From positions 124,001 to 188,000 of the forward strand of contig JAFXCD010000045.1 in the NCBI GenBank assembly GCA_017521605.1: a DNA stretch of 64,000 nt, read 5' to 3'. Under the pieces are notes generated by a model. The model was not told the origin of the DNA. It did not search any database and saw only the letters and a list, made by a program, of their open reading frames with translations. The translations under genes and the position numbers were made by a program. The DNA is from Lachnospiraceae bacterium (GTDB lineage Bacteria > Bacillota > Clostridia > Lachnospirales > Lachnospiraceae). Below, piece after piece: positions 1-64,000 of the stretch. Numbering within the stretch: position 1 is the first letter of the stretch; every line of letters begins with the position of its first letter.

Positions 1-1
1 A

Positions 2-55
2 GCTATGACATATACCAACAAGCTTGATTATGTGCCTGTTAATTGTACAATTTGA
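2..55 (+). other. Possible 3' tail of an upstream gene
   Basis: An open frame enters from the left edge and stops with TGA at 53-55; only 17 codons are visible, ending in VPVNCTI. Phosphotransacetylase often precedes acetate kinase, but this tail is not recognisable as Pta. It may be chance reading. Nothing else is seen before the ribosome binding site of ackA. Confidence 0.15.
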
Positions 56-119
56 CGAACGAAGCATTTTAAGTGGTTGTCCTTATACAAAAGAAAATTA
101 AAATTAGGAGATAATAATC

Positions 120-1316
120 ATGAATATATTAGTAATTAATTGCGGTAGCTCATCCCTGAAATTTCAGTTGATTGACAGTATGTCCGAAAAGTGCATTGCA
201 AAAGGTAATTGTGAAAGAATCGGTATTGATGGAAGTTTTATTACCTATGCGCCCGCAGGTGGTGAGAAGGAAAAAACAGTGATAGAGATTCCTAACCATA
301 AGGAAGGTATTCGCTTAGTATTAGAAGCTTTAACAAATGATAAATCAGGTGTTGTTAAGGATTTAAGTGAAATTGGAGCTGTGGGACATCGTGTTGTGCA
401 TGGTGGAGAAAAGTTTTCCGACGCTACACTGATAAATGATGAAGTGATTAAAGCCATTGAAGAATGTAATGATTTAGCACCTCTTCATAACCCGGCTAAT
501 TTAATAGGTATTGATGCATGTAAAAGTCTGATGCCAAATACCCCTATGGTAGCGGTTTTTGATACTGCTTTCCATCAGACCATGCCGGAAGAAGCCTATA
601 TGTATGGATTGCCTTATGAGTATTATCAGAAATATAAGATTAGAAGATATGGTTTCCATGGTACCAGTCATTCCTATGTATCCAAGAGAGCTGCCGAGGT
701 ACTTGGGGTAGATTATAGTGAATTAAAGACCATTGTATGTCATTTGGGGAATGGTGCTTCCGTATCAGCAGTAAAGAACGGTGTTTGTGTAGATACTTCC
801 ATGGGTATGACTCCTTTGGAAGGTCTGATTATGGGTACCCGTTCCGGGGATATTGATCCTGCTATTGTGGAATTTGTGGCCAATAAAGAAAATAAAAATG
901 TATCAGAAATGCTTAATATTTTAAATAAAAAGTCCGGTGTTTATGGCTTGTCAAATAATTTGTCCTCTGACTTCAGGGATATTGAGGATGGATATCTGGC
1001 AGGAGATGAGCATGCAGTACGTGCAATGAAGACCTTCTGTTATCGTGTTGCAAAGTACATTGGTGCTTTCGTGGCCGCCATGAATGGTGTAGATGTTATA
1101 TGCTTTACGGCAGGTGTAGGTGAAAATGGTCCTATTATCCGTAATATTATATGTGAATATTTGGGTTATTTAGGTATTGAGCTGGATCAAGAGTTGAATA
1201 ATAAGCGTGGTTTGGATTTAGTGGTTACTACTACAGATTCCAAAACAAAGGTTATGGTTATTCCTACAAATGAAGAGTTGGCGATTGCCAGAGCAACATT
1301 GAAACTCGTAAAATAA
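120..1316 (+). CDS. ackA: Acetate kinase
   Basis: This enzyme transfers phosphate between acetyl phosphate and ADP, giving ATP and acetate in the last step of fermentative acetate formation in the cytoplasm. The 398-residue length is normal for the family. The N-terminal MNILVINCGSSSLKFQL is the first acetate/propionate kinase signature, HGTSH near residue 180 carries the active-site His, and HLGNGAS and AGVGENGP are the nucleotide-site loops of the ASKHA fold. The start is well placed behind TTAGGAGATAATA. A strong terminator follows directly, so the transcript ends here. No phosphotransacetylase gene is visible in the window. Confidence 0.97.
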   Translation: MNILVINCGSSSLKFQLIDSMSEKCIAKGNCERIGIDGSFITYAPAGGEKEKTVIEIPNHKEGIRLVLEALTNDKSGVVKDLSEIGAVGHRVVHGGEKFSDATLINDEVIKAIEECNDLAPLHNPANLIGIDACKSLMPNTPMVAVFDTAFHQTMPEEAYMYGLPYEYYQKYKIRRYGFHGTSHSYVSKRAAEVLGVDYSELKTIVCHLGNGASVSAVKNGVCVDTSMGMTPLEGLIMGTRSGDIDPAIVEFVANKENKNVSEMLNILNKKSGVYGLSNNLSSDFRDIEDGYLAGDEHAVRAMKTFCYRVAKYIGAFVAAMNGVDVICFTAGVGENGPIIRNIICEYLGYLGIELDQELNNKRGLDLVVTTTDSKTKVMVIPTNEELAIARATLKLVK

Positions 1317-1327
1317 TGTAATTTATT

Positions 1328-1364
1328 AAAAAAAGCTTCCTTTGAAAGAAGAGGAAGCTTTTTT
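1328..1364 (+). terminator. Rho-independent terminator after ackA
   Basis: An 11-bp stem (AAAAGCTTCCT pairing with AGGAAGCTTTT) closes a short A/G-rich loop and is followed by a T run. It sits 12 bases after the ackA stop codon. Confidence 0.85.
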
Positions 1365-1430
1365 GATGTAAAAATGATGTAAAATGGTGTTATATTAGTA
1401 AATGTGAGTATTAAATGAAAGGTGAGAGAG

Positions 1431-2522
1431 ATGAAAAAATATATAATGCTATTATCACTTGTTCTGGTATGTTTGCCTTTTTCGGCAGAGGCAGCTAATC
1501 CTGTTAAAGAACAATATTTAGAATTCCAGAATCGTTTTGAGTCTGTTGAGGTTTATGAAGATATTGAAAATAACAGCTTTAAAATATTTGAAGACCAGAT
1601 TTTTACTGAAGTTTTTGAAAGCTTTGGACAAGAAATGATTACCTTTGTTCCGGCAATAGATCGTAAGTATAACAGAATGGCTATATTTATTGTGGATTAT
1701 ACTGGTAAGGTATTGTTTAAAACAAATCAGTTGGAAACCAATTATCAGATAAAGCAGGAAATGAGACAACCCAATCTGGAAATTGCAGCAGTTTCATTTC
1801 TGGATTTGAATAATGATGACCAAAAGGATATTGTTCTGATTACACGTTGCAGAAAAAAGGAGGATTCTGTTTCAACAAAATATAAAGTTGGAGATGTACT
1901 GTTTCAAAAGGATGGAGGGTTTTATCGAGATTATCGGATATCAGATAAAATTAATCGTTTCAGCATGAATAAAAGTGCCAAAAGTATCATTTCTTTTGTA
2001 AGGGATAGGAAGTCAACAGAATTTTTGTATACAGCAACTACTTCCCAAGAATTGTTGGAAAATAATTTTAAGATTATTAATGAGCAGTGTTATCCCAGAA
2101 ATTTTGAAAAGCTGGGAAAATTACAGGTAATTCCCGGAATATATAGTATGGGGGATTATGATGTGTTTATGATCTATCTCGTGAATGATCGGGGAGATAT
2201 CATATGGAGTTTTCAGCCTATGAGTGAGTATGATAATTTATATTCATTACGTGGTATCACTTGTAAAGATGTGGATGGTGATGGAATGAAGGATATTATT
2301 GTGTTGGCGAGATACAGTCGTGAATCTCTGCAAGGAGAATTAATTGTGGAAAGTGCATGTTCAATATATTATCAAAGAACAGGGGGATTTGTGGAAGATA
2401 AGGAGTTTCATAAGAATTTTAGTTGTACAGACCAGCATAAATTAGATGATGTTGTTCAGGAGATTAGAAAATATTGGGGATGGCGTATAGAGAATACGAA
2501 TTATGAGGTGAAAAACAAATGA
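1431..2522 (+). CDS. Exported FG-GAP-like protein of the two-component operon
   Basis: The product is not assigned to a characterised family. Residues 1-22 form a Sec signal peptide (MKKYIMLLSLVLVCLPFSAEA) with no lipobox, so it is probably released or wall-associated. Two calcium-loop-like motifs, DLNNDDQKD (about residue 125) and DVDGDGMKD (about residue 283), each followed by a hydrophobic strand, resemble FG-GAP/VCBS repeats of beta-propellers. The ATG at 1431 is chosen over the GTG at 1422 because AAAGGTGAG lies at the correct distance before it. The stop overlaps the response-regulator start by four bases (ATGA), so the two are translationally coupled. Inference: an extracellular input or output module for the sensor kinase. 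Confidence 0.75.
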   Translation: MKKYIMLLSLVLVCLPFSAEAANPVKEQYLEFQNRFESVEVYEDIENNSFKIFEDQIFTEVFESFGQEMITFVPAIDRKYNRMAIFIVDYTGKVLFKTNQLETNYQIKQEMRQPNLEIAAVSFLDLNNDDQKDIVLITRCRKKEDSVSTKYKVGDVLFQKDGGFYRDYRISDKINRFSMNKSAKSIISFVRDRKSTEFLYTATTSQELLENNFKIINEQCYPRNFEKLGKLQVIPGIYSMGDYDVFMIYLVNDRGDIIWSFQPMSEYDNLYSLRGITCKDVDGDGMKDIIVLARYSRESLQGELIVESACSIYYQRTGGFVEDKEFHKNFSCTDQHKLDDVVQEIRKYWGWRIENTNYEVKNK

Positions 2523-3172
2523 TAAAAATTTTAATTGTAGATGATGAAAAAGCGATTTGTGATTTGATAGATATGAATTTGACTGCTGCAGGATACAGCT
2601 GTAAAATCGTTCAGAATGGATTAGCTGCTTTGGACATGATAGAAAAAGAAGACTTTGATCTTATTTTATTGGATATTATGCTTCCTGGTGCGGATGGTTA
2701 TGACATTATGGAGTATATCAGACCATTAAAAATACCTGTTATTTTTATAACTGCAAAGCATGAGGTGAAAGATAGAGTAAAGGGATTAAAGCTTGGAGCT
2801 GAAGATTATTTGGTGAAACCTTTTGATGTGATAGAGCTGATTGCAAGAGTAGAAGTAGTATTAAGAAGATTTCATAAAACACAAAAGGTACTTCAGGCAG
2901 GCGATGTATTGGTAGATACAGAAGCCAGAAAGGTGATGAAGGGTAGTAAAATCATCGCACTTACCAATAAAGAATATGGACTGCTATTACTGTTTATTCG
3001 TAATAAAAATGTAGCATTATTTAAAGAAACCCTTTACGAGAAGGTGTGGGGTGATGAATATATTACAGATAGCAGAACCTTGGAATTGCATGTACAGAGA
3101 CTTCGTAAAAAGATGTCATGGGAAAAGAATCTGGTCGCAGTATATAAGGTTGGTTATCGATTAGAGATATAA
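2519..3172 (+). CDS. OmpR/PhoB-type response regulator
   Basis: This is a 217-residue transcription factor. The receiver domain (1-118) has the acidic pair D8/D9, phospho-acceptor D52, T78 and K100 in the expected order. The C-terminal winged-helix DNA-binding domain (about 125-217) has the family pattern LTNKEYGLLLLF and SRTLELHVQRLRKK. It overlaps the upstream exported-protein gene by four bases and lies 16 bases before the kinase gene, so the two are cognate partners. Targets cannot be read from the sequence; the adjacent cell-wall hydrolase at 5521 is a reasonable guess. Confidence 0.95.
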   Translation: MIKILIVDDEKAICDLIDMNLTAAGYSCKIVQNGLAALDMIEKEDFDLILLDIMLPGADGYDIMEYIRPLKIPVIFITAKHEVKDRVKGLKLGAEDYLVKPFDVIELIARVEVVLRRFHKTQKVLQAGDVLVDTEARKVMKGSKIIALTNKEYGLLLLFIRNKNVALFKETLYEKVWGDEYITDSRTLELHVQRLRKKMSWEKNLVAVYKVGYRLEI

Positions 3173-3188
3173 TAATTGGAGATACGAA

Positions 3189-4622
3189 ATGAAACTTCTA
3201 TATAAGATTTTACTATGGAATATTGTAATAGTAGCAGTCTGCTTAGGAATTGGCGGGTATAGTTTTATAAACTTTGTGTTTCAGACATCTTTGGAGCGTG
3301 AAACAAAGCAGGCGTTGGATGAAAGCAGTATTTTACAGTTTGCCTTTGAAACAGCAGCGCTTAATATACCATCCAGATATGATGTATTACAGGATACGAC
3401 TATTGAAGAAATAGGATATAGCTTAGAACGTGGCGGACAAAATAACGGTACACGTATGCTTCATATATCCGATGAACAACAAGAGACTTTATATCTTGGC
3501 GATGGTTTTGAAGTAGATGAAGAATTCTTGGTACAAATCCCCAATGACAGCAAAATCTATCAGCTTCGTGAAATTCAGGGGAGATACTATATTCATACCG
3601 GCTGTAAAATGAAGGCGTTAGACAGAGTATTATATTTAGAGACATTAAAAGATATTACTTTAATTTATGAAGAACGTAAGGAGGGCTTTGCGGTTTATCG
3701 CAGGGTTATCTTTTTTGTATTATTATGTGCAACTATAGTTATGTATCTGATATGTCGTTGGTTGACAAAACCAATACGATTACTTACTATGGCCACAAGA
3801 AAAATGTCGGAAGGTGATTATGGATATCGTGCCAGAGTAATGAGTAATGACGAAATGGGACAATTAACAACTGATTTTAATTTAATGGCAAATGCACTGG
3901 AAGATAATATTGCATTGTTGGAGGATGAAATACGTACACGTGAAGAATTTATCGGAGCCTTTGCCCATGAATTAAAGACACCACTAACTGCAATTATTGG
4001 ATATGCGGATATGCTTCGCTCCAGAAAATTGGATGAGGAGAAAGCATTTGTTTCAGCCAATTACATATTTACAGAAGGAAAACGTCTGGAGGCAATGGCT
4101 TTCAGATTGCTGGATATCATTGTAACCAAACGCTTGGAAATTGAAAAGCAAAGAGTTGATACCAAAAAAATTTTTTCTTATTTGCGTGAATTATATGGCG
4201 GTTATTCACAGATTAAAGTCATGTGTCAATATGAACCTGCTGTAGTATTGGCTGAAAGTGATTTGTTAAAATCGGTTTTGATAAATCTGGTAGACAATGC
4301 CTGTAAAGCTTCTCAAGAAGGGGGCAAGGTAGAAATACTCGGCAGAAAACAAAAGAACGGATATTTGTTTGCAGTAAAGGATTATGGAATGGGGATTGCA
4401 GAGGAAGAATATGATAAGATAATAAACGCATTTTATATGGTAGATAAGTCACGTTCCAGAAGTAAAAACGGTGCCGGATTAGGCTTGGCTCTTTGTGTTG
4501 AAATATTAAAGCTCCATGATAGTCATTTACGCATAGAAAGTAAATTGGGAGAAGGAAGCTGTTTCAGCTTTGTTATACCCTGGAAGGAGGTGAACGGTAA
4601 TGAAACGGAACCTGAAAGCTAG
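3189..4622 (+). CDS. Membrane sensor histidine kinase
   Basis: The 477-residue protein has two transmembrane helices (about 8-30 and 172-192) flanking an extracellular sensor of about 140 residues, followed by a HAMP linker (about 190-245). The dimerisation/phospho-acceptor box FAHELKTPLTAI places the phosphorylated His at residue 260. The ATPase domain shows the N box (NLVDNACKAS), G1 (DYGMGI), and G2 (GAGLGLALC). It would phosphorylate the response regulator encoded just upstream. The sensor domain is not recognised, so the signal is unknown. The 3' end overlaps the next gene by 23 bases. Confidence 0.95.
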   Translation: MKLLYKILLWNIVIVAVCLGIGGYSFINFVFQTSLERETKQALDESSILQFAFETAALNIPSRYDVLQDTTIEEIGYSLERGGQNNGTRMLHISDEQQETLYLGDGFEVDEEFLVQIPNDSKIYQLREIQGRYYIHTGCKMKALDRVLYLETLKDITLIYEERKEGFAVYRRVIFFVLLCATIVMYLICRWLTKPIRLLTMATRKMSEGDYGYRARVMSNDEMGQLTTDFNLMANALEDNIALLEDEIRTREEFIGAFAHELKTPLTAIIGYADMLRSRKLDEEKAFVSANYIFTEGKRLEAMAFRLLDIIVTKRLEIEKQRVDTKKIFSYLRELYGGYSQIKVMCQYEPAVVLAESDLLKSVLINLVDNACKASQEGGKVEILGRKQKNGYLFAVKDYGMGIAEEEYDKIINAFYMVDKSRSRSKNGAGLGLALCVEILKLHDSHLRIESKLGEGSCFSFVIPWKEVNGNETEPES

Positions 4623-5430
4623 TGTTGTTGTTATTTGTGTAATACTAATAGTAGTATTATCTATTTGGGGGCCGGAAAAGATTTCTAATTATAGGGATAA
4701 ACATACTATGAATCGGGTTTCTATGGAAGAACTGGATGGCTTGGGAGAGGGATATCGTTATGAGTTGACTAATAATGAAAAACTATATATTCTGTCTATG
4801 TGTTTGCAGCATCAGGTGTTACCGGAGACAGATCAGAGTAAAAAAAATCGTATATCAAATGATAATATGGATTATGAGGAATTGAACGGTTCTTATGCCT
4901 TTGTTGTGAATAAAAAAGGTCCTACAGATAAGGAGATTGACGAAAAGAATATTTTTAGAGTTTGTAATCAGGAAATTGGAGTGCTTAAAAGTATGGGCAT
5001 TTTACCGGATGACATAAAAGTGATAGAGAATGGGGCGTATGAAGCAGAATTGTATTCTGCTATAGACGTATTGGATCCAAGAAATAATATGCCGGTATGG
5101 AAGGTGAGTTTGTCCACATCACATGAGAATGCAGATAAATCCAAGCGTCTGTTAGATGCTTATGTGGATGCGGAAACAGGAAAAATATATGAGTTTTATG
5201 TACGGATTGAAGAAGAGTGGGAAGAACTGGAACCGGAAAAGATAATGAAAAAGTGGAATGAATATTTAGGACTGCGAGGAATGGAGAAGGATAATAGAGA
5301 TAATCCCCTTTTAGAGACAACCCCATATTTTTTAAAATATACATTCCCTGGCATGGATAATGGTAAAACTATTGTAACAGTTGGATTTTATGAAGGAATC
5401 AATGAATTATTTTTAAAAATTTCGGAATGA
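4600..5430 (+). CDS. Membrane-anchored accessory protein, PepSY-like
   Basis: The function is unknown. The protein has one N-terminal transmembrane helix (about residues 8-25) and an extracellular domain of about 250 residues. The stretch around MPVWKVSLST and LLDAYVDAETGKIYEFYV resembles the end of a PepSY-type fold (a hydrophobic strand, then D-x-x-T-G-K-I). A very strong ribosome binding site, AAGGAGGTGA, lies inside the end of the kinase gene, and the start overlaps that gene by 23 bases, so it is coupled to the kinase. By analogy with YycH/YycI-type proteins it may modulate the sensor kinase from outside; this is inference from position and topology only. Confidence 0.7.
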   Translation: MKRNLKASVVVICVILIVVLSIWGPEKISNYRDKHTMNRVSMEELDGLGEGYRYELTNNEKLYILSMCLQHQVLPETDQSKKNRISNDNMDYEELNGSYAFVVNKKGPTDKEIDEKNIFRVCNQEIGVLKSMGILPDDIKVIENGAYEAELYSAIDVLDPRNNMPVWKVSLSTSHENADKSKRLLDAYVDAETGKIYEFYVRIEEEWEELEPEKIMKKWNEYLGLRGMEKDNRDNPLLETTPYFLKYTFPGMDNGKTIVTVGFYEGINELFLKISE

Positions 5431-5459
5431 TGTATATTTTATGCAAAAAATATGAACAT

Positions 5460-5490
5460 TTGATGAGTTCCCGGAATATGCTTGTATTAT
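5460..5490 (+). promoter_or_regulatory. Possible promoter for the amidase/deacetylase gene
   Basis: TTGATG and TATTAT are separated by 19 bases, which is long for a sigma-A promoter, in the 90-base gap after the two-component operon. The -10 box is good; the spacing is not. Confidence 0.3.
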
Positions 5491-5520
5491 AGAGAAAACA
5501 AGTAATAGGGGGGAACTAAA

Positions 5521-6966
5521 ATGTACGTACAGGAAGCGGTTTGGTTTAAAAAGCAGCAAAGAAAAAGGACATGGTTAAAAGGACTTAAATATTTGGTCAT
5601 GTGTCTGACTTTGGTGCTTTTTGTCTGCCTGGGCATATGGTACCTTCCATTAAATAAGAGTATTTTTGATTTGGAGAAGGCAAAACGTAATGTTCCGGAG
5701 CAGGTATTGGCTTATGAATCAATGGAAGATACATACAAAAAAGAAATTGTGGAATCGGATTATATTGTGAATGATGAAGTGACTGAACAGCAAATAGTAA
5801 AGGAAATAAGAACAAATCATCTGGATGATGGAGTTAATATTGTAGCGATTGATATAGGACATGGTGGGGGGGATGAAGGTTGTAGTTATGATGGAGTGGA
5901 TGAAAAACAGATTAATCTGAAATTAGGATATCAATTAAAAGAGAAATTGGAAAGTATGGACTTTCAAGTGATATTAACCCGAGAAAATGACGAAAATATA
6001 GAATTAATAAATCGCGTAGAAAAAGTTAAAGATTCCAATGCAGATATCTTAATCAGTATTCACCAAAATGCCTGTGAGGACATGTCTGTTTCCGGAATTG
6101 AGACATGGTATTTTCCGGACAAAGATGTTGAAAATGAACGTTTGGCCAGATTGGTGCAACAATATACAGTTCTTTATACAAAGGGAAAAGACAGAGGAAT
6201 AATGGAATCGCGAGAACTGGTTATTGTTCGTGATTGTGACATACCTTCATGTTTGATTGAAACAGGGTTTCTATCCAATATATCAGAGCGTCAATGTTTA
6301 TCGGATGAAGCATATTGTAATAAACTTGTTCAAGGTATGGCAGAAGCAGTAGAACTATATTTTAATCCTAAAGCCATGTATTTAACCTTTGATGATGGAC
6401 CAAATACAGAAAATACTAATGCTGTTTTAGATATCTTGAAAGAGAACAATATTAAAGCAACATTTTTTGTGGTAGGAAAGAATGTGGAGCGAAACCCGGA
6501 AACAACCAAAAGAATAGTTGAAGAAGGTCATTCTATTGGTATTCATTGTTATAATCATGATTATGGGGTGATTTATAATAGTGTGGAAGATTATGTAGAG
6601 GATTTTGAGAAGGCAAGGCAAATTGTGTTCGAGATAACAGGAGTAGAACCTAATATGTTCCGATTTCCAGGAGGAAGCATAAACAGTTATAACAAAAAAG
6701 TGTACAGAGATATTATAGAGACTATGACAACAAAAGGATATTTATACTATGATTGGAATGCAAGTCTGGAGGATGCAGTTAAAAGGCCTGATAAAGAGAA
6801 TATATTAAAGAATGCAAAGGACAGCACACTGGGACGAAAGGTAGTAATAATGCTTGCGCATGATACAGTAGATGTAACCATTGAAGTGCTTGAGGAATTA
6901 TTGGAATTATTTCCTGAGTATGAATTTAAAGCGTTGGATACGAGTGTGGAGCAAATAAAATTTTAA
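5521..6966 (+). CDS. Fused N-acetylmuramoyl-L-alanine amidase and NodB polysaccharide deacetylase
   Basis: A single membrane-anchored cell-wall enzyme carries two catalytic domains. After a transmembrane helix (about 20-42), residues 105-280 form an Amidase_3 domain with the zinc/catalytic pattern IDIGHGG, the downstream Glu in DEKQINL, SIHQNA and LIETGFLSN. Residues 288-480 form a NodB/CE4 domain with TFDDGP at about 289, GIHCYNHD, FRFPGG and LAHD. The amidase would cut between muramic acid and the stem peptide; the CE4 domain would deacetylate GlcNAc or MurNAc. The second NodB motif is H-C-Y-N-H, keeping both metal-binding His. The ribosome binding site is GGGGGGA. It may belong to the regulon of the adjacent two-component system (inference). 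Confidence 0.92.
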   Translation: MYVQEAVWFKKQQRKRTWLKGLKYLVMCLTLVLFVCLGIWYLPLNKSIFDLEKAKRNVPEQVLAYESMEDTYKKEIVESDYIVNDEVTEQQIVKEIRTNHLDDGVNIVAIDIGHGGGDEGCSYDGVDEKQINLKLGYQLKEKLESMDFQVILTRENDENIELINRVEKVKDSNADILISIHQNACEDMSVSGIETWYFPDKDVENERLARLVQQYTVLYTKGKDRGIMESRELVIVRDCDIPSCLIETGFLSNISERQCLSDEAYCNKLVQGMAEAVELYFNPKAMYLTFDDGPNTENTNAVLDILKENNIKATFFVVGKNVERNPETTKRIVEEGHSIGIHCYNHDYGVIYNSVEDYVEDFEKARQIVFEITGVEPNMFRFPGGSINSYNKKVYRDIIETMTTKGYLYYDWNASLEDAVKRPDKENILKNAKDSTLGRKVVIMLAHDTVDVTIEVLEELLELFPEYEFKALDTSVEQIKF

Positions 6967-7010
6967 ATATGGAAAAGTACATAAACAAACCGTATTACGG
7001 ATATGGGAGG

Positions 7011-7061
7011 TTTAATGTGCAAATGTTACTATATTAAAAGGGATTAATGTGCGAATTATTT
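7011..7061 (+). repeat. Direct repeat with two overlapping Met-Cys mini-ORFs
   Basis: TTAATGTGC occurs at 7012-7020 and again at 7044-7052, offset by 32 bases (about three helical turns). Both copies contain an ATG behind a purine-rich ribosome-binding-like sequence (GGGAGG and AAAAGGG). Confidence 0.5.
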
Positions 7062-7157
7062 CATGGTGACCCATTAAGGGATGTGCTACAATATCATTGT
7101 AATAATCCTATGAGATGCAACAACACTATACTGCTTGACAAGAGTAAAGTGTCATGA
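7047..7157 (+). CDS. Possible 36-residue leader ORF upstream of the acidic lipoprotein
   Basis: AAAAGGGATTA precedes an ATG opening a 36-codon frame with five Cys/His residues near its start and middle. It overlaps by one base a still smaller frame (7015-7047, MCKCYYIKRD) that has its own GGGAGG. Both peptides start Met-Cys. No family is recognised. It could be a regulatory leader peptide for the lipoprotein gene starting 41 bases later, or simply chance. Confidence 0.25.
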   Translation: MCELFHGDPLRDVLQYHCNNPMRCNNTILLDKSKVS

Positions 7158-7198
7158 TAGGATTGATGATTGTGAGGAATTATAGAGAGGAGAAAATT

Positions 7199-8218
7199 AT
7201 GAAGAAAAAATTTTTATCATTAATGATGGTTACATGTATGGTAGCTATGGTACTTACCGGCTGTGGACAGACAGAAACTTCAGGAGATGATGCAAAAGCA
7301 TCTGTAGAAGAATCTAAAGATGATAAGGAAGAATCCGATGAGGAGTCTAAAGAAGCATCAAAAGAGGATGCTAAAGAAGAATCAGAGGAAGAGTCCGTTG
7401 AAGAATCTACAGAAGAAGTGGTTGAATCTACTGAAGAAGCAGAGGAGTCTGAGGAAGTAGAAGAGACAGAAGAAGTTGAGTCTACTGAAGAAGTTGAAGA
7501 ATCAGAAGAAGTTGAGTCTACTGAAGAAGTTGAAGAATCAGAAGAAGTAGAAGAGACTGAAGAAGTAGATGCAGAAGACACAGATGCTAATGCAGGTGTT
7601 GAATCTGATATTGCAAAGATGTATGAAGGTTATATGGAGAAAGAGGATATTCTTCCTGAAAACTTTATGATGTCTGCAAACACAACACAGGATGGTATTA
7701 CAATGGATATGTGTATTGCACATACTACCGATATGGATATGATTGCATATGATCTTGCTGCTGTATATATGAATATTTATATCGGTAAAGATAAAGCATA
7801 CTGCAAGTACAATATTGAAGGTGAAGATGTTTGGATTTGGGCACCTATTGAATCAGAAGAGGATGAAGAGGAACTTGCTTCTATGTCTGATAGTACTTTA
7901 GTTGATCCTTCCACAGTTACAGAATGTGTTTATCGTGAAACTGTAGAAGAAGATGGTGTGGTTTATGACTTGCTGGATTTGACTGTTGATGATGGATATA
8001 GTACAAGTACTGCAACTTATTATGTAAACCGTGAAACACAGAAGATTGGTAAATGTGTAATGGAACAGGATGGTGCCAGCGTAGTATGTCTGGTTGAAGA
8101 AATTGACACTATTGAATTACCTGCTGAAGCAGAAAGTGCTACAGAGGGTACAGTTGAAGATATTTCATCATGTATGTTGATTGTTGTTTTTGCAGCTATG
8201 GGTATGGCTGCTCAATAA
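7199..8218 (+). CDS. Lipoprotein with a long acidic Glu/Ser/Thr repeat spacer
   Basis: The function is unknown. The lipobox LTGC gives a mature lipid-anchored N-terminus at about residue 21. Residues about 25-125 are almost entirely Glu, Ser, Thr, Val and Asp, with imperfect repeats built from STEEVEESEEVE: a flexible, highly negative stalk. A globular domain follows (about 135-310), ending with the pattern YYVNRETQKIGK and IDTIELPAEA, which recurs twice in the next gene. The C-terminus is hydrophobic (MLIVVFAAMGMAA). The start at 7199 is preferred over 7154 because GAGAGGAGA precedes it and only this start exposes the signal peptide. It is closed by a strong terminator. Confidence 0.85.
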   Translation: MKKKFLSLMMVTCMVAMVLTGCGQTETSGDDAKASVEESKDDKEESDEESKEASKEDAKEESEEESVEESTEEVVESTEEAEESEEVEETEEVESTEEVEESEEVESTEEVEESEEVEETEEVDAEDTDANAGVESDIAKMYEGYMEKEDILPENFMMSANTTQDGITMDMCIAHTTDMDMIAYDLAAVYMNIYIGKDKAYCKYNIEGEDVWIWAPIESEEDEEELASMSDSTLVDPSTVTECVYRETVEEDGVVYDLLDLTVDDGYSTSTATYYVNRETQKIGKCVMEQDGASVVCLVEEIDTIELPAEAESATEGTVEDISSCMLIVVFAAMGMAAQ

Positions 8219-8256
8219 TGAATGATTAAAGTATAACCTCACAATAAATATATTTT

Positions 8257-8285
8257 TGAGCCCCCTTTTTATGAAGGGGGCTTTT
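8257..8285 (+). terminator. Rho-independent terminator between the two lipoprotein genes
   Basis: AGCCCCC pairs with GGGGGCT around an eight-base loop and ends in TTTT. The upstream-most possible starts of the next gene fall inside this hairpin, which argues for the later start at 8310. Confidence 0.85.
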
Positions 8286-8309
8286 ATGAAAATGTTTAAG
8301 GGTAAAAGA

Positions 8310-9713
8310 ATGATGAAGAAAAAAGTGTTTTTTGTAATATATATATTATTTATAATGGCAATGTTGGTAGGGTGCGGTTTGATAAAGAATAATTCTTTAT
8401 CAAAAATAGAGATTGCTTTAGAAACGCAAGAGAATGTTGAGGATTATACTTATTTATTTGAGAAGGATATTGAATTTAAAACGAATTGTGAAGTGATTTA
8501 TTCTGAAGAAAATATAGATACCTATATTTCTATAATGGCGGCTGTGGCAAATGATGCTGTTAGAATGTCATATAAGCTGGATGGTAATGGTTTTGATATA
8601 TATAGTACATCAAAAAAAATCTATATGAATACAAGCAACAATTATGAAAATAATTGGGTGTTTGCTAAAATCTATGAGAAAAAATATGCAGAAGATTTAT
8701 TGGAGATATATAAAAATCCCATCATTCTTAAAGCAGAGGATATATCTTTTTTAGGACATATTCGTGAAGAGATTGAACAGAATGTTATATATGATGTGGT
8801 GGAATTGGCGTATAGAGATATTGATGAAGAAGGGAAGAAGGAAAATTATAGAGGATATTGCTATATAAATCGAGATACAAAGGAAATTCAAGAAATTAAG
8901 CTAATTAGTCTTGAAAAAAATGCTGAAGCTTGTATTCGTAGAATCACATCTATAGAAATGCCATCAGAAGCAATTGGGGCAGAAGAAGTGAATTATGATA
9001 CACTTTGCGCGTATATGTTGGATATAATTCCGGATGATTTTGTGGGACTAAAAAAGTCTCAAGATAATAAAAGCAATAAAGAAAATAAGTTGGCCCCATA
9101 TAAGGAATATTTTTATGGTAATAATGTTTTTCCGAAAACCAAGCATATTTATGTTGATGGAGAATCATATAAGGTTCCATATAAGCTGGAATTTGCAGAT
9201 GATGAGAATAAACATATGGAAAAGTATTATTTAGGAAATACATTTATTGAATTCTATGTGATAGGGGATTTAACATATTTACATGTTAATAAAGAACGTA
9301 AAGAAGACAGATGGTATTTTATGCATGATACAAATGGCGAAAGTACAAAAGATATAAGAAAGTATTTATTTGAAACACTGGTATTCTCTAATTCATATAT
9401 AGAAGTGATTTCTTATAATGAACAATTATCCTCTGAAGATTATGATGTACTTAATTTGGATTTAAATATTGGAGAAAGTGATTCGACATCTTTAGTATGG
9501 ATAAATAAAGAGAAGGGACATCTGGAGAAGATTTCTACAGATTATGGATACGAAGAACAGAAAATAGTAATTGATGAAAAGGTGTCAATAGAGCTTCCTA
9601 AAAAAGCGGAATTAGCTGAAGAACTAAAGGTAGAAAAAATGATTGAAAGATATAAGGAGTCTATTACAAATGGAGTATATGATTTGTTATCAAATGCAAG
9701 ATATATTGAATAA
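8310..9713 (+). CDS. Lipoprotein with a duplicated copy of the neighbour's domain
   Basis: The function is unknown. The signal peptide ends in the lipobox MLVGC (about residue 24). Two similar domains follow. Domain 1 (about 30-245) ends with YCYINRDTKEIQEI and SIEMPSEA; domain 2 (about 265-450) ends with SLVWINKEKGHLEKI and SIELPKKAE. Both match the end of the domain in the lipoprotein at 7199, so the pair are paralogues and this one has duplicated the module. The architecture recalls small beta-rich substrate- or lipid-binding lipoproteins (DUF6612/LppX-like), but that is only a fold guess. AAGGG at 8298-8302 supports the start at 8310; ATG 8286 is possible. Very AT-rich. Confidence 0.8.
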   Translation: MMKKKVFFVIYILFIMAMLVGCGLIKNNSLSKIEIALETQENVEDYTYLFEKDIEFKTNCEVIYSEENIDTYISIMAAVANDAVRMSYKLDGNGFDIYSTSKKIYMNTSNNYENNWVFAKIYEKKYAEDLLEIYKNPIILKAEDISFLGHIREEIEQNVIYDVVELAYRDIDEEGKKENYRGYCYINRDTKEIQEIKLISLEKNAEACIRRITSIEMPSEAIGAEEVNYDTLCAYMLDIIPDDFVGLKKSQDNKSNKENKLAPYKEYFYGNNVFPKTKHIYVDGESYKVPYKLEFADDENKHMEKYYLGNTFIEFYVIGDLTYLHVNKERKEDRWYFMHDTNGESTKDIRKYLFETLVFSNSYIEVISYNEQLSSEDYDVLNLDLNIGESDSTSLVWINKEKGHLEKISTDYGYEEQKIVIDEKVSIELPKKAELAEELKVEKMIERYKESITNGVYDLLSNARYIE

Positions 9714-9750
9714 GATTTTTAGATAAAGAAAACATTATGTGATATTATAC

Positions 9751-9779
9751 TTGACATTTATTTATAAAACGAGTATCAT
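9751..9779 (+). promoter_or_regulatory. Sigma-A-type promoter of the pheST T-box leader
   Basis: TTGACA and TATCAT are separated by exactly 17 bases, just before the T-box leader. Transcription should start near 9786. Confidence 0.85.
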
Positions 9780-9785
9780 ACATAC

Positions 9786-10048
9786 AAATAACAAAAGCGA
9801 TGAAGGTGCATAGTAGAACGTCATTTTCTGTCAGAGAGAGGAAGTCACCGGCTGAAAGCTTCCTTAAGTTCAAATGATGTATTGAATTTCCCACCGGAGC
9901 TGTTCGGATGAAGTGGATATTATTGTAGTAGTCCGAAACGTGAGTGCGCGTTAAGCATTTTGAGAGCCCGAATAGATTATTTGGGAAAATGGGTGGTACC
10001 GCGGAGTTTATTCGTCCCTTGCATAGGTTACTATGCAAGGGATTTTCT
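9786..10048 (+). promoter_or_regulatory. T-box riboswitch leader, probably phenylalanine-specific
   Basis: The leader shows the AG-bulge region (CAGAGAGAGGAAG), the GGCTGAAAG segment of stem I, a candidate specifier TTC at 9888-9890, and the conserved T-box GGGTGGTACCGCGG at 9991-10004, followed by an intrinsic terminator. Uncharged tRNA-Phe would pair with the specifier and with the T-box, favouring the antiterminator and allowing pheST transcription. The assignment to Phe rests on the TTC codon and on the downstream genes agreeing. Confidence 0.93.
10015..10048 (+). terminator. Attenuator terminator of the T-box
   Basis: A perfect 12-bp stem (TCCCTTGCATAG with its complement), a GTTA loop and a T-rich tail. 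Its 5' side is what competes with the antiterminator formed by the T-box sequence. Confidence 0.92.
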
Positions 10049-10142
10049 ATTTTCGCGAAAAATGAAGCAAAGCAAGTTTGCTCGCGAAGCGAAATCTAGG
10101 TGTGCACGGCGTCGAAAACGAGGTGCGCACGGCCGAGAAATA
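10049..10142 (+). repeat. GC-rich repeat island between the T-box terminator and pheS
   Basis: AGGTGTGCACGGC (10098-10110) and AGGTGCGCACGGC (10121-10133) are near-identical and 23 bases apart. They are preceded by two copies of a TCGCGAA palindromic core (10052-10059 and 10082-10088). The CpG-rich composition stands out from its surroundings. It codes for nothing recognisable and resembles a REP-like or mobile palindromic insertion in the 5' leader. Confidence 0.5.
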
Positions 10143-10165
10143 CAACAACAGAAAGGAAGAAAATT

Positions 10166-11194
10166 ATGAACGCAAATTTAGAGCTGATTAAGCAGGAGAT
10201 TATTACAGGCTCCGAAGAATTGAATTCCTCCAAGGAAGTATATGAATTCAAAAAGAAATTCCTGGATGGCAAAACCGGTAAAATTGGTATGCTGATGAAA
10301 GAAATGAAGAATATTGCACCTGAGGAGCGTGCGGCTTATGGTAAGGGTGTTAATGAATTAAAGGAATGGGCTTTGGAATTTTTGGGTGGTCTTGATGTAA
10401 AAATGAAGGCCAAGGAATTACAGGCTCGTTATGAAGCGGAGAAGATTGATATTACTTTACCGGCAGTAACTGTTGCAGAAGGAAATTTACATCCCATTAC
10501 TTTAGTTCGTAATCAGATTATTGATATTTTTGCAGGCATGGGATTTGAAATCTTTGAGGGTACTGAAATTGAAACGGATTATTATAACTTCACTGCATTG
10601 AATACACCGGAGGATCATCCCGCAAGAGATATGCAGGATACTTTTTATTTGTCGCCGGAGTTTTTGCTTAGAACACAGACTTCAGCGGGTCAGATACATG
10701 TAATGGAGAAGCAGCAGCCACCCATTAAGATTTTGTCTCCCGGTAAGGTGTTCCGTTCGGATGATGATGCTACTCATTCTCCTATGTTTACCCAGATGGA
10801 AGGTTTGGTTGTAGACAAGAATATTACCCTTTGCGATTTGCAGGGTATGCTGGATGAGTTTGTAAAGAAAATATATGGAGAAGGTACCAAGACACGTCTT
10901 CGTCCTTCTTATTTCCCTTTCACAGAGCCTTCTGTAGAAGTGGATTGTAGCTGCTTTGAATGTGGTGGTAAGGGATGTAAGCTTTGCAAGGGTACCGGTT
11001 GGATAGAGATTCTGGGTGCCGGTATCGTTAATAACAAGGTATTGGAAAATTGCGGAATTGACTCCAATGTATACAGCGGTCTGGCATTTGGTATCGGTAT
11101 TGAGCGTACAGCAATGTTAAAGTATGGCATTAACAACATTAAGCTTTTGTTTGAATCAGATGTGAAGGTACTGGGTCAGTTAAACGACAAATAA
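10166..11194 (+). CDS. pheS: Phenylalanine--tRNA ligase alpha subunit
   Basis: This is the catalytic subunit of the alpha2beta2 enzyme that charges tRNA-Phe. The 342-residue length is normal. The N-terminal coiled-coil arm (about 1-85) is followed by the class II core, with motif 2 around [20 protein letters not shown] and motif 3 as [19 protein letters not shown] four-Cys insert ([19 protein letters not shown]), known from many PheS sequences, probably binds zinc. The start at 10166, behind GAAAGGAAG, gives the canonical N-terminus; the upstream ATG at 10100 lies in the repeat island. It is under T-box control and 20 bases before pheT. Confidence 0.97.
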
Positions 11195-11214
11195 GGAAAG
11201 GTTGGTAAATAGAT

Positions 11215-13635
11215 ATGATAGCACCATTAAGTTGGTTAAAGGATTATGTAGATATCGATATTACACCTCAGGAGCTGGAAGAGAAGCTGTTCTCCTGTGG
11301 TTTTGAAGTAGAAGAATTGTATGAAGTGGGCAAGGATATCAGCAAGGTTGTAGTTGGTTATGTGCTGGAATGCGAAGCGATTCCCGATACTCATTTGCAT
11401 GTATGTAAGGTGGACTGTGGTGAGCATGGAACCTTCCAAATTTGTTGTGGAGCTGATAATGTACACGCAGGCGGTAAATTCCCGGCAGCATTGGTTGGTG
11501 CAACTGTATATGCTACTGCAAAGGATCATAAAACTGTAGAGGGGGTTATGACCATCGGTAAAGGTAAGCTTCGTGGCTATGAGTCCCATGGTATGCTTTG
11601 TAGTGGTGTAGAACTGGGTGTCAGCGAAGATATGTATCCCGGCGCGGGCTACAACGGACTTTTGGTACTTCCTGAGGATGCTCCCGTAGGTGCGGATGTT
11701 AAGCCTATTTTAGGTTTGGATGATTGGATTTTTGATATTGCCATTACTGCAAATCGTCCGGACTGCCAGAGTATTGTAGGTATTGCGAGAGAAATCGCTG
11801 CAGTACTGGAAAAAGAATTCAAGGCGCCTGATTTGAGTTATACCGAAAGTGATGTAACATTGAACGGTTTCAAAGTGACCGTGGATTGCCCTGAGCTTTG
11901 CCCCAGATATAGTGCACATTATGTAACCGATGTAAAGATTGATGAATCTCCTGCTTGGATGAAGCGCCGTTTGGCACTTGTTGGTATCGGTGCAATTTCT
12001 AACGTGGTAGATATTACTAATTATATTTTAAAAGAGCTGGGTCAGCCCATGCATGCTTTTGATTACGCTACCTTAGAAGGTAATGCTATCAATGTACGTC
12101 GCGCAAAAGATGGTGAAAAGATTGTTACTTTGGACGAAACTGAACTGACATTAACCACAGAGAATATGCTGATTTGTGATGGTGTGAAGCCGGTTGCTTT
12201 GGCTGGTGTAATGGGTGGTTTGAATTCTGAAATTAAGGAAACTACTAATACTGTATTATTTGAATCAGCTAAATTTGCCCGTGACAATATTCGTCGAACT
12301 TCCAGAAGTGTTGGCAAATCTTCCGATTCCAGTGCAAGATACGCAAAGGGCGTGGATGAATACGCTACCGTTATGGCTATGAAGAGAGCATTACACCTTA
12401 TTGAAGAATTAAACTGTGGTAAGGTTTCTAAAATGCATGTGGATGTAAATACCGGCAATAGTGTGGAGCCAAAGGAACTTTCCGTAAGCATTGCGAAGGT
12501 AAATGCGGTACTGGGTATTACCGTTCCCAATGATGATATTGTACGTATTATGACCAATCTATGCTTTCAGCCTAAGGTGGATGGAGATACTTTGATCCTG
12601 CAGATTCCTGCATACCGTGAGGATATGGAAACCTATCAGGATGTGGCAGAAGAAGTGATCCGTATGTATGGTTATGAGCATATTGTGCCTACCTTCTTAG
12701 CCAGTGCACAGGTTACCATGGGTGGTGAGAATACACAGCAGAAGACGGAAATGCGCTTAAAGAAGGCACTTTGTAGTGTTGGTGCACATGAGTGTATACA
12801 TTATTCCTTCTTCTCGCCTTCCGACTTGGATTTGTTAAAATTGCCTGCAAATGCTCCTGAGCGTCATGCAATCCGTATTATGAATCCTATCAGTGAGGAA
12901 TTATCTTTGATGAGAACCACTTTGGCAGCATCAATGATTAATGCAGTAGTACGTAACCAGAAGAAGGGTAACCTGGAAGGCAGATTATTTGAAGTGGCTA
13001 AAAAGTTTATACCTAAAGAGTTACCTTTGAAAGAATATCCTGATGAACGTCAGACTCTTTGTGTAGCTGTTTTTGGCGCAAAGGAAGACTTCTTCACTAT
13101 GAAGGGTATTGCAGAAAAGGTAGCTGAGGTACTTCACGTAGAATTCACCTATGCCAATACGCAGAATACTTTCCTGCATCCTTTCCAAACTGCAAGCATC
13201 AGCTGTGCAGGAGAGGAAATTGGTTACTTCGGTAAGCTTGCTTATGATATTGCAGATGAATGTGATCTACGTATCCCTGTTTATCTGATGGAGATTGATT
13301 TAGAAGTGCTGGCTAAATACTATGGTAAGAAAGCAATGTTCACACCTCTTCCCAAGTTTGCTGAGGAACAGCGTGACCTGGCTATCGTAGTAGATAAAAC
13401 CATTACCTGTGGTGAAATCGAAGCAGCTATGAAGGAAGCTTGTAAGTATATTACCAGCATTAAGCTCTTTGATATTTATGAAGGAGCACAGATTGGGGAA
13501 GATAAGAAGAGTATGGCATTTACTGTATTATTTACTCCCAAAGATGAGGCATTTACGGCAGAAAGCGTAGATGGTTTCGTGAAGAAGATTCTGAAGCAGA
13601 TGAATAAGAAGTTCGGTGCAGAGCTTCGTAGTTAA
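11215..13635 (+). CDS. pheT: Phenylalanine--tRNA ligase beta subunit
   Basis: The non-catalytic/editing subunit of PheRS, 806 residues, the usual bacterial length. In order: an N-terminal tRNA-binding OB domain (about 40-155), B3/B4 editing domain (about 205-400, with the ISNVVDITNYIL stretch), B5 domain (about 405-480), catalytic-like core, and a C-terminal ferredoxin-fold anticodon-binding domain (about 710-806, beginning PLPKFAEEQRDLAIVV). It lies 20 bases after pheS in the same T-box-controlled operon. Confidence 0.97.
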   Translation: MIAPLSWLKDYVDIDITPQELEEKLFSCGFEVEELYEVGKDISKVVVGYVLECEAIPDTHLHVCKVDCGEHGTFQICCGADNVHAGGKFPAALVGATVYATAKDHKTVEGVMTIGKGKLRGYESHGMLCSGVELGVSEDMYPGAGYNGLLVLPEDAPVGADVKPILGLDDWIFDIAITANRPDCQSIVGIAREIAAVLEKEFKAPDLSYTESDVTLNGFKVTVDCPELCPRYSAHYVTDVKIDESPAWMKRRLALVGIGAISNVVDITNYILKELGQPMHAFDYATLEGNAINVRRAKDGEKIVTLDETELTLTTENMLICDGVKPVALAGVMGGLNSEIKETTNTVLFESAKFARDNIRRTSRSVGKSSDSSARYAKGVDEYATVMAMKRALHLIEELNCGKVSKMHVDVNTGNSVEPKELSVSIAKVNAVLGITVPNDDIVRIMTNLCFQPKVDGDTLILQIPAYREDMETYQDVAEEVIRMYGYEHIVPTFLASAQVTMGGENTQQKTEMRLKKALCSVGAHECIHYSFFSPSDLDLLKLPANAPERHAIRIMNPISEELSLMRTTLAASMINAVVRNQKKGNLEGRLFEVAKKFIPKELPLKEYPDERQTLCVAVFGAKEDFFTMKGIAEKVAEVLHVEFTYANTQNTFLHPFQTASISCAGEEIGYFGKLAYDIADECDLRIPVYLMEIDLEVLAKYYGKKAMFTPLPKFAEEQRDLAIVVDKTITCGEIEAAMKEACKYITSIKLFDIYEGAQIGEDKKSMAFTVLFTPKDEAFTAESVDGFVKKILKQMNKKFGAELRS

Positions 13636-13711
13636 TTTAGTTGAAAAACATGTAAGAATGGGGTATGATATTCTAAATTGGGTATCGTACCCTATATTTT
13701 TGGAGGTAGTC

Positions 13712-15136
13712 ATGGAAAGAAAAAATACCTGGGAATTGTATGATAAGAAGCAGTTAAAGGAACTGGAAAAACTGAATAAGCAATATCGTAACTTTTTAGA
13801 TGAAGGTAAGACTGAAAGGGAATGCATTGATAAGATTGTGAATACCATCGAAGCTGCCGGTTATCGGGAATTGGAAGAGTTGGTAAGTAATGGCGAGGTA
13901 TTGAAGGAAGGGGATAAAGTTTACAGTGTCTGCATGAATAAGTCTGTGGTCATGTATAAAATTGGCAAAAAGTCCATAACAGCAGGCATGAATATTTTAG
14001 GAGCTCATATTGATAGTCCCCGTTTAGACGTGAAGCAGAATCCTTTGTATGAGGACAATGGTTTTGCATATTTGGATACTCATTATTATGGTGGTGTAAA
14101 GAAGTATCAGTGGGTGACACTACCTTTAGCTATTCATGGTGTTGTAGTGAAGAAGGATGGTAGTATTGTAGAGGTTAATATTGGCGAGGATGAAGATGAC
14201 CCGGTATTCTTTATCTCGGACCTTTTGATACATCTAGCCGGTGAACAGTTGGAAAAGAAGGCGGCTAAGGTGATTGAAGGAGAAGCGCTGGATATTATTG
14301 TAGGTAATAAACCTATACTTATTGATAAGACCAAGGTAGAAGATAAGAATGCAGACGGTAAAAAGGAAAAAGTGAAAGAAGCTGTAAAAGCAGGCGTTCT
14401 GGATATACTTAAGGAAGTGTATGGTTTTGAGGAAGAGGACTTTTTGTCTGCAGAACTGGAAGTGGTACCTGACGGAAAAGCAAGAGAAGCAGGTTTTGAC
14501 AGAAGTATGATACTGGCATACGGTCAGGATGACAGAGTGTGTGCATACACTTCTTTACAGGCTATGCTGGATGTGAAGGAATGTGAAAAGACCATTTGTT
14601 GTATTTTGGTTGATAAGGAAGAAATTGGTTCCGTAGGTGCTACCGGTATGCAATCCAGATTTTTTGAAAATTCTGTAGCAGAGGTGATGAACCTACTTGG
14701 TGAATATAGTGAATTGAATTTGAGAAGAGCGTTAAGCCGTTCTAATATGCTCTCATCTGATGTAAGTGCAGGTTATGATCCATCCTATGCTTCCTATTTT
14801 GAAAAAAAGAATACGGCTTATTTAGGTGGAGGTATGGTCTTCAATAAATTTACCGGTGCCAGAGGGAAATCGGGCTCTAATGATGCCAATGCAGAGTATA
14901 TTGCCCATATTCGTAATATATTTGAAATGAAAAAGATTAATTTCCAGACCGCAGAGCTGGGGAAGGTGGATGTAGGTGGTGGCGGAACCATTGCTTATAT
15001 TCTGGCGCTGTATGGTATGAATGTTATAGACAGCGGTGTTGCTGTGTTGAATATGCATGCCCCTTGGGAAGCAACCAGTAAAGCGGATGTGTATGAGACA
15101 TATCGTGGCTATAAGGCCTTTTTAGAAAACGCATAA
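13712..15136 (+). CDS. M18-family zinc aminopeptidase
   Basis: A cytoplasmic exopeptidase removing N-terminal residues from peptides. The 474-residue protein shows the M18 metal-site motifs: [10 protein letters not shown] (His, and Asp on the same loop), the catalytic DKEEIGS with the paired Glu, and a C-terminal NMHAPWE His ligand. The family is dodecameric and dinuclear-zinc dependent. GGAGG at 13702-13706 fixes the ATG at 13712; the open frame reaches further upstream into the pheT end but without a binding site. It is 76 bases after pheT and 13 bases before queA, so is probably co-transcribed with queA. Confidence 0.93.
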
Positions 15137-15149
15137 AGGGATGGAACAA

Positions 15150-16196
15150 ATGACAACTTTGAAGAAAGCAGACTTTTATTTTGAATTGCCTGAAGAATTG
15201 ATTGCACAGGACCCCTTAGAGGATCGTTCTTCTTCCAGACTTTTGGTGCTGGATAAGAAAACAGGTGAAGTAGAACATAAGATTTTTAGGGATATTAAGG
15301 ACTACTTAATTAAGGGAGACTGTCTGGTATTAAATAATACCAGAGTCATTCCGGCAAGACTCTTGGGAGAACGCGAGGGTACCGGTGCGCATGTAGAGGT
15401 TCTTTTGCTCAAACGTCATGAAGGTGATGTGTGGGAAACACTGGTAAAGCCCGGAAAAAAATGTCGCCCAGGCAATCGTCTGGTATTTGGTGACGGTATT
15501 TTGAAAGCGGAGGTACTGGAAACTGTAGAGGAAGGCAATCGCTTAGTGAGATTTGAATACGAAGGTATTTTTGAAGAGGTTTTGGATAAGCTGGGAGAAA
15601 TGCCGTTGCCGCCATACATCACACATAAATTGAAGGATAAGAACCGTTACCAGACAGTATATGCCAAGTACGATGGTTCAGCGGCTGCACCTACTGCGGG
15701 TTTACACTTTACACCACAGCTGTTGGATGAAATTCGTGAAATGGGGGTCAATATTGCCTATGTTACTCTACATGTAGGACTTGGAACCTTTCGACCGGTT
15801 AAGGAAGAAAATATTCTGGACCATCATATGCATTCTGAATATTATCAGGTTACAGAAGAAGCGGCTGAGCTTATAAATATTACTAAGAAAAGCGGTGGAC
15901 GTGTGATTTGTGTTGGAACTACCAGTTGCCGTACAGTGGAAAGTGCAGCTACAGATGAGGGAGTTGTTCAGTCAGGATGTGATAATACAGAGATATTTAT
16001 TTATCCGGGTTATAAGTTTAAAGTATTAGATTGTCTGATTACAAATTTTCATCTGCCGGAATCCACATTGGTAATGCTTGTATCCGCGTTAGCCGGAAGA
16101 GAAAATGTGTTGAATGCATATAAATGTGCGGTGAAAGAAAGATACCGATTCTTTAGTTTTGGTGACGCTATGTTGATAACTGATAGTAAAATGTGA
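15150..16196 (+). CDS. queA: S-adenosylmethionine:tRNA ribosyltransferase-isomerase
   Basis: QueA moves the ribosyl group of S-adenosylmethionine onto 7-aminomethyl-7-deazaguanine in tRNA to make epoxyqueuosine. The 348-residue protein begins with [12 protein letters not shown], and has [23 protein letters not shown] and [14 protein letters not shown], all hallmarks of the family. ATG 15150 (AAAGGG nine bases ahead) is preferred to ATG 15141, whose binding site would touch the start. The tgt gene, its usual partner, is not in the window. Confidence 0.95.
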
Positions 16197-16204
16197 TTGG
16201 CATA

Positions 16205-16233
16205 TTGAGTTTGTGAAAATAACGTGATATACT
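16205..16233 (+). promoter_or_regulatory. Likely promoter for the PilZ-VanZ operon
   Basis: TTGAGT and TATACT separated by 17 bases in the gap between queA and the PilZ gene. Confidence 0.55.
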
Positions 16234-16284
16234 ATATATATTAACAAGATTTGGCATACTTTCAATGACGAAAGAGGGATGATT

Positions 16285-16638
16285 ATGCAAGAGAGAAGAA
16301 GAAGTAAACGTACCAAATTACGTTCCAAATTAATGATTAAGCGTTTGGATGACAATGGAAACAAAGAAGTACTCATTGATATTAACGATGTTTCAAAAAC
16401 CGGTGTAGGTTTTATTTGTGATGAGGTGTTATCCATCGGAAATGTTTATGAATCCTATCTGACCATTTGGACAAAAGAAGTAATTCATGCTTTTATACGA
16501 ATTGTTCGTATAGAGATGATTGATGGAAAGTTTCATTATGGTGCAGTGTTTATCGGTATGCCGGAGATGGATGCTGCAAGAATTGAAACCTATCAGACTG
16601 TATGCGAAGAGTTTAATGAAGATGATGAAAATGAATAA
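16285..16638 (+). CDS. PilZ-domain (cyclic di-GMP-binding) protein
   Basis: A small single-domain protein of 117 residues. The N-terminal RRRSKR fits the R-x-x-x-R c-di-GMP loop, and NDVSKTGVGF fits the [DN]-x-S-x-x-G motif of PilZ. It would respond to the second messenger in the cytoplasm; no output domain is present. The ATG at 16285 is preferred to that at 16279 because AAAGAGGG touches the latter. The 3' end overlaps the VanZ-like gene. The partner process (motility, polysaccharide export) cannot be told from sequence. Confidence 0.85.
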   Translation: MQERRRSKRTKLRSKLMIKRLDDNGNKEVLIDINDVSKTGVGFICDEVLSIGNVYESYLTIWTKEVIHAFIRIVRIEMIDGKFHYGAVFIGMPEMDAARIETYQTVCEEFNEDDENE

Positions 16639-17185
16639 AAAAAAGAAAATAGTGGTTAGTTCATTAGCCACTATTTTTCTTGTTCTTTTATATTGGCTTA
16701 TTTTTACTTTTTCGGAGCAGGATGGTGAAACCTCCGGCGGTTTGAGCCGTATGATATCAGAAAAGTGTATAGAAATCTGGAATGCTATAGCACATAAAAA
16801 CTGGTCAGAGCTGATGATGAAAAGTCTGGCAGAGTATTTTGAGCATCCGGTTAGGAAAATTGCACATTTTTGTGAGTATGCTGTGATGGCAGGTTTACTA
16901 TTTGGTATATGGTATCCGTGGATAGGTATTTGTGGAAATAAATTCAGTACAAGAGAAGTGAAAAGAAAGCTTTGGCAGAGGATTCCTTTGCTTGTCAAAA
17001 TCATCATCCCCTGGGTATTTGTATCAGCTGCTTTTGATGAGATTCATCAGTTGTTGGTGCCGGATCGTTACGGCAATTTTGCTGATGTGCTTTTGGATAC
17101 AGCAGGCGGCTGTTTTGGCCTGATTTGTTGTATATATAGTGTTATAATAGTGCAAAAATTACAAATGAGAAAAAAAAAGAAGTGA
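16622..17185 (+). CDS. VanZ-like membrane protein
   Basis: This is a predicted polytopic membrane protein of 187 residues. The pattern HPVRKIAHFCEYAVMAGLLFG and, later, DEIHQLLVPDRYGNFADVLLDTAGG is the VanZ-family signature. VanZ gives low-level teicoplanin resistance in enterococci; most family members have no proven role. In-frame ATGs lie at 16622, 16625 and 16631, all inside the end of the PilZ gene, so translation is probably coupled to PilZ. No clear binding site separates the three choices. Confidence 0.85.
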   Translation: MMKMNKKKKIVVSSLATIFLVLLYWLIFTFSEQDGETSGGLSRMISEKCIEIWNAIAHKNWSELMMKSLAEYFEHPVRKIAHFCEYAVMAGLLFGIWYPWIGICGNKFSTREVKRKLWQRIPLLVKIIIPWVFVSAAFDEIHQLLVPDRYGNFADVLLDTAGGCFGLICCIYSVIIVQKLQMRKKKK

Positions 17186-17337
17186 AGAAATTTATTGTTA
17201 TATTATTAAGTTGTATTTTTCTATGCTTGTGTTTAATGGCTTGTGATACACAGGAGGAAACAGTAAGCGATGAGAATAAGGATGTTTGGAAAGAAGCTGT
17301 AGAATCATTCTACAGCTTCTTTTCATATATCAGATAA
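17182..17337 (+). CDS. Tiny (51-residue) putative lipoprotein
   Basis: A GTG start overlaps the VanZ stop (GTGA) and opens a frame encoding a perfect lipoprotein signal: KK, a hydrophobic core, and the lipobox LMAC at residues 18-21. It then has an acidic 30-residue tail ending in FYSFFSYIR. No strong ribosome binding site is present, so expression would rely on coupling to VanZ. Its last 28 bases overlap the end of the convergent tyrA gene, and its 3' part contains the shared terminator hairpin. The signal peptide is the main reason to believe it. Function unknown. Confidence 0.5.
   Translation: MKKFIVILLSCIFLCLCLMACDTQEETVSDENKDVWKEAVESFYSFFSYIR
17291..17324. terminator. Bidirectional terminator inside two convergent gene ends
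   Basis: A perfect 15-bp inverted repeat (17291-17305 with 17307-17321), followed by T residues on the plus strand and preceded by A-rich sequence serving the minus strand. It lies within the last codons of the tiny lipoprotein and spans the stop of tyrA. Confidence 0.75.
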
Positions 17338-18410
17338 CTACGCTGAGTTAATAATTCTTTGGCTTTTTCAATAGCGGCCTCATCATAGAATTCCAGTCTT
17401 AAGGCACCGTATTCCTGCTCTCTATTGTGCGTAATACCAATATTCTTAATATTTATACCATTAACAGCCAGGATGGTAGTGATAGCAGCAAGAGAACCTG
17501 CCTGGTCAGCAATATCCACAGTTAGAACGTAGGAACGTTTAATGGGACCGCTGGATGTGTTGATAAAGGAATCACGATATTCCCTTGCATCATCAAAAAG
17601 TTGATATAAAGAGTTGCCATTCCTCATTTTCAGTTGATTCTGTATATTAATAAGTGAATCAATGTATTTACCAAGTAACAGAGAGATGTTGTCTGTGTTG
17701 GTCAGACAAATCTGTTGCCACATCTGGGCAGAAGAGGAAGCGATTCTTGTAATATCCTTAAAACCGCCTGCTGCCACCATTTTCATTATGCCCTCATCTG
17801 AATCACTATCGTGTACCAGATTAACCAAGGAAGCTGCGATAACATGTGGGAGGTGACTGATGGCAGCTGTAACATAATCATGTTGTTTGTAATCCAGTAT
17901 CAAGGGAATGGCACCGGTTTGCAATATTAACTCACGAAATGCAGCTAATTTGTGGCTGGGTGTTTTGGGTGTTGGTGTCAGGATATAGTAGGCATTTTCC
18001 AAAAGAGAAGCTTTGGAATTGGCAAAACCATAGCGTTCACTGCCTGCCATGGGGTGGCCGCCAATAAAATGTTCCTCCAAATCAGCTGCTAAAATATGCT
18101 GATGAATATTGTTTTTTACACTGCCAACATCAGTAATGATACAGTCATTCTTCATGAATTCTTTTATTTTATGCAGATTGGTGTCATTTTTCTGTACCGG
18201 AGCACAGAGAAAAATATAGTCACAAATCCGAAAGGATTCATCTATTTGAGATGTTGCAACATCTACTATTTGTTGGCTTACAGCAAGCTCCAAGGCTTCA
18301 GGACTGATATCAAAGGCGGTGATATGACAATCCGTAATATTTTTCTTAAAAGCTTTGGCTATGGAGCCACCGATTAAACCAAGGCCGATAAAACCAATTG
18401 TTGTAGACAT
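17310..18410 (-). CDS. tyrA: Prephenate dehydrogenase with C-terminal ACT domain
   Basis: TyrA oxidatively decarboxylates prephenate to 4-hydroxyphenylpyruvate in tyrosine synthesis. The N-terminal Rossmann motif GLGLIGGSIAKAF binds NAD(P); GGHPMAGSERYGF and HDYVTAAISHLPHVIA are family-specific active-site regions. An ACT domain occupies about residues 293-360 (YVLTVDIADQAGSLAAI), the usual site of feedback control by tyrosine. GAGGT precedes the start on the reverse strand. It follows the glycosyltransferase gene at 19439-18453 with a 42-base gap and is probably in the same transcript. Confidence 0.95.
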   Translation of the reverse strand: MSTTIGFIGLGLIGGSIAKAFKKNITDCHITAFDISPEALELAVSQQIVDVATSQIDESFRICDYIFLCAPVQKNDTNLHKIKEFMKNDCIITDVGSVKNNIHQHILAADLEEHFIGGHPMAGSERYGFANSKASLLENAYYILTPTPKTPSHKLAAFRELILQTGAIPLILDYKQHDYVTAAISHLPHVIAASLVNLVHDSDSDEGIMKMVAAGGFKDITRIASSSAQMWQQICLTNTDNISLLLGKYIDSLINIQNQLKMRNGNSLYQLFDDAREYRDSFINTSSGPIKRSYVLTVDIADQAGSLAAITTILAVNGINIKNIGITHNREQEYGALRLEFYDEAAIEKAKELLTQRSYLIYEKKL

Positions 18411-18452
18411 AAGTACCTCGCTTAATATGCTTTAAATGAATCAATGATTGAT

Positions 18453-19439
18453 TTACGAAAAACCTCTTGTTTTATGTAAATTAATTCGTTTTATAATATT
18501 ATTCCATATGACTTTAGGCGTCAGACGATTACGATTAGCATAAGCCATTTCTAAATAATATCTAAATGTGGAGCATGTTCCTTTTCTGTTCACAAACTTA
18601 GGAGTAAGTGTTTCCGGTTTAATACGCTTGATGGTGTCAGGATAAGCAACATACATTTCATCTTCATCATAGATATCGATTTTATATTTTACAGGTCGTG
18701 CAAAAGTATGGAAATATAAGAATTCTTCGCATTGCATACAGTTTGTACGGTCTAAATAGTAGCGGTATAACTTACCTTTATTCCATACAAAAACCTGTCT
18801 GCGATTTTTGTACGACTCATCAGGCGGAAGATTTCCGACAAAAAAACTTGTTGTCCACATATCCAAACTGGCAAAACTGTTTTCCTCATAATAAGGAATT
18901 CCTAAATGTTGATAAATCTTTGTCATTCCGAATTCATCCAGAAGATAAGACTTTGAATTGGAAAAAGCTTCTATATAAGAAACATCGTTAATAATGGTTC
19001 GATAACGTGAATTGACTTCGGGATTGTTTCTATAAATGGTAGAATGTCCCCAAATACCTATTTTGTCATACTTGTCAAGGATATCATCAGTGATATATTT
19101 ATTGATGTCACCCCAAATCAAATCAAGGTCACAATGGCCCCAAAATTCATATCCCTTAAGTTCTTCATGAAAAATCTCCCCATATGCCGGTTTAAATTCA
19201 CAAAGCTTCCATGGCCGATCCAGACAGATGGGGAAGTCGTAAAAGGAAGATATTTTTTCTTTTAAACTATCCCAAGAGGTATAAATGACAGTAAGATTAG
19301 CAGGGTAATCATAATGGGTGTAATCATCAGTGATAAGAATAAAAGATACTTCCTTGTTTGCACCGGCAGAAAGCAACCATAAACCTAAACTTTGGGGTAA
19401 TTTACCAAAGTATGGAATTAAATATGCTATACGATTCAT
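18453..19439 (-). CDS. Putative capsule-type glycosyltransferase (DUF6625-like)
   Basis: The 328-residue soluble protein begins MNRIAYLIPYFGKLP and contains GHCDLDLIWGDI with a DxD-type motif (about residue 104), plus EFKPAYGEIF upstream. This arrangement resembles DUF6625/GT-A-like proteins found in capsule and lipopolysaccharide loci, which probably use a nucleotide sugar; the donor and acceptor are unknown. GGAG precedes the start, and a good reverse-strand promoter lies at 19495-19523. It stands apart from the main polysaccharide locus, upstream of tyrA on the same strand. Confidence 0.7.
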   Translation of the reverse strand: MNRIAYLIPYFGKLPQSLGLWLLSAGANKEVSFILITDDYTHYDYPANLTVIYTSWDSLKEKISSFYDFPICLDRPWKLCEFKPAYGEIFHEELKGYEFWGHCDLDLIWGDINKYITDDILDKYDKIGIWGHSTIYRNNPEVNSRYRTIINDVSYIEAFSNSKSYLLDEFGMTKIYQHLGIPYYEENSFASLDMWTTSFFVGNLPPDESYKNRRQVFVWNKGKLYRYYLDRTNCMQCEEFLYFHTFARPVKYKIDIYDEDEMYVAYPDTIKRIKPETLTPKFVNRKGTCSTFRYYLEMAYANRNRLTPKVIWNNIIKRINLHKTRGFS

Positions 19440-19494
19440 AAAATCTCCAATCAGTCATACAATTTGTTATATTAATTATGAATACTTCAAAGAA

Positions 19495-19523
19495 AATATA
19501 TCACTTTAAAGTGCGAAAATCAA
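19495..19523 (-). promoter_or_regulatory. Promoter for the glycosyltransferase-tyrA unit, with a palindrome in its spacer
   Basis: On the reverse strand TTGATT and TATATT are 17 bases apart. The spacer contains the perfect 12-bp palindrome CACTTTAAAGTG (19502-19513), a plausible operator for a dimeric repressor. Confidence 0.55.
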
Positions 19524-19732
19524 GTGTGATTGTTTAAGCTATAATTTGTGAATTGGTATATTATTTTTAAATTGCATTAATAAAATTTAAAAATTGCATA
19601 AATATTGTACAAATATAACAATTATACTTGTAAAAAGTGCAATTATTTAGTAAAATAAACACATGGGATTTGAATTATTTCAAAATGACTTGTGAAAAGT
19701 TCCCAAATCACATCTTATTTGGAGGAAGACAT

Positions 19733-21826
19733 ATGAATATTTACACAACTGACAAGATTCGTAATGTATGTTTACTTGGCCATGGTGGCAGTGGTAAGAC
19801 TACTTTGGTAGAAGCAATGGCTTATTTATCAGGTATTACCTCGAGAATGGGCAAGGTATCCGATGGCAATACGCTTAGTGATTATAGTAAGGAAGAACAG
19901 AAGAGACAGTTTTCTATCAGTACATCCGTGATTCCTATAGAATGGGAAGGCTATAAGATAAATATTTTAGATACCCCCGGATATTTTGATTTTGTGGGTG
20001 AAGTGGAAGAGGCTATGAGTGCTGCAGGTGCTGCTATTATCGTAGTAAATGGTAAAGCAGGTGTGGAAGTTGGTACTATTAAAGCATGGGAACTCTGTGA
20101 GAAGTATAAATTGCCCAGAATCATTTATGTATCCAATATGGACGTTGATAATGCTTCCTTCCGTCAGGTAGTGGAAGATATGACAAATCTTTTTGGTAAG
20201 AAGCTGGCACCTTTCCATCTGCCAATTCGTGAGAATGAGAAGTTTGTAGGTTATGTTAATGTAATCAGTGAGACAGCAAACCGTTGGGTAGGTAAGGAAG
20301 TTGTAGAATGTGAAATTCCGGATTATAATAAGCCGAACCTCCAGATTTGCCGTGATACACTTATGGAAGCAGTTGCAGAAACCAGTGAAGAATTTATGGA
20401 AAGATATTTTAGTGGTGAGACTTTTTCAGAAGCTGAAATTCGTGCAGCACTTCGTACCAATGTATGGGATGGAAGTATCGTACCTATGACCATGGGCTCC
20501 AGTACTATGATGCAGGGTGTTTATACTTTGATTGATGATATTATCAAATATGTTCCTTCGCCGGAGAACAGAGAAGTGGCAGGAATCAATATGAAGACCA
20601 ATGAAATCTATCAAGCAAACTATGATTTCTCCAAGGCAAAATCAGCTTATATATGGAAAACTATCGTGGATCCTTTCATTGGTAAGTATTCTTTGATTAA
20701 AGTGAATTCCGGTGTATTAAAGACCGATGATTTACTTTATAATCTGGATAAGGATATTGAAGAGAAGATTGGTAAAATTTATGTATTGCAGGGTAATAAG
20801 CCTATTGAAGTAAAAGAGCTTCATGCAGGTGATATTGGCGCGTTGGCGAAGCTGACTGCTGCCAGAACAGGTAACAGCTTATCTACCAAGGCTACCACCA
20901 TTAAATATGGTATGACGGAGATTTCAAAGCCTTATACATACATGAGATATAAGCCGAAAAATAAGGCAGATATTGATAAGATTTCCCAGGCATTGCAGAA
21001 GATGACTCATGAAGACCAGACGTTGAAGGTTGTAAATGATGCAGAAAACAGACAGACCTTGATTTATGGTATGGGTGACCAACACCTTGATATTGTTGTA
21101 AGCAGATTGCTTAATGAATACAAGGTGGAAGTAGAGTTATCTAAGCCAAAGATTGCGTTCCGTGAAACCATTAAGAAAACTTCTGATGTAGAAGCTAAAC
21201 ATAAGAAACAGTCCGGCGGACATGGTCAGTATGGACATGTAAAGATGCGTTTCAGCCCTGCGGATGATATGGAAATTCCGTTTGTATTTGAACAGGAGGT
21301 TGTAGGCGGAGCGGTACCGAAGAACTACTTCCCAGCAGTTGAAAAAGGCTTGCAGGATTCTGTTGAGCGAGGACCGTTGGCAGCATATCCGGTAGTTGGT
21401 GTGAAAGCAGTGCTTTATGATGGTTCTTATCATCCTGTTGACTCTTCGGAAATGGCCTTCAAGATGGCTACTATCCAGGCATTTAAGAAGGGATTTATGG
21501 AGGCACATCCTGTGCTTTTGGAGCCTATTGCAAGCCTAAAGGTTACGGTTCCTGATAGTTATACCGGTGATGTTATGGGTGATTTGAACAAAAGACGCGG
21601 TCGTGTACTTGGCATGAATCCTCTTCCCGGTGGTAAGCAGATAGTAGAAGCAGAAATTCCTATGAGTTCTCTGTTTGGTTACTGTACAGACCTTCGTTCC
21701 ATGACCGGTGGACGTGGTGATTATTCTTATGAATTCGTAAGGTATGAACAGGCACCAAGCGATGTGCAGGAGAAAGAAGTGGCAGCAAGAGCAGCCAAGG
21801 TTGCAGAAAACAACATGGAAGAATAG
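19733..21826 (+). CDS. Elongation factor G-like GTPase (EF-G paralogue)
   Basis: A five-domain translational GTPase of 697 residues. The P loop is GHGGSGKTTL, instead of the AHIDAGKTT of canonical EF-G; G3 is DTPGY and G4 is NMD-like (SNMDVDN) rather than NKxD. Domain IV is marked by SGGHGQYGHVKM and domain V by MGDLNKRRGRVLG. These features place it in the EF-G-like subfamily common in Clostridia, whose role in translocation or recycling is not settled; it is probably not the main FusA. GGAGGAAG precedes ATG 19733. It stands alone between divergent and convergent neighbours. Confidence 0.9.
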   Translation: MNIYTTDKIRNVCLLGHGGSGKTTLVEAMAYLSGITSRMGKVSDGNTLSDYSKEEQKRQFSISTSVIPIEWEGYKINILDTPGYFDFVGEVEEAMSAAGAAIIVVNGKAGVEVGTIKAWELCEKYKLPRIIYVSNMDVDNASFRQVVEDMTNLFGKKLAPFHLPIRENEKFVGYVNVISETANRWVGKEVVECEIPDYNKPNLQICRDTLMEAVAETSEEFMERYFSGETFSEAEIRAALRTNVWDGSIVPMTMGSSTMMQGVYTLIDDIIKYVPSPENREVAGINMKTNEIYQANYDFSKAKSAYIWKTIVDPFIGKYSLIKVNSGVLKTDDLLYNLDKDIEEKIGKIYVLQGNKPIEVKELHAGDIGALAKLTAARTGNSLSTKATTIKYGMTEISKPYTYMRYKPKNKADIDKISQALQKMTHEDQTLKVVNDAENRQTLIYGMGDQHLDIVVSRLLNEYKVEVELSKPKIAFRETIKKTSDVEAKHKKQSGGHGQYGHVKMRFSPADDMEIPFVFEQEVVGGAVPKNYFPAVEKGLQDSVERGPLAAYPVVGVKAVLYDGSYHPVDSSEMAFKMATIQAFKKGFMEAHPVLLEPIASLKVTVPDSYTGDVMGDLNKRRGRVLGMNPLPGGKQIVEAEIPMSSLFGYCTDLRSMTGGRGDYSYEFVRYEQAPSDVQEKEVAARAAKVAENNMEE

Positions 21827-21864
21827 AATAAAACGTGGCAGTGGAAACACTGCCACGTTTTATT
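21827..21864. terminator. Bidirectional terminator, 17-bp perfect stem with GAAA tetraloop
   Basis: AATAAAACGTGGCAGTG pairs perfectly with its complement across GAAA; A and T tracts on the flanks let it serve both the EF-G-like gene and the convergent small genes on the reverse strand. Confidence 0.9.
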
Positions 21865-21870
21865 GAGAGG

Positions 21871-22149
21871 TTATTTGTTGTGTTGTGCCATCAGCTTATT
21901 AATCTGATTAAGCTCATCCTGTGTGGAGTGATTTTTGATGGCCTGTATACAGGCAGAGATTTCCGATTGTGTAAAGCTTAGGTTTTCAGCCTTGGCTTTC
22001 TTTATCATGGGAAGGAAAAAGGCCATCATTTCTTTTTGTGATTTTCCTTTTCCTTCCACAAAAAGCTTAGATAAAAAGTTGAGCTTTTCTTTTGAAATGT
22101 CTTGTACCAATGGATCGTTCATCCATTTGGGTGTAGCTGATTGTTCCAT
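21871..22149 (-). CDS. Small conserved-looking protein, function unknown
   Basis: A 92-residue, soluble, charged, mostly helical protein with no signal peptide or transmembrane segment. It contains helical blocks such as FFLPMIKKAKAENLSFT and SEISACIQAIK. GGAGGT lies ahead of the start. It follows the 159-residue gene upstream on the reverse strand by 17 bases, so the two form an operon, ending at the shared hairpin at 21827-21864. No family is recognised. Confidence 0.75.
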   Translation of the reverse strand: MEQSATPKWMNDPLVQDISKEKLNFLSKLFVEGKGKSQKEMMAFFLPMIKKAKAENLSFTQSEISACIQAIKNHSTQDELNQINKLMAQHNK

Positions 22150-22166
22150 ATTAGACCTCCGTGAGA

Positions 22167-22646
22167 TTATTGTTTGGTTGTGAATCCATCCATCATATTG
22201 AAAATGGAACTCATATCACCTGTAGCGTCCATTCCGAACATAGAAGCTATGTCCCCCATGTTCTCCATGCCTTCCGGGAATAAGTCCTTCATGTTTTCCA
22301 TCATTTCCATCATATTCTGTAGATTCGTGAAAGTTTCAAAAAGATTACGGATATGTAGGAATTGTTCCTTTTCCTTGGAACTGCAGAAAGGGATTATCCT
22401 ATCTAAAACGGAAGTAAAATCCATGGTAGATTTAGGGGCAGTAGTATCAAAGCAGGTACCGTTTAGTAGGATGGGACGCCTGAAGCACTCCATAATATAA
22501 CGTATTTCCAGATATTTAATATAAAGTGCCAAATATTTTTGTAGGGAGGAATCCATAAAGGGTACCAGTATCTTCAGCATGCGTATATGATCGTTGCAAA
22601 AGCATGAATCAAAAGGTATGACACTGTCATGTCTGATATCTTCCAT
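22167..22646 (-). CDS. Met-rich small protein, function unknown
   Basis: A 159-residue protein with a helical N-terminal part and a Met-rich C-terminus (NMMEMMENMKD, SMFGMDATGDMSSIFNMMDGF). There is no signal peptide. The C-terminal Met- and Gly-rich stretch recalls amphipathic tails of proteins that pack against membranes or partners. A strong AAGGAGGT precedes the start. It is first in a two-gene reverse-strand operon with the 92-residue protein, suggesting they act together. Confidence 0.75.
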   Translation of the reverse strand: MEDIRHDSVIPFDSCFCNDHIRMLKILVPFMDSSLQKYLALYIKYLEIRYIMECFRRPILLNGTCFDTTAPKSTMDFTSVLDRIIPFCSSKEKEQFLHIRNLFETFTNLQNMMEMMENMKDLFPEGMENMGDIASMFGMDATGDMSSIFNMMDGFTTKQ

Positions 22647-22717
22647 AGTACCTCCTTATTAAGCCGGATTCTCCTATATATTTATGTCAGGATGAATTGA
22701 ATTAGAAGTGAATGAAC

Positions 22718-22742
22718 AGAAAAAGCCCCATAAAAGGGGCTT
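22718..22742 (-). terminator. Terminator of the Cys/Gly-rich small gene
   Basis: On the reverse strand, AAGCCCC pairs with GGGGCTT around TTTTAT and runs into a T tract. Confidence 0.8.
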
Positions 22743-22758
22743 ATCTGTAAAATAATGA

Positions 22759-23031
22759 TTAGCAGCAACGTGAACCGTTGTTACCACCACAGAAGCAAGA
22801 AAGAAGGAGAATCCAGATTAACCATTCGCAGGAATTGTTGCCGCAGCCATCGTTACATCCGCAACCATTGTTGCCGCCTAAGATATTGCCAAAGCCACAT
22901 CCGTCGCCGTTGTTATTGCCACAGATGCAAGATAATAAAAGAATCCAGATAATCCAGTTGCATCCGCCGCCGTTACCACCAAAGTTAGAAGAATTACTGC
23001 ATCCGCAGTTTGTAGCTGTTAAGTCACTCAT
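22759..23031 (-). CDS. Cys/Gly/Asn-rich small protein with two W-IIWILLLSC units
   Basis: This 90-residue protein has two copies of a hydrophobic unit, CNWIIWILLLSCICG (about 23-37) and CEWLIWILLLSCFCG (about 67-81), separated by Gly/Asn/Cys-rich spacers. Cys makes up a large share of the residues. It resembles the high-cysteine chorion-like or YjcZ-like small proteins of Firmicutes, some of which are spore-coat or membrane associated; the role here is unknown. The start at 23031 is fixed by GGAGG eight bases upstream. It has its own promoter and terminator. The two units are also visible as a DNA-level repeat. Confidence 0.8.
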   Translation of the reverse strand: MSDLTATNCGCSNSSNFGGNGGGCNWIIWILLLSCICGNNNGDGCGFGNILGGNNGCGCNDGCGNNSCEWLIWILLLSCFCGGNNGSRCC

Positions 23032-23062
23032 TTTAGAGCCTCCAAGATTTTGTTTATACAAC

Positions 23063-23092
23063 ATTATATGTTTTGGCATGAAAAGTGTGCAA
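23063..23092 (-). promoter_or_regulatory. Promoter of the Cys/Gly-rich small gene
   Basis: On the reverse strand, TTGCAC and TATAAT are separated by 18 bases and lie 32 bases upstream of the start codon. Confidence 0.7.
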
Positions 23093-23098
23093 AACTAC

Positions 23099-23126
23099 TT
23101 GAATAAATCTGCAGATATAGTAAAAT
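23099..23126 (+). promoter_or_regulatory. Likely promoter of the sortase/surface-protein unit
   Basis: TTGAAT and TAAAAT are separated by 16 bases, back to back with the divergent promoter at 23063-23092; the -35 boxes are seven bases apart. Confidence 0.55.
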
Positions 23127-23225
23127 AGATATAGTAGAGTGAAATTATTATGCCCACAAGATAATGTATGGTTTTTGTGTATAAATGCATTACCTGATAT
23201 AACCGGTATTGTAATGGAGTGAATT

Positions 23226-24137
23226 ATGGTTGAACGTAAACCAATCAATGACAGACAAAAAAGAATAAATGAGCGTGAAGCCCAAAAAGCAGCCTATGAA
23301 GCTCAGGTTCAAGCATATGTACAGGAAGAATTAAAGAAGAGAGAAAAAAGAAGGCGTGCAATTATTGCTTTGTGCGGAATACTGGGTGCGGCTTGTCTTT
23401 TGTATGTGGGATTCTATGGCTACGAGGATTATCGTACCCGTAGAAGTTATGAGGAAATGGCAGGGTTAAAGGGTGAGGAAACAGGACAAAGCATAAATCA
23501 GGCATTTGGAAATGATGCACCTACAATTAATTATACCAAAGACGATAAAACGGTACCGGAAGTATTGGATGAGTATAAAAAACTATACAATACGAATAAA
23601 AAGCTAATCGGATGGCTCAAAATTGACGATACTAATATAAATTATCCTGTTATGCAAACCAATAATAATGAATATTATCTGAATCATAACATGAATCAGG
23701 AAAAAGACCGTAATGGTGCCTTGTTTTTGGATAAGGATTGTGATGTAATCAACAGAAGTACTAATTTGATTATATATGGTCACCATATGAAGAGTGGCCG
23801 GATGTTTGGTAATCTGGATGATTATGAATCGAAAGAATACTATAAAAAGCATCCTATTATAGAGTTTGATACAATTTATGAAAAGGGTACCTATGAAATA
23901 ATGTATGTTTTTCGCTCCCGTGTATATAAAGAGGGAGATGTAGTGTTTAAATATTATCAATTTATTGATTGTTACAGTGAACAGGAATTTGAATCCAACA
24001 TGCAGGAGATGGAGTCTCTGTCCCTGTATGATACAGGAGTAAAAGCAGAATACGGCGACCGGTTATTGACCTTATCCACTTGTGATAATACGGTTGATGA
24101 CGGAAGATTTGTGGTGGTAGCCAAAAAAATAAAATAG
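23226..24137 (+). CDS. Class B sortase
   Basis: A membrane-anchored cysteine transpeptidase that cuts surface proteins at a sorting signal and joins them to the cell wall. It has a charged cytoplasmic N-terminus with coiled-coil character (1-48), a transmembrane helix (about 49-68), then the sortase fold. The catalytic triad is readable: His in YGHHMKSG (186 or 187), Cys286 in TLSTCDN and Arg294 in DGRFVVV. The long helical region before the C-terminus is typical of class B. The likely substrate, with a PKTGD signal, is encoded 41 bases downstream. Confidence 0.93.
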   Translation: MVERKPINDRQKRINEREAQKAAYEAQVQAYVQEELKKREKRRRAIIALCGILGAACLLYVGFYGYEDYRTRRSYEEMAGLKGEETGQSINQAFGNDAPTINYTKDDKTVPEVLDEYKKLYNTNKKLIGWLKIDDTNINYPVMQTNNNEYYLNHNMNQEKDRNGALFLDKDCDVINRSTNLIIYGHHMKSGRMFGNLDDYESKEYYKKHPIIEFDTIYEKGTYEIMYVFRSRVYKEGDVVFKYYQFIDCYSEQEFESNMQEMESLSLYDTGVKAEYGDRLLTLSTCDNTVDDGRFVVVAKKIK

Positions 24138-24178
24138 AACCATAAACATGGCATTAGAAGGAAAGGCATGGATACAGT

Positions 24179-27100
24179 ATGGTAAAGAATGAAAAACAAA
24201 AGAATACTATGAATGTAAAAAGACGAATACGTAAGACGCTTGCTTCTTTAAGTCTTGCTTCCGCATTGGTGGTAGCGTCCATACCGGTTGATAATCTGCA
24301 GGCGGTAGAGGGTTTGCCCGGTGATGAGAAAAAGGTTACTTTGACAGAAGCGGACAGCCGTATTCCGGATATTTCCGCTGCTCCTGTTTATACTACGGGT
24401 GACGGTGTATATGAATTTGCCTATGTGTTTCCCAAAGGGGTGCTGGATGGCGATAAAATTGCGGTAATTAAGTCCTATAATAGTAATGTGGATGAGAACT
24501 TAAGTAGTGGTATTCTGGATATACCCAATAAGGTGGATGCATATAAACATTTTGAACCCGGTACCGGTGCCGGTAGCGGTTATGTTGCTGTGAATTATAA
24601 AGACCAGTTTATGTTTTATAAGGTGCTGGAGCCTGAACTGGATGAATATGGCAACAAGATTTATGGAGAATATGAGGACCTGATAGGTGAAGACGGCGAG
24701 CCGGTGTTGGATAGTAATGGTAACCCGGTTAAGGTGCCTGTTGAATCTACTTTGAAAACAAAGGAAGCTATCTATCCCTGTTATTATCGTACCTTTAATG
24801 ATTGGGGGGCAATAGATGACCAGGAACTCTATATTATGAGAAATGGTACTACCATTGGTTCCAAGGAGCCAACGGATTATATGAAGGTGGAAGGACCTGA
24901 AGACTGGCGACTGAAGGATGTGGCGGTACAATACATAAATAATGGCGGTGTTTTTGCGGAAAAAGGTAGTATCATGACCGTAAATATCGGCAACAATATG
25001 CGTGGTATTGGTGACCGGGCGTTCTACGGCTGTACCAGTATTCAGAGTGTTGCTCTTGGTGCAGGTCTGGATACTATTGGTAATTATGCTTTTGCAAACT
25101 GTATCAATATGAAGAGTGTAAGCATACCATCCAATACCAATGTACGTATTATTGGTGAGCATGCTTTTTCCAATTGTCAGAATTTGGAGACATTTGTAAA
25201 CCCTGTTTCCGTTGAGAAGATTGGTGACTATTGTTTCGAAAACTGTTATAACTTAAAGTCAGTGGAACTGGCAAGTGGCGGCAGAATTCCTAACTTAAGA
25301 AGTCTGGGTAACCATTTGTTTGTAAACTGTCATAAGCTGGAGTCCTTAGAGATTCCCTATAATGTGACTGAAAATCTGGATATCAGCTTGATTGAAGGCT
25401 GTTCTTCACTTAAATATGTATCTGTAAAGAATGGCAATACCACCTTTGTTGAGGGACTTCCAAGCGTAAATAACGGTGGTGGTGTGTATTCCATGAGTGA
25501 TTTCATAAATACAGTACCGTCGGAATTTTACTTTGAAGGTGAGGATGGCTCCAAGATTCATGAGCTTTGCAGTAAGTATGCCATAGCTTTTAAATATATG
25601 GATAAAGAAGTGTATGAGATTATTATACACGAGATACTGGGAGATTTGACCAGCCCGAAGGCTACTTATCGAGTGACTTCGGCTAACCAGCTGATTCTTT
25701 GTGATATTGAAAAAGGTATTGAAATCATTGATATGCCGGATACCATTGGTCCTGCAAAAATACAGGAGATTTCCTCTACAAGTTTTCAGAATAACTGTTT
25801 TCTTAAGAAAGTGTATATACCTTCTTCCGTACTTCGTATTAATGACAGTGCTTTCCAGGGATGTCATAATCTGGAGGATGTTATTTTTAATGAACCTGTA
25901 AATGTACAGACTATCGGTGACAATGCATTCCAGACCCAGAAGGTGGCAGTGCACAATAATGAATGTGATGGTCATTTGGAAGCAGAGAATCCTAAGCTTA
26001 CCTTTACTGCACCTATTTCATATGACTGTGTGCCTTTTACCTATGCTATGGATCCTAATAGTAACATTAACATAGGTAACCAGTACAAGACCTATATCAC
26101 CTATTACAGCGGATGGCCGGGCAATATGACCGTTCAGTACAATCCGCTTACCGATAAGAATGAATTGATTGATTATCCTACTTTTGCGGATTTGACAAGC
26201 TACGTAGACAGGCCATATATTACAGAAGCCCAGAAAGCTTCTTTGACCACTGCATTGCGAAATAAGCAAAATGGTAATAAGCTGACACAGGATGAAGAGG
26301 AGCTTATTGATTCTGTACAGAATCTGCAGATTTATCAGGGTATTGAATCTGTAAAAGAAGATTTGTTTGTAAATAAAGAAGCGGCAGAAATCAATCTGGA
26401 TGCCTTGGGTCTGAATAAGACTATCACTACACACAGTATCAGTGAGATCCCGGCGCGTACCTTTGAGGGCTGCAGAAATGTGGAAAGCATATATATCAAT
26501 GGTGATACTTTTAGTATTGGTGATTATGCTTTTGAAGATTGTGAAAAATTAAAGAATGTTGAGATTTCATCAACTGTATCAAGCTTAGGTGTAAGACCCT
26601 TTGCAGGTTGTGAGAAGCTTACCAATGTAAGCTTTCAGGGAGGTCCCTATTTTACCTGTGATACATCGGTGATTTACAGTTTAACAGATGGAAATAAAAC
26701 AGGTATTGTACAGTGCTTGGAAGCCAGAGGCCGTTTGAATGGTTCCAGTACCATTGAAGCTAATGAGCTGGAAGGTGTACAGACTATTGCCAAAGAAGCA
26801 TTTATGGATTGTAGCGGTCTCGGAAGCATTGATATGAAGCAATCTTCCATTGGTGAGATTCCTGAAAATGCTTTTAAGAATACTAATACATTATACTCTG
26901 TATATTTACCGGAAAGCTGTAAAGCAATCTGGGCAGATGCTTTTGGCAACAGTAATGTACGTTATCTTGAGATTCCTAACAGTGTGTCATATATTGATCC
27001 TGATGCATTCTATACCAATAAGAATCATCCGGATGAATGCCTGAATATTACCTTCTTCTGTGAGGATAACAGTAACGCTAAAATTTATGCAGATATTTAT

Positions 27101-28948
27101 GATAATATTGAGGTGACATCAAAAGAGCAGGTAATCACCTATACAGTATACTTTATGGGTATGGATGGAACCGTTTTAGATAAGCAGGAAGTGGTAGAAG
27201 GCCAGGATGCGGTTCCACCGGAGGCTCCGGTTGTGGAAGGGTTCAATTTCACCGGTTGGGCTCCCAGCTATCAGGCTGTATCCGGTAATCTGAATATTGT
27301 GGCACAGTATGAGATTATTGATCCTGACAGTCTGAAGGTTACAGTAAATTTCATTGACCACGATGACAGCGTGATTAAGAGCGAACGTGTGGAAATCGGT
27401 AAAGACGCAGAGCCACCTGTTAATCCGGAAAGAGAAGGATATCGTTTTACAGGCTGGAGACCTGCATTTACCAATATTCAGGAAGATACAGATATTTATG
27501 CTCAATATGAAAAAATGGACTCAGAAGAGTTTAAATTCAATGTGACTTTCTTGGATCATGATGATACAGAGCTTAAGGTAGACAGAGTATCTGTAGGAGG
27601 AACGGCTCAACCACCCAACAATCCTACACGTGAAGGATATGTATTTACAGGCTGGAGACCGGAATATACCAATGTGACAGCGGATATGACCGTATATGCC
27701 CAGTATGAAAAGATAGACTCTGAAAATAAGAAGTTTATTGTACGTTTCATTGATCATGATGATACCATACTTTATACACAGAAGGTAGAGCCTGGTGCCA
27801 ATGCAATTATGCCCCAGAATCCTACCAGAGAGGGATATAAGTTTACTGGTTGGAGACCGGTGATTACTGCAGTGGACCGTAATCTGGACACCTATGCCCA
27901 GTATGAGAAGATTGAGCCCACCCCTGCACCACCAACAACCACACCACCTCCCGGTGGTACACAGAATCCACCTGAAAACAATCCAACACCTACACCAGCA
28001 GCTACATCTACACCTGCGCCTACACCAACACCGGTAGTGTTCTATACACTTACAGTACGTAATGGTAGTGGTTCAGGAAGCTATCCGGCTGGTGAAAGAG
28101 TGATTATTATAGCAGATGATCCTGCAAGTAATCAGGAATTTAAGAACTGGACTGTAGATCCTACAGATGTAAAGCTTGCGAGCAAATATGTAACTGCAAC
28201 TGTAATTGATATGCCTGCGAAGGATGTATTGGTTACTGCTAATTACAAGGCAAAGCCCAGCAGCGGTATGGTGGGAAGTGGCGGAAGTTCAGGAAACGGA
28301 GGAAGTGCAGGTAATGTGGGAGGCAGTCAGAACAGTACCGGCAATAGTACTAATACTAACGGAACAACTGTGGTTATCAACAAAAACGGACTTTCCAATA
28401 CAGGTGTTGTAGCTGTACAGGTTAATGGATCCAGTGATAATTTTGTAATTAAAATCAGTGAAAACAGTGCGGCTACAGAAAGTGCCCTTAAGGCTCTGAT
28501 GGGTAAATATTCAGATTTGGATAAGATTGTATATTTCCCTATGGATATCACCTTGTATGATTCTACGGGAACCAAGCAGATTACAGATACAACAGGACTA
28601 TCCATCAATATTACACTACCCATACCGGATAGTATGATAACGTATGCAGGTAATAATAAGGTGGCTGCTGTAGTAAATGATAAGCTTCAGGAATTGCCGG
28701 TTACTTTTAAGACCATATCCGGTGTATCCTGTATTAGTTTTACTGCTACACATTTTTCACCATATGTGATTTATGTGGATACAGCAAATCTGAATGCAAG
28801 TGTAACTATTGACTCTACACCAAAGACCGGTGACGGTGTACATCCTAAATGGATATTATCCATGGGACTTATGTGTACATCCGTTGTATTGTTCCTGAAA
28901 AAGGACAAAAAACAACCGGTAAAAAAGAAGGTGAAGGCCAGAGTATGA
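24179..28948 (+). CDS. Giant BspA-type LRR / InlB-repeat cell-wall-anchored surface protein
   Basis: A 1589-residue predicted adhesin. In order: signal peptide (about 1-42); a unique domain; BspA-type (LRR_5) leucine-rich repeats in three blocks (about 270-420, 525-600, 740-960), with motifs such as IGDRAFYGCTSIQSV; four InlB/Flg_new beta-grasp repeats (about 985-1245), ending FTGWRP..YAQY; a Pro/Thr linker (about 1246-1286); a divergent repeat; a Gly/Ser/Asn linker; a beta-rich domain; and a sorting signal TPKTGDG (about 1547) followed by a hydrophobic helix and a long basic tail. The signal is a PKTGD type rather than LPxTG, fitting the class B sortase just upstream. LRR proteins of this type bind host proteins; the ligand is unknown. 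Confidence 0.92.
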   Translation: MVKNEKQKNTMNVKRRIRKTLASLSLASALVVASIPVDNLQAVEGLPGDEKKVTLTEADSRIPDISAAPVYTTGDGVYEFAYVFPKGVLDGDKIAVIKSYNSNVDENLSSGILDIPNKVDAYKHFEPGTGAGSGYVAVNYKDQFMFYKVLEPELDEYGNKIYGEYEDLIGEDGEPVLDSNGNPVKVPVESTLKTKEAIYPCYYRTFNDWGAIDDQELYIMRNGTTIGSKEPTDYMKVEGPEDWRLKDVAVQYINNGGVFAEKGSIMTVNIGNNMRGIGDRAFYGCTSIQSVALGAGLDTIGNYAFANCINMKSVSIPSNTNVRIIGEHAFSNCQNLETFVNPVSVEKIGDYCFENCYNLKSVELASGGRIPNLRSLGNHLFVNCHKLESLEIPYNVTENLDISLIEGCSSLKYVSVKNGNTTFVEGLPSVNNGGGVYSMSDFINTVPSEFYFEGEDGSKIHELCSKYAIAFKYMDKEVYEIIIHEILGDLTSPKATYRVTSANQLILCDIEKGIEIIDMPDTIGPAKIQEISSTSFQNNCFLKKVYIPSSVLRINDSAFQGCHNLEDVIFNEPVNVQTIGDNAFQTQKVAVHNNECDGHLEAENPKLTFTAPISYDCVPFTYAMDPNSNINIGNQYKTYITYYSGWPGNMTVQYNPLTDKNELIDYPTFADLTSYVDRPYITEAQKASLTTALRNKQNGNKLTQDEEELIDSVQNLQIYQGIESVKEDLFVNKEAAEINLDALGLNKTITTHSISEIPARTFEGCRNVESIYINGDTFSIGDYAFEDCEKLKNVEISSTVSSLGVRPFAGCEKLTNVSFQGGPYFTCDTSVIYSLTDGNKTGIVQCLEARGRLNGSSTIEANELEGVQTIAKEAFMDCSGLGSIDMKQSSIGEIPENAFKNTNTLYSVYLPESCKAIWADAFGNSNVRYLEIPNSVSYIDPDAFYTNKNHPDECLNITFFCEDNSNAKIYADIYDNIEVTSKEQVITYTVYFMGMDGTVLDKQEVVEGQDAVPPEAPVVEGFNFTGWAPSYQAVSGNLNIVAQYEIIDPDSLKVTVNFIDHDDSVIKSERVEIGKDAEPPVNPEREGYRFTGWRPAFTNIQEDTDIYAQYEKMDSEEFKFNVTFLDHDDTELKVDRVSVGGTAQPPNNPTREGYVFTGWRPEYTNVTADMTVYAQYEKIDSENKKFIVRFIDHDDTILYTQKVEPGANAIMPQNPTREGYKFTGWRPVITAVDRNLDTYAQYEKIEPTPAPPTTTPPPGGTQNPPENNPTPTPAATSTPAPTPTPVVFYTLTVRNGSGSGSYPAGERVIIIADDPASNQEFKNWTVDPTDVKLASKYVTATVIDMPAKDVLVTANYKAKPSSGMVGSGGSSGNGGSAGNVGGSQNSTGNSTNTNGTTVVINKNGLSNTGVVAVQVNGSSDNFVIKISENSAATESALKALMGKYSDLDKIVYFPMDITLYDSTGTKQITDTTGLSINITLPIPDSMITYAGNNKVAAVVNDKLQELPVTFKTISGVSCISFTATHFSPYVIYVDTANLNASVTIDSTPKTGDGVHPKWILSMGLMCTSVVLFLKKDKKQPVKKKVKARV
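27136..27915 (+). repeat. Four tandem InlB-type repeats within the surface protein
   Basis: Four units of about 64-66 residues, each ending GWxPxxxxVxxxxxxxAQYE. Units 2-4 share FxDHDDxxL and P-x-x-PxREGYxFTGWRP almost unchanged; unit 1 is divergent. Confidence 0.85.
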
Positions 28949-29631
28949 AATGCATAAGTATAATGCTTACATTAATAACACTCATGACAACCTATGTTTG
29001 GACCCCGGAGCCTACTCCGGGGCCCGAAATAAAGGAGATTGCCGTTACTTCCATTGTGGGAAATAAGGCTGTATTTCTTATCGATCATGAGGAGATGGAG
29101 GCAAAAAAAGGCAGTGATGTGGATATTACTGAAATTTTTCCGGTTGAAAGCCATATAGAGGATTGGCAGTTTTATCTGGAAATGGGTTTAAGAAGTAAGG
29201 AGTTGCCAAAAGGAACCAAAACAATAGGTCGATACGCTTTTGCACGTTCCGGGCTGAAAAGTATTACCATACCTTATGGAACAACAGAGATTGGTTATGC
29301 AGCCTTTTATCACTGTGACAATCTGAAAGAGGTAGACATACCTGCCACAGTGACACAAATCGATGGTAAAGCCTTTCAGTTTACGTCATGGTTGGAGGAC
29401 TTCTATAGGGGGGAGAATGATGATGAATCAGACTTCCTAATCGTAGGTGACGGTATACTTCTGGCATACAGAGGAGACGCTGAAACGGTAATCATACCGG
29501 AGGGAGTCAAGACCATAGCTGAAGAAGCCTTCCTGAATCATAAGGAAATCAAAGAAGTGGTATTTTCATCCACTATAAGCAAAATTGAAGAAGATGCCTT
29601 TAAGGGTTGTGATATAAAGCCTGCTGAATAG
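28945..29631 (+). CDS. Small secreted BspA-type LRR protein
   Basis: The 228-residue product starts with a signal peptide (MKCISIMLTLITLMTTYVW) and a short Pro-rich segment (TPEPTPGPE). It then carries LRR_5 repeats (TIGRYAFARSGLKSITIP, EIGYAAFYHCDNLKEVDIP, TIAEEAFLNHKEIKEVVF). The ATG overlaps the stop of the giant LRR protein by four bases, so it is translationally coupled to it. It lacks a sorting signal or transmembrane anchor, so it should be released or bound through another protein. Inference: a soluble partner or decoy of the anchored LRR protein. LRR sequence is interrupted by an acidic insert (GENDDESDF). Confidence 0.8.
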   Translation: MKCISIMLTLITLMTTYVWTPEPTPGPEIKEIAVTSIVGNKAVFLIDHEEMEAKKGSDVDITEIFPVESHIEDWQFYLEMGLRSKELPKGTKTIGRYAFARSGLKSITIPYGTTEIGYAAFYHCDNLKEVDIPATVTQIDGKAFQFTSWLEDFYRGENDDESDFLIVGDGILLAYRGDAETVIIPEGVKTIAEEAFLNHKEIKEVVFSSTISKIEEDAFKGCDIKPAE

Positions 29632-29639
29632 CAGGCTTT
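29616..29639 (+). terminator. Possible weak terminator after the LRR genes
   Basis: AAAGCCTGCT pairs with AGCAGGCTTT around GAAT, overlapping the stop codon, but no T tract follows, so termination may be inefficient. Confidence 0.4.
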
Positions 29640-29703
29640 AGCAATGTGACGAAAAATATATGAAAAAATAGTGATTTTCTATAAATTGCTATTTTGTTAT
29701 ATG

Positions 29704-29732
29704 TTGACAATATATTACAAAAAGTTTAAAAT
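29704..29732 (+). promoter_or_regulatory. Main promoter of the polysaccharide operon
   Basis: TTGACA and TAAAAT are separated by 17 bases; a second overlapping pair, TTACAA (29715) and TATAAT (29737), is spaced by 16. Start of transcription would be near 29739-29749, leaving a 70-80-base leader with no evident structure. Confidence 0.8.
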
Positions 29733-29821
29733 TATGTATAATGTTGTAATATGACTAATACTATGTTTTTATGTCTATTACCGGATATTATTTTATTGGA
29801 TTAATGATATAGGAGTAGAAC

Positions 29822-30577
29822 ATGGGGTTATTTGGAACGAAGAAACAAGCGGACTATAAAAACTGTATCGTAGATATCCATAGTCATATGATTCCGGGAG
29901 TGGATGATGGTGCCAAAAGCTATGAACAGGCTTATGCCATGCTGGATATTGCATATCGCCATGGCATCCGTGATATCATTGCCACACCGCATTTTATGCC
30001 GGATGGTAAGAATGCCACGCCGGAGATTATAAATGCCGGAGTGGATAAGCTTCAGGCTTATGCAGATGAGAATCATTATGACTTGAATATTTATAAGGGC
30101 AATGAGATTTATTTTCATGAGGAAGCGGTAGAACTTTTGGAACAGGACAAAATCTGTACACTGGCAGATTCTAATTGTGTGTTAGTAGAATTCTCACCTA
30201 TGGATGATGCCCGCTATATACGCAATAGTCTGGCAGAGCTGCAAAACATGGGGTTCCAGCCTATTATCGCCCATGTGGAGCGATATATGAGCCTTATAAG
30301 TTCTCCTTTTGACAAGATAGAGGAGCTTAAGGATATGGGAATCCTTATACAGGTCAATGCCGGAAGTATCACAGGCTTCTTTGGCAAACAAAGCAAAACA
30401 GTGGCAGAGAAGCTTTTGAAGAAGGAATTGGTGGATTTCATCGGTACGGACGCTCATAGTGATGGAGGCCGTGCTCCACGCATGAAAGAATGCGTCGAAA
30501 TCCTAACGAAGAAATGCAAACCGTCATATGTGGAAGATTTACTTTACCGCAATGCGGAAACGTATATTTTGAATTAA
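29822..30577 (+). CDS. PHP-type tyrosine-protein phosphatase of the CpsB/CapC family
   Basis: It dephosphorylates the Tyr-rich tail of the BY-kinase encoded two genes downstream and so controls polysaccharide length and amount. The 251-residue protein shows the PHP metal sites in order: DIHSHMIPGVDDG, ATPHFMP, GNEIYFHEE, AHVERY and GTDAHSDGGRAP. The length matches CpsB/YwqE. It is the first gene of the operon, behind the promoter at 29704. Confidence 0.93.
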   Translation: MGLFGTKKQADYKNCIVDIHSHMIPGVDDGAKSYEQAYAMLDIAYRHGIRDIIATPHFMPDGKNATPEIINAGVDKLQAYADENHYDLNIYKGNEIYFHEEAVELLEQDKICTLADSNCVLVEFSPMDDARYIRNSLAELQNMGFQPIIAHVERYMSLISSPFDKIEELKDMGILIQVNAGSITGFFGKQSKTVAEKLLKKELVDFIGTDAHSDGGRAPRMKECVEILTKKCKPSYVEDLLYRNAETYILN

Positions 30578-30601
30578 ATAATACAAGGGTAGGAAGAGAG
30601 A

Positions 30602-31417
30602 ATGGAACAGAATTATAACAACAATGACGAATTAGAAATTGATTTGATGGAGATTATCAGAGTACTTTGGCATTGGGCATGGGTGATTGCAGCAGCAGCC
30701 ATCGGTTGCGGTCTGATTGCTTTTGTATACAGTAAGTTTTTCATCACCCCTACATATGAGTCTACATCGCGTATAGTAGTATTGAATCAGAGTGATTCTG
30801 ACAGCTTGACGGTGAACGATTTGAATCTGGGTACCCAGTTGTCAAATGACTATAAGGAGCTGATTCGTAGCCGTGATGTAGTGGAGACAGTTATCGAAGC
30901 ATATCGCCTGGATATGACTTATGAAAAGTTTGTAGAAAGAATCAAGGTAAGTTCTCCTACCAATACCCGTATTATTGATATTACACTGACGGATACCAAT
31001 CCTTTGCTGGCTAAGGAGCTGGTAGATAAGCTTCGCGAAGTGGCGGCAGTGAAGATTAAGGATATTATGGCAGTGGACGCAGTAAATCTGGTAGATGAGG
31101 GTAATGTACCCCTCGAGCCTGCTGCTCCCAGTGTGCTAAAATGGACAGCTATCGGTTTTATGGCAGGTGCATTCCTGTCTGTGGCTGTAATTATTGTGCT
31201 GTTTCTGTTGGATGATACCATCAAATCCAGTGAGGATATTGAGAAATATCTGAAGCTCAGCACCCTGGGAACCATCCCAATCGTGGCATCTGAGGAAGAC
31301 AGCAGAAAGAAGCATCGTCGTCACAGACATCAGAGTGCTGAGGATGAACGTGAGGAGCGTGAAGCCAGAGAGCATACCAAGAAGATGGCTGTTGTGGACT
31401 TAAGTGACGTGGAATAG
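30602..31417 (+). CDS. Wzz/CpsC-type polysaccharide co-polymerase
   Basis: A membrane protein with two transmembrane helices (about 24-44 and 177-200) enclosing an extracellular domain of about 130 residues, as in CpsC. The motif PLEPAAPS lies just before the second helix, matching the Pro-rich Wzz region. The cytoplasmic tail (200-271) is basic, then acidic, and would activate the separate BY-kinase encoded 13 bases downstream. It sets chain length and recruits the export machinery. Confidence 0.92.
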   Translation: MEQNYNNNDELEIDLMEIIRVLWHWAWVIAAAAIGCGLIAFVYSKFFITPTYESTSRIVVLNQSDSDSLTVNDLNLGTQLSNDYKELIRSRDVVETVIEAYRLDMTYEKFVERIKVSSPTNTRIIDITLTDTNPLLAKELVDKLREVAAVKIKDIMAVDAVNLVDEGNVPLEPAAPSVLKWTAIGFMAGAFLSVAVIIVLFLLDDTIKSSEDIEKYLKLSTLGTIPIVASEEDSRKKHRRHRHQSAEDEREEREAREHTKKMAVVDLSDVE

Positions 31418-31430
31418 TGAGGAAAGTAAA

Positions 31431-32141
31431 ATGCAGCAGATAGAACTGAAAAAAGAAGAATTGGATTATAAATCAAAAGAAGCCTATAAGACACTGAGAA
31501 CCAATGTGGAGTTCTCCGGAGACAATATCAAGGTGGTGGCCATAACCAGCTGTACTCCTAATGAGGGAAAATCCAGTATTGCTTATGAGCTGGCCTGTTC
31601 CTTCGCCCAAAACGGTAAGAAGGTGCTGCTTATCGATGCGGATTTGCGTAAGTCCGTACTTATCAGAAAGCATTTCAAGGGTAAAGTGCGCTATGGTCTG
31701 GTGCATTATCTGGTGGGAAAATATGCCTTTAGGGATGTGTGTTGTGAAACCAATGTGAAGAACCTGTACATGACCTTTGCCGGTCCGGTACCACCCAACC
31801 CCAGTGAGCTTCTGGGTAATCAGCGCTTCAAGACCATGATAGAAGAAGCAAGAGAAGAATACGATATGGTTATCGTGGATACTCCGCCTCTTGGAAGTGT
31901 AATTGATAGTGCTATCGTAGCTAAAAGCTGTGATGGTGTGATGCTGGTTATTGCTAACGGCGAGATCAGCTACCGCTTCGCCCAGAAGGTAAAGGAACAG
32001 CTGGAAAAGGCAGAATGCCGTATCCTGGGCTGTATCCTGAACAAGGTAGATATGAGCAAGGGTGGCAGATACGGTTACTATGGTAAATACTACGGTAAGT
32101 ATTATGGTAAATATTATGGTGCCTATGGACATGAACAATAA
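31431..32141 (+). CDS. CpsD-type bacterial tyrosine kinase (BY-kinase)
   Basis: A cytoplasmic autokinase of 236 residues. Walker A is TPNEGKSS (about 43-50), A' is VLLIDADLRKS, and Walker B is MVIVDTPPLGSV. The C-terminus is a tyrosine cluster, four nearly perfect YYGK units, the site of trans-autophosphorylation. The upstream Wzz-like protein activates it and the PHP phosphatase reverses it. ATG 31431, behind GAGGAAAG, is preferred to the upstream frame start inside the previous gene. Confidence 0.95.
   Translation: MQQIELKKEELDYKSKEAYKTLRTNVEFSGDNIKVVAITSCTPNEGKSSIAYELACSFAQNGKKVLLIDADLRKSVLIRKHFKGKVRYGLVHYLVGKYAFRDVCCETNVKNLYMTFAGPVPPNPSELLGNQRFKTMIEEAREEYDMVIVDTPPLGSVIDSAIVAKSCDGVMLVIANGEISYRFAQKVKEQLEKAECRILGCILNKVDMSKGGRYGYYGKYYGKYYGKYYGAYGHEQ
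32076..32123 (+). repeat. Four tandem 12-bp units encoding the tyrosine cluster
   Basis: Four units of the type TACTATGGTAAA, differing mainly at third codon positions, encode YYGK YYGK YYGK YYGA. Copy number could change by slippage or recombination. Confidence 0.85.
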
Positions 32142-32168
32142 GGTGTAGGCCAAAAGGAATCGTCATAT

Positions 32169-33047
32169 ATGAGAAGTGAAAAGAGAGATAAAATACAAAT
32201 GATGATTATCGTGTTATGTACTCTGGTATTTCTGGTCTGTGTGATACACCTGATACTTTATCTGAATGACAGTACAAGAAGTACTCGTCAGGCTAAGAAT
32301 ATGAAGAGGGAATACATCTTCGTGACAGAGGAACAGGTTGCACCTGATAAGAATATAGAATCAGAGAGTGGATTCATCAATGCAACTGGAGAGCCTGTTA
32401 ATCGTAAGGTGACTATAGACGGTAAGGAATATCCGGATTTCACCGGATTGGATGTGCCACGCAGAAACATTGATTTTAAGTCTATGCAATCAGAGGTGAA
32501 TGGAGATATCTACGCATGGGTATATGTACCCGGTACTAAGGTGGATTATCCTGTACTACAGAATGCAACAGACGATACTTATTATCTGACACATGATAAC
32601 TATGGAGATAAAGCTTCTTGCGGTAGTGTATATACAGAAAAGCACAATTGCAAGGATTTCAATGACAATCATAATGTGCTCTATGGTCACAATATGAAGA
32701 GCGGTGCCATGTTCAAGACACTACGGAATTATGATGATAAGGATTTCCTGTTTGAAAACAAATACATCTATATCTATACACCTGAAGATACCAGAGTGTA
32801 TGAGATTTATGCGGCGTATGCCTATACGGATGAGCATCTGTTGGAGACCTTTAATACGGAGAATCGTATAGGGTTCCAGCAATATCTGGATAAGGTATGG
32901 GACCTGGGAGACGGTTGCGGCCATTTCGACAGACAGATGAGTGTCAACAGCGGTGATAAGATTATCACCTTGTCCACCTGTATCACCGGCAGGGACAATA
33001 ACCGCTATCTGGTACAGGGGAAGCTGATTGCAGTAGAAGCCAACTAA
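32169..33047 (+). CDS. Second class B-like sortase, embedded in the polysaccharide operon
   Basis: A 292-residue membrane-anchored transpeptidase with a transmembrane helix (about 10-30). The active site is complete: His174 in YGHNMKSG, Cys271 in TLSTCITG and Arg279. It resembles the sortase at 23226 in fold order, but its N-terminal region and the loop after the Cys differ. It lies between the BY-kinase and the initiating sugar transferase with 27- and 24-base gaps, so it is co-expressed with polysaccharide synthesis. No protein with a sorting signal is encoded in the locus. Its substrate is unknown. Confidence 0.9.
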   Translation: MRSEKRDKIQMMIIVLCTLVFLVCVIHLILYLNDSTRSTRQAKNMKREYIFVTEEQVAPDKNIESESGFINATGEPVNRKVTIDGKEYPDFTGLDVPRRNIDFKSMQSEVNGDIYAWVYVPGTKVDYPVLQNATDDTYYLTHDNYGDKASCGSVYTEKHNCKDFNDNHNVLYGHNMKSGAMFKTLRNYDDKDFLFENKYIYIYTPEDTRVYEIYAAYAYTDEHLLETFNTENRIGFQQYLDKVWDLGDGCGHFDRQMSVNSGDKIITLSTCITGRDNNRYLVQGKLIAVEAN

Positions 33048-33071
33048 TGAGGGAAAGGAGGAAGAAGCACC

Positions 33072-34496
33072 ATGGATTTGAAACACAAGAAAAGCTGGAC
33101 TAAGCATATAGATTTCATCATCATCGATTTGATCTGTCTGCAGCTGGCTTTTTTGTTTGCCTACTGGATACGTCATGGTGTGGAATCCAACCCTTACGGC
33201 ATCAGTATCTATCGTAATGAAGCACTGATGCTGATACTGGTACAGCTGATGGCAGCTGTATTTAGTAATAACTTCAAAAGTGTACTGCGCAGAGGCGTAT
33301 ATCAGGAATTCGTAGCTACCTTTAAACAGGTGGCACTGGTGACCCTGGGGAGTACCTTTTATTTGTTTATACTGAAGGAGAGTATGTTTTACTCCCGTAT
33401 GACGCTGGTGCTGACCGGGGCCATATACTTCGTGCTTTCCTATATCATGCGTCTGGTATGGAAAGCTATCATTCGTAAGCGAATGAAGACACGAGAGAAT
33501 CGCAAAGCTTTAATACTGGTGACCACCTCTGATAAGGTGGCACAGACTATGAAAACTATCAATGAACGTAATTATCACAACTATATGGTCACCGGCCTGA
33601 TCCTATTGGATGTAAATAAGGTGGGAGAGACTATGGAAGGCGTGGAAGTGGTGGCATATGCTAAGGATGCTGTCAACTTCGTGTGCAGAAGCTGGGTAGA
33701 TGAGCTGTATATCGATGTGGACAGAAGCCATTACCTGCCCCAGAGTATGCTGGATGCTTTCAATGAAATGGGTGTAACCGTACATCTGAAACTGCAGGGA
33801 CTGGAGAATCCCTACCATCGTGTCCAATATGTGGAGAAAATGATGGGTGTCACTGTGATGACCTATACAGTCAATGATATGACTCCCTTAGGCATGTTTT
33901 TAAAGCGTGGTATGGATATCCTGGGTGGTTTGGTAGGTTGTGTATTGACACTGCTTCTTACCATAATCATCGGACCCATTATCAAAGCGAAATCCCCGGG
34001 CCCCATCTTCTTCTCACAGACCAGAGTGGGTAAGAATGGTAAGCACTTTAAAATCTATAAATTCCGCAGTATGTATATGGATGCGGAGGAACGTAAGAAA
34101 GAACTGATGGCACAGAACGAGGTGTCAGACGGCATGATGTTTAAGATGGAGAATGACCCCCGTATCATCAAAGGTATCGGTCACTTCATCCGTAAGACCA
34201 GTCTGGATGAATTCCCCCAGTTTCTGAATGTAATTAAAGGAGAGATGAGCCTGGTAGGTACCAGACCTCCCACAACCGATGAATGGGTGAAGTATGACCT
34301 CCACCACAGACTGCGTATGGCCATGCGTCCCGGTATCACCGGCTTGTGGCAGGTCAGTGGTCGAAGCGACATCAAGGAGTTCGAAGAAGTGGTTAAGCTG
34401 GATGCAGAATACATCTCCAAGTGGAACTTGGGATTGGATGTAAAGATAATATTAAAGACCATCGCTGTGATGCTTAAGGGGGATGGGGCGAGGTAG
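33072..34496 (+). CDS. Polyprenyl-phosphate sugar-1-phosphate transferase (initiating enzyme)
   Basis: It starts each repeat unit by moving a sugar phosphate from a nucleotide sugar to undecaprenyl phosphate in the membrane. Of 474 residues, the first half has four transmembrane helices and a Rossmann-like CoA-binding fold. The C-terminal catalytic domain (about 275-474) starts with KRGMDILGGLVG and has SQTRVGKNGKHFKIYKFRSM, KTSLDEFPQFLNVIKGEMSLVGTRP and PGITGLWQVSGRS. This is the WbaP/WcaJ-type arrangement; the sugar could be glucose, galactose or a derivative. AAAGGAGG precedes the start. It is the last gene with backbone composition before the AT-rich cassette. Confidence 0.95.
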   Translation: MDLKHKKSWTKHIDFIIIDLICLQLAFLFAYWIRHGVESNPYGISIYRNEALMLILVQLMAAVFSNNFKSVLRRGVYQEFVATFKQVALVTLGSTFYLFILKESMFYSRMTLVLTGAIYFVLSYIMRLVWKAIIRKRMKTRENRKALILVTTSDKVAQTMKTINERNYHNYMVTGLILLDVNKVGETMEGVEVVAYAKDAVNFVCRSWVDELYIDVDRSHYLPQSMLDAFNEMGVTVHLKLQGLENPYHRVQYVEKMMGVTVMTYTVNDMTPLGMFLKRGMDILGGLVGCVLTLLLTIIIGPIIKAKSPGPIFFSQTRVGKNGKHFKIYKFRSMYMDAEERKKELMAQNEVSDGMMFKMENDPRIIKGIGHFIRKTSLDEFPQFLNVIKGEMSLVGTRPPTTDEWVKYDLHHRLRMAMRPGITGLWQVSGRSDIKEFEEVVKLDAEYISKWNLGLDVKIILKTIAVMLKGDGAR

Positions 34497-34506
34497 GAGA
34501 AATGAG

Positions 34507-35289
34507 ATGAAGGTAGTATTATTGGCAGGTGGATTAGGAACAAGAATTTCAGAAGAATCCATTTTCAAACCGAAACCAATGATTGAAATTGGTGGTAAAC
34601 CCATAATTTGGCATATTATGAAAGAATATTCTTATTATGGGTTTAATGAGTTTATAATATGTGCCGGGTATAAACAACATGTAATAAAGGAATGGTTTGC
34701 TGATTATTTTTTACACAATAGTGATATTACATTTGATTTTACAAAGGGAAATAATGATATGATTATACATAATCAACATTGTGAACCTTGGAAAGTGACT
34801 GTTGTTGATACTGGTTTAAATACTATGACGGGAGGGCGTATTAAGCGCATCAAGTCTTATGTTGGAAATGAAACTTTTATGATGACTTATGGAGATGGAG
34901 TATGTGATGTTAATATTGCAGAATTACTGAAATATCATCAATCACATGGAAAAATTGCTACATTAACAGCAGTTATGTTAGAACAACAGAAAGGTGTACT
35001 GGATATAGATGGAAATAATGCAGTAAAATCATTTAGAGAAAAGAGTCATTCAGATGGTGCTCCAATTAATGCAGGATATATGGTATTGAATTCAGAAATA
35101 TTTGATTATCTAGAAAACGATGAAACTATTTTTGAAAGAAAGCCATTAGAAAGTTTAGCTGCGCAAGGAGAATTAATGTCATTTGTTCATAAAGGTTTTT
35201 GGCAATGTATGGACACGGCAAGAGAAAGAGATATTCTTGAAAAATTTCTCCAAAAAGGAACTGCGCCGTGGAAAAAATGGAAAGATTAG
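34507..35289 (+). CDS. rfbF: Glucose-1-phosphate cytidylyltransferase
   Basis: It makes CDP-glucose from CTP and glucose-1-phosphate, the first step to CDP-linked deoxysugars. The 260-residue protein starts MKVVLLAGGLGTRISEES and has FKPKPMIEIGGKPIIWHIMK, YGDGVCDVN and EKSHSDGAPINAGYMV, which match RfbF. ATG 34507 follows GTAGGAGAAATG. It is the first gene of the AT-rich cassette and is directly followed by the CDP-glucose dehydratase. rfbF and rfbG are normally found together. Confidence 0.95.
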   Translation: MKVVLLAGGLGTRISEESIFKPKPMIEIGGKPIIWHIMKEYSYYGFNEFIICAGYKQHVIKEWFADYFLHNSDITFDFTKGNNDMIIHNQHCEPWKVTVVDTGLNTMTGGRIKRIKSYVGNETFMMTYGDGVCDVNIAELLKYHQSHGKIATLTAVMLEQQKGVLDIDGNNAVKSFREKSHSDGAPINAGYMVLNSEIFDYLENDETIFERKPLESLAAQGELMSFVHKGFWQCMDTARERDILEKFLQKGTAPWKKWKD

Positions 35290-35297
35290 GGATGAAT

Positions 35298-36347
35298 ATG
35301 AGTTTGGATATGAAGTTTTACAAAAATAAGAGAGTTTTTGTGACGGGGCATACAGGGTTTAAGGGGACATGGTTATGCAAAATGTTAGTGAATGCAGGAG
35401 CAGTTGTTACTGGGTATGCACTAGAACCACCAACATCACCTTCTTTGTTTGAAATAACAAAAATTGAGAAAAATATTAATTCAATAATTGGTGACATTCG
35501 TGATTACAATGCATTAAAAATAGCATTTGATAAAGCACAGCCAGAAATTGTTTTACATTTGGCGGCACAACCAATTGTACGTGAAAGTTATAAAAATCCA
35601 GCATACACATATGAAACAAATGTTATGGGGACAGTCAATATTTTGGAGTGTGTACGAAATAGTTCTTGTGTTAAATCATTTTTAAATGTGACGACTGATA
35701 AGGTATACTTAAACAAAGAATGGGAATGGGGATACCGTGAGAATGAAGAGTTGGATGGTTTCGATCCATATTCTAATTCAAAGTCATGTTCAGAATTAGT
35801 GACTCATTCCTATAAGAATAGTTTTTTTTGTGATGGGAAAGTGGCTATTTCTACTGCACGTGCTGGTAATGTTATTGGTGGTGGTGATTTTGCGAATGAT
35901 AGAATTATACCTGACTGTATACGAGCTGCAATGAAGGGGGAAAGTATTATTGTAAGAAATCCTTATTCAACCAGACCATATCAACATGTGCTTGAACCAT
36001 TATATGCGTATTTAATGATTGCTGCTAAACAATATGACGAAAAGAAATATGCTGGATATTATAATGTTGGTCCTGATGAAGTTGATTGCTTTCAGACTGG
36101 AGCTTTGGTGGATTTGTTTGTAAAATACTGGGGAGATGGTATGAAGTGGGAAAATCGCTATGATGGAGGACCCCATGAAGCGAAATTTTTAAAGTTAGAT
36201 TGCTCAAAGCTGAAGGCTACATTTGGATGGAAACCACATTGGAATCTAGACATAGCAATTGAGAAGGTTGTTGAGTGGACTAAGTGTTGGTTGAATGAGG
36301 AAGATGTGAGTGAATGCATGGATAAGCAAATTTCAGAGTTTATTTAG
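35298..36347 (+). CDS. rfbG: CDP-glucose 4,6-dehydratase
   Basis: It converts CDP-glucose to CDP-4-keto-6-deoxyglucose. It is an extended SDR enzyme of about 349 residues, with the NAD motif TGHTGFKGTWL near the start, HLAAQPIVRESY, NVTTDKVY, a YSNSK motif and YNVGPDEVDCFQ near the end. Possible starts are ATG 35268 (overlapping rfbF), 35292, 35298 and 35310; AGGGATG before 35298 gives the best spacing. The product is the probable substrate of the downstream aldolase, TPP and SDR enzymes. No rfbH-type 3-dehydrase gene is present in the window. Confidence 0.94.
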   Translation: MSLDMKFYKNKRVFVTGHTGFKGTWLCKMLVNAGAVVTGYALEPPTSPSLFEITKIEKNINSIIGDIRDYNALKIAFDKAQPEIVLHLAAQPIVRESYKNPAYTYETNVMGTVNILECVRNSSCVKSFLNVTTDKVYLNKEWEWGYRENEELDGFDPYSNSKSCSELVTHSYKNSFFCDGKVAISTARAGNVIGGGDFANDRIIPDCIRAAMKGESIIVRNPYSTRPYQHVLEPLYAYLMIAAKQYDEKKYAGYYNVGPDEVDCFQTGALVDLFVKYWGDGMKWENRYDGGPHEAKFLKLDCSKLKATFGWKPHWNLDIAIEKVVEWTKCWLNEEDVSECMDKQISEFI

Positions 36348-36364
36348 GTATGGAGATAGAGTTA

Positions 36365-37399
36365 ATGAACAAGATAATGAATGTAGTATACCATAGCAGT
36401 GATTTATTTTCGCCAGTATTGGGAGTATCTTTAGCATCAGTTTTTGAAAATAATACAAGTATGGAAGAGATTAATGTATATATTTTTGATACCGCAATTT
36501 CGGATATAAATAAAAATAAATTGTATGAATTAGCTGCTAAATATAGCCGTAGTTTACATTTTATTCAAATGCCTGATATAAATAAAACTCAAAGATTAGG
36601 GCTTAAGGATGTGGGAAAAGCTGGTTGGTTTTTTAATTCATATATGAAGTTGTTTTTGGATGAACTATTGCCTGAAAACGTAGAAAGAGTACTATATTTG
36701 GATAGTGATGTTTTGGTTACAAGTGATTTGACTGAGTTGTGGAATATGGATATGAATGGGGGGTGTGCGGCTGGCGTAATTGATTGTCTGGGTGAGGCAT
36801 ATTATAAGGTTCTGGGTTTAAATGATGGCGCCATGTATTGTAATAGTGGTATTATTTTAGTAGATTTGATTAATTGGAAAAAACAGAGAATCGGGCAACG
36901 TGTAAGAGAGTATTGTGCAGAAAATGGCGGATATGTATTTTTTATGGAACAAACAGCTTTTAATGCTGCTTTGCAGGAAGAAATAATAATATTACATCCT
37001 AAGTATAATGTGTATTCTATGATGCAAATTTTGTCTTATGATGAACTTGTTAAGTTAAGGAAATTAGAACGTTATTATACAAAAGAAGATATTCAAGAAG
37101 CTGTTAAAAAACCTGTAATGATACATTTAACAAATTCATTTTTGTTAACTAATCGTGCTTGGCATGAAAATTCTAATCATCCTGAAAAAGAGTTGTATGA
37201 AAAATATAAAGAGAAGACGCCTTGGAAGGAAGAGCCCGGGTTTAAGGATACTCGAAATGTTAAAGATAAAATAATACAGGTGATTGTTGATGTACTTCCG
37301 CGACCTATTGTGTTATCTGTAGCGAGTGTTTTGTATAATTATATTCGAGTAAGAAAAATTGAGAAGTTAATAAAAGAAGCGAAGAAAAGTGCTAATTAA
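36365..37399 (+). CDS. Family 8 glycosyltransferase
   Basis: A retaining GT-A transferase of 344 residues that adds a hexose (commonly galactose or glucose) to the growing lipid-linked unit. The nucleotide-sugar DxD motif is in VLYLDSDVLVTSDL (about residues 115-128). CNSGIILVDL and a C-terminal HLTNSFLLTNRAWH, with the second metal-ligand His, fit GT8. A basic, amphipathic C-terminal tail (about 300-344) could bind the membrane. ATG 36365, behind GGAGATAGAG, is preferred to ATG 36350. Confidence 0.9.
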   Translation: MNKIMNVVYHSSDLFSPVLGVSLASVFENNTSMEEINVYIFDTAISDINKNKLYELAAKYSRSLHFIQMPDINKTQRLGLKDVGKAGWFFNSYMKLFLDELLPENVERVLYLDSDVLVTSDLTELWNMDMNGGCAAGVIDCLGEAYYKVLGLNDGAMYCNSGIILVDLINWKKQRIGQRVREYCAENGGYVFFMEQTAFNAALQEEIIILHPKYNVYSMMQILSYDELVKLRKLERYYTKEDIQEAVKKPVMIHLTNSFLLTNRAWHENSNHPEKELYEKYKEKTPWKEEPGFKDTRNVKDKIIQVIVDVLPRPIVLSVASVLYNYIRVRKIEKLIKEAKKSAN

Positions 37400-37419
37400 T
37401 TGTTGAAATGAGGAAAGTT

Positions 37420-38472
37420 GTGGAAAATAAAATACAAGTATTAGATTGTACGTTAAGAGATGGAGGATTAGGGCTGGAAGATGCTAATAAGAATAGCTTA
37501 TCTTCTATAAAATTTTCTGTTGAAGATATTGCATTTGTTTCAAATAAACTAGCTGATTCGTGTATAGATATTGTAGAATTAGGAGCAATAGAAATAACTG
37601 AGGATGATAGAACAGGATTTGCTATTTATCAAAGCATAGAAAGAATTTCAAGAATGATTCCGAAAAACAGAAAACCAAATCAGTTATTTGCGGCGCTTTT
37701 TAGAGGACCGGATACTCCTATAGAGGATATTCCGGATTGGAACCCATCATTATGTGAAGTGGTAAGAGTAATAATTAGATATTCAGAAATGCAAAAGTCA
37801 TTAGATTTTTGCTCGTCATTAACTAAAAAAGGTTATAAGGTATTTGTTCAACCGATGTTAACAATGAGATATACGGATTCTGAAATAGATCTTCTGATTA
37901 ATGAGACTAATAAAATGAATGCGTACGCATTATATTTTGTGGATAGTTATGGATACATGCAAAAAGGGGATATAAAGAGACTTTTTGAAAGATATGATAA
38001 GACATTACATCCAGAGATTAGAATAGGTTTCCATGCTCATAATAATATGGATTTGGCATTTTCAAATGTGCTTGAGTTTATTGAAATTTCACATGATAGA
38101 AAGATTGTAGTAGATTCTTGTTTAATGGGAATGGGTCAAGGGGCAGGCAATTTGCAAACGGAACTGTTAATTGGATATCTTAATGAATCATCATACAACT
38201 TTGATTCTATTCTTGATGCGTGTGAATTGATTGAAAAGTACAATATACAAACTTTATGGGGGTATTCTGTGACTAGATTGCTTCCGGCAATTCATAGGAC
38301 GGCGTATAAGTATGCGATTGTCCTACGTTTTCAATATAAGTTCAGTTATAGTGAAATAAACATGATATTGTCTCAAATACCTGAAGAATTAAAGCAGCGT
38401 TATACTCCAGAAAATACTGCTACACTATTAAAAGTTACTGGTTTTGGACATAAATTAGTCATTGAGGAGTAA
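37420..38472 (+). CDS. HMGL-family aldolase (4-hydroxy-2-oxovalerate aldolase-like)
   Basis: A TIM-barrel metal-dependent aldolase/lyase. The signature LDCTLRDGG is at residues 8-16 (Arg13 and Asp14 catalytic/metal), GFHAHNN gives the metal-binding His205 and His207, and GMGQGAGNLQTE resembles DmpG/BphI aldolases. The dehydrogenase partner of those aldolases is absent here. In this locus the enzyme sits between a glycosyltransferase and a TPP enzyme, so it may supply or consume pyruvate or an aldehyde in sugar branching (inference). GTG 37420 with GAGGAAAG ahead is preferred; ATG 37408 has no binding site. Confidence 0.8.
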   Translation: MENKIQVLDCTLRDGGLGLEDANKNSLSSIKFSVEDIAFVSNKLADSCIDIVELGAIEITEDDRTGFAIYQSIERISRMIPKNRKPNQLFAALFRGPDTPIEDIPDWNPSLCEVVRVIIRYSEMQKSLDFCSSLTKKGYKVFVQPMLTMRYTDSEIDLLINETNKMNAYALYFVDSYGYMQKGDIKRLFERYDKTLHPEIRIGFHAHNNMDLAFSNVLEFIEISHDRKIVVDSCLMGMGQGAGNLQTELLIGYLNESSYNFDSILDACELIEKYNIQTLWGYSVTRLLPAIHRTAYKYAIVLRFQYKFSYSEINMILSQIPEELKQRYTPENTATLLKVTGFGHKLVIEE

Positions 38473-38475
38473 TAA

Positions 38476-40170
38476 ATGAATGTTTCAGAATATTTTGTGG
38501 ATTTTTTGATTGAAAAAGGTGTGACAGATGTTTTTGGAATTCCGGGAGGAGTTATTTTAGATTTAATTTATGAATTTAATAAACGCACAGAAATTAAAGC
38601 GCATTTGAGTTATCATGAGCAGGCGGCGGCTTTTGAAGCTTGCGGCTATTCTCAATGTGATTATAAATTAGGGGTTGCATATGCAACTAGGGGACCAGGA
38701 TTTACAAACATGATTACAGGTATTGCAGAAGCATTTAGTGAGTCCTTACCAATTCTGTTTGTTACTTCACATTCAGGTAAGATAGTAGGTCATTCGATGC
38801 GTTTTGAGAAAGAACAGGAAGTAGATACTGCTTCCATGGTACGTCATATAACGAAATACGCTGTTGCTATTGACTCTATTGAAGAAGTAGTGGAAGAAAT
38901 AAATAAGGCATATATTATTGCAATGGAAGGTAGGAAGGGTCCGGTTTTATTAGATTTTTCTGCTGATTTATGGAACCAGAAATTGAATGACCATGAAACT
39001 GAAAATGAAGTAATAATTAGAAAATTTAAAAATGATGTATTAAATGAAGTAATAAAAGATATTACTAAATATTTATTAAATTCACAGCGCCCCATCATAC
39101 TTGTTGGAGATGGTGTGAGACAGGCTGGTGCAACTGAAATGTTAAAAGTATTTGCTGATGATATTAATGTGCCTGTATTATCTAGTCGTTGTTCGCAGGA
39201 TGTTGGAGCACAATGTAATAATTATTATGGATATATTGGAAGCCATGGGATTAGATATAGTAATTTTATTTTTGCTAAAGCAGATTTAGTGATAGCAATT
39301 GGGAATAGATTAGCATTTCCCATCACATCAAAAAGTTTTATAAAAGCGTTGGCAAATAAGCGAGTATTAAGAATTGATGTAGATTCAAATGAATTATCAA
39401 GGAATATTCCGAATTCGGTTAAATATGAAATTGATGCTAAAGTTGTTTTGGAAGAACTAATTAACAAACCAATTACAGTGATGAATCATTCTCAATGGAT
39501 TGAGGTATGTAATAAGTTAAAGTTTGAATTGAAGATGTTTGATTTGAATTTAGCTATTAAAAATATTAATTGCATATTAAATAAAGTTAAGTCGTGTCAA
39601 AGTATTTGCTGTGATGTGGGGAACAATGAGTTTTGGGTCTCGCGTTCTTATGTTGAGAGTAAAATACAAAATAGAATAATATATTCTAAGTCTTTTGGGG
39701 CGCTGGGGTGTTCGATAGCAAAAGCAATAGGAGCATATTATTTTACTAAGAAACCTGTAGTTTGCTTTATAGGTGATCAAGGATTTCAATTAAACGTACA
39801 AGAATTACAATTGATTGCTCAAAATCAATTACCTATATATATAATTGTGCTAAATAATAATTCATCGGGAATGATTCGAAGTAGAGAAAAAACTCGATAT
39901 GGTGAATGTTATGTACATACTACTTGTCAAAGTGGTTATAGTGTTCCTGATATAATGGGATTGGCACAAGCTTATGGAATACAATATTGTGAATATATGA
40001 ATATAAACGAAGATATAGTGACTTTCTTTGGTGAAAAAACCCCGCTAATTGTTGAGGTGAAGTTAGGTGAGGAAATTGATTTGGAACCTAATCTACCGGC
40101 TGGTAATGATTGCGAAAATATGAGTCCTGAGATTCCCTATCTACTATATAAAGAATTAGATAAATTATAG
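38476..40170 (+). CDS. TPP-dependent enzyme, acetolactate-synthase-like
   Basis: A thiamine diphosphate enzyme of 564 residues in three-domain IlvB order: pyrimidine-binding domain (1-165, catalytic Glu48 in SYHEQAAAFEA), central domain (about 185-330) and diphosphate-binding domain (about 365-545, GDQGFQLNVQELQ with the metal-binding NNNSSGMI). No regulatory subunit is encoded. Related enzymes such as YerE transfer a two-carbon acetyl unit from pyruvate to a CDP-4-keto sugar in branched-sugar synthesis. Its place directly after the aldolase and in an rfbFG locus supports that kind of role; a normal branched-chain amino-acid role is unlikely. The acceptor is unknown. Confidence 0.82.
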   Translation: MNVSEYFVDFLIEKGVTDVFGIPGGVILDLIYEFNKRTEIKAHLSYHEQAAAFEACGYSQCDYKLGVAYATRGPGFTNMITGIAEAFSESLPILFVTSHSGKIVGHSMRFEKEQEVDTASMVRHITKYAVAIDSIEEVVEEINKAYIIAMEGRKGPVLLDFSADLWNQKLNDHETENEVIIRKFKNDVLNEVIKDITKYLLNSQRPIILVGDGVRQAGATEMLKVFADDINVPVLSSRCSQDVGAQCNNYYGYIGSHGIRYSNFIFAKADLVIAIGNRLAFPITSKSFIKALANKRVLRIDVDSNELSRNIPNSVKYEIDAKVVLEELINKPITVMNHSQWIEVCNKLKFELKMFDLNLAIKNINCILNKVKSCQSICCDVGNNEFWVSRSYVESKIQNRIIYSKSFGALGCSIAKAIGAYYFTKKPVVCFIGDQGFQLNVQELQLIAQNQLPIYIIVLNNNSSGMIRSREKTRYGECYVHTTCQSGYSVPDIMGLAQAYGIQYCEYMNINEDIVTFFGEKTPLIVEVKLGEEIDLEPNLPAGNDCENMSPEIPYLLYKELDKL

Positions 40171-40180
40171 GAGATTTATG

Positions 40181-41188
40181 ATGAAATATTTTGAAGGAAA
40201 AACAGTATTGATTACTGGCGCTACGGGATTAGTTGGTAGTTGCTTGGTTGATAAATTGATGCAAATGGATAATGTGCATGTTATTGCTTTGAGTCGTAGT
40301 GAGAGTAAATTGAAAGATATATTTAATAGGTATTTAGGAAATTGTAGATTCTCTATCTGTGTACAAGATGTATCCTTATTTTTGCCACAATTCAATAAAC
40401 CGATAGATATTATATTTCATGCGGCTAGTCCAATTGCAGGTGGTGTAATAAAGAATAATCCAGTGGATGTTATTACCCCCAATATTATTGGAACCAAAAA
40501 TTTTCTGGATTTTTTGAGAACTCAGGAGATTAGAAATGGAGTTAAGGGAAGATTGGTTCTGTTTTCCTCAGCGACAGTGTATTCAAATATAACTACCGAT
40601 GATAAAATGGTTTCTGAGGAAGATACAGCTATTGCCGACACTCTTGATGCTACAAACGCGCCTTATTCTGAGTCAAAAAGAATTGTTGAAGTATTAGCAA
40701 AGGCGTATTACAAGCAATATGATGTGGATTCAGTTATTGCAAGGTTTAGTTATATTTATGGTTATTCTTATTTTCAACCTAATACAGCTTTTTATGAGTT
40801 TTTAAATAAAGCAATTTCGGGTAACGATATAGTATTAAATAATTCAGATATTGCTCGAAGGGATAATATATATGTGAAGGATGCTGTAAGTGCATTATTA
40901 TGTTTATGTGAAAAGGGAAAATCAGCGGAATCGTATAATATATCTTCAAATGGAGAGTTAAACAATTTCATGGCTGTTGATGAAATGGCAAGTATAATTG
41001 CTAAAGTAGTAAATAAGATAAAGGGAAGTTCGATAAATGTGAATTATCTTTTACCTATAAGTGATTCTAGAAAGCCAGGTGTTTTGTTAAATAATAATAA
41101 GATGAAAATGCTTGGATGGGAGATTAAGACTAGTGTTGAAAAAGGAATAGAAGAAACAATATGTCAAGTTGTTGATAAAAATATATAA
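40181..41188 (+). CDS. NAD-dependent sugar epimerase/reductase (extended SDR)
   Basis: A Rossmann-fold enzyme of 335 residues with the nucleotide motif TGATGLVGSCL at the start, FHAASPIAGG, FSSATVYSN and an active-site YSESK. DNIYVKDAVSALLCL and YNISSNGE follow. It would act on a nucleotide sugar, probably reducing or epimerising the product of the upstream TPP enzyme; analogy is with YerF-type reductases. AGGAG lies seven bases before ATG 40181, so this is preferred to ATG 40178. The exact reaction cannot be read from sequence. Confidence 0.85.
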   Translation: MKYFEGKTVLITGATGLVGSCLVDKLMQMDNVHVIALSRSESKLKDIFNRYLGNCRFSICVQDVSLFLPQFNKPIDIIFHAASPIAGGVIKNNPVDVITPNIIGTKNFLDFLRTQEIRNGVKGRLVLFSSATVYSNITTDDKMVSEEDTAIADTLDATNAPYSESKRIVEVLAKAYYKQYDVDSVIARFSYIYGYSYFQPNTAFYEFLNKAISGNDIVLNNSDIARRDNIYVKDAVSALLCLCEKGKSAESYNISSNGELNNFMAVDEMASIIAKVVNKIKGSSINVNYLLPISDSRKPGVLLNNNKMKMLGWEIKTSVEKGIEETICQVVDKNI

Positions 41189-41209
41189 TATATTTGGAGA
41201 GATGTAGTC

Positions 41210-42985
41210 ATGTATTTAGAAAAGATTAATTGTCCGATAGATTTGAAAAAAATGTCAATGGATGCACTTCCGATTTTGGCGACTGAAATTAGAGAAGTAT
41301 TGATTAATAAGGCAAGTGTATTTGGAGGGCATCTTTCTTCTAATTTAGGTATTGTAGACGCAACAATAGCTATACATTATGTGTTTGATTCGCCTAAAGA
41401 TAAAATAGTATTTGATGTTTCTCATCAGTGTTATACGCATAAGATTCTTACTGGTAGAAAAGACGGTTTCATAGAACCGGATAAATATAGCAAGATTAAC
41501 GGCTATACAAATCCTGAGGAAAGTATACATGACTATTTTAGAGTTGGTCATACTGCTACATCAATAAGTTTGGCTTGTGGAATGGCAAAAGCAAGAGATT
41601 TAAGAGGCGATAATGAAAATATTATAGTTATTATTGGTGATGGTTCACTAAGTGGTGGAGAGGCTTTAGAAGGATTAGATTATGCAGGTTCAGATATAAA
41701 AGGAAATCTTATTATTATTTTCAATGATAACCAGATGAGTATTGCTGAGAATCATGGCGGAATATATAATAATCTACAACTTCTTAGAGAAACTGAGGGG
41801 CAAGCTGAGAATAATATTTTTAGAGCATTTGGATGTGACTATAGATTTGTAAAAGATGGTAATGATGTAGCAAGTGTAATAAAAGTATTGCAAGAAGTTA
41901 AAGATATTGAACATCCTATTGTGATACATATATGTACAACTAAGGGGAAGGGATATTCTTACGCTGAAAAGAATAAAGAACAAACTCATTGGGTACGTCC
42001 ATTTAGTTTGCAAAATGGCGAAGAAAAGAATCCCTTTAACGGTGAACGTTATGATAGAATTATTAGAGACTATCTTATTGATAAAATGAAAGCTGATTCT
42101 GCAGTGGTGACTATGATAGCAGCGGTTCCGGATGCACTTTCTTTTTCAGAAGAATATCGTAAGAAGGCAGGAGAGCAATTTGTTGATGTAGGTATTGCAG
42201 AAGAACATGCTATTTCTATGGCTGCCGGAATTGCTAGAAATGGTGGTAAACCTGTATTTGCTACAATGTCAACTTTCTATCAAAGAACGTATGATCAAAT
42301 ATCACAGGAGTTGTGCATCAATATGGCTCCGGCTACATTAATTGTTGTCAATGCGTCGGTTTATGCTGCAAATGATGTAACACATATTGGAATTTTTGAT
42401 ATTCCGATGATGTCAAATATTCCGAATTTGGTATATTTAGCCCCTACTAATAAACAAGAGTATCTTGCCATGTTAGATTGGAGTATTGAACAAAATGAGT
42501 ATCCGGTAGCTATTAGAGCGCCTAGAAATGGTGTGTTTTATGCAAAAGGAGAAGTGGATAGTGACTATAGTGAATTGAATAAGTATAAAGTCACACAAGA
42601 AGGTAGTAACATTGCAATTATTGCTTTAGGTGATTTCTATCAAATGGGTGAGAACTTGGCAGATGAGATTGTGTTCAAATATGGATTTAACCCAACATTA
42701 ATTAATCCAAGATACATTACCGGTATAGATGATAAATTACTTGAACAATTAAAAAATGAGCATTATATTGTAATAACACTTGAAGATGGAGTATTAGAAG
42801 GCGGTTTTGGTCAAAAGATTGCTAGTTTTTATGGAACAAGTACTGTTAAAGTAATCAATTATGGATTAAAAAAAGAATTTTTAGATCGATATAATGTAGA
42901 AAAGACAATGGAAAAAAATCGCCTAAGAATTGATTTGATAATAAATGATTTAGATGAATTGGTTAATTCTAATATTATAGTTTAG
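41210..42985 (+). CDS. DXS-like TPP enzyme in the sugar cassette
   Basis: The 591-residue protein has the DXS/transketolase layout: diphosphate-binding half (GGHLSSNLG, DVSHQCYTHKILTGR, VGHTATSIS, IIGDGSLSGGEA, NDNQMSI), then the pyrimidine half (DVGIAEEHAISMAAG, STFYQRTYDQI, THIGIFD) and a C-terminal domain. However, the strongly conserved DRAG of DXS, before THxGxFD, is replaced by NASV (about residues 381-384), and the protein is about 30 residues shorter than usual. Inference: a diverged paralogue that transfers a two-carbon unit to a sugar, rather than the housekeeping isoprenoid enzyme. It lies 21 bases after the SDR. Confidence 0.82.
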   Translation: MYLEKINCPIDLKKMSMDALPILATEIREVLINKASVFGGHLSSNLGIVDATIAIHYVFDSPKDKIVFDVSHQCYTHKILTGRKDGFIEPDKYSKINGYTNPEESIHDYFRVGHTATSISLACGMAKARDLRGDNENIIVIIGDGSLSGGEALEGLDYAGSDIKGNLIIIFNDNQMSIAENHGGIYNNLQLLRETEGQAENNIFRAFGCDYRFVKDGNDVASVIKVLQEVKDIEHPIVIHICTTKGKGYSYAEKNKEQTHWVRPFSLQNGEEKNPFNGERYDRIIRDYLIDKMKADSAVVTMIAAVPDALSFSEEYRKKAGEQFVDVGIAEEHAISMAAGIARNGGKPVFATMSTFYQRTYDQISQELCINMAPATLIVVNASVYAANDVTHIGIFDIPMMSNIPNLVYLAPTNKQEYLAMLDWSIEQNEYPVAIRAPRNGVFYAKGEVDSDYSELNKYKVTQEGSNIAIIALGDFYQMGENLADEIVFKYGFNPTLINPRYITGIDDKLLEQLKNEHYIVITLEDGVLEGGFGQKIASFYGTSTVKVINYGLKKEFLDRYNVEKTMEKNRLRIDLIINDLDELVNSNIIV

Positions 42986-43008
42986 TGATTTTGATTGGTG
43001 GATGAAAA

Positions 43009-44205
43009 ATGAAGTTAATAATTAATAGAGGATTAATTGTTTTTAATTCATTAATACGCTGGTTGGTAAATAAAAAAAGAGTAAATGTAATTGATGAGAA
43101 TTATAAAGTCATACTTATAGTATTTCAGCAGATTTTTGGAGATTCTATTATTATTTCAGATTCATTACATGCTTATAAAGATTTGTTCTCTGAAAAGGAA
43201 GGCTATGAGATTGTTTTTTTAGCAAGACCATCTGTATTAGCTTTTATGAAAGAGACACTTTCTTTACCTGACGAAATTAAATACGAATCTCTAGATTTCA
43301 AGAAGTATTTAGAAGATTATAAATATTATAGAAAATGCAATGAACGTTTTGAAGGAAAGATAGATACGCTTATTGTTCCGGGAACAAGTCTATCTGCAGA
43401 GATCTTTAGTACTTCCTGCAACGCTAAAAGAAAGATTGGTTTAATTAGAAGTTTAAAAGTGAAAGGATCATTTATTACTAAATTATTTTCTCAAATTGCA
43501 TATACAGAGAAGGTAAAAACTGATAAGGATGACATGATGTTGCAACGACATAGGCAGTTGCTTAATTATTTGGGAAATAATAGTTATAAAGCCAGATTGC
43601 CTGAGTTGATTAAAAAAGAAAAAGAGATAAAGGATATACAATATTGTGTTTTATGTCCAGGGGCTTCAAAGATGGAAAAATGCTGGCCAACAGAACGTTT
43701 TTCAGAAGTTATTGATTTTATTATTGAACATTATAACATGAACGTTCATTTATGTGGTGGTACTGAGGAAATACAATATGAAAGATTAATATATGCACAA
43801 GTAAAATATCCAGAAAGAATTATTAGTCATATTGGTAAAACAACTTTTTCTGAATGGTCCTCAATTGTACAACATGCAGATTTGGTTATAGGTAATGATA
43901 GTGCTACAATGCATCTTGCGGCTGCAAGCAGACGGAAAGCAATATGTATTGCAGGTGTTTATGATAAATATCAATTTTTTCCATATAAAGTTGATGAGTT
44001 AGACGAAATTGATAGACTGCCCAATACTATAATAAAAGAAATGCATTGTGAATGGTGTAGAACTAAAGGCTATGATGCTGGTTTTGGTAATTCAGAATGT
44101 ACGAAGAGAATTAAAGAGAATAAATGTGCACTTTGTATAGAAGCTATTACTGTTGATGAAGTGAAAGCTCAAATAATGCATGAAATGGAAGGCAATGAAT
44201 TGTAA
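43009..44205 (+). CDS. Family 9 glycosyltransferase (heptosyltransferase-like)
   Basis: A 398-residue GT-B transferase. The C-terminal half has the GT9 features: CPGASKMEKCWPTERFSEVI, HLCGGTEEI and VIGNDSATMHLAAAS. GT9 enzymes use ADP-heptose as donor in lipopolysaccharide core synthesis. Here the gene lies directly before a complete ADP-heptose pathway, so it is the natural candidate for heptose transfer into this polysaccharide. The C-terminal region has a Cys-rich patch (HCEWCR, SECTKR, CALC) that could bind a metal. Confidence 0.9.
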   Translation: MKLIINRGLIVFNSLIRWLVNKKRVNVIDENYKVILIVFQQIFGDSIIISDSLHAYKDLFSEKEGYEIVFLARPSVLAFMKETLSLPDEIKYESLDFKKYLEDYKYYRKCNERFEGKIDTLIVPGTSLSAEIFSTSCNAKRKIGLIRSLKVKGSFITKLFSQIAYTEKVKTDKDDMMLQRHRQLLNYLGNNSYKARLPELIKKEKEIKDIQYCVLCPGASKMEKCWPTERFSEVIDFIIEHYNMNVHLCGGTEEIQYERLIYAQVKYPERIISHIGKTTFSEWSSIVQHADLVIGNDSATMHLAAASRRKAICIAGVYDKYQFFPYKVDELDEIDRLPNTIIKEMHCEWCRTKGYDAGFGNSECTKRIKENKCALCIEAITVDEVKAQIMHEMEGNEL

Positions 44206-44206
44206 A

Positions 44207-45637
44207 ATGAGTTATTTAAATAATATTGAAAAGATGAATATTTTGGTTATTGGTGACGTAATGCTGGATACATATTACAATGGAGATGTGAGTCGCATAT
44301 CCCCTGAAGCACCTGTTCCGGTATTTAGAAAAAGAAGTGAAAGATGTGTTTTGGGTGGTGCAGCAAATGTTGCGGCTAATTTGGTCGCAGCAAATCAAAA
44401 TGTCTATATGATGACTATCGTTGGTAACGATGAAAATGGAAATAAGCTAATAAAAATGTTTGAAAATCAGCAGATAAATACTGAGTTGATTGTAACTTTA
44501 GAACGTAATACAACAGTAAAAACTAGATTTGTTGCAACAAATAATCAACAAGTGTTGAGGCTAGATGTCGAAGATACAGAGGAATTGAGTTCAAAAGATT
44601 GTAAAATGTTGTTAAGTACATTAGAAGGTACAATAGATAACTTTGATTTGATTTTGTTGTCTGATTATTTAAAAGGATTTTTGACTTATGAATTTACACA
44701 AGGGGTTCTTCAGTTAGCAAAAAGCAAAAATATACCAGCAATTATTGACGTAAAGGATCCCCAAATTAATAAGTATCATGATGCTTTTTTATTAAAGCCA
44801 AATTTAAAAGAATTGAGAGAGTTAACTGGTGAACAGGTAAGTAATGATGAAGAAATTGTAAAAGCATCTGAAAAGCTTCGAGATATTTGTGATTGCAAAT
44901 ATGTACTTACTACCTGTGGTGCCAGAGGGATGGTTTTAGTAGGTGATGGTGAACCATATTTTATAAATTCTGTAGGTCAGGAAGTGTTTGATGTAACTGG
45001 TGCTGGAGATACAACAATTGCTTATCTTGCAGCTTGTATGGTAAATGGGTTTTCCATGAAGAAATCTGTTGATATAGCGAATTATGCAGCTGGTATACAA
45101 GTATCAAAGGTTGGTACATCCTCTGTTTATTGGCATGAAATACGTGAATGTTTAGCTGACAATGCAGATGGTATAATGCATAAATACATAAGTGGACAAG
45201 CAGTTGAAAAAATAAGAGATATAAATAAAGACAAAAAAATAGTTTTTACAAATGGATGCTTTGATATTTTGCATAGTGGTCATATTCGTTATTTACAGGA
45301 AGCAGCTAAACTAGGTGATATTTTGATAATGGGACTAAATAGTGATGCGTCAGTCAAGAGATTAAAAGGTCCTGAAAGACCTGTAAATAATGAGATGGAT
45401 AGAGCAGAATTACTATGTGCACTAGGCTTTGTTGACTATGTAGTTATATTTGAAGAAGATACACCTTTGGAATTGATTAAAAAGATCCAACCTGACGTTT
45501 TAGTTAAAGGTGGTGACTATTCTAATGAGTATGTGATAGGGACAAAAGAAGTGGAGGAAAGAGGCGGTAGATTAGTTTTAATTCCCTTTGTTGAAGGAAA
45601 ATCAACAACAAACATTATTGAAAAGATTAAGCATTAG
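44207..45637 (+). CDS. hldE: Bifunctional heptose-7-phosphate kinase / heptose-1-phosphate adenylyltransferase
   Basis: It carries out two steps to ADP-heptose. The N-terminal PfkB kinase domain (about 1-320) has DVMLDTYYNGDVSRISPEAPVP, GGAANVAANL and TGAGDT (about 264-269); the C-terminal nucleotidyltransferase domain (about 345-476) has FTNGCFDILHSGH and VKGGDY. The length of 476 matches HldE/RfaE. ATG 44207 begins one base after the GT9 stop and gives the canonical N-terminus; ATG 44195, closer to GGAAGG, is an alternative that would overlap. It works with gmhA, gmhB and hldD immediately downstream. Confidence 0.95.
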   Translation: MSYLNNIEKMNILVIGDVMLDTYYNGDVSRISPEAPVPVFRKRSERCVLGGAANVAANLVAANQNVYMMTIVGNDENGNKLIKMFENQQINTELIVTLERNTTVKTRFVATNNQQVLRLDVEDTEELSSKDCKMLLSTLEGTIDNFDLILLSDYLKGFLTYEFTQGVLQLAKSKNIPAIIDVKDPQINKYHDAFLLKPNLKELRELTGEQVSNDEEIVKASEKLRDICDCKYVLTTCGARGMVLVGDGEPYFINSVGQEVFDVTGAGDTTIAYLAACMVNGFSMKKSVDIANYAAGIQVSKVGTSSVYWHEIRECLADNADGIMHKYISGQAVEKIRDINKDKKIVFTNGCFDILHSGHIRYLQEAAKLGDILIMGLNSDASVKRLKGPERPVNNEMDRAELLCALGFVDYVVIFEEDTPLELIKKIQPDVLVKGGDYSNEYVIGTKEVEERGGRLVLIPFVEGKSTTNIIEKIKH

Positions 45638-45673
45638 TTTATGGATATTAATTATATAGAAAGAGGAATCTAT

Positions 45674-46252
45674 ATGTATGATTTAATTGAAAAACGCATA
45701 TCAGAAAGTATTGATGTAAAAAAAGATATATTAAATAATCCAGTTCTTTTGGAAGAGGTGTCTAAGACTGCAGATATTATAATTTCATGTATTAAGAATG
45801 GTGGGAAAATAGTACTTTGCGGTAATGGGGGCTCTGCTTCTGATGCACTTCATTTTGCAGGGGAGATAGTAGGTCGTTTTCAGAGAGAACGTTCACCATG
45901 GGCTGCGATAGTTTTAAATTCAGATGTGACAACTATGACAGCAATTGCAAATGATTATGGATATGATGATATGTTCGCACGTCAAGCAGAAGGATTACTA
46001 ACAGATAAAGATGTGTTGATAGGAATAAGTACGAGTGGAAATTCTGAAAATGTATATCGTGCAGTTAAAGTTGCACATAAAAAAGGTGCAAAGGTGGTTG
46101 CTTTTTTAGGTAGAGATGGTGGTAAAATTTACAAAGAGGCGGATTTTCACCTAGTGGTGCCTAGTATGAATACAGCTCGTATACAGGAGTGTCATATTAC
46201 ATTGATACATATAATATGTGAAATTGTAGAAAATGAAATTACAACAGTTTAG
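45674..46252 (+). CDS. gmhA: Sedoheptulose-7-phosphate isomerase
   Basis: GmhA isomerises sedoheptulose-7-phosphate to D-glycero-D-manno-heptose-7-phosphate, the first committed step to ADP-heptose. The 192-residue SIS-domain protein has CGNGGSASDALHFAGEIVGRF, ANDYGYDDMFARQ and GISTSGNSENV. AAGAGG lies seven bases before ATG 45674, and the family N-terminus starts there, so the upstream ATG 45641 is rejected. It is second in the hldE-gmhA-gmhB-hldD series. Confidence 0.95.
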   Translation: MYDLIEKRISESIDVKKDILNNPVLLEEVSKTADIIISCIKNGGKIVLCGNGGSASDALHFAGEIVGRFQRERSPWAAIVLNSDVTTMTAIANDYGYDDMFARQAEGLLTDKDVLIGISTSGNSENVYRAVKVAHKKGAKVVAFLGRDGGKIYKEADFHLVVPSMNTARIQECHITLIHIICEIVENEITTV

Positions 46253-46260
46253 GAGCAAAT

Positions 46261-46836
46261 ATGAAAGCTGTTTTTTTGGATAGAGATGGTACGATTAATA
46301 TAGAGAAACATTATCTTTATAAAATAGAAGATTTTGAATTTATTTTGAATGCTATAGAAGGATTAAAGCTTCTACAACAGATGGGTTATATGCTGATTAT
46401 AGTAACGAATCAATCGGGTATAGGTAGAGGATATTACACTGAAGAAGCTTTTTTGAGATTAAATAATTGGATGTTAAATCGTTTAGAAGTAGAAGGAATT
46501 CATATTGAAAAAGTTTATTATTGTCCTCATTTACCAGGTGCAAAAGTTGAAAAATATCGTATGAATTGTAAATGTCGTAAGCCGTCACTTGGAATGTATG
46601 AGAAGGCAATTGAGGAGTTTGAGATAGAATTATCAAAAAGTTTTGCTATTGGAGATAAGATAAGGGATTGTGAAATTTGTTTTACGACGGATTGTCGGGG
46701 TTTTTTGATAGACAATAATGAGAGTACAGATGTAATAAATAGAGTAAAATTAGGTCAGATAAAGAATGTTCAATATGCAAATGATTTATATGAATGTGCA
46801 AAAATAATTTGTAAAATGGATATGGAGGAAACGTAA
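46261..46836 (+). CDS. gmhB: D-glycero-D-manno-heptose-1,7-bisphosphate 7-phosphatase
   Basis: A HAD-superfamily phosphatase of 191 residues that removes the 7-phosphate between the two HldE steps. The nucleophile motif FLDRDGTIN is at residues 5-13, VTNQSGIGRG is motif II, and a Cys-rich zinc loop (YYCPHLPG ... NCKCRKP) is typical of GmhB. Its context between gmhA and hldD confirms the assignment. It overlaps hldD by one base (TAATG). Confidence 0.95.
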   Translation: MKAVFLDRDGTINIEKHYLYKIEDFEFILNAIEGLKLLQQMGYMLIIVTNQSGIGRGYYTEEAFLRLNNWMLNRLEVEGIHIEKVYYCPHLPGAKVEKYRMNCKCRKPSLGMYEKAIEEFEIELSKSFAIGDKIRDCEICFTTDCRGFLIDNNESTDVINRVKLGQIKNVQYANDLYECAKIICKMDMEET

Positions 46837-47801
46837 TGATTATTGTAACAGGTGGTGCAGGTTTTATTGGTAGCTGCGTAGTAAGATCTTTAAATGATAC
46901 TGGATATGAAGATATTGTTATAGTTGATAATATTGGTTCAACTGATAAATGGCTAAATATACGTAATAAGAAGTATATTAAATATGTGCATAAAAATGTT
47001 TTTTTAGAAGAACTACAGACTTATGATAATGTTACAGCGATTATACATATGGGGGCTCAATCTGCCACTACAGAAAGAGATTTTGATTATTTATGGAAAA
47101 ATAATTTTGAATATACCAGAGCACTGTGGGATTATTGTGCTGAGAAACAAATAAGTTTTATTTATGCAAGTTCTGCAGCAACATATGGTGATGGCAAAAG
47201 TGGATTTGATGATAGAATGGATATTGACAAGCTGCTTCCTTTAAATGGTTATGGGTACTCTAAACAGGTGTTTGACCTATGGGTGAAGCATCAAGCTAAG
47301 GTCTTTCCTAAGCAATATGTGGGATTGAAATTTTTTAATGTGTATGGACCTAATGAATATTTTAAGGGTAATATGGCAAGTATGATATTTCATGGTTTTA
47401 GACAGATTCAAGAAACTGGTTCAATTAAGTTGTTTAAGTCTTGTAATCCTATTTATAAGGATGGTGGGCAGCTTAGAGATTTTGTATATGTAAAGGATAT
47501 TTGTAATGTTATATTATGGATGTTGGATAATGCACATGTTAGTGGATTGTTTAATGTAGGAACAGGGCGAGCACAGAGTTTTAAAGAATTGGCAGAAGCA
47601 ACATTCCATGCTTTAAACATGGAACCCAATATTGTATACATTGACATGCCGGAAAATTTGAAGAAAAAGTATCAGTATTATACTCAAGCAGAGATTGATA
47701 AGTTACGTAAAGTTGGTTATGATAAAGTGTTTTTTGATTTAGAAGCTGGTGCTAGTGATTATGTAAAGGAATATTTAGATAATGATTATTTAGTATTTTA
47801 G
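46836..47801 (+). CDS. hldD: ADP-L-glycero-D-manno-heptose 6-epimerase
   Basis: HldD converts ADP-D-glycero- to ADP-L-glycero-D-manno-heptose, the final donor form. The 321-residue SDR begins IIVTGGAGFIGS and has SATTERDFDYLWKNN, YASSAATYGDG, YGYSKQVFDLWV, NVYGPNEYFKGNMASM and FNVGTGRAQSFKELA, all close to the HldD pattern. Translation is coupled to gmhB by TAATG. Its presence indicates the L,D form of heptose rather than only the D,D precursor. Confidence 0.94.
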   Translation: MIIVTGGAGFIGSCVVRSLNDTGYEDIVIVDNIGSTDKWLNIRNKKYIKYVHKNVFLEELQTYDNVTAIIHMGAQSATTERDFDYLWKNNFEYTRALWDYCAEKQISFIYASSAATYGDGKSGFDDRMDIDKLLPLNGYGYSKQVFDLWVKHQAKVFPKQYVGLKFFNVYGPNEYFKGNMASMIFHGFRQIQETGSIKLFKSCNPIYKDGGQLRDFVYVKDICNVILWMLDNAHVSGLFNVGTGRAQSFKELAEATFHALNMEPNIVYIDMPENLKKKYQYYTQAEIDKLRKVGYDKVFFDLEAGASDYVKEYLDNDYLVF

Positions 47802-47843
47802 AAAGCTTTATTCAAATGAATTTTAATGCGAGGATGTAGCTTA

Positions 47844-49028
47844 ATGAAGTGTGGAAGAGGGTATAATAGATTATTGATTAATATAACGGATATTAAGTTT
47901 ACAATAATTTACTTGATTTTTCTAAAACCAGCAATATTAGAAGATATTAATTTGCTAGATAATTTATGGAATGTTGGAAGATTTGGTTTGACTATTTGCT
48001 TTTTGGGAATGTTACTATTGAAGAATAAGAACCTATGTTCAACTTTTTATCCAGCTTTAATATTCATTTTAGTTTTTATTTCGACTTTGTTACATAATGG
48101 TGTAATAAAGATTGTGTTGGGACATTGGATTCCTATACTTGGTTTATTAGCATTTTTAGAATTGAATAAGAAATATCTTGGCAGAATTATAAACGTTTTT
48201 TGGAGCATTGGTAGTTTATTAATCGTTCTTAATTTGATTTTGATTATATTGTTTCCGCAGGGAGTGTGGAAAAGAAATAATTATTTGCCAATTTGGTTAC
48301 TTGGACAAAAGCAAGATTTTGTAGCTTGTATTTTGCCTACAATGTTATTTGGAGTTCTATGCCATAAAAAAGAAAATCGTTCTAATATATACTTTTTGCT
48401 TGTGTTAATAAGTGTTTGTATTACGTTTCATTATTCAAAACCAATGGGATTGATAGTATGTTTGGTGATTTTTGGTTGTCTCATTGCTATAAATAATTTT
48501 TTAAAGTACAGATTAAGTATGAGATTACTCATAAATATTAATCTATTGTTTGAAATATTAGCCATATTAATTGCATTTGCATATTCAAATTTTGGCTGGT
48601 TGCAGGAATTTTTAAAAACAATAAGTAATGTAGGTATGGATAAGTCGCAAACATTAAATATAAGATTTCAAATGTGGATATATTCAATAAAAATGATTAA
48701 AGAGAATCTTTTCTTGGGAACTGGCCAAATTTCACAAGATATGTGGTATAAAACATCTGCTTTAGAATACTATCATACAATTATACACAATCTGCCATTA
48801 GATATTGCCATGACAGGTGGATGCATTGCTTTATTTTTGTTTATAATTTGGAATTCCAAAATGAGTACTAAATTAAGTCAGGGATGGGATAACCGTAAGA
48901 ATAGATATATAGGGTTTGCAATTTTTACATTGAATATATTATGTGTCATAGAGTGCCCATATCAACCGATTATTTTTATGATTTATGCATTACCATTTTT
49001 AATAGAGAATAAAAGAGATAATTTATAA
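47844..49028 (+). CDS. Polytopic membrane protein, O-antigen polymerase-like (Wzy candidate)
   Basis: About ten hydrophobic segments fill its 394 residues, with a larger loop in the C-terminal half that includes NIRFQMWIYSIKMIKENLFLGTGQ and HTIIHNLPLDIAMTGG. A late loop with HN before a hydrophobic helix is typical of Wzy/WaaL proteins. Such proteins join lipid-linked repeat units outside the membrane. GAGGATG before ATG 47844 supports this start over 47826. Sequence identity in this class is low, so the family assignment rests on topology and context. It directly precedes the flippase. Confidence 0.75.
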   Translation: MKCGRGYNRLLINITDIKFTIIYLIFLKPAILEDINLLDNLWNVGRFGLTICFLGMLLLKNKNLCSTFYPALIFILVFISTLLHNGVIKIVLGHWIPILGLLAFLELNKKYLGRIINVFWSIGSLLIVLNLILIILFPQGVWKRNNYLPIWLLGQKQDFVACILPTMLFGVLCHKKENRSNIYFLLVLISVCITFHYSKPMGLIVCLVIFGCLIAINNFLKYRLSMRLLININLLFEILAILIAFAYSNFGWLQEFLKTISNVGMDKSQTLNIRFQMWIYSIKMIKENLFLGTGQISQDMWYKTSALEYYHTIIHNLPLDIAMTGGCIALFLFIIWNSKMSTKLSQGWDNRKNRYIGFAIFTLNILCVIECPYQPIIFMIYALPFLIENKRDNL

Positions 49029-49054
49029 TGTATTGATTGTTGGAGTGTTTGTAG

Positions 49055-50506
49055 ATGAATCTATTTAATAAATTTATAAAGTCTTATTATCAATTATCGA
49101 GACCAGCTAAAGCATCATTGTGGTTTACAGTATGTTATGTGATACAACGTGGACTTCAATTTTTAGTTATGCCAATTTATACTCGCATAATGACTTCAGA
49201 TGAGTATGGTGTATATTCGGTTTTTTTATCTTGGTTTAATTTGATTTGTGTGTTCTCGTCTCTTAATATATATAGTGGTACATTTAATAAAGCAATGGTA
49301 AAATATGAAAATCAAAGAGATAGGTATATTTCGTCAGTGCAGTATTTGACTTTATTAATAGGATTATTATTTACTATATTTATTATTGTATTTAATAATG
49401 AAATATATAAGTGGACTGGATATTCTTTCAAATTGCAGTTATTACTCTGTGCTAATTTATTATTTTTTCCCTCGTTACAATATTGGTCGCAGAAACAAAG
49501 ATTTTTATATGAATATAAAAATCTGGTATTAATTACTTTGTTTAGTTCATTATTAAATATATCATTTGGTATTATATTTGTGTTAATTAATGATGATAAA
49601 AGTTTTGCTTTAATATTTGTTACTGTTTTGATTCAAGTTGTAATCAATTGTGTTATTTTTGTTGACTTATCAATTAAAGGAAAATGTTTTTATCATTTTG
49701 AATATTGGATATGGTCTATAAAAACATCAATACCATTGATACCACATTATTTATCAGAAATATTATTAGGACATGCTGATCGATTAATGATTAATCATTT
49801 GTGTGGTTCTTCGCAGGCAGGTATATATAATATTGTATACCAAATCTCAATGGTTATGACTATACTAAGAACTGGGATAAATGGAGCTTTTACACCTTGG
49901 CTTTACTATGCAATAAAACAAAATAATGTTGAAGATATTAAGAGAGTTACAAATTTATTGACAATTTTAATGAGTATGCTTACTGTATTGTTTATGTTAA
50001 TAGGACCAGAAATCATAACTATAGTAGCACCAGAAGAATATTATGAAGCAGTTGTTGATATTCCAGCAATAATGGTTGGGAGTTTTTTTATATATGTTTA
50101 TGTATTATTTTCTAATGTAGAAATATATTTTGAACATACAAGTGGAGTTGCAATTGCTTCTGTTGTTGCTGCGGTGATAAATATTGTTTTAAATTGGATT
50201 TGTATCAACCATATAGGATATTTGGCTGCAGGTTATACAACAATGATATCATATATAATTATGGCAATTATGCACTATTTGTTTTTGAAGAAGATTATTA
50301 AAGATAAAAAAGAAGTCATGGGCATATTTGATTTTAGATTTATGCTTTGTATTTCAATAATTTTGATACTTTCAAGCATGATTATATTGAAAGTATACAA
50401 ATATATTATTGTGAGGATGGGGCTAATTACGCTTTTATTAGTATTTGGTATATTAAAAATAGATGTGTTCAGTAGGTTATTAAGAGATTTAAAGAAACGA
50501 GATTAG
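49055..50506 (+). CDS. Wzx-type lipid-linked oligosaccharide flippase
   Basis: A 483-residue membrane protein with about 12-14 transmembrane helices of the MOP/MATE superfamily. The N-terminal RGLQFLVMPIYTRIMTSDEYGVYSVFLSW is the classic polysaccharide-flippase start, and HADRLMINHLCGSSQAGIYNIVYQ marks helix seven. It would move undecaprenyl-linked repeat units across the membrane to the polymerase. GGAG is found upstream of the start. AT-rich like the rest of the cassette. Confidence 0.92.
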   Translation: MNLFNKFIKSYYQLSRPAKASLWFTVCYVIQRGLQFLVMPIYTRIMTSDEYGVYSVFLSWFNLICVFSSLNIYSGTFNKAMVKYENQRDRYISSVQYLTLLIGLLFTIFIIVFNNEIYKWTGYSFKLQLLLCANLLFFPSLQYWSQKQRFLYEYKNLVLITLFSSLLNISFGIIFVLINDDKSFALIFVTVLIQVVINCVIFVDLSIKGKCFYHFEYWIWSIKTSIPLIPHYLSEILLGHADRLMINHLCGSSQAGIYNIVYQISMVMTILRTGINGAFTPWLYYAIKQNNVEDIKRVTNLLTILMSMLTVLFMLIGPEIITIVAPEEYYEAVVDIPAIMVGSFFIYVYVLFSNVEIYFEHTSGVAIASVVAAVINIVLNWICINHIGYLAAGYTTMISYIIMAIMHYLFLKKIIKDKKEVMGIFDFRFMLCISIILILSSMIILKVYKYIIVRMGLITLLLVFGILKIDVFSRLLRDLKKRD

Positions 50507-50529
50507 AATGATAATAAGGAGAGATTCTT

Positions 50530-51636
50530 TTGAAAAAAATTGGTATATTAACATATCACACAGGATATAATTATGGTGCTAGCTTGCAAGCATATGCATT
50601 GCAAACGACAATAAAAAAAATGGGTTTTCAAAGTGAAATTATCAATTTTGAAACTGAAGAATTTGTTGCAAGTAGAGAGATGTTCAGTCGGAAACCTAAA
50701 AGATTGAAAGAGGTTATAAAAATAGTATCACGTATTCCGTATTTTAATTCCTTAAATAAAAGACAAAAGTTGTTTGATGATTATACAAAGAATTGCTTAA
50801 TTACGAGTCCTTTATATCGAACAGAGGAAGAAGTTATTAAACATGCAGAAGATTATGAGTGCATAGTATGCGGAAGTGATCAAATTTGGAATCTTTCACA
50901 AGATGATGCTCCTGCCGCAAATCCATTATTTTTTCTTAATTTTCCTAAAAAGCAAAGACGTATATCTTATGCAGCTTCATTTGGTAAATGGGTTAAAGAG
51001 GCTCCGAACAATGAAGATATATTTTTGCCATGGTTAAAGCAATTTGATGCGATTTCTGTCAGGGAAATTAGTGGTGTTGAATATTTAAAATCTCTTGCAA
51101 TAGATTGTGAAATTACATTAGATCCAACGATTCTTCTAGATGCAGAGGAATATGATTCTATATGTGCAGATAGAATTATACAGGAAAAGTATGTTTTGTT
51201 GTTTTCTTGGATGTGTACCGATGATGTGGTAGAAGCAGCAAAAATGGTTGCTAAAGAATTAAATTTACCACTATATAATATAGTTCCACCACCGAGAGCT
51301 ATGGGAAAAGGTATTCCTAGAAAATTAGATATTGGTCCTAGAGAGTTTCTAAGTATGATAAAATATGCTGATTTTGTTGTAACAAATTCATTTCATGGAA
51401 CAGCGTTTGCTACGACATATAAAAAGCCATATGTATCAATTGTATCTGGAAAGCCGGATTTAAGAATGGAATCATTGCTTAAACAGCTGGGATTATCTGA
51501 TCATTTGGTATCTAAAGAATTTATTAATGTTCAGAGAATGATTAATACAGACTATTCTGATGTTCAGAATAAAAAAATAGAATTAAGAAAGTCGTCTATG
51601 GAGTATTTAGAAAGAGCACTAAAGGTGGATGAATAA
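50530..51636 (+). CDS. Polysaccharide pyruvyl transferase family protein
   Basis: A 368-residue cytoplasmic enzyme of the CsaB/WcaK type that adds ketal-linked pyruvate from PEP to sugars. It opens with ILTYHTGYNYGASLQAYAL, has CGSDQIWN and YAASFGK, and ends with TNSFHGTAFATTYKKPYV, where the His is a conserved family residue. The start codon is TTG at 50530, with AAGGAGAG at the right distance. It abuts the FrhB-like gene without a gap. The GSDQIWN form is common in clostridial loci, where actual pyruvyl transfer is not always proven. Confidence 0.87.
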   Translation: MKKIGILTYHTGYNYGASLQAYALQTTIKKMGFQSEIINFETEEFVASREMFSRKPKRLKEVIKIVSRIPYFNSLNKRQKLFDDYTKNCLITSPLYRTEEEVIKHAEDYECIVCGSDQIWNLSQDDAPAANPLFFLNFPKKQRRISYAASFGKWVKEAPNNEDIFLPWLKQFDAISVREISGVEYLKSLAIDCEITLDPTILLDAEEYDSICADRIIQEKYVLLFSWMCTDDVVEAAKMVAKELNLPLYNIVPPPRAMGKGIPRKLDIGPREFLSMIKYADFVVTNSFHGTAFATTYKKPYVSIVSGKPDLRMESLLKQLGLSDHLVSKEFINVQRMINTDYSDVQNKKIELRKSSMEYLERALKVDE

Positions 51637-52815
51637 ATGATAAAGTATGATTTTAATGAGTATTGTTCTGGTTGTGGTGTTTGCGCTAATGTATGCCCCA
51701 CTAAAGCGATAAGAATGGTACAAGGAAAATATGGGTTCCCTATCCCACAAATTGATGAAGAGAAATGTGTTCATTGTGGAATGTGTGATAAAGTTTGTCC
51801 ACATATTAATGCAGAAAAAAGAATCACAGGACAGAAAGAAGTAAAAGGTACATGGTTATATGCATCAGAAGATAAAGAAGCAAAGATGCGTAGTTCATCC
51901 GGAAGTGCTTTTTATGAACTTGCAAAATATTATATTTCGCAACAATATTATGTTTGTGGATGTGTGTGGGATGAAAATTTAAAAGCTGAACACATTATTG
52001 GAAATGGATTAGATAGTATTAAAAGAATGCAGGGATCAAAATATGTCCAGAGTGATGTTGGAGATTGTTATAATAAAACCATTTCATTAATAAAAGAAGG
52101 GAATAAGGTGTTATTTTCTGGTACACCATGTCAGGCCGTAGCTATGCACAATTTGGCAATGCAAATAGATGGCGGAAAGTATAGAGATAATTTACTGACA
52201 GTGGCTGTGATATGTCATGGAATTGCAACTCCTAGTGCTTGGGAAAGTTATAAAAAATATCTATCTGAATTAAATGATAGTAGATTAATACATGTGAATT
52301 TTCGTGATAAGTCTCGCGATGGATATAAGAAATCATATTGTAAATACGAATATGAATCTGGCAAAGTTATTTACCAACCAACCTTTCTTCCTTCTTCAAA
52401 ATATATAGAAGCCACTTTAGTATATAATCTTGCAATGAGAAGCAGTTGTTCACATTGTGATTGCAAGGGAATAAACGAAGGATGTGATTTGGTTATTGGT
52501 GATTGGTATACAGAATGCATGGGTGAAGGTGAACTGGGAACATCTTGTATTGTGGCATTTACAGAAAGAGGGTATAGTGTAGCTAATGAAATATTGAACG
52601 GATTACGCGAAATAAAATATGATAAAATATTACAAGAGAATGGATTTATTGAAAAATCTGTTAATTTGGGTAAAAAACGTGATGAATTCTTGTTAAAAAT
52701 GAATAATGAGTTTTTTTGGGAAAGTGTAGAAGCATTATATCCGGCAAAGTATAAGTATAAGAAAATATTGATTAAATGCGGAATATATAATTTTATTAAG
52801 AAGTTTATGAAATAA
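51637..52815 (+). CDS. FrhB-like iron-sulfur protein paired with the pyruvyl transferase
   Basis: The 392-residue protein has two [4Fe-4S] ferredoxin motifs at its N-terminus (CSGCGVCANVCPTKA and CVHCGMCDKVCP), followed by a coenzyme F420 hydrogenase beta-subunit-like domain with SGTPCQAVA, CHGIATP, and a further Cys cluster (SSCSHCDCKG). It begins one base after the pyruvyl transferase ends. FrhB-like proteins beside pyruvyl transferases recur in polysaccharide loci; their redox role is not known. An F420-dependent reaction is doubtful in a Clostridium-like organism. Confidence 0.87.
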   Translation: MIKYDFNEYCSGCGVCANVCPTKAIRMVQGKYGFPIPQIDEEKCVHCGMCDKVCPHINAEKRITGQKEVKGTWLYASEDKEAKMRSSSGSAFYELAKYYISQQYYVCGCVWDENLKAEHIIGNGLDSIKRMQGSKYVQSDVGDCYNKTISLIKEGNKVLFSGTPCQAVAMHNLAMQIDGGKYRDNLLTVAVICHGIATPSAWESYKKYLSELNDSRLIHVNFRDKSRDGYKKSYCKYEYESGKVIYQPTFLPSSKYIEATLVYNLAMRSSCSHCDCKGINEGCDLVIGDWYTECMGEGELGTSCIVAFTERGYSVANEILNGLREIKYDKILQENGFIEKSVNLGKKRDEFLLKMNNEFFWESVEALYPAKYKYKKILIKCGIYNFIKKFMK

Positions 52816-52865
52816 TTTTTAAAAAAGACTATATACTAGCTTCAAAAATAAATGGAGAATATTAC

Positions 52866-54650
52866 ATGAAGTATTTGCTATATAATTATTTTATACGACT
52901 AGAATACTTGGAAAATCTTGTAAAAAGGCTAATTTATATAGGGTGCTTTATTTGTTTTTGCTATTTTGACCAGATTGTAGGTAGTGCAAATGGTTATATT
53001 CAAAATGGTTATAGGAATTATATTCCTGTTTTGTTATGTGTTATAACATTGACATCTTATAAAGTCAAAGATTTCTTAAAAGTAAAATATTTGATATGGT
53101 GCTTGATTTACATATTAAGCTGTTTTTTGACTTATGACTGGATATTTGAACAAGTAGATAACAAGATTTCATTAAAGGCTAATTTGTTGTTAGTTGGTAT
53201 AGTAATACTCATTTGTATAAGAATGTATGAGTATTATTTTAAGGAAAAGAATAAACTTTATATAAATTGGACAACATTAATTGTTTTTGCAATCATGACA
53301 GTTTTAATGATGGTGTTTCGATTGGATTTGGTATGGACTGTTACATTACTTTTTGTTTGTCTACTGTTATATTTTACGGATTTCAAAGAAACAGGTTTAA
53401 ATAATTTGTTTTCTGGTATGCTGGATGGAATTATAATAGGATTCTTTTTGATACAAGTACAAGCCTGGATGTATCGACCTTATGATATACTTAGATATCA
53501 TGGTATGTATTCTCACCCAAATATGAATGCATTATTCTATTTATGTGTCTTGGTTGCGTTATTATCTAAGTGGTATATGCTGAGAGTTAATCATAAAAGT
53601 CTTTTTTTATGTATTCCGTACATAATTTTATCTGGAATTGTTATAAGTACAATGTTTTATACGGGTGCACGTTCTGCTTTTGTTACGTTTTTAGTTTTAA
53701 CAGCGGTATTTTTACTATTTCAAATGTTTATAGATAGTACATGGAGACTTCTTAAAGCATTAATAAGTGGATTTGTTTTGTTTGTTTCGGTTGTAATATG
53801 CATGCTTCCATCCTATTGGATGATTCGTTATATACCTGTGTATTTTAATAATCCTTTATATTTCGAGGCAGATATGGCTCAGATGCATAAGAAAGTACAA
53901 AAGAATGAGGATATACATTCTGATAAGTATATTGAATTGAGCGAAGCAGTTGATGTAATGTTTGAACGTTATCTCTGGTTTTTAGATACTGAAACAGCTG
54001 AATATATAGAAGGATTTATACGTGATTTTCCAGAAAGCTTCAATATTACTATACAGGCTGATGCGGCCACATTAGATACTATGATTGGGAAGCAGGTTGC
54101 TCCTGGTACGGATAAGGAACACCCATTAGTGTTATCAGGTGAAAATGGTGAGGGTGTCTATAATGTTCGTATAGATATCTACAAGTATTTTTGGGACAAA
54201 GTAGGCTTAGTAGGTGATAAAAACAATCCTACAGGTGTATGGACTTCCAAATGGAATTACGCTGGCCATACTCACAACCTTTTCCTCCAAATAGCCTATG
54301 ATTTCGGTATCATTGTAGGTGTGATATTTATCCTGCTTATAGTGATGATATACATTCGGATTATTATCGGGTTAGTGAAGGAACGGTCGCCGGACAATTA
54401 TTTTCGTTTATTTGTAGCGACCATGTATATCACATTATTTGTAGTGTTTGGTATGTTTGAGATTGACTGGCGGTATGGACAGTTGTCTTTTACCATGTTC
54501 TTTGTTGTACAGTATGTTATCCATCACAAGATGCCGGAACCGGAAGCAGTGGCGGAAACGGCACCTGTAGAAGTAGGTCAGTATGTCGTACCCGGCAAGG
54601 GCGGCTTTAAAGAGCTTGTGGTAGTGGATTTGGATGCAGAAGAAGAGTAA
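52866..54650 (+). CDS. O-antigen ligase/polymerase-like membrane protein
   Basis: A 594-residue polytopic membrane protein. Conserved points are RYHGMYSHPNMNALF, GARSAFVTFLV and NYAGHTHNLFLQIAYDFGI, the WaaL/Wzy_C pattern with a late H-x-H-N. A large extracytoplasmic loop (about 325-450) lies between helices. Its tail (about 560-594) is acidic and cytoplasmic. It is the second polymerase/ligase-type protein of the cassette, so one may polymerise and the other ligate to wall or protein. The first three quarters are AT-rich, but from about 54240 base and codon use look like the backbone genes, suggesting a recombination joint within the gene. Confidence 0.85.
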   Translation: MKYLLYNYFIRLEYLENLVKRLIYIGCFICFCYFDQIVGSANGYIQNGYRNYIPVLLCVITLTSYKVKDFLKVKYLIWCLIYILSCFLTYDWIFEQVDNKISLKANLLLVGIVILICIRMYEYYFKEKNKLYINWTTLIVFAIMTVLMMVFRLDLVWTVTLLFVCLLLYFTDFKETGLNNLFSGMLDGIIIGFFLIQVQAWMYRPYDILRYHGMYSHPNMNALFYLCVLVALLSKWYMLRVNHKSLFLCIPYIILSGIVISTMFYTGARSAFVTFLVLTAVFLLFQMFIDSTWRLLKALISGFVLFVSVVICMLPSYWMIRYIPVYFNNPLYFEADMAQMHKKVQKNEDIHSDKYIELSEAVDVMFERYLWFLDTETAEYIEGFIRDFPESFNITIQADAATLDTMIGKQVAPGTDKEHPLVLSGENGEGVYNVRIDIYKYFWDKVGLVGDKNNPTGVWTSKWNYAGHTHNLFLQIAYDFGIIVGVIFILLIVMIYIRIIIGLVKERSPDNYFRLFVATMYITLFVVFGMFEIDWRYGQLSFTMFFVVQYVIHHKMPEPEAVAETAPVEVGQYVVPGKGGFKELVVVDLDAEEE

Positions 54651-54771
54651 GTGCTCAATAGCAGAGTGCCTTTAAAAATCAAAAGAGTAAGTATATATTA
54701 CTGAACCTAAAATTTTAGTTGCCACATTCTGCTTGTACTGCCTCGGACCTGAGCATTAAGTCATCCAGTTG

Positions 54772-54935
54772 TTCTTGATGATTGAAACAGCAAAGGCTAA
54801 TAACTTAAAACAATATGATTATTTCGAGTATCTACTTTCCGAAATACCAAATCATATGGATGAGAAGACTAATTCATTTTTGGAAGATTTATTGCCATGA
54901 TTGATAAAACTACCAGAACGAATTTGAAAACCAAA
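54772..54935 (+). pseudogene. Decayed C-terminal fragment of an IS66-family transposase
   Basis: Translation from 54778 gives MIETAKANNLKQYDYFEYLL and then SEIP...FLEDLLP, which resembles the end of IS66 TnpC (ETAK.N.L.P..YL.YLL...P, then LLPW). The expected Trp codon after LLP is a TGA stop (54898-54900), and the frame continues as LIKLPERI before a second stop. Only about 50 codons remain, with no inverted repeats seen. The rest of the 54651-55012 gap holds no gene. Confidence 0.65.
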
Positions 54936-54942
54936 GTAACCT

Positions 54943-54966
54943 GGGGCGAGAACATCGCCCCTTAAA
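54943..54966 (+). terminator. Hairpin ahead of the phosphonate cassette
   Basis: GGGGCGA pairs with TCGCCCC around GAACA, followed by an AT-rich but interrupted tail (TTAAAATTT). It may be a weak terminator or an IS remnant. Confidence 0.4.
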
Positions 54967-55012
54967 ATTTAAAGGTACGCGATATGTAGCGTTTACGAAA
55001 GGGTTGTGTGTT

Positions 55013-57022
55013 ATGAAAGCATTAATATTAAATTCCGGAATGGGAAGCAGAATGGGTGTGTTAACCTCAGAGCATCCTAAATGTATGACAGAGATAACAA
55101 GCAAAGATACAATATTAAGTCGTCAATTAAAACAGATTGTAGATGCTGGGATAAAGGAAGTGGTTATGACTACAGGAGCGTTTGATGACGTGCTGGTAAA
55201 TTATTGCCAAAGCTTAGAATTACCGGTAAGTATTACATTTGTTAAAAATCCGAAATATCAGGAAACAAATTATATCTATTCTATTTATTGCGCAAAAGAT
55301 TTTTTGGATGATGACATTATTTTAATGCATGGTGATCTTGTGTTTGAAAATGATGTCTTCGAAAAAATTATATCTAATGACAGAAGTTGTATAACTGTAA
55401 GTTCCACATTACCATTACCGGAGAAAGACTTTAAAGCAGTTGTAAAAGATGGCATTGTACAATGTGTTGGTATTGAGTTTTTTAATGAGGCAATGGCTGC
55501 ACAACCATTATATTTGCTAAAAAGAGAGGAATGGAAGGTTTGGTTAGATAGTATTGTATCATTTTGCGAAAGTGGTGATGTAAAGTGTTACGCTGAGAAT
55601 GCATTAAATATGGTTACAGATAAATGTGTGATTGAAGCTTTGGATGTGAGGGAACTACTGTGTAGTGAGATTGATAATTCAGAAGATTTAGCGGTTATTT
55701 CGGCTAGAGTAAAAGAAATTGAGAAGCGTACAGTGTATATGTGTTTTTCTGCGGATATGCTTCATAGTGGACATATTTCGATTATTAAGAAAGCACAAAA
55801 GTTAGGTAAGTTGATTGTTGGTGTACTTTCTGATGAGGCTGTTATTAGTTATAAGAGATATCCGTTGATGCCATTTGAAGAACGTAAAGTAATGTTTGAA
55901 AATATTGCAGGTGTTTATGATGTTGTAGAACAGAAAACACTGAGTTATAAGGAAAATTTAAATAAAATAAAACCAACATATGTAGTACATGGTGATGATT
56001 GGTGTACAGGGTTTCAGAAAGCTGTACGTGATGAAGTTGTTAATGTGTTAGCAAGCTATGGTGGTATTCTGGTAGAATATCCATATTCTGCAGATGAACG
56101 TTATAAAGCATTAGAAAATCGTGCTAGGGCAGAATTATCTTTGCCGGATGTAAGACGTGCCAGATTAAGGAAGGCTCTTGCTATGAAAGGCACAATAACT
56201 GCTATGGAAGCTCATAGTGGGATTACCGGGTTGATTGTAGAGAAAACCTCCGTGTTTCATAATGGTGAAACCAGACAGTTTGATGCTATGTGGATTAGTT
56301 CCTTGTGTGATTCTACAGCAAAGGGGAAACCGGATATTGAATTAGTTGATATGACCTCACGTTTTCGGACGATAGATGATATTATGGAGGTTACTACTAA
56401 ACCTATTATTTTTGATGGAGATACCGGTGGATTAACGGAACATTTTGTGTATACAGTAAAGACATTGGAACGTATGGGTGTATCAATGGTCATTATTGAA
56501 GATAAAACAGGCCTAAAGAAAAACTCTTTATTTGGTACAGAAGTTGAACAGACCCAAGATGCTATACCAAATTTCTGCGCAAAAATAGCAGCGGGAAAAA
56601 AAGCACAAAAGACTAAAGATTTTATGATTTGTGCTAGAATAGAGAGCCTTATTTTGGAACGAGGTATGGAGGATGCTTTAGAAAGGGCTTTTGCGTTTGC
56701 TGGCGCTGGTGCAGATGCTATTATGATTCATAGTAGAAAGAAGGATCCTTCTGAAATTTTTGAATTTGTAGAAAAGTTCAGAGAACAGGATAAGGTTACA
56801 CCGATTGTAGTAGTACCAACTTCTTTCAACACTGTGACTGAAGAAGAGTTTAAAGAGAGAGGTGTAAATATTATTATTTATGCTAATCAGATGACAAGAA
56901 CAGGATTTCCAGCTATGCAAAAAGCGGCTATTACTATCTTGGAGAATCATAGAGCAAAAGAGTGCGATGATATGTGTATGCCCATAAAAGATATTATTAC
57001 ATTAATTCCGGAAGAAGTGTAA
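55013..57022 (+). CDS. Three-domain fusion: nucleotidyltransferase, cytidylyltransferase and PEP mutase
   Basis: The C-terminal domain (about 380-669) is phosphoenolpyruvate mutase, which makes phosphonopyruvate, with the diagnostic EDKTGLKKNS at 496-505 and DGDTGG. The middle domain (about 238-370) is a CTP-transferase-like nucleotidyltransferase (SADMLHSGH, YVVHGDDW), a fusion known for many PEP mutases. The N-terminal domain (1-235) is a separate GT-A-type nucleotidyltransferase (ILNSGMGSRMG, MHGDLVFEND) resembling PntC/LicC phosphonate or phosphocholine cytidylyltransferases, and would activate the finished phosphonate as a CMP ester. ATG 55013 behind AAAGGG is preferred to GTG 55004. First of three phosphonate genes. 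Confidence 0.92.
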   Translation: MKALILNSGMGSRMGVLTSEHPKCMTEITSKDTILSRQLKQIVDAGIKEVVMTTGAFDDVLVNYCQSLELPVSITFVKNPKYQETNYIYSIYCAKDFLDDDIILMHGDLVFENDVFEKIISNDRSCITVSSTLPLPEKDFKAVVKDGIVQCVGIEFFNEAMAAQPLYLLKREEWKVWLDSIVSFCESGDVKCYAENALNMVTDKCVIEALDVRELLCSEIDNSEDLAVISARVKEIEKRTVYMCFSADMLHSGHISIIKKAQKLGKLIVGVLSDEAVISYKRYPLMPFEERKVMFENIAGVYDVVEQKTLSYKENLNKIKPTYVVHGDDWCTGFQKAVRDEVVNVLASYGGILVEYPYSADERYKALENRARAELSLPDVRRARLRKALAMKGTITAMEAHSGITGLIVEKTSVFHNGETRQFDAMWISSLCDSTAKGKPDIELVDMTSRFRTIDDIMEVTTKPIIFDGDTGGLTEHFVYTVKTLERMGVSMVIIEDKTGLKKNSLFGTEVEQTQDAIPNFCAKIAAGKKAQKTKDFMICARIESLILERGMEDALERAFAFAGAGADAIMIHSRKKDPSEIFEFVEKFREQDKVTPIVVVPTSFNTVTEEEFKERGVNIIIYANQMTRTGFPAMQKAAITILENHRAKECDDMCMPIKDIITLIPEEV

Positions 57023-57035
57023 GGAGTATATTGAA

Positions 57036-58151
57036 TTGAACGAACAAAAAATATTACAGGCTAAAAATAATTATGAACAATTGGATGAGTTATTTGTTGA
57101 AAAAGGAGTTAAAAGAGTTTTTTTAGTATGTGGCAGTTCTATTCAATTTCTTAATATAAATGATTATTTTATAAATTTGGAAAGACGAATGGGAATAGAA
57201 GTTGTGCGATTTAATGAGTTTACACCAAATCCGTTATACGAACAAGTATATAGTGGGGTAGAAAAATTTATTTCATCGCATAGTGATATGATTATAGCAG
57301 TTGGTGGCGGAAGTGCTATGGATGTTGCAAAATGCATTAAATTATTTGCTAATTTGGATAAAAAAGTAAATTATTTGAAACAAGAAATAGTTCCAAATGA
57401 TGTTGAGTTATTAGCTATTCCAACCACTGCCGGCACAGGTAGTGAAGCTACCAGATATGCAGTTATATATTATAACGGAGAGAAACAATCTGTATCAGAT
57501 TATAGTTGTATTCCACAAATAGTACTAATGGATCCTTCGGTTTTACAGACACTTCCTGAATATCAGAAAAAAGCTACTATGATGGACGCATTTTGTCATG
57601 CGATAGAGTCTTTTTGGTCAGTTAATTCGACAGATGAAAGTAGAATGTATTCGAGAGAAGCAATCAAAAAGATTTTGAAATATAAAGATGGATACTTGGC
57701 GAATGATGAAAAAGCAAATGAAGAAATGCTATATGCAGCTAATATTGCTGGAAAAGCAATAAATATTACCCAGACGACGGCAGGACATGCTATGTGCTAT
57801 AAATTAACTGGTTTATATGGAATTTCACATGGTCATGCTGCTGCACTCTGTATAAAATCATTATGGCCATATATGTTATATAATACAGATAAATGTATAG
57901 ATGCAAGAGGAAAGGGATATCTAAATGATGTATTTGGCCAAATGGCGGAGGCGTTTGGCTGTAAAGATTGTTACGAAGCTTATTACAAATTCAAAAGTAT
58001 TTTAGATGATATTAATTTATCTGTACCGGTATTAAAAGAAGATATTGCAAAACTTAGTAGTTCTGTTAATCCGGTAAGATTAAAGAACAATCCTATAGGA
58101 TTAGACAAAGATACAATTATGTTGCTGTATGAAAAAATATTAGATAAATAG
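57036..58151 (+). CDS. Phosphonoacetaldehyde reductase (iron-type alcohol dehydrogenase)
   Basis: A 371-residue group III (iron-containing) alcohol dehydrogenase. It has the NAD motif VGGGSAMDVAKCIK (about residues 90-103), IPTTAGTGSEATRYAV, and the metal-binding DAFCHAIESFW, TTAGHAMCYK and SHGHAAALC. Between PEP mutase and phosphonopyruvate decarboxylase genes, the expected reaction is reduction of phosphonoacetaldehyde to 2-hydroxyethylphosphonate, as for PhpC. The start is TTG 57036, nine bases after AAGGAG; there is no in-frame ATG nearby. Confidence 0.88.
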   Translation: MNEQKILQAKNNYEQLDELFVEKGVKRVFLVCGSSIQFLNINDYFINLERRMGIEVVRFNEFTPNPLYEQVYSGVEKFISSHSDMIIAVGGGSAMDVAKCIKLFANLDKKVNYLKQEIVPNDVELLAIPTTAGTGSEATRYAVIYYNGEKQSVSDYSCIPQIVLMDPSVLQTLPEYQKKATMMDAFCHAIESFWSVNSTDESRMYSREAIKKILKYKDGYLANDEKANEEMLYAANIAGKAINITQTTAGHAMCYKLTGLYGISHGHAAALCIKSLWPYMLYNTDKCIDARGKGYLNDVFGQMAEAFGCKDCYEAYYKFKSILDDINLSVPVLKEDIAKLSSSVNPVRLKNNPIGLDKDTIMLLYEKILDK

Positions 58152-58163
58152 TAGGAGAGCAAA

Positions 58164-59285
58164 ATGAAGGTTGAGAATTTTGTTGATATATTAAAAGCTG
58201 ATTTTTTTACAGGTGTACCCGATTCTCAGTTAAAAGCATTGTGTGATTATTTATTTAAAACGTATGGTACAGACCCCAAACATCATGTGATTGCTGCAAA
58301 CGAAGGAAATAGTGTTGCTCTTGCAGCAGGATATCATTTGGCTACAAGAAAAATACCGGTCGTGTATATGCAAAACTCTGGTGAGGGAAATGTTATTAAT
58401 CCGGTTGCGTCTTTGTTAAATGATAAGGTATATGCAATCCCTATTATTTTTGTTATTGGATGGAGAGGAGAGCCGGGGATTAAGGATGAGCCACAGCATA
58501 TTTATCAAGGAGAAGTAACGATTAAGTTATTAGATGATATGGGAATTCGTTCTTATGTAGTTAGTAAGGAAACTACCGAAAAAGAAATGAAAGTGGCTTT
58601 TGATGATTTTCAGAAGGACCTAATAAAAGGAAAAAATGTAGCCTTTGTTATCAGAAAGGGTGCGTTATCATATGATGAGAAGATTAAGTATCAAAATGAT
58701 TATACAATGCGGCGAGAAGAAATTATTCGGCATATTGTAGCTGTGTCAGGAGAAGAACCAATTATTTCTACAACAGGTAAAACAAGTAGAGAGCTATTTG
58801 AAATACGTGAGGCAAATGGACAGAGTCATAAATATGATTTCTTAACAGTAGGATCTATGGGGCATACTTCTTCTATAGCTATGGGCGTAGCAATAAATAA
58901 ACCTAATACAAAAGTATGGTGTATAGACGGTGATGGTGCTGTATTGATGCATATGGGTGCATTGGCAGTAATAGGTTTGTATGCACCTGAAAATATGATT
59001 CATATAGTAATAAATAATGGTGCCCATGAAACTGTGGGTGGAATGCCCACTGTTGCTGGTGATATGGATGTAGTAGCTATTGCAAAGGCATGTGGATATC
59101 CCAATGCAGTAAGTGTAGATTCTTTTGAGACATTAGATAAAGAATTAGAGCTTGCTAAAAAACGAAATGAACTAAGTTTAATAGAGGTGAAATGTTCTAT
59201 TGGGGCAAGAGATGATTTGGGAAGACCTACAACTACAGCATTAGAGAACAAAATGAAATATATGCAATTTATAGACACATTGTAA
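58164..59285 (+). CDS. Phosphonopyruvate decarboxylase
   Basis: A TPP enzyme of 373 residues that decarboxylates phosphonopyruvate to phosphonoacetaldehyde, making the PEP mutase step irreversible. It begins FFTGVPDSQLKALCDYL, has the catalytic Glu in AANEGNSVALAAGYHLAT, then WRGEPGIKDEPQH, and in the second half SMGHTSSIAMGVA, DGDGAVLMHMGAL and NNGAHETVGGMPT. This matches the Ppd/AepY family. GTAGGAG precedes the start. No 2-aminoethylphosphonate transaminase follows, so the likely end product is the hydroxy rather than the amino compound. Confidence 0.95.
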   Translation: MKVENFVDILKADFFTGVPDSQLKALCDYLFKTYGTDPKHHVIAANEGNSVALAAGYHLATRKIPVVYMQNSGEGNVINPVASLLNDKVYAIPIIFVIGWRGEPGIKDEPQHIYQGEVTIKLLDDMGIRSYVVSKETTEKEMKVAFDDFQKDLIKGKNVAFVIRKGALSYDEKIKYQNDYTMRREEIIRHIVAVSGEEPIISTTGKTSRELFEIREANGQSHKYDFLTVGSMGHTSSIAMGVAINKPNTKVWCIDGDGAVLMHMGALAVIGLYAPENMIHIVINNGAHETVGGMPTVAGDMDVVAIAKACGYPNAVSVDSFETLDKELELAKKRNELSLIEVKCSIGARDDLGRPTTTALENKMKYMQFIDTL

Positions 59286-59435
59286 GTAATTCATCCCGGC
59301 AACTTCTACAAATACCTTATGGAAAAATGAGTCATATGTAATTTTAAGTCCACGATTACCCATACAGAATTGAAGCAGACCTTCCTGGTCTTCCGGGTCT
59401 AATTGGTGAAAAGCATAAGTTGTTGGGGATGTCAA
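59286..59435 (-). pseudogene. Fragment resembling the N-terminus of an Rpn/PD-(D/E)XK transposase-like protein
   Basis: On the reverse strand, translation reads LDPEDQEGLLQFCMGNRG followed by LKITYDSFFHKVF, which resembles the start of Rpn-like (PD-(D/E)XK) proteins common in Lachnospiraceae. The frame then breaks into unrelated sequence over the end of the decarboxylase gene. It looks like a truncated remnant. The similarity is from memory of the family and was not searched. Confidence 0.4.
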
Positions 59436-59470
59436 TTTTCAGGTTGTGAGCGAATCTTAAATAGTATTAT

Positions 59471-59506
59471 GGGACTTGGTGCATATGCCAAGTCCTATTA
59501 TTTTTG
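59471..59506 (+). terminator. Terminator closing the phosphonate segment
   Basis: GGACTTGG pairs with CCAAGTCC around an eight-base loop, followed by TATTATTTTT. Confidence 0.85.
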
Positions 59507-59527
59507 TATATACATTTTGAAAAAAAA

Positions 59528-59556
59528 TTGCCTTTCTGTGTCAATTGTGGTAAAAT
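59528..59556 (+). promoter_or_regulatory. Promoter of the nucleotide-sugar backbone genes
   Basis: TTGCCT and TAAAAT with a 17-base spacer, 45 bases before the epimerase gene and just after the terminator, so the backbone genes can be transcribed independently of the cassettes. Confidence 0.65.
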
Positions 59557-59600
59557 ATATTAATATTATGTATTATTATGTCCAAAAGTAAGGAGAAGCA

Positions 59601-60671
59601 ATGTTAGCATTTAATATAGACTTAAAAGGTAAGACCATACTTGTTACTGGTGCGGCAGGATTTATTGGCTCCAATCTGGTAGAAAAGCTGTTTGCAATAG
59701 AGCCTGATATTAAAGTAATCGGTATAGATAGTGTCAATGATTATTATGATGTGAGATTGAAGGAGTATCGTCTGGATAAGTTGAAAGCATATCCGGGATT
59801 TGTTTTTATCAAAGGGAATATTGCAGATAAGGCTTTGATAGAAGAGGTGTTTACAACTTACAAGCCTCAGGTGGTTGTGAATCTGGCAGCACAAGCCGGT
59901 GTGAGGTATTCCATTACCAATCCGGATGCCTATATTGAGTCCAATCTCATAGGCTTTTATAATATCCTGGAGGCTTGCAGACATTCTTATGATGAGGGAG
60001 CCACAGGAGTGGAGCATCTGGTGTATGCATCCAGTTCGTCAGTTTATGGTTCCAACAAGAAGGTGCCTTATTCCACAGAGGACAAAGTAGATAATCCTGT
60101 CAGCTTATACGCTGCCACCAAGAAGAGTAATGAATTGTTGGCGCATGCGTATTCCAAGCTGTATAATATTCCTTCTACAGGCCTTCGTTTCTTTACGGTT
60201 TACGGACCTGCAGGCAGGCCTGATATGGCTTATTTCGGCTTTACGGATAAGCTGCGTCAGGGCAAAAAGATTCAGATATTTAATTATGGTAACTGCAAGC
60301 GTGATTTTACGTATATTGATGATATCGTGGAGGGTATCGTGAGAGTCATGCAGCATGCTCCCGAGAAGGTGAATGGCGAGGATGGTTTGCCATTGCCACC
60401 TTATGCTGTTTACAATATCGGCAACAACAGTCCGGAGAATTTGCTGGACTTCGTAGATATCCTGCAACAGGAGTTAATACGTGCAGGGGTATTACCAAGG
60501 GATTATGATTTTGAGGCTCATAAGGAGCTGGTACCCATGCAACCCGGTGATGTACCTATTACTTATGCAGATACGACCGCTTTGGAGGAAGACTTTGGAT
60601 TTAAACCAAGCACGAGTTTGCGACAGGGACTAAGATGCTTTGCAGAGTGGTATAAGGAGTTTTGTGGTTAG
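59601..60671 (+). CDS. UDP-glucuronate 4-epimerase-type nucleotide-sugar epimerase
   Basis: An extended SDR of 356 residues with [15 protein letters not shown] at the N-terminus, [33 protein letters not shown], and [20 protein letters not shown]. The GRPDMA loop is typical of UDP-glucuronate 4-epimerases, giving UDP-galacturonate. The next gene makes UDP-glucuronate, in keeping with this. AAGGAGAAGCA precedes the start. A role as UDP-glucose epimerase is less likely. Confidence 0.88.
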
Positions 60672-60703
60672 TAAGCGGAAATTACTTGCTTAAGGAGTCG
60701 ATG

Positions 60704-61948
60704 ATGGAGCAAAAGTACAAAATAGCAGTAGCAGGAACAGGATATGTGGGACTTAGTATCGCTGTTTTACTGGCACAACATCATACTGTGACTGCGGTGG
60801 ATATCGTGCCTGAAAAGGTTGAAATGATAAACAATCGTATTTCACCTATTCAGGATGAATATATTGAGAAGTATCTGACTCAGAAGGAATTGGACTTGAC
60901 GGCTACATTGGATGCAAGGGAAGCCTACTGTAACGCAGATTTTGTGGTTATTGCGGCACCAACCAATTATGATAGCAAGAAGAATTTCTTTGATACTTCG
61001 GCAGTGGAAGCTGTGATTAAACTTGTAGTAGAGTCTAATCCTCAAGCAATTATGGTGATTAAATCCACCATACCGGTAGGGTATACGGTAGCTATTCGAG
61101 AGAAGTTTGGAAGTGATAATATATTATTCAGTCCGGAATTCTTGCGAGAGAGCAAAGCCCTTTACGACAATTTATATCCATCACGTATTATCGTTGGGAC
61201 AGATATGCAGAATGACAGACTGGTAGAAGCTGCACATATATTTGCTTCCTTGCTTCATGAAGGTGCATTAAAGGAAGATATAGATACTTTGTTTATGGGT
61301 TTTACAGAGGCAGAGGCGGTAAAGCTTTTTGCCAATACTTATTTAGCTCTGAGAGTTTCTTTTTTCAATGAATTGGATACTTATGCAGAGATGAAGGGCT
61401 TAAATACAGGACAGATTATTGATGGGGTATGTATGGATCCCAGAATCGGTGCCCACTACAACAATCCCAGTTTTGGATATGGCGGATATTGTTTGCCTAA
61501 GGATACCAAACAGCTTCTGGCCAATTATGAGGATGTACCGGAGAATCTGATAGAAGCCATTGTGAAGTCTAATTCCACCAGGAAGGACTTCATAGCAGAC
61601 AGAGTATTACAAATGGCAGGCTATTATGAAGCCAACAGTGCTTGGGAACCATCCAGAGAGAGGGCGGTAACCATCGGAGTATACCGACTGACTATGAAAA
61701 GCAATAGTGATAATTTCCGACAAAGCTCCATTCAGGGAGTTATGAAACGTGTTAAGGCTAAAGGAGCAGCTGTTATTATTTATGAACCCTCCTTACAGGA
61801 TGGTGAAACCTTCTTTGGAAGTAAGGTTGTGAATGATTTGGAGAAGTTTAAAAGTATGTCGGATGCTATTATTGCCAATCGTTATGATGCGTGTCTGGAT
61901 GATTGTAGTGAAAAAGTATATACAAGAGATATTTTTGGCAGAGATTGA
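60704..61948 (+). CDS. ugd: UDP-glucose 6-dehydrogenase
   Basis: It oxidises UDP-glucose to UDP-glucuronate with two NAD+. The 414-residue protein has the N-terminal [46 protein letters not shown] and the catalytic Cys in [16 protein letters not shown]. The overall form is the short Ugd type with a compact C-terminal domain. AAGGAG lies three bases before ATG 60701 and six before ATG 60704, so the latter is preferred. UDP-mannuronate-type dehydrogenation cannot be excluded. Confidence 0.92.
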
Positions 61949-61965
61949 TTTAGGAGAGGATAGTT

Positions 61966-63282
61966 ATGAATATCGTATTATTATCCGGAGGTTCCGGAAA
62001 GCGTCTTTGGCCCTTGTCCAATGACATACGTTCCAAGCAGTTTATAAAGATCTTTAAGCAGGAGGATGGAACCTATGAGTCCATGGTACAGCGTGTGTAC
62101 CGTCAAATCAAGGAGGTAGACCGAGAGGCTACAGTGACCATAGCTACTTCCAAGACTCAGGTTTCCGCCATTCATAACCAGTTAGGGGATCATGTGGGTG
62201 TGTCAGTAGAACCTTGTCGTAGAGATACTTTCCCTGCCATAGCATTAGCAACTGCTTATCTGGTAGATGTGATGCAGGTGGATCCGGAGGAATCAGTGGT
62301 GGTATGTCCTGTAGATCCTTATGTTGAGAAGGATTATTTTCAGGCTTTGAAGGGACTAAGCGATCAGGCAGATAAGGGGGAGGCTAACCTGGTGCTTATG
62401 GGTATTGAGCCTACTTATCCCAGCGAGAAGTATGGATATATTATTCCTGAAAGTGACGAAGCAACCTCTTATGTAAAGACCTTTAAGGAGAAGCCTACCG
62501 CTGAAGTGGCAGAAGAATATATCAAGCAGGGTGCTTTGTGGAATGGTGGTGTCTTTGCCTATAAATTGAAATATGTTTTGGAAAAGGCTCATGAGTTAAT
62601 TGATTTTACGGATTATGAGGACTTGTATGAGAAATATGAGACTTTGACTAAGATTTCCTTTGACTACGCTGTGGTTGAGAAGGAGGATAAAATCCAGGTG
62701 ATGCGATTCGCAGGCCAGTGGAAGGACCTTGGTACCTGGAATACTCTAACGGAAGCTATGGAGGAAAATGTGGTTGGTAAGGGGATCCTGAATGAAAAAT
62801 GCAGTGGTGTACATATCATCAATGAGATGGATGTGCCGGTGCTTGCCATGGGACTTACAGATGTGATTATTTCAGCCAGTCCTGAAGGAATCCTGGTGTC
62901 AGATAAGGAACAAAGCTCTTATATTAAGCCTTATGTGGATGGTATAGAACAACAGATTATGTTTGCCGAGAAGTCCTGGGGAAGTTACCGTGTCATGGAT
63001 GTGGAAGCAGAAAGTATGACTGTCAAGGTCACTCTGAATCCCGGACACAGTATGAATTATCACAGTCATAAATATCGCGATGAAGTTTGGGTAGTGATAG
63101 CAGGAACGGGCAAAACTATCATAGATGGTATGGTGCAGCATGTAAGTGCAGGAGATGTGTTAACTATGAGTGCCGGCTGTAGACATACCATACAGGCGGA
63201 AACAGAGCTGAAACTCATAGAAGTGCAGCTGGGTAAGGAGATTTCTGCTCAGGATAAGCAGAAGTTTGAATTAGAGTATTGA
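61966..63282 (+). CDS. manC: Mannose-1-phosphate guanylyltransferase with C-terminal cupin
   Basis: It forms GDP-mannose from GTP and mannose-1-phosphate. The N-terminal nucleotidyltransferase domain (1-270) has LLSGGSGKRLWPLSN, VCPVDPY, EKPTAEVAEEYIKQGALWNGGVF and WKDLGTWNTL; the cupin domain (about 320-438) has EKSWGSYRVMD and HSHKYRDEVWVV. This matches type II ManC, in which the cupin may also act as phosphomannose isomerase; a separate ManA gene follows. 17 bases after ugd. Confidence 0.93.
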   Translation: MNIVLLSGGSGKRLWPLSNDIRSKQFIKIFKQEDGTYESMVQRVYRQIKEVDREATVTIATSKTQVSAIHNQLGDHVGVSVEPCRRDTFPAIALATAYLVDVMQVDPEESVVVCPVDPYVEKDYFQALKGLSDQADKGEANLVLMGIEPTYPSEKYGYIIPESDEATSYVKTFKEKPTAEVAEEYIKQGALWNGGVFAYKLKYVLEKAHELIDFTDYEDLYEKYETLTKISFDYAVVEKEDKIQVMRFAGQWKDLGTWNTLTEAMEENVVGKGILNEKCSGVHIINEMDVPVLAMGLTDVIISASPEGILVSDKEQSSYIKPYVDGIEQQIMFAEKSWGSYRVMDVEAESMTVKVTLNPGHSMNYHSHKYRDEVWVVIAGTGKTIIDGMVQHVSAGDVLTMSAGCRHTIQAETELKLIEVQLGKEISAQDKQKFELEY

Positions 63283-63350
63283 TTCGGGGCTAAGTAAACG
63301 GCTTAGTAGCCGGATAACGGAAGTTCTGAAAGAATTGGCAGGAGACGTGA

Positions 63351-64000
63351 ATGGACAACAAGCCGTTTTTATTGCAGCCGGTCGGCAAGGATTACTTGTG
63401 GGGAGGTCGCAGACTGAATGATGAGTTTGAAAAGAATATTGACATGTCCCCCTTGGCGGAGACTTGGGAGTGCAGCACTCATCCGGATGGACTTTCCATT
63501 GTAGCCAGTGGCGAATATGCAGGGCGTGATTTGGCAAGTGTTTTGCAGGAACATCCTGAGTATCTGGGTACGCATCCGGAAACAAAGGGCGAGTTACCGA
63601 TATTAATTAAGTTTATCGATGCCAATCAGGACTTGTCCGTACAGGTTCATCCCACGGATGAATATGCCCGTAATAACGAGAATGGGGCATGGGGCAAGAC
63701 GGAAATGTGGTATGTGCTGGACGCAGCCAATGAGGCTAAGCTTATTTATGGTCTAAAGCATGATATGGAGCCTGTGCAGCTTAAAAGAGCATTGGAGTCA
63801 GGGATTGTTGAGAAATATTTGCAGAAGGTGCCTATTTGTAAGGATGATGTATTTTTTGTCCCGGCAGGAACCATACACGCTATCGGTGCAGGAGCTTTAG
63901 TAGCCGAAATCCAACAAAGCAGCAATCTGACCTATCGTTTGTATGATTATGAACGTGTGGACAAGCAGGGAAATAAACGAAAGCTTCATGTAGACAAGGC
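63351..64000 (+). CDS. manA: Mannose-6-phosphate isomerase, class I (partial, runs off the window)
   Basis: It interconverts fructose-6-phosphate and mannose-6-phosphate, feeding GDP-mannose. The ATG at 63351 follows GGCAGGAGACGTGA; 216 codons are open to the right edge. It starts with FLLQPVGKDYLWGGRRLND and has the zinc ligands in VQVHPTDEYA, GKTEMWYVL and PAGTIHAIGAGALVAEIQQSS, as in class I isomerases of Firmicutes. The C-terminal third is missing only because the window ends. Confidence 0.93.
   Translation, partial: MDNKPFLLQPVGKDYLWGGRRLNDEFEKNIDMSPLAETWECSTHPDGLSIVASGEYAGRDLASVLQEHPEYLGTHPETKGELPILIKFIDANQDLSVQVHPTDEYARNNENGAWGKTEMWYVLDAANEAKLIYGLKHDMEPVQLKRALESGIVEKYLQKVPICKDDVFFVPAGTIHAIGAGALVAEIQQSSNLTYRLYDYERVDKQGNKRKLHVDK

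Follow-up and report, generated by a model that had tools for sequence, protein, structure and literature searches.

A capsule locus in the window (the whole 64,000-nucleotide stretch of Lachnospiraceae DNA analyzed here) raises the question of which sugar is made where the genes for a CDP-activated 4-keto-6-deoxyhexose stand together with an HMGL-type aldolase and two ThDP enzymes. The reading towards which we lean is that this set makes a CDP-6-deoxyhexose carrying a long carbon branch at C4, by a variant of the ErwE/YerE type of pathway.

Layout and recurrence of the locus

The locus (34507–42985) consists of seven co-directional, closely packed genes, from rfbF to the gene of a DXS-like ThDP enzyme (Table 1). 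Given the shared direction and the gaps of 2–21 bases between each stop and the following start, these genes probably constitute a single operon. The genes named in the original prediction were all recovered where it had placed them, on the plus strand; aldolase, acetolactate synthase (ALS)-like enzyme, SDR and DXS-like enzyme do follow rfbF and rfbG as it stated, but the direct neighbor of rfbG is the GT8 gene, not the aldolase gene.

Table 1. Genes of the capsule locus and the adjoining GT9 gene, with window coordinates and profile matches. The rfbG start codon was picked by eye; an alternative open GTG start lies at 35268.
Feature	Position	Strand	Profile match
rfbF, glucose-1-phosphate cytidylyltransferase	34507..35289	+	TIGR02623, 371.5 bits (cut-off 300.25)
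rfbG, CDP-glucose 4,6-dehydratase	35292..36347	+	TIGR02622, 446.3 bits (cut-off 278.45)
GT8 glycosyltransferase, may use the sugar	36350..37399	+	PF01501, 118.2 bits
HMGL-type (DRE-TIM) aldolase, proposed maker of the 4-hydroxy-2-oxo acid donor	37408..38472	+	PF00682, 59 bits (cut-off 29)
YerE/ErwE-like ThDP decarboxylase-ligase (GDQ), proposed branching enzyme	38476..40170	+	PF02776, PF00205, PF02775
Extended SDR, candidate for reducing the new ketone in the role of YerF	40178..41188	+	PF01370, 126.2 bits
DXS-like ThDP enzyme (PRK12315 subfamily), altered aldehyde pocket	41210..42985	+	NF008968, 872.6 bits
GT9 heptosyltransferase-type gene, context outside the proposed pathway	43009..44205	+	PF01075, 88.7 bits

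The co-occurrence by which the original prediction was to be checked was found: the full enzyme set is present in three other genomes, G1234 (locus L024), G310 (L066) and G1129 (L124), and, minus the DXS-like gene, in a fourth, G1218 (L125). The gene order is the same in one of the three and rearranged in L024 and L124, and this recurrence, in two genomes in a different order, argues that the set is beyond chance. Because G1218 has the set without the DXS-like gene, either the enzyme is dispensable in some cases or L125, which contains transposase-like remnants, has decayed. A GT8 homologue, 54% identical, is also encoded in the G1218 locus, and homologues of the extended SDR are found in L024 (49%) and L124 (46%), a classical SDR taking its place in L066 and L125.

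A search of 72,556 plasmid records yielded no close relative (best rows 28.6%, 30.1% and 58.7% identity for the aldolase, the ALS-like and the DXS-like enzyme, respectively). An HMGL gene lies near rfbF and rfbG in L081, with no ALS-like or DXS-like match there. The HMGL and ALS pairs of L082 and L083 were set aside as a different pathway. By eye, L082 contains a fused nucleotidyltransferase-oxidoreductase and an alcohol dehydrogenase. Neighboring ilvB and dxs genes of Paraburkholderia were likewise discarded, the annotation of the one annotated region (L111) listing no sugar genes; L110 and L112, unannotated, served only as a source of dxs proteins.

Acceptor, donor and the proposed branching enzyme

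RfbF and RfbG both score above their equivalog cut-offs and, by family assignment, would supply CDP-4-keto-6-deoxy-D-glucose. The claim that rfbH is missing holds for this assembly, in which none of 11 RfbH matches exceeded the 423-bit cut-off (best, 185.8 bits), although the absence is not absolute because the assembly, in 125 contigs, has a completeness of 92.87% and a contamination of 5.99%. No RfbH above the cut-off was detected in G310, G1218 or G1234 either. G1129, however, encodes an RfbH of 724.2 bits alongside the same enzyme set, so that the set cannot be defined by a lack of RfbH.

In the ALS-like protein, all three ThDP-enzyme domains are above cut-off, and the catalytic glutamate motif (H47-E48-Q49) is invariant in the five enzymes of the set (5/5). 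Nevertheless, the protein reaches 320.6 bits against an acetolactate synthase cut-off of 538.35, about 218 bits short, and a distinct canonical ilvB is present in each of the five genomes. In a 26-row tree, the five ThDP enzymes with an aldolase neighbor group together (100/100), outside the ilvB clade and separate from their yersiniose-type relatives, which have rfbH and no aldolase. Their ThDP-binding motif is GDQ (5/5), as opposed to GDG in the 21 other rows, and the column of window residue P282 holds Pro in all five, as opposed to Arg in 8/8 IlvB and 6/6 yersiniose-type rows.

A genus-level search with the ALS-like enzyme alone gave matches in 11 of 138 genomes: its own, two of at least 700 bits and eight of 424–508 bits. 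The aldolase gene adjoins the match in both of the former and in none of the latter (2/2 vs 0/8; Fisher p = 0.022 with, and 0.036 without, L131 and L132, two of the eight weaker matches that lie near contig ends). In six yersiniose-type loci of the genus, the stretch read contains rfbH and no aldolase or DXS-like gene.

These data bear on an alternative in which the ALS-like enzyme follows the yersiniose precedent and takes a plain acetyl unit from pyruvate; 6-deoxyglucose would then carry a branch of two carbons, and the aldolase and the DXS-like enzyme would make an unrelated block such as a substituent. This alternative is compatible with the closest PDB relatives, namely acetolactate synthases and 5ahk, the best match, which is labelled acetolactate synthase II and which we take to be P. 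protegens YerE; the missing DXS-like gene of G1218 also fits. The aldolase, however, tracks one ALS-like clade within the genus, on which ground we demoted this alternative, and the active-site columns differ from those of yersiniose-type enzymes of the same genus; we judge it unlikely. The yersiniose A pathway (RfbF, RfbG, RfbH, YerE and YerF) shares rfbF, rfbG, an ALS-like ThDP enzyme and a reductase with the window, but the aldolase and the DXS-like enzyme are additional in the window and RfbH is missing there; the yersiniose pattern (RfbH present, no aldolase, no DXS-like gene) is thus not that of the window.

The aldolase itself could be the source of a longer donor. Aldolases of the DRE-TIM/HMGL superfamily make 4-hydroxy-2-oxo acids, and one of this superfamily adjoins all five YerE-like enzymes of the set. 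The six aldolases of the set form one clade (100/100 in a tree of 34 rows), with R17, D18, H209 and H211, of the Arg-Asp and His-x-His metal/substrate motifs, invariant (6/6) and the RDGG and HAH motifs conserved across all. The window aldolase fails the 4-hydroxy-2-oxovalerate aldolase models (TIGR03217, 79.9 vs 286 bits; NF006049, 86.6 vs 229), and the position aligned, via 1nvm, with DmpG H21, presumably the catalytic base, is occupied by L, Q, L, R, L and N in the six, with no His. Being far under these cut-offs and lacking that His, the aldolase may have a different chemistry.

Longer donors have precedents. ErwE of Pectobacterium atrosepticum links a hydroxylated 2-oxo acid and a CDP-4-keto sugar on the way to erwiniose, preferring functionalized acids, for example, 4-hydroxy-2-oxo acids, and not using pyruvate (PMC12247030); erwiniose is a ten-carbon branched sugar of surface polysaccharide (PMC12247030, PMC8657720). 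Caryophyllose of Mycobacterium marinum has a tetrahydroxyhexyl branch on C4 of a 3,6-dideoxyhexose, and MMAR_2332 is a YerE-like enzyme with ErwE-like donor preference (PMC12247030). ErwE and the window enzyme are both YerE-like, but the ErwE acceptor is a 3,6-dideoxy-4-keto sugar, whereas the window genome has no RfbH above the cut-off, and GDQ is a feature of the window enzyme; similarly, caryophyllose shares the long C4 branch proposed here but has the 3-deoxy acceptor. The 3-deoxygenation by RfbH that characterizes erwiniose- and caryophyllose-type pathways was thus not found in this genome. JanthE (PDB 8rph), a YerE-like enzyme, accepts a broad range of donors, including 4-hydroxy-2-oxovalerate with benzaldehyde (PMC12247030). 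Like the window enzyme, it departs from GDG (CDG vs GDQ) and has Pro in the P282 column; this only YerE-like structure backed by a paper ranked 13th or 7th in two PDB comparisons. By analogy, the ALS-like enzyme, as the proposed branching enzyme, would couple a 2-oxo acid to the CDP-4-keto sugar. Because of the aldolase and the separate ALS-like clade, and by comparison with ErwE, we favor a longer donor over the two-carbon addition originally predicted, which is not borne out.

A divergent DXS-like enzyme

The DXS-like protein clearly exceeds the NF008968 cut-off (510 bits), also passes NF003933, falls just under TIGR00204 (451.6 vs 465.95) and matches 9kpq with 770.5 bits. The catalytic residues H49, E370 and H431 are retained in 4/4 DXS-like proteins of the set, but E. 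coli DXS residues R99, Y392, R420 and D427 are all replaced (4/4), from which we conclude that the aldehyde pocket has changed; within the glyceraldehyde-3-phosphate pocket, R420 has become N and Y392 has become M or D. R478 is retained in the set, in contrast to 0/18 other subfamily rows with a residue at that position, which hints at an acceptor that is small and either anionic or polar.

It is hardly credible that the ThDP pair consists of ordinary copies of acetolactate synthase and DXS, present in the locus by chance, and plain IlvB/DXS paralogues were rejected: canonical ilvB and dxs are located elsewhere (a separate full-length-type dxs in 4/4 genomes with the DXS-like gene), the ALS-like score is far too low, and the glyceraldehyde-3-phosphate pocket residues are lost, the R420A turnover of E. 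coli DXS being described as "extremely inefficient" (PMC11908136). At the level of sequence, this agrees with the original expectation. Whereas DXS belongs to isoprenoid metabolism, its relative in the window is encoded near a YerE-like gene within the sugar operon and has probably left that metabolism.

In the DXS tree, which includes the window, L024 and L066 proteins (L124 was not included, and L094 and L095 were omitted as fragmentary or truncated readings), the three do not form a single supported clade: window and L024 are joined (100/100) and L066 lies apart, the three grouping in 20% of bootstrap trees. Around the subfamily members in 12 other loci, some cut by contig ends, no neighbor family occurred in more than two loci.

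Close to the original idea is a scheme in which the CDP-sugar is the direct substrate of the DXS-like enzyme, one and the same sugar being branched or extended by two ThDP enzymes. The replaced pocket residues would allow for it, and for miharamycin and amipurimycin, transketolases have been proposed to move hydroxyacetyl onto a keto sugar (PMC12247030), but the retained R478 points rather to a small acceptor, and we regard the scheme as distinctly improbable.

Proposed pathway and its significance

Under the preferred long-branch reading, the aldolase would condense pyruvate with an aldehyde to a 4-hydroxy-2-oxo acid; the YerE-like enzyme, by analogy with ErwE, would decarboxylate this acid and load its acyl unit onto the CDP-sugar at the C4 ketone; the SDR would reduce the new ketone; and a glycosyltransferase would transfer the sugar to the capsule. 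The DXS-like enzyme might supply the aldehyde or lengthen the branch by two carbons from pyruvate that end in a methyl group, a tentative assignment and the weakest step. Several observations weigh against this reading: the low aldolase family scores and the missing His, the rank of JanthE among PDB matches that are headed by 5ahk, the 3,6-dideoxy acceptor of ErwE, the G1218 set with no DXS-like gene, and the failure of the DXS-like proteins to group in one supported clade. A more elaborate version, which we consider rather doubtful, has the branch assembled from several pyruvate units to give a new C10–C12 branched sugar: the DXS-like enzyme, with its changed phosphate pocket, would join pyruvate to a small unphosphorylated aldehyde, yielding a 1-deoxy acyloin or aldehyde; the aldolase would then add a second pyruvate to form a polyhydroxy 2-oxo acid; and the GDQ-type enzyme, with no 3-deoxygenation taking place, would attach this acid to CDP-4-keto-6-deoxyglucose at C4. 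The resulting sugar would resemble caryophyllose but bear a 3-hydroxyl, and it would owe its terminal methyl to DXS-type chemistry.

A CDP-sugar branching pathway distinct from that of yersiniose, as originally proposed, is supported, with an aldolase, a second ThDP enzyme and no RfbH above the cut-off in this genome. Calling it new is too strong, since long-branched CDP-sugars and their YerE-like enzymes have been published; it is better described as a variant with features of its own. Its seemingly new features are the coupling to an aldolase, the GDQ clade, the DXS-like partner and the use without RfbH; searches of the openly accessible literature gave no paper that appeared to describe an HMGL or DXS-like gene in a cluster of this kind.

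More than 200 YerE-like enzymes have been delineated by gene-cluster similarity, and for the vast majority the sugar structure is lacking (PMC12247030). Such enzymes are wanted for the catalytic synthesis of chiral tertiary alcohols, and the set described here offers a candidate enzyme that would make the unusual donor acid. GDQ together with an adjoining aldolase would serve as a clade marker that predicts long branches from sequence, and, if the proposed pathway is true, long-branched sugars would be made both with and without 3-deoxygenation.

Gene content of the capsule locus

The genes named in the original prediction were read correctly: rfbF, rfbG, an HMGL-type aldolase, an acetolactate-synthase-like (ALS-like) ThDP enzyme, an SDR and a DXS-like ThDP enzyme lie on the + strand at 34507–42985, and from rfbF to the DXS-like gene, GT8 gene included, all genes are codirectional and separated by gaps of 2–21 bases. 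They belong to a capsule locus on contig C41 of the 3.8 Mb assembly, and the features of this locus are listed in the table.

Features of the capsule locus in the window
Feature	Position	Strand	Basis
PHP-type phosphatase-like gene	near 29822, beginning of the locus		named by eye
Wzz	locus start, before rfbF		domain PF02706
Tyrosine-kinase-like gene	locus start, before rfbF		by eye
Sortase-domain gene	locus start, before rfbF		domain PF04203
Sugar-phosphate transferase-like gene	locus start, before rfbF		by eye
rfbF	34507–35289	+	
rfbG	35292–36347	+	
GT8	36350–37399	+	
HMGL-type aldolase	37408–38472	+	
ALS-like ThDP enzyme	38476–40170	+	
Extended SDR	40178–41188	+	
DXS-like ThDP enzyme	41210–42985	+	
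GT9	following the DXS-like gene		
HldE-, GmhA-, GmhB- and HldD-like genes (ADP-heptose synthesis)	44180–47801, after GT9		by eye
Polysaccharide pyruvyl transferase gene and adjoining FrhB/FdhB-type iron-sulphur protein gene	50530–52815		
Fused nucleotidyltransferase-PEP mutase gene, iron-containing alcohol dehydrogenase, phosphonopyruvate decarboxylase-like ThDP gene	55004–59285		domain search; names by eye

Given that the three genes listed last occur together within the capsule locus, the polysaccharide may also bear a phosphonate, such as hydroxyethylphosphonate.

Recurrence of the set and contrast with yersiniose-type loci

Scanning named genome contigs with an aldolase pattern returned a single locus, L024, which belongs to Lachnospiraceae bacterium RGIG6221; its genes stand in a different order, with identities to the window of 79% (rfbF), 70% (rfbG), 50% (aldolase), 45% (ALS-like), 50% (SDR) and 74% (DXS-like). 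Of 397 family genomes searched with the aldolase alignment, 95 had matches, and only the own genome and G310 exceeded 248 bits; the G310 locus, L066, is ordered as in the window (rfbF, rfbG, an acyltransferase-like gene, aldolase, ALS-like gene, classical SDR, DXS-like gene). When 392 genomes from the order were searched with the aldolase, the own genome and two weaker matches with longer frames came up; with the ALS-like enzyme (E <= 1e-120), 398 genomes from the phylum yielded the own one alone. At genus level, the ALS-like enzyme had matches in 11 of 138 genomes; among these, L124 (G1129) carries the full set plus rfbH in an order different from that of the window, and L125 (G1218) has rfbF, rfbG, two aldolases, GT8, the ALS-like gene and a classical SDR, with no DXS-like gene found. 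Taken together, these searches show that the set is rare yet recurrent. The predicted co-occurrence in other genomes was thus borne out for L024, L066, L124 and, without the DXS-like gene, L125, and the enzymes form a unit, with the order rearranged in some loci.

In L125, homologues of the HldE-, GmhA- and GmhB-like genes share the locus with the set. To either side of the set's second part in L125, at 6433–7106 and 11687–14155, the translations resemble transposase remnants and an rfbG fragment; the second gap sits after the SDR, at the place of the DXS-like gene in the window and L066.

No aldolase or DXS-like match was found in the fetched stretches around the other eight ALS-like matches of the genus (424–508 bits), of which L131 and L132 are near contig ends. 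Six of these lower-scoring loci contain rfbF, rfbG, rfbH, an ALS-like gene and an SDR-type gene (some of the latter named by eye), as for yersiniose synthesis; L130 and L133 are arranged differently, each having two ALS-like genes. Excluding the own genome, the aldolase adjoins the high-scoring ALS-like enzyme in 2/2 cases versus 0/6 of the lower-scoring ones with L131 and L132 set aside (p = 0.036) or 0/8 with both included (p = 0.022), all small numbers. The lack of rfbH noted in the original prediction holds for the own genome, where none exceeded the cut-off, but is not general: one of the five set genomes, G1129, has RfbH over the cut-off alongside the same set.

A phylogenetic tree built from 26 ALS-like and IlvB proteins places the five aldolase-linked enzymes in a single clade (100/100), the six yersiniose-type enzymes of the genus in a separate one (91/86) and eight canonical IlvB proteins in another (100/99). 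The six set aldolases likewise form one clade (100/100) in a 34-row tree. In the 25-row DXS-like tree, the set proteins are not one clade; those of the window and L024 join (100/100), and that of L066 lies apart.

Active sites of the aldolase and the two ThDP enzymes

The set aldolases retain R17, D18 and the HxH motif, and the residue aligned to H21 of DmpG, a 4-hydroxy-2-oxovalerate aldolase, is not His.

All five set ALS-like enzymes have GDQ in the ThDP motif, versus GDG in the 21 other rows. In the column of AHAS II W464, five IlvB rows have Trp and the remaining three Tyr, all six yersiniose-type enzymes have Phe, and the set shows R, H, R, Q and A. At window position P282, the set has Pro (5/5) versus Arg in 8/8 IlvB and 6/6 yersiniose-type rows. 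In the alignment, Pro also occupies this column in JanthE (PDB 8rph, code from PMC12188165), which is YerE-like and accepts a wide range of donors; that paper describes a role of JanthE P293 in holding FAD, so no conclusion on the donor is drawn from the Pro residue alone.

The four set DXS-like proteins keep H49, E370, H431 and R478 of Escherichia coli DXS and replace R99 (D/E), Y392 (M/D), R420 (N) and D427 (N). According to PMC11908136, R420 and R478 are important in glyceraldehyde-3-phosphate binding and turnover by R420A is extremely inefficient; R478 and this pocket are also covered in PMC11019550. Among the other subfamily rows, 18 have a residue at position 478 and it is never Arg, so the set proteins differ from their own subfamily, too. 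The own genome's canonical DXS, 38% identical to the DXS-like protein, keeps all eight residues.

That the two ThDP enzymes are plain acetolactate synthase and DXS, the reading that would undo the prediction, is contradicted at the sequence level by these changed residues, by a separate ilvB over the cut-off in 5/5 set genomes and by a separate dxs with a full N-terminal domain in 4/4 genomes carrying the DXS-like gene. A search for such a dxs in G1218 gave no match at all.

Related aldolase loci and the proposed pathway

Two more distant genomes, represented by L075 (same order) and L115 (Desulfobaculum), have split transketolases in place of the DXS-like gene, together with rfbF, rfbG, rfbH, an HMGL aldolase and a classical SDR. 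L075 contains an ALS-like enzyme, and its aldolase is part of a longer fusion protein; in the 19 kb of L115 read, no ALS-like match was found, and rfbF and rfbG read as two pieces. The L115 genes, including two split transketolases, are grouped on a plasmid of Desulfobaculum bizertense. The L115 and L075 aldolases group together (97/91; 34-row tree), pointing to a parallel, transketolase-based version, and jointly the two gene sets suggest that the pairing of an aldolase and a second ThDP enzyme recurs.

At L082 5208–10379 and L083 9469–12098, an HMGL aldolase adjoins a member of another ALS-like clade, probably for a different product; L082 also has a fused nucleotidyltransferase-oxidoreductase and an alcohol dehydrogenase. 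On a plasmid of Paraburkholderia largidicola (L111 8874–17363), a second dxs lies close to an ilvB-like gene and a gene for 2-oxoglutarate dehydrogenase E1, outside annotated sugar clusters; these three extra ThDP enzymes perhaps protect against a thiamine antimetabolite.

In the proposed pathway, the aldolase would act first, the ALS-like ThDP enzyme, read as YerE-like, second and the SDR last. As a member of the 4-hydroxy-2-oxovalerate aldolase superfamily that adjoins the YerE-like enzyme, the aldolase would be the simplest source of a 4-hydroxy-2-oxo acid donor for its neighbor. The DXS-like enzyme could either make an aldehyde for the aldolase to use or act on the sugar. Caryophyllose, with its 1,3,4,5-tetrahydroxyhexyl branch (PMC5706390), offers an argument from structure: the branch CH2 fits the proposed aldolase step, and its terminal CH3-CHOH would be consistent with DXS-type chemistry. 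A proposed long branch replaces the two-carbon addition of the original prediction, and the locus is best filed as a variant of a long-branch CDP-sugar pathway, with the chemistry as proposed here.
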